This document shows positions 1 to 24,260 of a stretch of 24,260 nucleotides of DNA, one piece after another. The DNA comes from a virus: IMG/VR virus record IMGVR_UViG_3300025316_001103, positions 1 through 24,260 of that record; one strand, 5' to 3'. The notes under the pieces are model-generated. The model had not been told where the DNA came from. It saw only the letters and a program-made list of their open reading frames with translations, and did no database searches. Position 1 is the stretch's first letter. Each line of letters opens with the position of its first letter. A program made the translations under genes and the position numbers.

Positions 1-1191
1 ATGGCTGGCCCAAGGAGATGTTTTGCCACGGCGAAGGCGCTTCAGCGTCTGGACGCCGTCCTGCTTTGCGAGGTGCTGAAGAAATTCCACGTGTATCTCA
101 AAGACCGGAAGCTGGTGCTGCCGATACACCCGAAGCAGGAAACATTGGACTATGAGGAAATCCGGGCGGCGTGCATGGCCGGTGACATGCCTGCCGAGTT
201 GGATGACGTGCTCTCGTATGTGAGCATCCTGGGGACGACGGCAGGCTGGGAGCGAATACAGGAAGAGGCGCAGGCGCAGAAAAAGAAGCTGGATTTCCCG
301 TCCGACGGCCTGACGCATGCCGATCTGGCGATGAAGGCGTGGCTGTGGGAGTGGCCAAAGAACAAGACGCTGCTGGAAGAAAGCTACTCGCGGGCGCGCA
401 TCCACGCGCGATCCTCGTATGTCTACATCCCTCCGTTGCGGGATGTGCGCCAGAAGTACCGGATGCCCAATGACGAAACCATGGAGGAGTTGCGGAAATC
501 GGTTTCGGATTATTTTGTGGCGGAAGGTCTGGGTAAGGGGTCGAACGTCATCAAGTTCGAGTTTGAGAAGGAGCTTTGGTTCCTGATCCGGTATCCGGGC
601 CGGTTGAAGCGGCAGGTGGCGATTGACGATGATGGCGAACCCGAGAGCCTGACGTTCAAGCCGGAAGAATACGACGCAGTCGTCTATCACATCGAATACG
701 GCGATCTGCGCATGAACACGTCGCGAAGCAAGGATCAGACGAAATACCGGATACTCTTTGGAAACGCCCTTGTGGGCAGTTCGAATGTGTTTGCCCCGGA
801 TGCGCACGTCATCATGCTGGATCCGCTGAAGGGGAAATGCCTGGAGCTGTTCAACTGCGAGGATGTCGAGGGCTTGGCGGAGATCGAGCCGGTGGAACTG
901 GCGTATCACAGCATCAGGGAGACGGGCCGGGAGATCATCTGGCGCGCGGACAAAAAGACGACGTTGCTGGCGTCAAATACACACGCCCCTTTCCTGTTGC
1001 CGGAGGACACGGACACGGTACGGTATGCGGTGTTTCGCTACCGGCTCAAGGACCGGGTGAAGAGCGAGACGCTGACGGTGCATCAGGGCAACACCATGAA
1101 CTATGAGCGTGATGGGGATTCCGTGGTGTTGGAGCAGTGGCTCAGGACACGCAAATTCGTGAAGGACACACTGGCGAAGGTGAAGAAATGA
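1..1191 (+). CDS. Unknown 396-residue protein, first of a coupled pair
   Basis: I do not recognise this family. The reading frame is open from the first base, so the true start may lie outside the window and no ribosome binding site can be judged. The protein is soluble in appearance: no signal peptide or membrane helix. Residues 1-180 are helical and charged; residues about 185-370 look like a beta-rich domain (for example the segments around FLIRYPGR and VVYHIEYGD). It is not obviously an enzyme: I see no P-loop or metal-binding motif. Its stop overlaps the start of the next gene as ATGA, so the two products are probably made in a fixed ratio and work together. Codon use is GC-rich like the rest of the element. 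It could be element cargo, such as a defence pair, or a host gene left of the element. Confidence 0.75.
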   Translation: MAGPRRCFATAKALQRLDAVLLCEVLKKFHVYLKDRKLVLPIHPKQETLDYEEIRAACMAGDMPAELDDVLSYVSILGTTAGWERIQEEAQAQKKKLDFPSDGLTHADLAMKAWLWEWPKNKTLLEESYSRARIHARSSYVYIPPLRDVRQKYRMPNDETMEELRKSVSDYFVAEGLGKGSNVIKFEFEKELWFLIRYPGRLKRQVAIDDDGEPESLTFKPEEYDAVVYHIEYGDLRMNTSRSKDQTKYRILFGNALVGSSNVFAPDAHVIMLDPLKGKCLELFNCEDVEGLAEIEPVELAYHSIRETGREIIWRADKKTTLLASNTHAPFLLPEDTDTVRYAVFRYRLKDRVKSETLTVHQGNTMNYERDGDSVVLEQWLRTRKFVKDTLAKVKK

Positions 1192-2129
1192 GCCGGACCA
1201 TCTGGACAACCCTGGCGCTGCTGCAGGAGGCCAAATTGCCGATGGCGGACTGGCGGCGGCATTTGTCTGCTGACTTCGACCACGTGCAGCCATTCCTGAC
1301 AGAATGCACGGGGGAGATTGCGGGGACTTTGCCTTGCCCGCGGAGCGGGCAACGGCTGCACGTGGCGGAGCGCGGGCGGAAGTACGTGGCCTATCCCGAA
1401 GAGGGGTTTGAGGGGGATTCGAGCCAGTTGACCGACCTGAAGCTGGCGGATGTGATTCTCTGGCGGCTCGACCATGAAGCGCTTGATCGGGACTTGTGCC
1501 GTGCACTGGATTTGACGCCGACAACCTATTTGGCCGCAAACAGTGATGGCTTGCGGTTGCTGGGGACAATTGGCGTGGGCGAGGGCCGCAAGCAGTTTTA
1601 CCTTGGATACGCGGCGGACGAAGCCGCTGCAATGGCCCTGTGTGTGAGTTTTACCCAAAGGAACCGGCAACGGTGCTGCATGGTCCTGCCTGCTTTCTTT
1701 ACGCCGTGTAATGATTTCCTGAAGCGGTGCGAGCACGATATGATCGTTCTGGATGAGGCGGCCGCCTTTGCCAGGAGCGGCTTGGTGGCGAAGCGCCGCG
1801 AGACCCCGATCGACTCTGAAGACCTCCTGACCGTTGACGTGATTGGCGATTACAAGGCACTGAAACTGCGTGATGGAACCCTGATCGATCTATCGCGGAA
1901 GACGAAATGCCGTGCGTTCGTCCGGCATCTGCATCAGCGCCGGAAGACGACGGAGAACCGCGAGTTCTTCTATGACGAAGAGATCAAGAAGCTGAACGCG
2001 GGACAGGCGCGCATCTTGATCCAGAGCGACGATTTCAAGTTCGGTTTGTTTCGTGGGATTTACCAGCATTTTGACCTTCTCTTCACGGTCCTCGACAAGG
2101 GGAGCGGAAAATACCGCATCAATTTCTGA
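1188..2129 (+). CDS. Unknown 313-residue protein, second of a coupled pair
   Basis: The family is not recognised. I take the ATG at 1188 rather than an in-frame codon at 1137, because 1188 forms an ATGA overlap with the upstream stop and follows a GAAGGTGAAG ribosome binding site. Residues about 40-75 contain a Cys-Pro pair and a compact beta-looking segment; residues 150-200 carry several cysteines without a clean zinc motif. The C-terminal third (about 235-313) is charged and helical, ending in a beta hairpin with GKYRINF, which could be a winged-helix-like domain; this is inference from sequence pattern only. A strong terminator follows 28 bases after the stop, so this is the last gene of its transcript. 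Confidence 0.75.
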   Translation: MSRTIWTTLALLQEAKLPMADWRRHLSADFDHVQPFLTECTGEIAGTLPCPRSGQRLHVAERGRKYVAYPEEGFEGDSSQLTDLKLADVILWRLDHEALDRDLCRALDLTPTTYLAANSDGLRLLGTIGVGEGRKQFYLGYAADEAAAMALCVSFTQRNRQRCCMVLPAFFTPCNDFLKRCEHDMIVLDEAAAFARSGLVAKRRETPIDSEDLLTVDVIGDYKALKLRDGTLIDLSRKTKCRAFVRHLHQRRKTTENREFFYDEEIKKLNAGQARILIQSDDFKFGLFRGIYQHFDLLFTVLDKGSGKYRINF

Positions 2130-2156
2130 CCTGCCTGCATAGTCCCTTAATCTGAC

Positions 2157-2182
2157 AAAAGCCCCGCCTCCGGGGCTTTTTT
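2157..2182 (+). terminator. Intrinsic terminator after the unknown gene pair
   Basis: A perfect GCCCCG/CGGGGC stem (2161-2166 with 2171-2176) extended by A/T pairs, a four-base CCTC loop and a run of six T. It closes the transcript of the 1-2129 gene pair and separates it from the element's early operon. Confidence 0.9.
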
Positions 2183-2225
2183 GTTTTCCCACCCCATTTT
2201 CAGTGAGTTTTCAGTGGATTTTCAG

Positions 2226-2250
2226 GGCCCGCTTCCGTGCGGGTTTTTCT
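2226..2250 (+). terminator. Second, weaker hairpin terminator
   Basis: CCCGC (2228-2232) pairs with GCGGG (2239-2243) and is followed by five T. It lies 45 bases after the first terminator, so the two together form a tight barrier. Between them is a short direct repeat (TCAGTGAGTTT and TCAGTGGATTT). Confidence 0.6.
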
Positions 2251-2260
2251 TCCCCCTGTG

Positions 2261-2329
2261 ATGCTGTTCTCGTGTTCACCAAATAGGCGAACCGAAACGG
2301 AGAACAGCATGAACAGACACAATGAACAC
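2261..2329. promoter_or_regulatory. Nested inverted repeats ahead of the early operon
   Basis: ATGCTGTTCTC at 2261-2271 is exactly complementary to GAGAACAGCAT at 2300-2310. GTGTTCA at 2272-2278 is complementary to TGAACAC at 2323-2329. The arms are not in simple nested order, so they could form alternative hairpins in the leader RNA or serve as repressor operators. The right arm of the first repeat contains the start codon of a 19-codon ORF, so pairing would hide its ribosome binding site. I see no convincing sigma-70 promoter here. The position, directly before the excisionase-like gene, suggests control of the early operon. Confidence 0.55.
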
Positions 2330-2368
2330 CCGGTTATGCCGGGCACGCAGCGCGGGAGGTTGTCATGA
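2309..2368 (+). CDS. 19-codon leader ORF coupled to the HTH gene
   Basis: An ATG at 2309 follows CGGAGAAC and opens a 19-codon frame rich in Asn, His, Arg and Gly. Its TGA (2366-2368) overlaps the ATG of the next gene (2365-2367) as ATGA. The ORF begins inside the arm of a perfect 11-base inverted repeat and contains the strong GGGAGG site of the next gene. This arrangement fits a leader peptide whose translation opens the downstream start; the peptide itself may have no function. It is too short for coding statistics, so the call rests on context. Confidence 0.4.
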   Translation: MNRHNEHPVMPGTQRGRLS

Positions 2369-2730
2369 GCGATCTCACCGGCGATCTCCTGGCTGCAGTC
2401 ATGGCCGCATCACTCGAACGTAAGGGCGCAGCGTTAAAGGTTCTGCGAGGGGATCCGCTGCAGCCGGTCATAAAGCCGGTGACGGGTCCGCTCCTGATGG
2501 GGATCGGCGCGGGGGCAAAGTACCTCGGGGTGAGTCGCATCACGCTGTGGCGCGTGTGCCTGGCGGGCCGCATCCAGCGCGTGGAATTATTCCCCGGTTC
2601 ATACCGCGTGCGCCGCGAAGACCTTGAGGCATTGGCAGCCGGAAAATTCAGCACAAACACGCAACCGCCAAAGCGGGGGCGGCCGCGAAAGGCGGCGGCC
2701 CCTTCGACAGGCTCAGGGCAGGAAGTTTAA
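2365..2730 (+). CDS. Excisionase/MerR-like helix-turn-helix protein with AT-hook-like tail
   Basis: This 121-residue protein carries an excisionase-type winged HTH at about residues 44-92: the pattern GAKYLGVSRITLWR followed by a basic turn and YRVRREDLEAL is typical of MerR/Xis-like DNA-binding modules. It is followed by KRGRPRK (103-109), an AT-hook-like motif. It probably binds attachment or operator DNA, either to direct excision with the integrase at the far end or to control the early operon. The start at 2365 has a GGGAGG ribosome binding site. The last residues (PSTGSGQEV) are encoded by a dispersed repeat at 2699-2722, so the C-terminus was probably extended by repeat insertion. The residues before the HTH are not recognised. 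Confidence 0.75.
   Translation: MSDLTGDLLAAVMAASLERKGAALKVLRGDPLQPVIKPVTGPLLMGIGAGAKYLGVSRITLWRVCLAGRIQRVELFPGSYRVRREDLEALAAGKFSTNTQPPKRGRPRKAAAPSTGSGQEV
2699..2722. repeat. Dispersed short repeat of the TTCGACAGGCTCAGGGCAGG type
   Basis: The sequence CCTTCGACAGGCTCAGGGCA matches, from memory, a short interspersed repeat common in environmental bacterial genomes, where it gives peptides such as STGSGQ or FDKLRAG. Here it supplies the last codons of the HTH gene. Confidence 0.55.
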
Positions 2731-2808
2731 TGGATCGGGCAGGGGCGGTTAACAACAAAGTGCGCGAAAAGCGCGAAACATAATGCAGTAACAAACAAGG
2801 AGGTCGGT

Positions 2809-3351
2809 ATGGCGGTATTACAACAACCGGTGATGGGCAGCGGGAATCCTTTCGCGGAGCGGATCGGTGACAGTTTGGCTCCGGTTGGGACGTGGATGGC
2901 GACGATCATCGACATCAAGGATGAATTCGGGGTGCAGCGGCCGAAGTATGAGAACCAGTCTGTACTGGAAAAAGTGGATTTAGCCACGTTCCTGTTCGGG
3001 TTCCGGGATCAGGCGGGAAATCCGCACATGGTGGCCAGCAAGCGCATGAAGATCAGCGGCAACGATAAATCGACGTTGTACAACTTCCTCAAGTCGATGC
3101 TGGGGTGCGCGCCGAAGTATGGCTGGGACTACTGCGAGCAGAAGGGCAAACAGTGCCTGCTCACCGTTGAGCATCTGTCGCGCAAGGATGGTGTCGGGGT
3201 GTTTGCAGCGGTTGCGTCGCTGTCGCCGATTCCGCAAGGCATGGCGGCAGGGACACAGCCTCGGCCAGCCGTTCAGCCGGTAGTCCCGGCGGCCCGACCC
3301 GCACCGGTGGTAACGGGTGGGCATACGATCGGTGATCCGTTGCCGTTCTGA
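2809..3351 (+). CDS. Single-stranded DNA-binding-like protein
   Basis: The 180-residue protein has a globular N-terminal part (about 1-135), a Pro/Ala/Val-rich linker (about 143-168) and a C-terminal tip IGDPLPF. This design matches SSB proteins, whose disordered tail ends in a D-x-P-F-like tip that recruits partner proteins. The N-terminal part has alternating beta strands (for example the segment GTWMATIIDIKDEFG and the later FLFGFRD) compatible with an OB fold, but it is diverged from classical SSB. A strong AGGAGG site precedes the ATG. It sits directly before a RecB-family nuclease and upstream of primase and helicase genes, so it likely coats single strands during element replication and recombination. 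Confidence 0.65.
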   Translation: MAVLQQPVMGSGNPFAERIGDSLAPVGTWMATIIDIKDEFGVQRPKYENQSVLEKVDLATFLFGFRDQAGNPHMVASKRMKISGNDKSTLYNFLKSMLGCAPKYGWDYCEQKGKQCLLTVEHLSRKDGVGVFAAVASLSPIPQGMAAGTQPRPAVQPVVPAARPAPVVTGGHTIGDPLPF

Positions 3352-3358
3352 AACAAAT

Positions 3359-3434
3359 AGCGGTCAGCGGTCAGTCGTCAGCTGGTTGCAGGAGCTTCCG
3401 GAACTGAAGGCTGATCGCTGACAGCTGATAGCTC
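3359..3434. repeat. Imperfect inverted repeat of the QLSAIS-type dispersed family
   Basis: The left arm (about 3360-3383, GCGGTCAGCGGTCAGTCGTC) and right arm (about 3409-3433, GCTGATCGCTGACAGCTGAT) are complementary at most positions around a spacer with a TTCCGGAA palindrome. Read on the minus strand the right arm gives SYQLSAISLQ, the signature of a short repeat found in many environmental genomes. It fills the gap between the SSB-like and nuclease genes; the nuclease's ribosome binding site lies just after it. A shorter related piece is at 7289-7305. Confidence 0.6.
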
Positions 3435-3451
3435 TCCGAAGGAGAACAAAC

Positions 3452-4243
3452 ATGGCGATACTCACAAAAGACCAGAAGAAGTCAGGGCACTGGTACACCA
3501 AGGCCGGATTGCCAATGCACCGGCTGCCGAAGGCGAGCGGTACCGGAGACCGGGATGTCACGATCAAAGACGCGCGGCGGCTGCACCTGCTGCCGTCGGT
3601 TACGTCGATCCTGAAACTGCTGGCAGCGCCGGGTCTCGAGACGTGGAGACAGAATCAGGTGGTCCTTGCGGGGCTGCGGTGCCCGAAGACGCCCGAGGAA
3701 AGCGAGGAATACTACTGCAAGCGTGTCCGGGATGCCGCTTTCGAGCAAGTCGATGAAGCGGCCGACCTCGGGTCTGAAATCCACGGGGCGCTCGATTTGG
3801 CGATGGCCGGTTCGGAATACGATCCGGCGCTGGCGGTTTACGTCGAGCCGGTGGTCGCATGGAAAAAGCAGACCGGGATTGTGATTGTCGAGCGCGAGAT
3901 CCGGCTGGTGAATGCGGCGAACGGTTTTGCCGGCACGTCGGATGTGATGTTCCGGTATGGGGAGAACGGGATCGGCATCCTGGACTACAAGACCAAGAAG
4001 ACCGAACCGGGCAAGCCGGTCAAGGCGTACGAGGATCAGGCGCTGCAACTGGCGGCGTATGCGGCGACGTACTGGGGCGTGGAGAACCTCGACCGCGTGC
4101 TGGCGGCAAACATCTTTGTTTCGCGGACCGAGCCGGGGCGCATGGAGGTGGTGAAGCATACCAACCTGATGCGGCATTGGCAGGCGTTCCAGTTGGTGGC
4201 GGCGCTTTGGCGGTACGCCAAGGAGTATGACCCGAGGCAGTGA
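3452..4243 (+). CDS. PD-(D/E)XK exonuclease, RecB/Cas4-like
   Basis: This 263-residue protein has the order of motifs of the RecB-family nucleases: GSEIHGALD around His111, an acidic strand VEREI (147-149), GFAGTSDVM with Asp164, ILDYKTKK with Asp178 and Lys180, and QALQLAAYA at 196-204 (the QxxxY-type motif). These residues would bind metal and cut DNA. Related phage proteins process DNA ends for recombination. An AAGGAG site precedes the ATG. It lies after an SSB-like gene, the common pairing for phage recombination modules. I see no adjacent annealing protein of Beta or RecT type. Confidence 0.8.
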   Translation: MAILTKDQKKSGHWYTKAGLPMHRLPKASGTGDRDVTIKDARRLHLLPSVTSILKLLAAPGLETWRQNQVVLAGLRCPKTPEESEEYYCKRVRDAAFEQVDEAADLGSEIHGALDLAMAGSEYDPALAVYVEPVVAWKKQTGIVIVEREIRLVNAANGFAGTSDVMFRYGENGIGILDYKTKKTEPGKPVKAYEDQALQLAAYAATYWGVENLDRVLAANIFVSRTEPGRMEVVKHTNLMRHWQAFQLVAALWRYAKEYDPRQ

Positions 4244-4276
4244 GGAGGCAGGAGTCAGTAAGAGAAGGATACCGAC

Positions 4277-4576
4277 ATGAAGCAGAAACGAGAGATGAAC
4301 CCGGGCGTTGGGGTGGCCGTGAGTAACACCCCGTTTCGAGGCTATAACGGCCAGCAAATCGAGCTAAAACGGGCCGAAAGGCTGCGGGCAGTGCAAAGGG
4401 ACGCCCCGCGCTATCTACCCACGTTTAAGCGCGCTTATGAGGGGGTATCGCGCCAAGCAGCCATCAAGGCGTTTTGCATCGAATGTAACGGCTACGACCC
4501 TGTCGCGGTCAAGGATTGCACCGCTCCGGCGTGCCCGCTCTGGGAGTATCGGCCGGGAAGAGCCAAGACGATGTGA
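4277..4576 (+). CDS. Small Cys4 putative zinc-binding phage protein
   Basis: A basic 99-residue protein with four cysteines in the pattern Cys67-x2-Cys70 ... Cys81-x4-Cys86, followed by PLWEYRPGR. Small phage proteins with a CxxC ... CPLxxYR ending are common in replication regions of prophages, but their role is unknown. The cysteines likely hold one zinc ion. The N-terminal 60 residues are basic and helical. An AGAAGGA site precedes the ATG, and the stop lies three bases before the primase-like gene. Binding to nucleic acid is plausible but not shown. Confidence 0.6.
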   Translation: MKQKREMNPGVGVAVSNTPFRGYNGQQIELKRAERLRAVQRDAPRYLPTFKRAYEGVSRQAAIKAFCIECNGYDPVAVKDCTAPACPLWEYRPGRAKTM

Positions 4577-4579
4577 CGC

Positions 4580-5515
4580 ATGGCGAACCTTTATCCATTT
4601 TCCAGCAGGACCGCTGAGCGGCTGGCAGCCATGCCGGGCGCGGGCGGGACGCACCGGTGGCTGGCACAGGTGGCGAGCGGGTTGAGCCATCTGCTGCCAG
4701 CGGAGAAGTGTGCGGATTTCCTGCGGCGGTGCTGCGATGAGCATGTCATGCACCGGCGGATTCCGAACCGGGAAATTGTCGGGGCGGTGAAGATGGCGTA
4801 TGGAGCCGACCCCTCCGGCGGGGTTCAGGCAAATTTCGGACGGCGGGCGCTGGAGTGGCCCGCGCCGGATGCGGCAGCGATCCAGCGGATGCTTGCCACG
4901 GTGGAGCCGCTCTTTGACGGCACCACAAGCACAGGGCTGCGGCCCGGCGACGTGCTGCCGTCACTGTTCCGGCCGGGTGAGCTGGTCTGCACGGGTGCGG
5001 ACAGCGAGCACGCGGTGATCCGGCCGGTCAAGCATGTGCTGGCGGATGCGGAACTCCTGCAGTTCATCTGCGTGAACCCGATGCGCGGGCTGCTGGACGT
5101 GAACCTTGCCGGGCGTCCATCCGTGCGCTGCCAGAACAACGTGATGGCACGCCGGTATCTGGTGGCGGAGTTTGACGACGCCAGCCTGACCAAGCGGCAG
5201 CAGGCGCAGCTGGCGTCGGCGCTGGCACAGGCGGCGCCGCTGGTCATGGCCGTGGACTCCGGCGGCAAGAGCGTCCACGCGTGGTACGCGGTGGAGCGCA
5301 TGCGCCGCCAGGATCAGGCGCGGTTCTTTGCGGTGTGCTGCATGCTTGGTGCGGACCAGACACGGTGGGACATCTGCGGCTGGTTGCGGATGCCGGGCGG
5401 GCTGCGGATCAAGGCTGACTGCCAGCAGGTGCGGCAAAAGATTTTGTATTGGGATCGCAAGGCTTTGGTTTCAACCGATGGAGGGGAACATGGGACAGTC
5501 GAAGAGTCCGCTTGA
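4580..5515 (+). CDS. Primase-like protein (archaeo-eukaryotic primase family candidate)
   Basis: The 311-residue protein contains, in the right order, elements that resemble the archaeo-eukaryotic primase/prim-pol core: YLVAEFDD at about 193-200 (possible catalytic acidic motif), VDSGGKSVHAWY at 225-236 (the sGG-x-H motif, His233), and WLRMPGGLR at 268-276 (resembling the RxPGxxN motif). The N-terminal segment GGTHRWLAQVASGL to KMAYG is a helical domain that recurs in primase-like proteins of phages. It would prime DNA synthesis with the helicase that follows. The downstream gene starts inside its last 26 bases, implying coupling. Catalytic activity is inference; the first acidic motif is not the standard DxD. 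Confidence 0.65.
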   Translation: MANLYPFSSRTAERLAAMPGAGGTHRWLAQVASGLSHLLPAEKCADFLRRCCDEHVMHRRIPNREIVGAVKMAYGADPSGGVQANFGRRALEWPAPDAAAIQRMLATVEPLFDGTTSTGLRPGDVLPSLFRPGELVCTGADSEHAVIRPVKHVLADAELLQFICVNPMRGLLDVNLAGRPSVRCQNNVMARRYLVAEFDDASLTKRQQAQLASALAQAAPLVMAVDSGGKSVHAWYAVERMRRQDQARFFAVCCMLGADQTRWDICGWLRMPGGLRIKADCQQVRQKILYWDRKALVSTDGGEHGTVEESA

Positions 5516-6716
5516 GATTTTAATGACGGAGTTTCTTCCTTCGGAAGTCGTGGCCGCGGTCGAGACGCAGGTCAAGACCATCCAGGAGCTGCCCGGCATC
5601 AAACGGCTGGCGGACCTGCAGACGCCCATCTATGGCAACGACCCCACGGAACTGCTCAAGCACCGGTTTCTCTACCGGGGCGGGCTGGCCCTACTGTGCG
5701 GGCCGACGGGGATTGGCAAGTCGTCCCTGCTCATGCAGGCGGCCATCCATTGGGCGATTGGCCTGTCTTTTTTCGGCATTGTACCGGGCGACTGTTTCCA
5801 GCGCTCCGGCATGCGCATATTGATCGTGCAGGCGGAAAACGACGAGGGCGACCTGGCCGAGATGCGCGACGGCGTTCTGGCCGGCTGCACCGATCTGTCC
5901 GACGAAGCCCGCGCGGCGGCGGGTGATCGGATCAAGATCGCCACCATTACCGACAAGAGCGCGGACGTATTCGCGGCCACACTTGACGGGTTGCTGGTCG
6001 AGTGCGGCCCGTTTGATCTGGTGCTGATTGACCCGGCTTTCGCGTACCTCGGCGGGGACGGGTCCAGCCAGAAGGATGTCTCTCACTTTATGCGCGAGCT
6101 GCTCAATCCGCTGGCGCAGAAGCACGGTGTGGGCGTGATTCTCGCCCATCACACCAACAAGCCCATGAAAGGCAAGGAGAAGGAGAATTGGACTGCCGGC
6201 GACTATGCGTATCTCGGTGCCGGGTCAGCGGAGTGGATCAATCCGGCCCGCGCGGCTTTGGCGCTACGCTCCATCGGATCAGACACGGTCTTCGAGCTGC
6301 GCGCCGTGAAGCGCGGACGCCGGTTGCGTTGGGTGGACGAGGACGGCCTTTCGACGAACGTGCAGTATATCGCCCATCACCTTGACGCGGGGGTCATTTG
6401 CTGGCGCAAGGCGACGGCGGCAGAGGTGGCCGCGGTGATGTCCGATGGTAATCCGGGTCGGCGGAAGAATCACGATGACGTTGTCTGCGTGCATGCGGTT
6501 CAAGACCAGCCGGGTGAGGGCAAGGAGTTTTATCTGGATCTGCTGGCCGACAAACTGTCCTGCAGCCGGACGACGGCATGGCGGATGTTCCAGCGGTGTT
6601 TGTTGGCCGGTTGGATCACCTCTTTTGGCGAGCCAAAATCCGCCCGTTTTTGCGTCCCGGAGGCGGGTTCCGAGGTGGCAAAACGGCAGCCAAGCGCCAT
6701 CAACGGAGTTTCATAG
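5490..6716 (+). CDS. RepA/DnaB-like replicative helicase ATPase with C-terminal winged helix
   Basis: The start at 5490 is chosen because GAGGGG precedes it and conserved-looking sequence begins there; an in-frame upstream codon would overlap the primase gene by nearly 190 bases. The 408-residue protein has a RecA fold of the RepA type: Walker A GPTGIGKSS (71-79), a second acidic strand ILIVQAENDE, Walker B DLVLIDP (176-182), and ILAHHTNKP (218-225) as the His-containing sensor region. Residues about 343-380 (FYLDLLADKLSCSRTTAWR onward) form a winged-helix DNA-binding tail. It is likely the hexameric helicase of the element's own replicon. It overlaps the primase-like gene, so both are made together. 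Confidence 0.8.
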   Translation: MGQSKSPLEILMTEFLPSEVVAAVETQVKTIQELPGIKRLADLQTPIYGNDPTELLKHRFLYRGGLALLCGPTGIGKSSLLMQAAIHWAIGLSFFGIVPGDCFQRSGMRILIVQAENDEGDLAEMRDGVLAGCTDLSDEARAAAGDRIKIATITDKSADVFAATLDGLLVECGPFDLVLIDPAFAYLGGDGSSQKDVSHFMRELLNPLAQKHGVGVILAHHTNKPMKGKEKENWTAGDYAYLGAGSAEWINPARAALALRSIGSDTVFELRAVKRGRRLRWVDEDGLSTNVQYIAHHLDAGVICWRKATAAEVAAVMSDGNPGRRKNHDDVVCVHAVQDQPGEGKEFYLDLLADKLSCSRTTAWRMFQRCLLAGWITSFGEPKSARFCVPEAGSEVAKRQPSAINGVS

Positions 6717-6904
6717 TTTCATAATAGGGTTATTCCAATATGAAATTTTACAAGCGGTTGAATGTAAACAGGTTCGGTCGGAGGATGTCGGTGGCGTTTC
6801 ACAATACAGCGATAGCGTTTCATTTCACGCCCCCTAAAGGGGGCGTGTGAAATGAAACGACGGACGTCGGACGCGGGGTGGGTCGTTTAAGGGGGAGTAT
6901 GGCT
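6707..6904. promoter_or_regulatory. AT-richer gap with TTTCAT/ATGAAA motifs and a long hairpin (candidate origin or operator)
   Basis: The stretch between helicase and resolvase-like genes has repeated TTTCA-type motifs: GTTTCATA twice (about 6708-6723), TATGAAAT (about 6740), GCGTTTCACA (about 6794) and a large hairpin at 6816-6859. In that hairpin CGTTTCATTTCA pairs with TGAAATGAAACG and CGCCCCC with GGGGGCG around a TAAA loop, with one two-base bulge. There is no T run, so it is not a typical terminator. Iteron-like spacing and its place beside the helicase gene suggest a replication origin or a regulator binding site; which one cannot be told. Confidence 0.5.
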
Positions 6905-7336
6905 ATGGGCAAAATGAGCAGACGAAAAGGCGCAGCCGGGGAGCGTGAAGCAGCGGCATTTTTGAACGAAGTCTTGGGCACCCAATTCCACCGTGGACGG
7001 CAATACCACGGCGGGCATGACTCGCCCGACTTGGCAGGCGATCTGCCGGGCTTGCATCTCGAAGTCAAACGCTGCGAAAGCATGAGTCTCTACAAAGCCT
7101 TGGCTCAGGCTCGGCAGGACGCGGACGTGTCGCAGGTCCCGGCCGTCATGCACCGGGCAAACGGCAAGCCCTGGGTCATCATCGTCGAGGTCGAGAACCT
7201 GATCCGGCTGCTGGATGTCGTGGACGCCTGCCGTACGAAACTTTCAGGAACAAACAATCAACAGCCGGTATCAGCCCCGGAACCCTCCGGGCTGACCGCT
7301 GACAGCAAACAAGGAGATACCCATGGAATGCCATAA
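6905..7336 (+). CDS. PD-(D/E)XK endonuclease, Holliday-junction-resolvase-like
   Basis: I choose ATG 6905 because an AGGGGGAG site lies at the right distance; the ATG at 6899 is too close to it. The 143-residue protein has the archaeal-resolvase-like pattern: GAAGEREAAAFL with Glu13, GGHDSPDL with Asp42, HLEVKRCE with Glu53 and Lys55, then QAR and PAVMHRANGKPWV. This is the compact phage PD-(D/E)XK family expected to cut branched DNA. Its likely role is to resolve replication or recombination junctions before packaging. Residues after about 112 look added: the tail GLTADSKQ is encoded by a QLSAIS-type repeat, and the reading frame runs 14 bases into the next gene. Confidence 0.75.
   Translation: MGKMSRRKGAAGEREAAAFLNEVLGTQFHRGRQYHGGHDSPDLAGDLPGLHLEVKRCESMSLYKALAQARQDADVSQVPAVMHRANGKPWVIIVEVENLIRLLDVVDACRTKLSGTNNQQPVSAPEPSGLTADSKQGDTHGMP
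7289..7305. repeat. Short remnant of the dispersed repeat
   Basis: GGGCTGACCGCTGACAGC here is closely related to the right arm of the repeat near 3409-3425. It encodes the end of the upstream endonuclease and is followed directly by the ribosome binding site of the next gene. Confidence 0.45.
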
Positions 7337-7775
7337 ATGCCCGCATGCCGGAGCCATCGCTTCCGGCACGTTCGACAAAACACCGTTCGAGCAGACGCCC
7401 TGCGCGTCCTGCACACTGGCGGACAATCCGGAGTTCGCTCCCGTCGAATATATTGACGACATACTGCCTGAACAGTTCGCTGAGGAACTGTATGCCAGAC
7501 GCATGCCGGTCTCCGTGTTGGTTGACGTCATGAAGCTGATCCTCACGATGCCGCCTGTCATCAGGGACACCATCTGCATGCGCTACACCGGCATGACCTA
7601 TCGCGAAATCGCGGCCATCCGGCACACCTCCATTGCTGCGCCGGAGCGGGCCATCCGTTACGCCATGACCCGTTGGCCGCTCATCGCCAAACTATTCCCC
7701 CTCAAAGCCGGCAAACGCTACGGCGCCCACGCCCCGTCGAAATCTGAAATACAATCCGCAGTTGCAAACCATTAA
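7323..7775 (+). CDS. Cys4 zinc plus sigma-region-4-like HTH regulator
   Basis: The 150-residue protein starts with two CxxC knuckles (Cys3/Cys6 and Cys27/Cys30) that should bind zinc. A sigma-70 region 4-like helix-turn-helix follows at about 77-118 (PPVIRDTICMRYTGMTYREI and RAIRYAM). Proteins that join a small zinc element to a sigma-like HTH are plausible transcription switches. It is the last gene of the early operon and precedes the late genes, so I infer a late-gene activator, but a small-terminase-like DNA-binding role is also possible. An AAGGAG site precedes the ATG. The last 20 residues look unstructured. Confidence 0.6.
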   Translation: MECHKCPHAGAIASGTFDKTPFEQTPCASCTLADNPEFAPVEYIDDILPEQFAEELYARRMPVSVLVDVMKLILTMPPVIRDTICMRYTGMTYREIAAIRHTSIAAPERAIRYAMTRWPLIAKLFPLKAGKRYGAHAPSKSEIQSAVANH

Positions 7776-7811
7776 ATTTATTTCTAAACTGCAAACCAGT
7801 GATGGGATTTT

Positions 7812-7822
7812 TATAGTATACT
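7812..7822 (+). promoter_or_regulatory. Possible promoter (-10) for the cargo cassette
   Basis: Overlapping TATAGT (7812-7817) and TATACT (7817-7822) lie in an AT-rich leader 41 bases before the start of the DUF4760-like gene. CTGCAA 17 bases upstream of TATAGT is a poor -35 match. The cassette therefore probably has its own transcript, but the -35 element is weak. Confidence 0.4.
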
Positions 7823-7862
7823 CGAAATTCGCTCGATAATACTGATGAGCAAAGGAGGCCAA

Positions 7863-8456
7863 ATGAATTCGAAATGGTACTTTTTTGTGGTTTTCACAAT
7901 TCTGTGGCTCGTTGGAACAACGGTTTATTCGTTTAATTATATAGTCGTTCCAGATGGGTCAACATATCGATTTGAGTGTGTAAAATTCATATTTCTCTCA
8001 ATTTCGGCGTTTGGTGTTTTGTTTTCAACGGTGTTAAGTTCTTACAATTCACTGGAATCAACCTCAAATATTAAAGATAAGATCGCTTTCGATAAAACCG
8101 AAAATTCTTTTGCATATATGCTGCGATGGGATTCGGACTCACTAAAAGAAGCAAGAGATGAGACGAGACGCATTAAAAAAAATGTAGACGAGGTGTCTCC
8201 ACGCGATCTGTTAGCCAATATTAGCGGTGAAGAGTCTCTCGAAAGGTCAGTCATTACGATGTTTAATTTTTTTGAGGAAATTCATCTTTCAATCCAAGAA
8301 AAAAGAGTTAATGAAAAAATTCTCAAACAAGCTTTTGCAGGTGTATATATTGACATCTATTGGCGGTTTAAAGGATGGATAGATGCCAATATTACCGGCG
8401 AACAAAAAAAGAATCTTGAAGGCCTGAACACCCTTTGGGGTAATTTGCAGTCATGA
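7863..8456 (+). CDS. DUF4760-like two-helix membrane protein (cargo)
   Basis: The ATG at 7863 follows a perfect AAAGGAGG site and is preferred over an in-frame ATG 18 bases upstream. The 197-residue protein has two membrane helices (about 5-27 and 40-62) and a cytoplasmic charged domain. The segment FNFFEEIHLSIQEKRVNE and VYIDIYWRFKGW resembles the DUF4760 family; the function of that family is unknown. The gene is visibly AT-rich with A/T-ending codons, unlike the GC-rich genes on both sides, so it is probably a recent acquisition (a moron). A role in blocking infection by other phages is possible but is only a guess. It overlaps the next gene as ATGA. Confidence 0.7.
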   Translation: MNSKWYFFVVFTILWLVGTTVYSFNYIVVPDGSTYRFECVKFIFLSISAFGVLFSTVLSSYNSLESTSNIKDKIAFDKTENSFAYMLRWDSDSLKEARDETRRIKKNVDEVSPRDLLANISGEESLERSVITMFNFFEEIHLSIQEKRVNEKILKQAFAGVYIDIYWRFKGWIDANITGEQKKNLEGLNTLWGNLQS

Positions 8457-8794
8457 CCAACAATCTTGAGAGGGTCCGCGCTCACGATGTATGCGAGCGG
8501 CTGTACATAAGCGTTCGGTCGTTGGCCACAGGGAAGGGAGATGTTCGGGAACGCCTTGCTGACCTATCAGCAACGTTGTTGCCCCTGCGGCTAGAGGACT
8601 TTCCGACCAAACTCCAACCTGAGTACAATTGGATCGTCAGTCGCCTGAAGAGGCATCCGGCTCGACACAAGCACGAGTCCTGTGTCGATGCAACCTGCAA
8701 GCGGATGCAGAACCGTACTGGGCAGGCAATCGCAGAAAGAATCGTATTGCTCTATGAGAAAGCCATGCACATTCAGGGTAAGACCCTGATATAG
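8453..8794 (+). CDS. Small protein of unknown function coupled to the membrane protein
   Basis: A 113-residue soluble, basic protein starting in an ATGA overlap with the upstream gene, so it is translated with it. The pattern LYISVRSLATGKGDVRERL followed by LPLRLEDFPTKLQPEYNWI and a C-terminal helix ending in RIVLLYEKA resembles a small family of bacterial proteins I have no name for. No catalytic motif is visible. Its base composition is less AT-rich than the membrane protein, so the two may have different origins. With the upstream gene it forms a two-gene cargo unit. Confidence 0.6.
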   Translation: MTNNLERVRAHDVCERLYISVRSLATGKGDVRERLADLSATLLPLRLEDFPTKLQPEYNWIVSRLKRHPARHKHESCVDATCKRMQNRTGQAIAERIVLLYEKAMHIQGKTLI

Positions 8795-9029
8795 ATCGAA
8801 TAGACAGTTTCACTTTCGAACATCCGGCTGCAGTCTGGAGGCGCGCATTTTACGTTCCCGGCTCGCTATCGCTCGCCGCTGCCATCCCCTCCCAACGGGC
8901 CAACGCCACGCGAGGAGGGTATCGCCACAGCGGGACGCCCCGTGCCCCCCGTCGGCTCCGTTGTCGCCTCCTGCTCACTGCCGTTCGCCCGCCTCGGTCG
9001 CTGCCCGCTCCCTCGCAGCACCCCGCTGC

Positions 9030-9084
9030 GGGCTTGTCACGCGGCGTGCATGGCGAAGCGCCTGCCACGCCGTGCGCCAAGCCC
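9030..9084. repeat. Triple-nested stem-loop
   Basis: GGGCTTG (9030-9036) pairs with CAAGCCC (9078-9084); CGGCGTG (9042-9048) with CACGCCG (9066-9072); GGCG with CGCC at the tip around AAG. The internal loops are symmetrical, five by five and three by three. GCAGC/GCTGC forms another hairpin just upstream. Such regular helices with matched internal loops are typical of folded RNA. Confidence 0.65.
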
Positions 9085-9164
9085 TCCGCTTCGGCGCGAA
9101 GCGCGCCGTCCCCGCCGCCGCCAGCAGTCCGGCCCCGGCTGTTGCGCTGGCGTCGTGAAGCACT

Positions 9165-9213
9165 CCGGCGTGTATGGCCTCCCTGCGAAGCGCCGGGCGG
9201 CCACCCACGCCGG
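9165..9213. repeat. Nested stem-loop
   Basis: CCGGCGTG (9165-9172) pairs with CACGCCGG (9206-9213), TGGCC (9175-9179) with GGCCA (9199-9203), and CCC-x-GCG with CGC-x-GGG around an AAG tip, giving three stacked helices. The GCG-AAG-CGC tip resembles that of the 9030-9084 structure. Confidence 0.6.
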
Positions 9214-9292
9214 CCGCCATGCTTACAACCGCTTGCGCCAGGTGGCCGGAGCGGCGGCGTGCGCCCCGGCACACTCGCTATTTTATGCGCCT

Positions 9293-9395
9293 TGCTTCCA
9301 GCCAGCGGCAGGACCCACTCGCTGGAAGCATCGGTCGGGCATTCGCGCTTTGGCACGCGACGTAGCGCTGAGCCAGCGCGAAGCCCGCCCGACCG
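9293..9395. repeat. Two adjacent long stem-loops
   Basis: TGCTTCCAGC (9293-9302) pairs perfectly with GCTGGAAGCA (9321-9330). Two bases later CGGTCGGGC (9332-9340) pairs perfectly with GCCCGACCG (9387-9395), enclosing TTCGCGCT (9342-9349) with AGCGCGAA (9375-9382). Confidence 0.65.
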
Positions 9396-9569
9396 GCGCA
9401 GAAAAAGCTCGGTGCCCCCCGAGCCTCCCTTACGGTCGGCTCCAGTGGAGCGCCAAAGCCGGAGCCGGAACGAGCGCGCCCCCTCACGGGCTGCGCGCGC
9501 CGGTGTGCGCCAAGGGATCCTCCCCGCCCGCGCACCGGATAGGGCAGGAGCCCTCAGCCGGTCCGCATG

Positions 9570-9623
9570 GCGGCTCCGCTGCAATGACGTTCGCCACGAG
9601 TCGAACGACGCTTCGCTCATTGC
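9570..9623. repeat. Direct-repeat copy 1 leading into a stem-loop
   Basis: GCGGCTCCGCTGCA followed by ATGACGTT (9570-9591) recurs at 9791-9812 with two changes in 22 bases. It runs into a stem with GCAATGA (9581-9587) paired to TCATTGC (9617-9623) and CGTTCG (9588-9593) to CGAACG (9602-9607). Confidence 0.55.
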
Positions 9624-9722
9624 CCGGCGCAAGCGCCGTCCGCTCCGGCCTGAAGGCTTCGGAGACCTCGTCGCACGCTCACCGGAACGCGGAACGCAAG
9701 CGGCGCACAGACATTCACCGCC

Positions 9723-9838
9723 GGGATGATCCTCCGCCGCTTCGCACGGCGCTGCGCTGGCCTGGGCGGCGGCGTTCAGATCATCCCGTTGCGGCTCCGC
9801 TGCATGGACGTTGACACGCGGCCTGTCAACGACCATGC
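9723..9838. repeat. Two stem-loops, second containing direct-repeat copy 2
   Basis: GGGATGATC (9723-9731) pairs exactly with GATCATCCC (9779-9787), with an inner CCGCCGC/GCGGCGG helix. Next, GCATGG-A-CGTTGACA (9802-9816) pairs with TGTCAACG-A-CCATGC (9824-9838): 14 pairs with one A-A mismatch and a seven-base loop. Copy 2 of the 22-base direct repeat spans 9791-9812. Confidence 0.65.
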
Positions 9839-10069
9839 CCGGCGTCAGGGTTCCATCGCGGACTCTTCACCCCAACGCCGACCGCTCCGGGCAAAAGCCC
9901 TCACGACTGCTTGCCGCTTGGCAGAACCGGACATCCGGCAGGACACCAGCAGCCCCCATGCTTACAGCTTGGCGGCGTATTTGCAGGTGTACCGTGAGGA
10001 CACAGCGTAGGACATTTTGCCCGCCACCGGCACAGGGCATTGTCGCGGCACAGGCTGCACACCCGTCCG

Positions 10070-10108
10070 CGTGTACGATCATCCGCGCAACTCTCCTGAT
10101 CGTCCACG
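10070..10108. repeat. Stem-loop with one mismatch
   Basis: CGTG-T-ACGATCA (10070-10081) pairs with TGATCGT-C-CACG (10097-10108), eleven pairs with one mismatch. A perfect AAAACCGGTTTT palindrome lies further on at 10221-10232. Confidence 0.5.
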
Positions 10109-10625
10109 GCCAAAGGCTTTCGGACGGATGTTTGCCAGACGCGCCAGCCCAGACGGTGTCAGGCAGTATTGCGGAACCCATCATCCCATTTATCCCGGAG
10201 CGCGGCGGGCGGTGCGCAGCAAAACCGGTTTTCCCCGCCAGTTTCCCCCTCTGCACTCCTCCTTCCGGCACCCCCTTTCCGAACAAATTGAATCTGGGCA
10301 AAGGGGGGCAACTTCTTGGGGCAAACCCGTTCGGGGCATTTTCCAGCACCGGTCAGGCGCGGCAGCCAAAGCCAAACGCGCCAGCCCGTTGCCGCCCCGC
10401 CCGAAGAGGGTTGCCCGCACCACTCCGCCGCTTCACCAACCCCCCAACCCCCATGGCCGGATGGACCACGCCACACGCGCGAGGACGCGCTCCCGGTTGC
10501 GTGGCCACCGGCCCGCTTTGGGGGCAGGGTCGGCTGCGGCCCGGCTCCTTCGTCGACACGGGCCTGCATCACTCCATGGTTGCGGCCATTCCAGTATGGG
10601 CGCGCAGCGCGACCGGACCAGATCC

Positions 10626-10663
10626 CCGGTCTTGCGCCATTCCCTTTTGGGGCGCAAGACCGG
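10626..10663. repeat. Perfect 13-base inverted repeat
   Basis: CCGGTCTTGCGCC (10626-10638) pairs with GGCGCAAGACCGG (10651-10663) around a 12-base loop that contains CCCTTTTGG. It is terminator-like in shape but no T run follows on either strand. Confidence 0.6.
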
Positions 10664-10805
10664 CCGCTGCACTCCGGCGGGAAGCGGCCAACGCCGCTCA
10701 GGTGGGTGGGTGGCGTGTCCGCGCAAGCCGACGCACCCGGCACCCGCCGGAGTTTCGCTGGGGTCGCCGAAGCGGCTCCAAGGTCTCGAACCCCCACCAA
10801 CCTTT

Positions 10806-10920
10806 TTAAGAGCAGAGCAGACCAGAGAAGATTAAGAATCAGATCAGAGAGGAATAAGACCAGAACGGAAATCAGACCTGAACCCTGAACCCCGAATCCT
10901 GATTCCGAAAGCAGAAAGCA
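10806..10920. repeat. T-poor, AGA/CAG-rich degenerate tract with a GFGVQGSG-type repeat
   Basis: The plus strand is very poor in T and repeats AGACCAGA, GATCAGAG and ATCAGACCTGAA with a loose spacing. At 10874-10905 the phrase CCTGAACCCTGAACCCCGAA matches a dispersed repeat that reads GFGVQGSG on the minus strand. It marks the change from the stem-rich region to the next GC-rich piece. Confidence 0.45.
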
Positions 10921-11302
10921 CCCCGGACCCCGAAAGAAGAAAGGCGGCTCCCGCTCCAGGAGCCAGGCCGCATCCGCCGCCGGAGCGCGCGCGAAGCGAC
11001 CTGCTCCGGCCAAAGGCCCGTCGCACCGCCGCGCCGTCAACCGGGGCGGTATGCGTCGCGTCGTCGCCGCGGCGCCGGTCCTTCGCCCGGATCAGGGCGC
11101 GTGCTATGGCGTCGGGCTGCGGCCCGTCTCCCTCCGCTCATTGGCCCCACCCACGACAACCGCCCACACATGCGCCGCCTTGGAGCAGGGGGCAGGGGGA
11201 TGAGGATAAAAACGTGGCGGATTCGGTTTCCCCGCACCCCCTCCAAACCTCCCCCTCGTGTATGGGGCCCCCTGATGTTTTTGATGTGAGTAATAAATTG
11301 AT

Positions 11303-11331
11303 TTTACACAACCTATTGCTCCTCAGATACA
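11303..11331 (+). promoter_or_regulatory. Possible promoter for the late operon
   Basis: TTTACA (11303-11308) and GATACA (11326-11331) are separated by 17 bases within the only AT-rich patch before the terminase genes. The -35 is close to consensus; the -10 is weak, which would fit a promoter needing an activator such as the zinc/sigma-like protein of the early operon. Confidence 0.35.
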
Positions 11332-11359
11332 TCCACATGCACCACTCTTTTTTCACATG

Positions 11360-11395
11360 CCGTTTTTGGTTGAATTCTACCCCTTTATTGAGGGG
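11360..11395. repeat. Conserved upstream element, copy A (before small terminase)
   Basis: CCGTTTTTGGTTGAATTCTA followed by CCCCTTTATTGAGGGG is nearly the same as copy B at 13042-13079, which lies before the portal gene. Both have a near-palindrome (GGTTGAATTCTACC here) and a CCC(C)TTTATT..AGGGG hairpin. Two copies placed in the leaders of structural genes suggest a shared operator or RNA control site. Confidence 0.6.
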
Positions 11396-11444
11396 ATCAC
11401 GCACTGATAACAGGCAAACCGCCATTGATAACGGAGGATAGACG

Positions 11445-11756
11445 ATGCCATTTCAACCCGGAATTTCAGGTAATCCGCAGGGTCGCCCGAAAGGGAAACG
11501 CGGCGGCCGCATTCAGGCACTGGCCGAATTGGACAAACTGCTGGCGGGCAAGAAAACCAAAAAGGCGTTGTTCCATGCCTTGGAGCTTGAGTTTGAAAAG
11601 GACACCATCAATTTCTTCAAAACCATTGTCATGCCGCTGCTGCCACGGGATGCCAAACTGGAGATGGAGAAGCCCGGCATCCTCACCTGGCGCAGTCTGG
11701 TGACCTTGCCACCGCAGGAACTGACTGGCGTTGAAAAGGAGGAGGGGGGTTCCTGA
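11445..11756 (+). CDS. Small terminase-like DNA-binding protein (DUF5681)
   Basis: The 103-residue protein begins with FQPGISGNPQGRPKGKRG, the defining pattern of DUF5681, a domain found in phage proteins directly before the large terminase. It is expected to recognise packaging sites and hand DNA to the motor. The rest is helical, with a Lys-rich middle. An ACGGAGG site precedes the ATG. The stop overlaps the large terminase start as TGATG, which fixes their ratio. It opens the late operon, about 50 bases after conserved element A. Confidence 0.75.
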   Translation: MPFQPGISGNPQGRPKGKRGGRIQALAELDKLLAGKKTKKALFHALELEFEKDTINFFKTIVMPLLPRDAKLEMEKPGILTWRSLVTLPPQELTGVEKEEGGS

Positions 11757-13027
11757 TGGGACAGGATGCCTACTACTACCCGCACGCAGCGCAGCAGGCG
11801 ATCCACAACGCCCGGGACCGCCGCTTCCGCATCGTATGCACCGGCCGCCGCTTTGGCAAGACGCTGTGTCTGGCGGCGGAGCTCTTTGACCACGGCGGCG
11901 GCACGCTGGCTGGCGACTATGGCTGGATCGCCCCGACCTACAACGTGGCGGAGCGTGGTGTCGAAGCCTTCCGTGCGATGGCCGATGGGTTTGCAAAAGT
12001 GTGCGGCCGCAACCCCTCGCGGGTGGAGTTTGCCGGGCCGATCGGTCCGGTGCGTGTGTGGTTCCTTTCCGCGGACAACCCCGACAGCATCCGCGGCTAT
12101 GGGTTCAACGGCATCGTGATCGACGAGGCGGCCTCGATACCATCCGATGTGTGGCATTACGTGATCCGCCCGACCATTTCGCAGACACTGGGCTGGGCGG
12201 TGTTCTGCAGCACGCCGAAGGGCCGGAACTGGTTCTATGACATGCATACGCGCGGGTTAGATCCCACGGAAAAGGATTACCTCAGCTTCACCTTCCCCAG
12301 CAATGCCTCGCCGTACTTTCCGGCCAAGGAATGGGTTGAAGCCTGGCGCTCATTGCCCTCCGATGTGTTCCGGCAGGAATATATGGCGGAGTTTCTAGAA
12401 GACTCGGCCGGGGTGTTCCGCAATGTGGATGGGTGCCTGATTGTGGGTGGTGAGTCGGAGCCGGTCTCCCACCGTTCGGTGGTCATCGGCTGCGATGTGG
12501 CCAAGCACACGGACTGGACCGTGCTGATTGCCATGGATGCCGAAACGGGCCGCTGCTTTGCGTGGGAGCGGTTCAACATGCTGGACTGGCCGATCCAGAA
12601 GGAGCGGATCGTGGCGTTTGCCCGCCAGCACAAGGGCAGGCTGATCCTCGACGCCACCGGCGTTGGCGATCCGATCTATGACGACCTGAAACGGGTGCTG
12701 CCGGACATTGAAGGTTTCAAACTGTCACCCATCAGCAAGATTTCTTTGATCCAGCGGCTGATGGTGGCAATCGAGCAGCGGAAGATTGGCTGGCCGGCTG
12801 ACTGGGAAATCCTGACGGCCGAGCTCAAACGCTACGAGTACCAACTCATGCCCTCCGGCGGCGTCACCTACAGCGCCCCGTCCGGCTATCACGACGACTG
12901 CGTCATTGCGCTGGCGCTGGCCAATCATGGCCGGTGGGAGGGCGAGACGATGGGGACGATGAAGGCATTTTTGCCAAGAAGGCGGCCACGTCCGCCGCTG
13001 TATGGCCGGGAGCGGGTGTTGTGGTGA
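11756..13027 (+). CDS. terL: Terminase large subunit
   Basis: The 423-residue motor protein shows Walker A CTGRRFGKT (28-36), Walker B GIVIDEA (119-125) with the catalytic Glu, and the coupling motif CSTPKG (151-156) in the ATPase half. The nuclease half has the three acidic sites GCDVAK (Asp247), ILDATG (Asp299) and YHDDCVIALALA (Asp380/381). It would drive DNA into the capsid with ATP and cut it into unit lengths. All key residues are present, and the length is normal for a compact terminase. It overlaps the DUF5681 gene and is followed by conserved element B and the portal gene. Confidence 0.95.
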   Translation: MGQDAYYYPHAAQQAIHNARDRRFRIVCTGRRFGKTLCLAAELFDHGGGTLAGDYGWIAPTYNVAERGVEAFRAMADGFAKVCGRNPSRVEFAGPIGPVRVWFLSADNPDSIRGYGFNGIVIDEAASIPSDVWHYVIRPTISQTLGWAVFCSTPKGRNWFYDMHTRGLDPTEKDYLSFTFPSNASPYFPAKEWVEAWRSLPSDVFRQEYMAEFLEDSAGVFRNVDGCLIVGGESEPVSHRSVVIGCDVAKHTDWTVLIAMDAETGRCFAWERFNMLDWPIQKERIVAFARQHKGRLILDATGVGDPIYDDLKRVLPDIEGFKLSPISKISLIQRLMVAIEQRKIGWPADWEILTAELKRYEYQLMPSGGVTYSAPSGYHDDCVIALALANHGRWEGETMGTMKAFLPRRRPRPPLYGRERVLW

Positions 13028-13041
13028 GCCGTGTTTTGCAA

Positions 13042-13079
13042 CCGTTTCTTGGTTGAATTTCAACCCTTTATTAGAGGGG
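13042..13079. repeat. Conserved upstream element, copy B (before portal)
   Basis: CCGTTTCTTGGTTGAATTTC continues into AACCCTTTATTAGAGGGG and matches copy A at about 33 of 38 positions. It contains a perfect GGTTGAA-T-TTCAACC palindrome. The GAGGGG that ends the second hairpin is the only ribosome binding site for the portal gene, so pairing with CCC could hide it and control portal synthesis. Confidence 0.6.
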
Positions 13080-13083
13080 TGTT

Positions 13084-14238
13084 ATGCGGATATATCAAAA
13101 AATCAATACCAGGCGGGAGGCGTACAATCCATTGCGGGGGTTGTCCCTCGCGCGGGTGTCGTCCATGCTGGATGCCGGGGAGCGCGGTGATTATGCCGAT
13201 CTCCAGTGGTTCTACCAGCAGATGGAACGCTCCGAACCCATGATCTTTGCCGTGATCCAGCGGCGGCTGGCCGCGCTGCTGTCCGTGGAGTGGGATATCC
13301 ACACGCTTGAACAGTCCGACGACAAGCTGGCGCAGGAGCAGGCGGACTTTCTGCGCATGGCGTATGACGGGATTGAGAACCTGCGGGAAGCTCTGGCGTT
13401 TCTGTTCACCGGGTTCTTCCGGGGCTACGCGCATGTTGAGAAGCATTTCCTCAAGAGCGGGCTGATCGAGCGGCTGGAGCCGGTGGAGCAGTGGTTCTGG
13501 TGCCGGGCCGGGATGTTTGGCGACTGGCAGTACAATCCGTTGGCAATGGGCGGCTGGATCAACAGCGTACCGATCAATCGTGAAAACTTTGTCATTTTGG
13601 AGGCTCCGGCGTTGGACCGGATGCTGTCCATCCTGTACCTGCGCAAGACAATCAGCCAGCGCGACTGGGATTCCTACCTGACGGTGTACGGCATCCCATC
13701 CATCTTCATGGTCGGACCGCCGAATCTTCCGGCCGCAAAGGAAGCGGAATACCAGGCCATAGCCGATCAACTCCTGGGCAATGGCCGCGGCTACCTGCCC
13801 AGCGGCAGCGATATTCGGTACGTCAACGCGGATGGGAAACTGCCGCCGTTCCTGCAGCATATCGAATATGCGGATGAGCAGATCACGCTGCTGGGCACGG
13901 GCGGACTGCTGACCATGCTGGCGGAAAAGGGGGCAGGCACGCTGGCCGGCAACGCGCACATGGAAACTTTTAAGGAGATCGCCCGCGCTGATTCAATTGC
14001 GTTGGCTTCCGTCATGCAGCGGGATATTGACGCGCCGCTGCTGGAGCAGTTCTTTCCCGGCCAGCCCCAGCTTGCCTACTTCACCTTCGCACCGCCGATG
14101 TCGGCGCAATCGGCTCAGGTGACCGAGGATGTGCTGAGGCTGCGGAAGGCGGGGTACACCGTCACCCCGGCGGATGTGAGCGACAAGTCAGGGTATCAGC
14201 TGGCGGATGCGCAAGTCAAAGTTAGGGGTGCGGCATGA
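13084..14238 (+). CDS. Portal protein, DUF935 (Mu gp29-like)
   Basis: The 384-residue protein matches the DUF935 portal family of Mu-like phages. Recognisable pieces are the N-terminal AVIQRRLAALLSVEWDIHT, the EKHFLKSGLIERLEPVEQWFW strand region, FVILEAPAL, and the conserved RKTISQRDWDSYLTVYGIP block with GPPN, followed by long C-terminal helices. Twelve copies would form the ring through which the terminase packs DNA and to which a neck or tail would attach. It is slightly shorter than Mu gp29. The start has GAGGGG four bases upstream. The stop overlaps the protease start. Confidence 0.85.
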   Translation: MRIYQKINTRREAYNPLRGLSLARVSSMLDAGERGDYADLQWFYQQMERSEPMIFAVIQRRLAALLSVEWDIHTLEQSDDKLAQEQADFLRMAYDGIENLREALAFLFTGFFRGYAHVEKHFLKSGLIERLEPVEQWFWCRAGMFGDWQYNPLAMGGWINSVPINRENFVILEAPALDRMLSILYLRKTISQRDWDSYLTVYGIPSIFMVGPPNLPAAKEAEYQAIADQLLGNGRGYLPSGSDIRYVNADGKLPPFLQHIEYADEQITLLGTGGLLTMLAEKGAGTLAGNAHMETFKEIARADSIALASVMQRDIDAPLLEQFFPGQPQLAYFTFAPPMSAQSAQVTEDVLRLRKAGYTVTPADVSDKSGYQLADAQVKVRGAA

Positions 14239-15311
14239 GCAAGCAATGGATACACGGGCATCAGCCGTTTGAACTGGCCGCGGATGGGTGGTCGCAGATC
14301 GCACCGCTGGGTGAGTTCTTCCACGGGGCGGATGTGATCCAGATTTTGGATGCTGAGGCTTGCATGAGCATGGTCGCCCGCTTCGATGCCGAGGCGGAGT
14401 CGCCGAATTTTGCCGGGCTGCTGGTGGATTTCGATCATCTCTCGCTTGATCTGTCTGCCCGGAGTGAAGCGGCGGGCTGGATCACCTCTTTGGCCTTCCG
14501 GGCTGAGCCTGCGGCGACTGCTGGGCTGTATGCCGCCATCCGTTGGACCGATGAGGGACAGGCGGCGATGACCGGCGGGCGGTATCGTTTTGTGTCGCCG
14601 GTGTGGTTGCGGGAGGACTGCGTGGACTTAGGGGCGGATGCACAAGGCCGGCAGCGGTTGCGGCCGGTGCGGTTGTTTAACTTGGCGGTGACGAACAATC
14701 CCAACTTGCAGGGACTGGCGCCGCTGTCGAATGCGGGTCAAAACAACCCGGCGTCGCCAGAAGGCTATGCCGGGTCAAACGAGGAGAACGGGAACATGAC
14801 AAAGGTGATCGAGTGGTTGCAGAACCGGCAATGGGTGCAGGCCGGTGCGGATGAAGCGCAGGCAATGGCGGCAATGGCTGACCTGCCGACGCCGGAACAG
14901 TGGCGCGATATTCAGGCGGCGTTGGCGAATGCCCGGACGGAAGTCGAGGCGACCAAGACTGAACTGGCCAATGCCCGTGCCACGCAGGCGGACCGGGAAT
15001 TGGCGGAGTTTGCGGGGTTGGTGGACAAGTCCTGGGAGTTCTGGAAGCAGCAACTGCTCCAGAACCGGGAGCAGACACTCGCCGTGTTGCGCGATTTGGT
15101 GGCCCTCCGTGCGGGGGCAAAGCCTGAACTGCCGGTAGTCGCCCCGGTGGTTGCTCCGTTGCACAACCGGCAGACGGTCCGTCCTGCGGTGGCGGGTCAG
15201 ACGGAGTCCGCCGCTGTGCGGATACGCAACCGGGCACAGGAGATCAGCAAGGCGGAAGGCGTGCCGTTTTCGGCCGCATTCCGGCGGGCCGAAGCGGAGA
15301 TCGTGGCGTAA
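14235..15311 (+). CDS. Mu gpI-like capsid protease with C-terminal scaffold
   Basis: The 358-residue protein has the Mu-like protease domain in its first half: the block FAGLLVDFDHLS, GWITSLAFR, AAIRWTDEGQAAMTGGRYRFVSPVW and LAVTNNPNLQGLAPL is typical of the family. The second half is a coiled-coil-like scaffold (about 225-275) and an Ala/Arg-rich C-terminus. In Mu the same layout makes a protease and, from an internal start, a separate scaffold; an internal start is visible here too. The protein would guide capsid assembly and then degrade the scaffold. It starts four bases before the portal stop ends. Confidence 0.85.
   Translation: MSKQWIHGHQPFELAADGWSQIAPLGEFFHGADVIQILDAEACMSMVARFDAEAESPNFAGLLVDFDHLSLDLSARSEAAGWITSLAFRAEPAATAGLYAAIRWTDEGQAAMTGGRYRFVSPVWLREDCVDLGADAQGRQRLRPVRLFNLAVTNNPNLQGLAPLSNAGQNNPASPEGYAGSNEENGNMTKVIEWLQNRQWVQAGADEAQAMAAMADLPTPEQWRDIQAALANARTEVEATKTELANARATQADRELAEFAGLVDKSWEFWKQQLLQNREQTLAVLRDLVALRAGAKPELPVVAPVVAPLHNRQTVRPAVAGQTESAAVRIRNRAQEISKAEGVPFSAAFRRAEAEIVA
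14796..15311 (+). CDS. Internal in-frame start giving a separate scaffold protein
   Basis: An in-frame ATG at 14796 (residue 188 of the protease) follows GAGGAGAACGGGAAC, a good ribosome binding site inside the coding sequence. The 171-residue product would be the scaffold alone, matching the Mu protease/scaffold arrangement (gpI/gpZ). It starts just after the protease domain ends at NLQGLAPL, at a Gly/Asn-rich linker. Confidence 0.65.
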   Translation: MTKVIEWLQNRQWVQAGADEAQAMAAMADLPTPEQWRDIQAALANARTEVEATKTELANARATQADRELAEFAGLVDKSWEFWKQQLLQNREQTLAVLRDLVALRAGAKPELPVVAPVVAPLHNRQTVRPAVAGQTESAAVRIRNRAQEISKAEGVPFSAAFRRAEAEIVA

Positions 15312-15338
15312 CGGAACGACACAGGAGGAGCTTTGACG

Positions 15339-16052
15339 ATGAGTGTGGATACACAGAGCAATACGCGGGTTGGCTCGCTCGCGTTCCGTGCGCTGGAGCG
15401 GTTGACCGGCATGGAGGGGCGGTTGTGCTTTTTAGCGCCGAACACCGATCCGCAGTTTGCGGCGGATCCGGTCGGCGTCCTGCTGGCCACCGGGCAGACG
15501 GACATTGTGCCGTATGTCCTCATTGAGGGCGGCGCAGTGGGTGCGCGTTGCCAGGTGCTGCCGCTCCATGGCGGCGCGAATGTCCGCATCCTGCTCAGCG
15601 GGGCGTCGGTACTGCCGGGAAATCTGCTGGTGGTGGGTGATGGACTGGAGGATCCCGGCGCACGCGGCACGGTGTCAAAGTTCGAATCCGGCGCGGCGCA
15701 TGAGCAGCGGGTGGTCGGGGTGGCCGAGGAACCGGCGGATGACGGTGCGCTGGTGCTGTGCCGTCCGTATCCGGAACTGTTCGGGCTGACCTATCCCGCG
15801 CCGGGCAACCTTATGGTCAAGCATCTGGTGTCCGTCGCGCTTCCTGCCGGGGCAACGACCGGGAGTGTCACAGGCTTGGGGTTGCCGTCGCTGCCGCTGG
15901 TTGTCGAGCTGAATGTCGAAGGTTCGGCAAATGGCGACTTTATTCTGGCCCGTGTGGTGGCGGGCAGCAAGACGCTCGACGGGTTCGCGTATGTGCTCAA
16001 CTCAGCCCCTCCTGCGACGGGCTACACACTGAAAGGAAACATCATCGTATGA
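15339..16052 (+). CDS. Capsid decoration-like protein 1 with extra C-terminal domain
   Basis: ATG 15339 follows AGGAGGAG and is better than an in-frame TTG six bases earlier. The 237-residue protein begins MSVDTQSNTRVGSLAF and shares its first 150 residues with the second decoration-like protein at 17501. The beta-rich pattern with RVVGVAEEPADDGALVLCRP near residues 125-145 is reminiscent of DUF2190-type capsid cement proteins. Unlike its paralogue it carries about 85 more residues (from LTYPAPGNLMVKH), probably a second beta domain on the outer capsid surface. The family assignment is inference. It overlaps the next gene as ATGA. Confidence 0.65.
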   Translation: MSVDTQSNTRVGSLAFRALERLTGMEGRLCFLAPNTDPQFAADPVGVLLATGQTDIVPYVLIEGGAVGARCQVLPLHGGANVRILLSGASVLPGNLLVVGDGLEDPGARGTVSKFESGAAHEQRVVGVAEEPADDGALVLCRPYPELFGLTYPAPGNLMVKHLVSVALPAGATTGSVTGLGLPSLPLVVELNVEGSANGDFILARVVAGSKTLDGFAYVLNSAPPATGYTLKGNIIV

Positions 16053-16792
16053 AAACACTGATTCCGATTCTGTTGTCGAGCCTGCTGGCCCTGTCGGCCA
16101 GGGCGCAAAGCTTTCCGCTAACAAACGCGGTGCTCAAGGGGCCGTTGAATGCCAACCTGCACCCGATCACAAATGCCTCGGACGTGATTCTGGCTGGCGG
16201 CGCATCGCTGTCCGGCGTTGCGGCCGCCGCATCGAACGCGGTGACGCGGTCCGGCGGCGGCAACATTGTGGGGCCGCTGACGGTCGGAGAATCGAACTCC
16301 GTGACCGGCCCGAACAGCTTTGCCATGGGCAAAAGGTCGCGCGCCACCGGGTACAACAGCTTTGCCGGCGGGCACGGCGCGATCGTGTCCAACAACGAGG
16401 CATTTGTGTGGGCGGCCACCTCGGCACTGCGTACGAATTCATACGATCACGGCGATGGCTCCTTTTCGGTCTATGCGCCCGCCGGAATCTGGTTCGGCAG
16501 TTCCATGCTCTACATCGACAACAATGGCTTTGTCCGGGCGCTGCCGCCGGTGGAGTACGACGATTGCCGCTATGGCGAGGACGGGTGGCACACGCTGGGT
16601 ACGGACGCTTATCGCGTGGATCCCGGCGCGATGCCCACGTGGCCCGATATGACGTATTACCGGAACGGCGATGGCGACCCGGTGTCGTTCTGGGACTTTA
16701 ATGGGGATAAGCAACCAGAGGTTAATCCGTGCGTGGCTTATTGGGGCGATACGCCACCTGCCGGTAGCGTTGGGCAACCGTGTTCATACTGA
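16049..16792 (+). CDS. Secreted fibre-like protein with YadA-head-like repeats
   Basis: The ATG at 16049 overlaps the upstream stop and has AAAGGA in front. The first 20 residues are a clear Sec signal peptide ending SARAQ. After a Asn/Gly-rich neck (GPLNANLHPITNAS) residues 89-111 read NSFAMGKRSRATG then YNSFAGGHGA, the short repeat that builds the left-handed beta-roll heads of trimeric adhesins. The C-terminal half is Tyr/Asp/Gly-rich with a few Cys and probably a compact receptor-binding or fibre tip domain. It sits between two decoration-like genes. A virion surface fibre or an exported adhesin are both possible; a signal peptide on a virion protein is unusual. Confidence 0.65.
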   Translation: MKTLIPILLSSLLALSARAQSFPLTNAVLKGPLNANLHPITNASDVILAGGASLSGVAAAASNAVTRSGGGNIVGPLTVGESNSVTGPNSFAMGKRSRATGYNSFAGGHGAIVSNNEAFVWAATSALRTNSYDHGDGSFSVYAPAGIWFGSSMLYIDNNGFVRALPPVEYDDCRYGEDGWHTLGTDAYRVDPGAMPTWPDMTYYRNGDGDPVSFWDFNGDKQPEVNPCVAYWGDTPPAGSVGQPCSY

Positions 16793-16809
16793 CCATAAAG
16801 GAGAAAACG

Positions 16810-17475
16810 ATGAAAAAGAGTCTTGTGATGGGTTTGGTTCTGCTGGGTTTTGCGGCGACAGCGCCCGCGGCTGATTGGGTGCTGCTTGAACGCACTGCCG
16901 GGGATTGGACGAACATGGTCCCGTCGAACACGGTTGTGGTTTCGTGGAGCAACAACGGGCTGCGGCGGCAGTATCTCTATCAGGGCTTCCGCAAGCCGTC
17001 CTCTTTCCCGGCGTTGTCCTACCGGCTTGAAAAGAGCCTGTTCGCGACGGGCTTTGCCAGCGTCGTCGAGGGTCAGGAAAAACTGATGCGGCAAGCTCTG
17101 GCTACCGGGCCTGAAGTCTCGTTGCACGCGCTTGAGGCCCCGTATGTGGTGCTGACCACCACGAACGGGCCGGGTGTTGGTGTGGCGGCGGACGCCAACG
17201 GCGATCTCGTGACGTGGACGGAACACGCGTCACCGTGGAACGCGGACGTGGCTTCCTCTAACCGCGTGGCCGCGCTCGGGGCAAGGAACCAGCTTCTCAG
17301 CGATACGCGCGACTTGAAGGCCTCTGTCACGAACAACATTGCCGAGGAACAGGCAATCCCCATCGAGGTCAGCACGAATGCGGTCAAGCAGCTGCGCAAG
17401 GAGCTGATCGACTTGGGGCAGGATGTCAAAACACTGCGCGGCATCGTTGCGCGGATGCTGAAACAAAACGAATAA
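16810..17475 (+). CDS. Second secreted protein of unknown function, coiled-coil C-terminus
   Basis: ATG 16810 follows AAAGGAG. Residues 1-21 form a signal peptide (Lys-Lys, then a hydrophobic core, ending APAAD). The mature 200-residue protein is not recognised: a beta-rich middle (WVLLERTAGDW, VVLTTTNGPGVGVAADANGD), then a helical tail with heptad-like spacing (about 165-217, AVKQLRKELIDLGQDVKTLR). The tail suggests a trimer or dimer. It lies directly after the fibre-like gene, so both may form one exported or surface structure. It could be a fibre partner or a host-envelope modifier. Confidence 0.6.
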   Translation: MKKSLVMGLVLLGFAATAPAADWVLLERTAGDWTNMVPSNTVVVSWSNNGLRRQYLYQGFRKPSSFPALSYRLEKSLFATGFASVVEGQEKLMRQALATGPEVSLHALEAPYVVLTTTNGPGVGVAADANGDLVTWTEHASPWNADVASSNRVAALGARNQLLSDTRDLKASVTNNIAEEQAIPIEVSTNAVKQLRKELIDLGQDVKTLRGIVARMLKQNE

Positions 17476-17500
17476 CGCGGTCAAAAAAAGGAGAAGTCGG

Positions 17501-17938
17501 ATGAGTATGGATACGCAGTCGAATACGCGGTTTGGGGATCTGGCCTTCCCGGCGGGTGAAAACCTGACTGGACTGGAAGGGCGGCTCGTGAAAGTCGAGC
17601 CGGATGAGGATGACGTGGTGGTGGCATTGCTGCCCGAAGCGGCATCCGACCGGACGCCCTACGTCCTGGTCGAGGGCGGGGATGTAGGCGAGCCGGTGCG
17701 GCTGCAGCCGTTGGCGTCGGCGCAGAATGTGCGCCTGGTGCTCAAGGGCACGTCGGTCGTGGCAGGCGACGCACTGGTGCTGGTGTCCGGGTCCGGGTAC
17801 TACGGCAAGGTCAGCGTCCTGCCCGCGACGCAGGGCACCTACCGCGTCGTGGCGATCGCGGAGGAAGCGGCGGCGGAGGGTGCGCTGGTGCGTGCCCGTC
17901 CTTGGCACGAGGTCGTGGTGGTTGCAGGTCAGCAGTAA
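17501..17938 (+). CDS. Capsid decoration-like protein 2 (paralogue of 15339-16052)
   Basis: The 145-residue protein begins MSMDTQSNTRFGDLAFPAGENLTGLEGRL, a close copy of the start of the decoration-like protein at 15339, and keeps the same blocks (TPYVLVEGGDVG, VRLVLKGTSVVAGDALVL, YRVVAIAEEAAAEGALVRARP). It lacks the extra C-terminal domain. This is the usual length for a capsid cement protein and it lies directly before the major capsid gene, so it is likely the main decoration protein; the longer paralogue may carry a display domain. AAAGGAG precedes its start. Confidence 0.7.
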   Translation: MSMDTQSNTRFGDLAFPAGENLTGLEGRLVKVEPDEDDVVVALLPEAASDRTPYVLVEGGDVGEPVRLQPLASAQNVRLVLKGTSVVAGDALVLVSGSGYYGKVSVLPATQGTYRVVAIAEEAAAEGALVRARPWHEVVVVAGQQ

Positions 17939-17965
17939 ACGTCAGTCAAAACAAGGAGAGCAAAA

Positions 17966-18910
17966 ATGAGTCGTTTGAGTTCTATCAGTTCAAATCCCAC
18001 CCTGCGCCAGTTCGCACAGGGTGCGGCGCAGAGCGCCATCATGCCGGTGGCGGACTTCCTGGCGCCGACCATCGAGGTGGCCACGAGTGTGGGCCGCTAC
18101 AAGGTGTATTCCGAAAAGCACCGGTTCCACATCCCGGACACGCTGCGCACGCTGGGCGGGCGCGCGTCCGAGCTGCGGTTCGACGTGAGCGACGCGACGT
18201 ACAACTGCGAGCCGCACGCGCTGGACTTCCCGGTGGACAACCTCGAGCAGCTGGAGGAATCCGGCCTTGAGAACATGCTGCGCGAAGGCGCAACGTCCGT
18301 TGCGGAAGTGGCCGCGCTGGCCCATGAAAAGACCGTGATCGATGCGGCCCTGGCCGCGGTGGGCGCGGGCACGGGCAAGACGTGGAACGCGGCGGCCGAT
18401 CCGGTGGCGGACATCGACGACACCATCCTGAGCGTCATCAAGGCGGCCAAGTATGGCTCGCTGATGGGCGTCGGCGTCCTGTTCGGTGCCACGGCGTGGA
18501 AGATCTTCAAGAACCAGGCTGCTGTGCGCGGCCGGTTCGTGGTCGGCAACGGCTCTGCCAAGTCCGGGCTGGGGCTGGCGGTGCCCACGGAGGCGTCGGC
18601 GGGTCAGATGTTCCTTGGCACACCTGAGGTGCGCACGTCGTACATGATTTACGACGCGGCGGCCGAGGGGATTGCCGAGAGCGTCCACTTCCTGCTGGAC
18701 AACGCCGTGCTGGTTTTTGCGCGCAAGAGCCAGCCGACGCGGCGTGATCCGTCGTTCATGAAGACATTCCGTCTCATGGGCCAGTATATGGTCCCCGGGT
18801 CGTACACCCGCGACGACGGCCGCGTCGAAGTGGCGAAGTTCGACTGGTCCGAGGACGTGAAGGTCACGAACTCGGCCGCGTGCGTGCGGCTGAACATTTC
18901 AGCCTCGTAA
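17966..18910 (+). CDS. Major capsid protein, HK97 type
   Basis: The 314-residue protein lies after protease, scaffold and decoration genes, the normal place of the major capsid gene. Features fitting the HK97 fold are the N-terminal helix, the long segment YKVYSEKHRFHIPDTLRTLG (E-loop region), the spine-helix region with ENMLREGATSVAEVAALAHEK at about 94-114, the P-domain helix TILSVIKAAKYG and the C-terminal strands ending in the DWSEDVKVTNSAACVRLN block. Many copies would form the shell. A strong hairpin sits right after the stop. The exact family (Mu-like or another coat family) cannot be settled by eye. Confidence 0.8.
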   Translation: MSRLSSISSNPTLRQFAQGAAQSAIMPVADFLAPTIEVATSVGRYKVYSEKHRFHIPDTLRTLGGRASELRFDVSDATYNCEPHALDFPVDNLEQLEESGLENMLREGATSVAEVAALAHEKTVIDAALAAVGAGTGKTWNAAADPVADIDDTILSVIKAAKYGSLMGVGVLFGATAWKIFKNQAAVRGRFVVGNGSAKSGLGLAVPTEASAGQMFLGTPEVRTSYMIYDAAAEGIAESVHFLLDNAVLVFARKSQPTRRDPSFMKTFRLMGQYMVPGSYTRDDGRVEVAKFDWSEDVKVTNSAACVRLNISAS

Positions 18911-18918
18911 GCAACCGT

Positions 18919-18947
18919 AGCCGGTCCCGGCACATCCGGGGCCGGCT
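18919..18947 (+). terminator. 12-pair hairpin after the major capsid gene
   Basis: AGCCGGTCCCGG (18919-18930) pairs with CCGGGGCCGGCT (18936-18947), with one G-T wobble and a five-base loop. There is no T run. It may protect the capsid mRNA or partially stop transcription, so that capsid protein is made in excess over the next genes. Confidence 0.6.
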
Positions 18948-18968
18948 GCCTATTGAAGGGGGTGGGTT

Positions 18969-19400
18969 ATGGTGGCCGTCAACTGGTACTCGGTAACGCC
19001 GTATAACGTCCGCGACACCATGCCGATCGACATGCAGGGTATCTATGACGCTTGGGTGGCGATGAATCCCGCCAAGGCGATGGCGCTGACCAAGATCATT
19101 TCACGCGTGGTGGCGTTCGTTCGCACCGTGGCCGCGAATGACCCGGACTTAGAGATGGATCCGGACGTCAGTAGGGTCCCGTTCTCGCTGGCGCAGCATA
19201 CGATCACGCTGTGTCTATTCCATCTCAAGACGGAGATGGGCGTCATTATGACTGACGGGGATTACGTTTCATTCAGCCGGGCGGAGATCGCGCTCAGGCA
19301 GGGGTTGCGGGCCGGGGTGCTTGACCTGACTGGGCCGACGGTTGCGGCGGCAGCAGGATCGCCTTCGTACCAGCAACCGGAGGGAACTGACAATGGCTGA
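18969..19400 (+). CDS. Neck/head-completion candidate
   Basis: The 143-residue protein directly follows the major capsid gene, where head-completion (connector) proteins normally lie. It is helical, beginning MVAVNWYSVTPYNV, with a central pair of helices (AWVAMNPAKAMALTKIISRVVAFVRTVA and FSLAQHTITLCLFHLKTEMG) and a low-complexity end. That is compatible with Mu gp36-like or HK97 gp6-like adaptors, but I recognise no firm family signature. The start has GAAGGGGG upstream. If it is the connector, it is the last virion gene before the lysis-like genes. Confidence 0.5.
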   Translation: MVAVNWYSVTPYNVRDTMPIDMQGIYDAWVAMNPAKAMALTKIISRVVAFVRTVAANDPDLEMDPDVSRVPFSLAQHTITLCLFHLKTEMGVIMTDGDYVSFSRAEIALRQGLRAGVLDLTGPTVAAAAGSPSYQQPEGTDNG

Positions 19401-19623
19401 TCCATGCTTGCACGAACATGACTGGGGCAAGATCGAGGAGTGGCGCACGGACACCAGCGCCAAGCTGGACAAGATCCTCGAACAAACCACCGCGCACAAC
19501 GGGCGGATGCTGGCGCTGGAACGGTGGCGCACGGTGTTGACCACCGCCGTCACCACGCTGGTGCTGTCCAATGCCGGGAACATCGGCGCTGGGCTGAAGT
19601 CGCTGAAGGAGTTGCTGCAATGA
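19393..19623 (+). CDS. XhlA/holin-like small membrane protein
   Basis: ATG 19393 overlaps the upstream stop by eight bases and has GGAGGGAA upstream. The 76-residue protein has a charged coiled-coil-like N-terminal half with LDKILEQTTAHNGRMLALERWR, followed by a single membrane helix (about 48-66). This layout matches XhlA-like or small holin proteins of prophages, which help release lysins across the inner membrane. The stop overlaps the next gene as ATGA. No clear second holin component is visible. Confidence 0.6.
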   Translation: MADPCLHEHDWGKIEEWRTDTSAKLDKILEQTTAHNGRMLALERWRTVLTTAVTTLVLSNAGNIGAGLKSLKELLQ

Positions 19624-20018
19624 GCGGCCGCTGCGGCATTCTGGGGTGCGGCAAGGGGCGCAGCGAGGGGCTTAGCCGCAAGATCGAGCTGGACCGCATC
19701 CTCATGTCTTTCGACGTGCTGAACGTGCCAAAGGATATCCGGGTGCTGATCCTCGAAGCGCTGAACTCCGACAAGTGGGATTGGTTCAAGGACTGCGACG
19801 GCTGCACCGGCGTTTCGGAGATGTACTGGCCGACGATCTACTTTCCGCCCTGCCTGCGCCATGACTTCGACTGCACACCGGGCGTGGGCACCCCGCGCTG
19901 GGTTGCCAATGCGCGGTTCTACCGCATCCAGCGCGCCTATGGCGTCTCTGCCCTCCGCTCAGGCATTCGCTGGCTGGGCGTCACCGTGGCGTGGTATGGC
20001 TGGCTGAAGTGGACTTAA
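19620..20018 (+). CDS. Small protein with a phospholipase A2-like CxxHD motif
   Basis: ATG 19620 overlaps the upstream stop. The 132-residue protein carries PPCLRHDFDC at 76-85: Cys78, His81, Asp82 and Cys85 resemble the phospholipase A2 active-site motif (CCxxHDxC), with one extra residue before the last Cys. After it comes RWVANARFYRIQRAYGV, which would supply the second helix. Other cysteines (5, 10, 59, 62) could form disulfides. The end is a hydrophobic Trp-rich segment. Its place after a holin-like gene suggests a lysis role by attacking membrane lipids or the outer membrane, but the activity is inference. No classical endolysin is seen. Confidence 0.5.
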   Translation: MSGRCGILGCGKGRSEGLSRKIELDRILMSFDVLNVPKDIRVLILEALNSDKWDWFKDCDGCTGVSEMYWPTIYFPPCLRHDFDCTPGVGTPRWVANARFYRIQRAYGVSALRSGIRWLGVTVAWYGWLKWT

Positions 20019-20020
20019 CT

Positions 20021-20078
20021 GCGAACACCCGGCGTGTCCGGCGGTGCGGAGCGACGTGCGGACGACGCCGTTGTTCGC
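20021..20078. terminator. Long hairpin between convergent operons
   Basis: GCGAACA (20021-20027) pairs with TGTTCGC (20072-20078), GGCGT (20031-20035) with ACGCC (20065-20069), and GTCCG (20036-20040) with CGGAC (20059-20063). It lies between the rightward late operon and the leftward ATPase gene, so it could stop or slow transcription from both sides, though there is no T run. Confidence 0.55.
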
Positions 20079-20086
20079 ACACTCAT

Positions 20087-22102
20087 TCATTTCTCCACGT
20101 CGAAACGACTCAGGAGACTATCCCAATCGTCAACAATGATAATCTTCCTATCACGAAAACCCTTGAGTGTAGCCTTAACGCTTTGGGTGATTCTGTCCGC
20201 AAACCCAGTCAATTGGTTTTCAGCAGCGAGCGAAAGCGCCTCTGTATTCCCCTGAATATGCCGGAGTTGAGCCGTCTCGTCTCTTCGTATCTGGCGCAAC
20301 AGCATCGCCGTTGCAGCCATCGACTGATCAAATGTCGCACCATCACGGCGGCGCACCTCCGGCACTTCCTTCGTGATGTCTTCGTCAAAAGGAGTGAGGA
20401 AGGCCATGCACTGGAGATAAATCAGATTGAAGGGCAGATTCGTAAGGAACTCACGACCAAGAAGTGTACTTTCGTCGGAGACTGTGATTGACTCAATGTG
20501 GTCATCTTTCAACTTCACGCCCTCCGGTGACGCGATGACATCGGCCAGTAGCATGTCATTGAGTGACTTGCGCGAGACGCAGTCAGGATGGCCCAACTGG
20601 TCTAGCATTGAAAGGAGTTTGTCGACATTTCGATCAGAACAGGACAACATGCGCAAGATGTACCATCTATTCAGGGAATTCGCGAAGTGACTGCCTGTAC
20701 CGCAGGAGAACAAGTTTAGAAGCATCTGATCGGGGGGTGGCGCAACGAGGGCATTTGAGTCGCGTAGTATGGAGCGTAGAATGTCGTGTTGCGAAAAATG
20801 TACGTCTGCATGCCCCTGAGAAAAGAAGTTAACGTAATCGCACCATTCAATCGCACGAGAACGGAGACACGCGAGAAGAAATTCAGACTGCCGCCTCATG
20901 TCAAAACTGGAAAGACGAGCCATAACAACGTCGTTGTTTTGGTCGCTGTAGTTCTGATTGAATCTGTGCAACATCTGGGTAAGCGCTGTCTTCGGCACAT
21001 CTAACGTTTTCCCGTCATCCATAGTTATGTTATAACGGTCGGCAGTCAATTCGCTGTCAAAAGAACGAATGCGGGCCGCAAGAAATGCATGCAACGGGGG
21101 CGGAAAGATTCGAACTCTGGGTGGATCAGTGAATGCTTGGACAACGCTTTCCTTGTACACCTTATCAAGCAAATAGGACCTTACTCCCAGAATGAACACG
21201 ACTTTGTCTATGCTCCGTATCCAGTCCAGTTTATGTCGTGCGAGCATGTAGAAACGATCCTGCAATGTCTGCGGCGTCTGATCCACATTGTCCATAACGA
21301 AAATGAAGGACACTCCGCACTTCTCGGTAAGATACTCCACAAGGGTGCGATTAAAATCGTGATATTCTTCATCTGCCGCGTAGGAAACATAACTATTGTT
21401 GAACTCTAGGAGCCACTTGATGATAGCACGCGGCCTCTCATTGCGGGGGAAGTCGCGCTCAAGTTCCTCGATTGCGACGGGATTTCTCCTGTGCTGGTGC
21501 CTGGCTACCTCAAAGAGGTAGGTAGGCGAAAGTGCCCAAGGAAATGCAGCTGTGAGCGCGCGGTGGATCTTGTTGTCGTAATCGTTTTCAATGTTGCTTC
21601 CAAAACCGCTCAACCCCATCGACACACGAATCACAATGTGCCTTGGAAACAGGGTTGGTTCCGTCTTGGGAAGCCAATGGTAGAAAAAGTGCCGAAGGAA
21701 TGTGGTCTTGCCGTGGCCTGTCTGACCATGAACTAAAATCACCTGTTTGATGCCATCAATCGGGTCCGCCTTCAACTCTCGCAAGAGTTCGGCTTCAGGC
21801 GGTTCGCCAACCTCATGAAGACGGCCAGCCGGGCACGTTCGTTCGGGCACGTACCACGCCCAGTCGCTAATCCTGTGGCGCACATCTTGGACAGGGTGTG
21901 GGATGCCTTTGCCTTGAAGAAGTTCGGGGCCAATGTACATCACCTCTTCGGTAATCGCAGACTCGATCTCCTTAATAGTTGTGGGTTTTGCCTTGTCGGA
22001 GAGCATCCTCCGAAGTTGCTGCGAAAATGCTCTCCAGAAAGCGTTGGTGAACTGCCCGAAGTTTCGCGCAATCAAGTCCGGTACAATGGCCGAATAACGC
22101 AT
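20087..22102 (-). CDS. Large P-loop ATPase (STAND/AAA-like), candidate defence effector/sensor
   Basis: I choose ATG at 22102 because AAGGAG lies six bases upstream; an earlier start at 22198 would overlap the preceding gene by 77 bases. The 671-residue protein has Walker A GQTGHGKTT (126-134), a Walker B VSFIFVMDNVD (264-274) and a sensor-like VVFILGVRSY near 300. Long helical regions follow with no recognised repeat. STAND-type ATPases with a partner upstream are frequent in bacterial conflict systems, where they detect a phage component and trigger a response. It shares a transcript with the Trypco2-like gene 19 bases upstream. No nuclease, TIR or protease domain is visible in it, so the effector action is unknown. 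Confidence 0.7.
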   Translation of the reverse strand: MRYSAIVPDLIARNFGQFTNAFWRAFSQQLRRMLSDKAKPTTIKEIESAITEEVMYIGPELLQGKGIPHPVQDVRHRISDWAWYVPERTCPAGRLHEVGEPPEAELLRELKADPIDGIKQVILVHGQTGHGKTTFLRHFFYHWLPKTEPTLFPRHIVIRVSMGLSGFGSNIENDYDNKIHRALTAAFPWALSPTYLFEVARHQHRRNPVAIEELERDFPRNERPRAIIKWLLEFNNSYVSYAADEEYHDFNRTLVEYLTEKCGVSFIFVMDNVDQTPQTLQDRFYMLARHKLDWIRSIDKVVFILGVRSYLLDKVYKESVVQAFTDPPRVRIFPPPLHAFLAARIRSFDSELTADRYNITMDDGKTLDVPKTALTQMLHRFNQNYSDQNNDVVMARLSSFDMRRQSEFLLACLRSRAIEWCDYVNFFSQGHADVHFSQHDILRSILRDSNALVAPPPDQMLLNLFSCGTGSHFANSLNRWYILRMLSCSDRNVDKLLSMLDQLGHPDCVSRKSLNDMLLADVIASPEGVKLKDDHIESITVSDESTLLGREFLTNLPFNLIYLQCMAFLTPFDEDITKEVPEVRRRDGATFDQSMAATAMLLRQIRRDETAQLRHIQGNTEALSLAAENQLTGFADRITQSVKATLKGFRDRKIIIVDDWDSLLSRFDVEK

Positions 22103-22121
22103 GGATAACTCCTTTTCCGTT

Positions 22122-22469
22122 TCAGGCATGTGGAGGTAGTTGCAGGGGAACACGGAACTTAATCCTGTTCTGTTGTGTATCGGTCGCGGTTGAGGCACCT
22201 TGCGAACCCAACCCGAAGGAAGCGATCACGATTCCGATCGTGCCTTTTGTCTTCGTCCCTTTTTCCGTGGAGACACAAAGGTCAAACTCAACCATGTCAA
22301 TCAGGGAATTGGTTGATGCATCGTGCAGAGAGGATTCAAGAATGGAGCGACCGATCATGGCTCCGCACGGGTTGACCCGCGCCCCCTTCTTTATCACGGC
22401 TTTCTGGGCACGAGCGACGCCTGCGACGATCTCGCTCATGGTGGTTGCTACAAAGTCCGAAAGTCTCAT
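22122..22469 (-). CDS. Trypco2-like protein, partner of the ATPase
   Basis: The 115-residue protein starts after AAAGGAG. Its second half, IDMVEFDLCVSTEKGTKTKG through GIVIASFGLG to RIKFRVPLQLP, matches by eye the trypsin-co-occurring domain 2 (Trypco2) pattern: a beta-sandwich of strands with the phrases VEFDLxV and FRVPLxLP. The N-terminal helix LSDFVATTMSEIVAGVARAQ is likewise typical. Such domains sit beside P-loop NTPases and proteases in predicted conflict systems. Here it precedes a large ATPase in the same operon, so it is probably the ATPase's signalling partner. No protease gene is nearby. Confidence 0.6.
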   Translation of the reverse strand: MRLSDFVATTMSEIVAGVARAQKAVIKKGARVNPCGAMIGRSILESSLHDASTNSLIDMVEFDLCVSTEKGTKTKGTIGIVIASFGLGSQGASTATDTQQNRIKFRVPLQLPPHA

Positions 22470-22574
22470 CCGTGTTCTCCTTTCATGCGAACAAGTGATT
22501 GAGTGGGTTTCTGTCTTTTCACACAGGTAAGACTGTTGTCAAACTATGCGTGATGTTTTCATCAACCTGCCCGA

Positions 22575-22603
22575 ATGCTAGACCGTCAAATCCGGTTTGT
22601 CAA
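22575..22603 (-). promoter_or_regulatory. Sigma-70-type promoter for the Trypco2-like/ATPase operon
   Basis: On the minus strand TTGACA (22603-22598) and TAGCAT (22580-22575) are spaced by exactly 17 bases. It lies between the integrase stop and the Trypco2-like start, so the cargo operon can be transcribed independently of the integrase and of the phage-like operons. Confidence 0.6.
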
Positions 22604-22625
22604 TCTCCACCGGGTTGTTTGAGGC

Positions 22626-24260
22626 TCACACCTGCGCCGCCAGCTTCCGCAATCGCGCCTTGTCTTTGTCCGTCGCCGTTTCTGCCGCCACTTTTGCCGA
22701 CAGTGCTTGCAGTTCGGCGCCGGGCGTCATGGCGTTGTCACCTTCGGGTCCGCCGGTCAGAACGGGGGGCAATGCGTCGGAAAGTGCATTGCGCAGGGTT
22801 TCACAGCCCGGCTTGAAATAGTGACGCAGGACCATTTCTAGCGTGCGATGGCCGGTCACGGCCCTGACAAGCTCTATCGGAACACCGGCGGACAATGCTA
22901 GCGTGCAGAAGGACGTTCGCAGGGCGTGCCAGTCGTAAAGGCTTGCGGAACGGCATCCGTTTTTGCGCGGCCGACGGGTTGAAGCCTCGATGATTGCCTT
23001 CAAGTCTTGTCTTGCCGCTTGACGGATCACCGGCCGCCCAATCATGCTCGATACATCGGACAGCCAACCCGAAACAGCCCCCTTCGATGTGGACATGGCA
23101 GCCGCAATCGTTCCCAAACTGGCTCCGTCCATGTAGCGGGTGAAAGCTTCTGTGATATGCGCTTTGCGCTCTCCATCAGGCAACCCTTTGATGGCGGTTA
23201 TGCCGACGGTACGTATGGTTTCGGGATCTTCAATCTCCAGAGGTGTTGCGGTGTTTGGGCTGTTGGCCAGCGCCTGCGCCGCAATCGACTTAAACCGCCA
23301 GGTCAACCCGTGGGGGTTCGCTTTCAGCATCTTTGCGGCGACCGGGAAACAATATCCCTTGTGTGCCCCCGGTGCGGCGTCTAAGACGGCGCGCATGGGG
23401 CTGAATAGCGGCAAGTTAACCGTTGCCCCGGTTTTTGACGTGTGGATGGTTACAATTCCGGATGCCAGATCAACCGATTCCCAGCGCAACCCACAAGCGT
23501 CGGCTCGGCGTAATGCCGTGCAGGCGGCCGTAACAATCGGCCCGTGTAAGACTCCGCCATAAGCCTCGCGTGACACATCGAACAAACGCTTGAGTTGTTC
23601 GGGTGTGAACGGGACACGGGAAATGACACCTTCAGTTTCGGCATCTCCTGCCGTTCGACTTGTGACAATGGTGGCAAAAGGGTTATAGGTTCCAGGCGGT
23701 AGGAAGCGGGCGCAGCAGGATCGTAACAAGCTAAGCCGTACACGAACCGTGCTGGGTGCCAGTCTATTCCGTTGCGTCTCGGCGAATGCCCCCGCATCTT
23801 CGGCGGTCACCTCATAAAGCCATTTCGCCTTCGGCTCCGTCTTGGAACGCCGTGTGGCCATGAAATCAGTAAAATCCTGGCAGACTTTGCGCATCACGGC
23901 GGCGTGCCGTTCCGCCAAAGGCCGCGCCCTTGCCAAAGCGAGCCAACGTTTGCCGATTCCATCAATGCGAACGTGCTCCACCGCGTGGCCGGTCTTTTCC
24001 ACGATCATTCGTTCGATCAAATGTTCGGCACGCCCTTTTTGGCGAATTTCTTCGACCATGCGGGAAAGTATTTGTACGGCTTTGTTACGGCTCCGCTCAA
24101 AGTCCTCATCGCCCAGATCGCGAAAAGAACCAGATTCTGGTGGGGTGCCGCGCCATCTTACACCCAGATTGACACTCCTTTGGGTGTCATTAATTTTGTA
24201 AACGCCATACCAGTGTGCCCGTGGTTTTCCATCTCGCTGCCACAATAACCTGACGCCCAT
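22626..24260 (-). CDS. int: Tyrosine recombinase (integrase) with HTH-like insertion
   Basis: The 544-residue protein starts at the last base of the window (the true start could lie beyond it). Catalytic residues of the tyrosine recombinase family are visible: Arg251 in TALRRADACGLRW, Lys276 in HTSKTG, His445 and Arg448 in WHALRTSF, His471 in TGHRTLEMV and Tyr481 in LRHYFKP. The N-terminal half is the arm and core-binding region. Between Lys276 and His445 there are 168 residues, far more than the usual 70-90; residues about 370-402 of this insertion (TRYMDGASLGTIAAAMST, then KGAVSGWLSDV) look like a helix-turn-helix. The enzyme would integrate and excise the element. It reads toward the element, so the attachment site is probably to its right. 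Confidence 0.9.
   Translation of the reverse strand: MGVRLLWQRDGKPRAHWYGVYKINDTQRSVNLGVRWRGTPPESGSFRDLGDEDFERSRNKAVQILSRMVEEIRQKGRAEHLIERMIVEKTGHAVEHVRIDGIGKRWLALARARPLAERHAAVMRKVCQDFTDFMATRRSKTEPKAKWLYEVTAEDAGAFAETQRNRLAPSTVRVRLSLLRSCCARFLPPGTYNPFATIVTSRTAGDAETEGVISRVPFTPEQLKRLFDVSREAYGGVLHGPIVTAACTALRRADACGLRWESVDLASGIVTIHTSKTGATVNLPLFSPMRAVLDAAPGAHKGYCFPVAAKMLKANPHGLTWRFKSIAAQALANSPNTATPLEIEDPETIRTVGITAIKGLPDGERKAHITEAFTRYMDGASLGTIAAAMSTSKGAVSGWLSDVSSMIGRPVIRQAARQDLKAIIEASTRRPRKNGCRSASLYDWHALRTSFCTLALSAGVPIELVRAVTGHRTLEMVLRHYFKPGCETLRNALSDALPPVLTGGPEGDNAMTPGAELQALSAKVAAETATDKDKARLRKLAAQV

Follow-up and report, generated by a model that had tools for sequence, protein, structure and literature searches.

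Among the elements described so far, capsid-forming satellites of the cfPICI type come closest to the locus analysed here. cfPICIs carry an integrase together with their own replication, packaging and capsid genes, lack tail genes, and form clades of their own in the phage capsid tree (PMC11389934). Where PMC11389934 cites Alqurainy 2023, theft of tails only is given as known for cfPICIs. These elements have a mean size of 14 kb and are found chiefly in Enterobacteriaceae and Firmicutes (PMC10803314). The Streptomyces satellites Mulch and Flayer also encode encapsidation machinery (PMC10690885). The window (the whole stretch of 24,260 nucleotides analysed here, which is also the whole public virus record, 24.3 kb) resembles cfPICIs, compared here by description, in combining an integrase with replication, packaging and capsid genes without tail genes. 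It differs in size, as relatives span 33.9-55.8 kb between their attachment (att) sites and the window alone 24.3 kb, against about 14 kb for cfPICIs. Further differences are the Mu-type portal, protease and adaptor, the Kiritimatiellota-type hosts, the large cargo, an extra structured RNA locus and the lack of a known helper. Mulch and Flayer miss key replication genes, and Flayer encodes a tail adaptation of its own; the locus here has replication genes and no tails. With Mu-like phages, the locus shares Portal_Mu, a Mu I-like protease and a gp36-type adaptor in identical order; however, a tyrosine integrase acting at tRNA genes takes the place of the transposase, and neither transposase-driven integration nor a tail module was found.

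The window starts exactly on an ATG and ends exactly on the start codon of the integrase. Because both ends fall on codon starts, they are probably computational provirus borders rather than att sites, and since the record is a trimmed provirus, tail-lessness was tested in relatives. To judge from its gene content, the window covers the greater part of a mobile element that has complete head genes and lacks tail genes. Its early module, encoded on the plus strand, opens with L1 (1-1191), to which att-bounded relatives have weak homologues (21-28%) in the equivalent position, and L2 (1188-2129), conserved in relatives at this left end. They are followed by an HTH_17 excisionase/AlpA-like regulator (2365-2730; Pfam HTH_17 2e-6, phrog_66 1e-6), a protein matching phrog_862 (2809-3351) and a PD-(D/E)XK exonuclease (3452-4243; phrog_298 2e-26). 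The replication genes, which the window combines with its own integrase, include a weakly matched primase-like protein (4580-5515; phrog_3123 2e-4, phrog_2597 0.03) and a helicase-type AAA ATPase (5490-6716; AAA_25 2e-22, phrog_239 4e-15); a PDDEXK/RusA-like Holliday junction resolvase (6896-7336; phrog_244 7e-20) comes next. The last early gene encodes a sigma-70 region-4-like regulator (7323-7775; Sigma70_r4_2 0.005, sub-threshold), assigned also by synteny, since relatives keep it directly ahead of the non-coding block. The scanned window ORFs include no CI-like repressor, as the sequence-only reading had stated.

Terminase, portal, protease and capsid are all encoded in the window, and the frames from terS to the connector (11445-19400, plus strand) are open and undamaged, which bears out the intact head module described earlier. 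The small terminase terS (11445-11756; DUF5681 2e-6) is kept before terL in relatives; terL (11756-13027) matches Terminase_6N (6e-11), Terminase_6C and phrog_2 (3e-46). A Mu-type portal (13084-14238; Portal_Mu 6e-41) and a Mu I-like head maturation protease/scaffold (14235-15311; Mu-like_Pro 3e-21, phrog_328 7e-26) precede two decoration-like head proteins (15336-16052 and 17501-17938). These two are paralogues from the same cluster, the second being conserved before the major capsid protein (MCP) in relatives; the name "decoration" fits the position of these small head proteins, but no library supplies it. Between them lie a signal-peptide protein with YadA-head repeats, a possible fibre (16049-16792; YadA_head 4e-4, sub-threshold; heuristic signal peptide), and another protein with a signal peptide by the same heuristic (16810-17475). 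The MCP (17966-18910) is assigned by phrog_1005 (2e-26) and the capsid tree. The last head gene (18969-19400), previously a "connector candidate", is by sequence comparison a Mu gp36-type head-tail adaptor that closes the head. It is homologous to the head-tail adaptor of tailed relatives (hhalign 98.9%, E=1e-17), and its AF2 model (pLDDT 85) has as top PDB matches, with weak E values, the Mu neck, Sf6 gp7 and P22 gp4. The adaptor is the only recognisable neck protein of the element, without a stopper or tail terminator. Moreover, the adaptor of 23 out of 25 tailed relatives finishes with glycine followed by a hydrophobic residue, an ending seen in none of 35 tail-less relatives and absent from the window; docking of a standard tail may thus have been lost.

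Behind the adaptor, the window has 0.6 kb of lysis-like genes. The order claimed by the sequence-only reading is correct; however, its single gene at 19440-20018 proved to be two plus-strand ORFs. These are a holin-like small protein (19393-19623; cluster g19393, conserved near the late-gene end, function judged by eye) and a phospholipase-A2-like, possible lysis protein (19620-20018; Phospholip_A2_3 0.047, below the cut-off, with a match of 8e-4, also below cut-off, in the relative L074). A STAND/AAA ATPase (20087-22198, -; AAA_16 6e-6, NACHT 2e-4, under curated cut-offs) is a possible defence accessory. The tyrosine integrase (22626-24260, -; Phage_integrase 5e-13) is homologous to that of Pontiellaceae bacterium B12227; its relatives occupy the same end in G002/G003 and in the att-bounded element 117d, where the integrase adjoins the tRNA. 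In agreement with the sequence-only reading, Pfam and PHROGs gave no tail genes in the window.

Many relatives share the layout of the window. In the capsid tree, where the lineage groups with Verrucomicrobiota phages, all 33 tail-less loci cluster as a single clade (SH-aLRT 96) that excludes the 25 tailed phages. The scan that detected tape measure, fibre and minor-tail proteins in the tailed relatives found none in the tail-less ones. The tailed Verrucomicrobiota phages of clade B (e.g., L098-L118, G011-G025) have homologous protease, decoration, MCP (51-70% identical to that of the window) and adaptor genes, and in most of them the portal or terminase is homologous as well; they continue after the adaptor into tail genes, whereas the window does not. 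Searches with the portal as a single-protein query against viral contigs gave no relative, and the MCP had no match among named phages. Four relatives are bounded by att repeats, each in the 3' part of a tRNA gene: 50,426 bp (46-bp exact repeat), 40,722 bp (48 bp), 33,889 bp (about 51 bp, one mismatch) and 55,772 bp (about 45 bp, four mismatches). None of the four (33.9-55.8 kb) has tail genes between its mapped att sites, as in cfPICIs, so the earlier suggestion that tail genes lie left of base 1 is rejected for them; the window's own att sites lie outside the record. The pairs were found by a genome-wide pattern search and in long contigs. Around the first genome loci, an exact-repeat search returned nothing but short matches expected by chance, as either the contig broke off or the second repeat fell beyond the stretch. 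In the chromosome G117, no left att site was found for copy b and no att site on either side for copy c. At 12 loci, the late genes or the integrase are followed within about 1 kb by a tRNA gene. Variable cargo, including sulfatases, glycosidases and restriction genes, fills the region to the left of the early module in the four bounded relatives. In a sister subclade, the head operon contains large additional proteins, some with a nuclease domain, none of which received a tail assignment. Taken from sequence comparison, the tail-less lineage appears to be an old, widespread and intact family in Kiritimatiellota-type bacteria.

Such a family could in principle consist of decayed prophages or of head genes domesticated by the host, a reading to which a few copies with a stop in the MCP (G032 C30, G257, G313) and some head operons interrupted by inserted genes would lend colour. 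However, frames are intact in most copies, one 3.9-Mb chromosome (G117) carries four intact copies, att pairs have adjacent integrases, and low dN/dS values (MCP 0.07, portal 0.09, protease 0.13, adaptor 0.31, holin-like 0.13) indicate that the head genes are under purifying selection. Because this is a single old clade, spread across many hosts and under such selection, with few broken copies and no relaxed selection, the decay proposed as an alternative by the sequence-only reading is rejected, and decay or domestication is highly unlikely. Its other alternative, a gene transfer agent (GTA) packaging host DNA at random, would fit heads with cargo genes and no helper in sight; nevertheless, terS, the integrase, the excisionase-like gene, the replication module and the tRNA att sites describe a mobile element that packages itself. 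GTAs known so far also have tails, and this is the least probable of the readings. A tailed temperate phage with tail proteins too diverged for the libraries to recognise is very unlikely too: PHROGs leaves most phage families unnamed and several clade A proteins lack a match, but there is no room for a tail. L005 and L006 have only 2.2-3.6 kb between MCP and integrase, the window only its 0.6 kb of lysis-like genes, and neither the window nor Pontiella-type elements have a tape-measure-like long gene after the adaptor.

The lineage must obtain its tails from other viruses or manage without any. On balance, it is slightly more likely than not that the window is most of an integrative element, from an unnamed tail-less lineage of Kiritimatiellota and relatives, that works as a tail-borrowing, cargo-carrying satellite. 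Sequence comparison shows that the lineage inserts at tRNA genes by means of a tyrosine integrase; the element would excise, replicate with its own replication genes, fill the heads it encodes with its own DNA and release particles through its lysis genes. The filled heads would most likely acquire tails from a co-infecting phage and so become infectious, as capsid-forming satellites do. Comparison gives strong support to the satellite-like anatomy proposed by the sequence-only reading, a mobile element that forms capsids and lacks tails; tail borrowing from a helper is a hypothesis. Against it stand the missing adaptor ending and the fibre-like proteins that follow the adaptor in many relatives, for which a pure tail thief has no obvious need. 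Moreover, the suggested co-resident helper prophage was not seen with four marker families, which cover part of phage diversity, in carrier genomes. In particular, the four-copy chromosome has Terminase_6N matches only in the four copies, no TerL_ATPase or PhageMin_Tail match, and a single GpA fragment, sub-threshold and surrounded by ordinary genes. PF20155 (tape measure) was dropped as a helper marker, being too rare to inform (5 of 14 controls). The undetected prophage and the changed adaptor C-terminus would also suit a self-sufficient tail-less or nearly tail-less virus, with fibre-like proteins directly at the portal vertex and DNA delivery without helper tails. A small beta-sandwich protein conserved after the adaptor, whose predicted model resembles phage virion proteins, its variable partner, whose beginning is conserved as W-[IL]-x-DG, and the sister subclade's large proteins also point this way; orthologues in G117 lack signal peptides and so may be virion parts. 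This reading is nonetheless rather unlikely. No dsDNA phage with a portal and HK97-like capsid is known to infect without any tail structure, the window adaptor is followed by only two lysis-like ORFs, and signal peptides on many fibre-like proteins are difficult to reconcile with virion assembly in the cytoplasm. It is rather improbable that the lineage builds autonomous infectious particles from a tailed-phage head, delivering DNA through no more than portal, adaptor and directly attached fibres, that polysaccharide-degradation genes and other cargo took the place of the tail module, and that its cycle involves a new, giant structured RNA.

Fibre-like proteins of the lineage comprise YadA-head, beta-propeller and beta-helix proteins and a small c26 beta-sandwich protein. 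Signal-peptide-like starts on many late proteins prompted a further reading, membrane budding with secreted spikes; it was weakened by the G117 orthologues, which lack such starts, and by tailed relatives, which have some (32 of 202, heuristic).

The structured RNA locus is a question separate from tail-lessness. Ten relatives have in common a structured non-coding RNA locus of about 2 kb, which lies ahead of terS, between the early and late modules. The GC-rich structured block of the window (8795-11444, -), which has no supported gene and folds with z to -7.2 and -5.1, is its positional equivalent, with no sequence homology found to the relatives' RNA. A covariance model of the locus recovered the B12227 copy on the expected strand and in the position foreseen (E 0.04); it gave no window match, and the remaining weak matches were treated as chance. 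Rfam gave no match, and a permissive search returned one tRNA and chance miRNA matches. GOLLD and ROOL are likewise large structured phage RNAs, of unknown function (PMC12286853); the locus here differs in lacking an Rfam match and in lying between early and late modules.

Pontiellaceae bacterium B12227, apparently an isolate, is a host in which excision, particles and tail dependence are testable. If the satellite reading is true, it adds an apparently ancient capsid-forming lineage in an environmental phylum, beyond the Enterobacteria and their relatives and the Firmicutes from which the cited papers describe such satellites. Its elements are two to four times larger than those satellites, with up to four per chromosome, and may provide a route for the spread of sulfatases, glycosidases and restriction systems in Kiritimatiellota.

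The complete public virus record comprises 24,260 bases and is identical to the window, which begins exactly at an ATG and has as its last three bases the start codon of the integrase, read on the opposite strand. Two relatives, G002 and G003, likewise have ATG at the start and CAT at the end, at their integrases; because all these ends fall on start codons, we infer that the provirus was computationally trimmed to gene borders. To the left lie the early genes, for an excisionase-like HTH protein, an exonuclease, a primase-like protein, a helicase, a RusA-like resolvase, and a sigma-like protein. Positions 11445-19400 carry an intact head module with all frames open, which encodes TerS, TerL, a Mu-type portal, a Mu I-like protease, two decoration-like paralogues, the major capsid protein (MCP), and the connector, an adaptor candidate (18969-19400). 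A holin-like ORF and then a weak phospholipase-A2-like ORF directly follow the connector, and beyond them a STAND ATPase and the integrase lie on the opposite strand. No tail gene was found in the window. In these respects, the sequence-only reading, which had described a complete head module, lysis-like genes directly after the connector with no visible tail genes, and an accompanying primase, helicase, and integrase, was borne out. The STAND/AAA ATPase (20087-22198, minus strand), flanked by the lysis-like genes on one side and the integrase on the other, is possibly a defence gene, and a DUF4760 gene (7845-8456), with a G+C content of approx. 0.36 compared with 0.60 for the element, appears to be a recent insertion.

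An MCP search identified 32 relatives among viral contigs and 52 among genome contigs, mostly metagenome assemblies, and gene maps based on a simple gene caller sort them into two types. Type A, which includes the window, G001-G004, G007-G009, and many genome loci, shows the order MCP, small connector, a few fibre-like or secreted proteins (signal peptides being judged heuristically), a holin-like protein, sometimes a lysis-like protein, and the element end. In type B, which comprises tailed phages of Verrucomicrobiota, the same head genes run on into additional genes, and a scan of 79 post-capsid proteins revealed Mu gp36 adaptors, a tape measure match, and minor tail and tail fibre families; thus, the method reveals tails where they are present. 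When 100 proteins from the late part of type A elements, almost all encoded after the capsid gene, were compared with PHROGs, no tail or neck family was found among the 25 matches listed of 28, the remaining three being single and weak. Late proteins of tailed Verrucomicrobiota phages (L059, 13548-16262; L118, 14607-16574), including a tail fibre, also have signal-peptide-like starts. In a sister subclade (L097, L105, L122, L100, and L091), extra proteins of 440-1150 aa, some with nuclease domains and possibly internal virion proteins, are encoded between the portal and capsid genes, and in four other loci (L034, L042, L074, and L081), minus-strand ORFs are inserted among the terL, portal, and protease genes.

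The sequence-only reading had proposed that the flanks be checked for attachment sites and tail genes; the window's own flanks lie outside the record, and the check was made in bounded relatives. In Pontiellaceae bacterium B12227, two exact copies of a 46-bp repeat, corresponding to the 3' portion of an undamaged tRNA-Pro, are 50,426 bp apart and enclose, in this order, cargo genes, the early and head modules, and late accessory genes, with no tail genes between them. The integrase, located 157 bp from the tRNA, is 54-56% identical to those of G002 and G003 and approx. 30% identical to that of the window. Similar repeats were found in G078 (48 bp, tRNA-Arg, spacing 40,722 bp) and in two of the four element copies on chromosome G117: copy d (approx. 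51 bp, one mismatch, tRNA-Val, spacing 33,889 bp), whose minus-strand integrase adjoins the tRNA as at the right end of the window, and copy a (approx. 45 bp, four mismatches, spacing 55,772 bp). Moreover, 12 loci have a tRNA gene at most approx. 1 kb beyond the late genes or integrase. The late module thus usually terminates at the attachment site, so that a tail module could not fit on that side; by analogy, the right attachment site of the window would lie just past base 24260. The four related tail-less elements of G117 (L153-L164) lie near 0.70, 2.58, 2.95, and 3.39 Mb of one 3.88-Mb contig, three of them at tRNA genes.

Cargo is located between the attachment site and the early module (L140, L127, L163, L166, L154, and L155), and by the same analogy may also be present to the left of window base 1. 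Of the 45 cargo proteins taken from four elements, a count in which the share of G117 copy a depends on its imperfect repeat, nine match Sulfatase; others match glycoside hydrolase 65, alpha-1,3-glucanase, sugar transporters, esterases, a methylase, restriction subunits, and an FtsK-like protein.

Between the early and late modules lies a structured locus (window 8795-11444; L035 9259-11604; L153 13288-15287). In ten Pontiella-type elements, 1.7-2.5 kb of non-coding DNA, conserved in stretches, separates the sigma-like gene from terS; in B12227, this interval is longer and contains inserted genes. Compared with shuffles in 300-nt windows, the mean fold z is -2.5 to -4.6 in four relatives, versus -0.3 to 0.1 in head genes. 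In one block aligned across nine sequences, standard pairs occupy 93.3% of pair cells, 22 of 40 pairs show both-side changes, and covariation scores 0.51 (0.25 shuffled, 0.07-0.13 slid); the compensatory changes are seen for the minus strand. A model built from this block recovers the B12227 copy where it was expected and on the expected strand, and an Rfam search of the locus gave no family match. The locus is probably a large structured RNA on the strand opposite the late genes, and likely a new one. The window block is non-coding and structured (mean z -1.8, best -7.2), and no sequence homology to the RNA locus of the relatives was found in it.

The connector shares homology with the head-tail adaptor of type B (hhalign 98.9%, E=1e-17), which belongs to the Mu gp36 family; the connector model (pLDDT 85) has among its best solved matches the Mu neck, Sf6 gp7, and P22 gp4, with weak E-values. 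The structural gene set thus stops at the part where a tail would join. Capsid-forming satellites take tails alone from others (PMC11389934), and the element, as judged from its genes, resembles them in having its own head set closing at the adaptor. It would make its own head, including the adaptor, to which a tail from elsewhere would then be joined; a lytic phage entering the cell could serve as helper. This satellite logic, put forward by the sequence-only reading, holds for the end of the head set; however, simple tail theft is argued against by the adaptor C-terminus, which is glycine plus a hydrophobic residue in 23 of 25 type B but 0 of 35 type A adaptors, and by the G117 chromosome. 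Co-resident prophages were something the sequence-only reading had proposed to look for, and in this four-element carrier no tailed one was detected with the families scanned: Terminase_6N matches are confined to its four elements, TerL_ATPase and PhageMin_Tail have no match, and a single sub-threshold GpA fragment lies amid ordinary genes. Alternatively, the particles might need no tail, a reading with which c26 is compatible, as this small protein, which is conserved after the adaptor in relatives, is a predicted beta-sandwich resembling phage virion proteins.

In the open-licence literature, no paper was found on such elements in Kiritimatiellota. Capsid matches occur in 41 of 288 sampled genomes from the class to which B12227 belongs, approx. 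26 of them at E < 1e-150. A tree built from 62 capsid proteins (quick method, midpoint root, type labels taken from gene maps) has a single branch with support 96 that splits 33 type A from 25 type B loci. Across ten Pontiella-type elements, dN/dS is 0.07 for the capsid, 0.09 for the portal, 0.13 for the protease and the holin-like gene, 0.25 for decoration, 0.31 for the adaptor, and 0.34 for c26. From the single type A branch and these low ratios, we conclude that tails were already missing in an ancestor of the type A clade and that its heads have stayed functional ever since.
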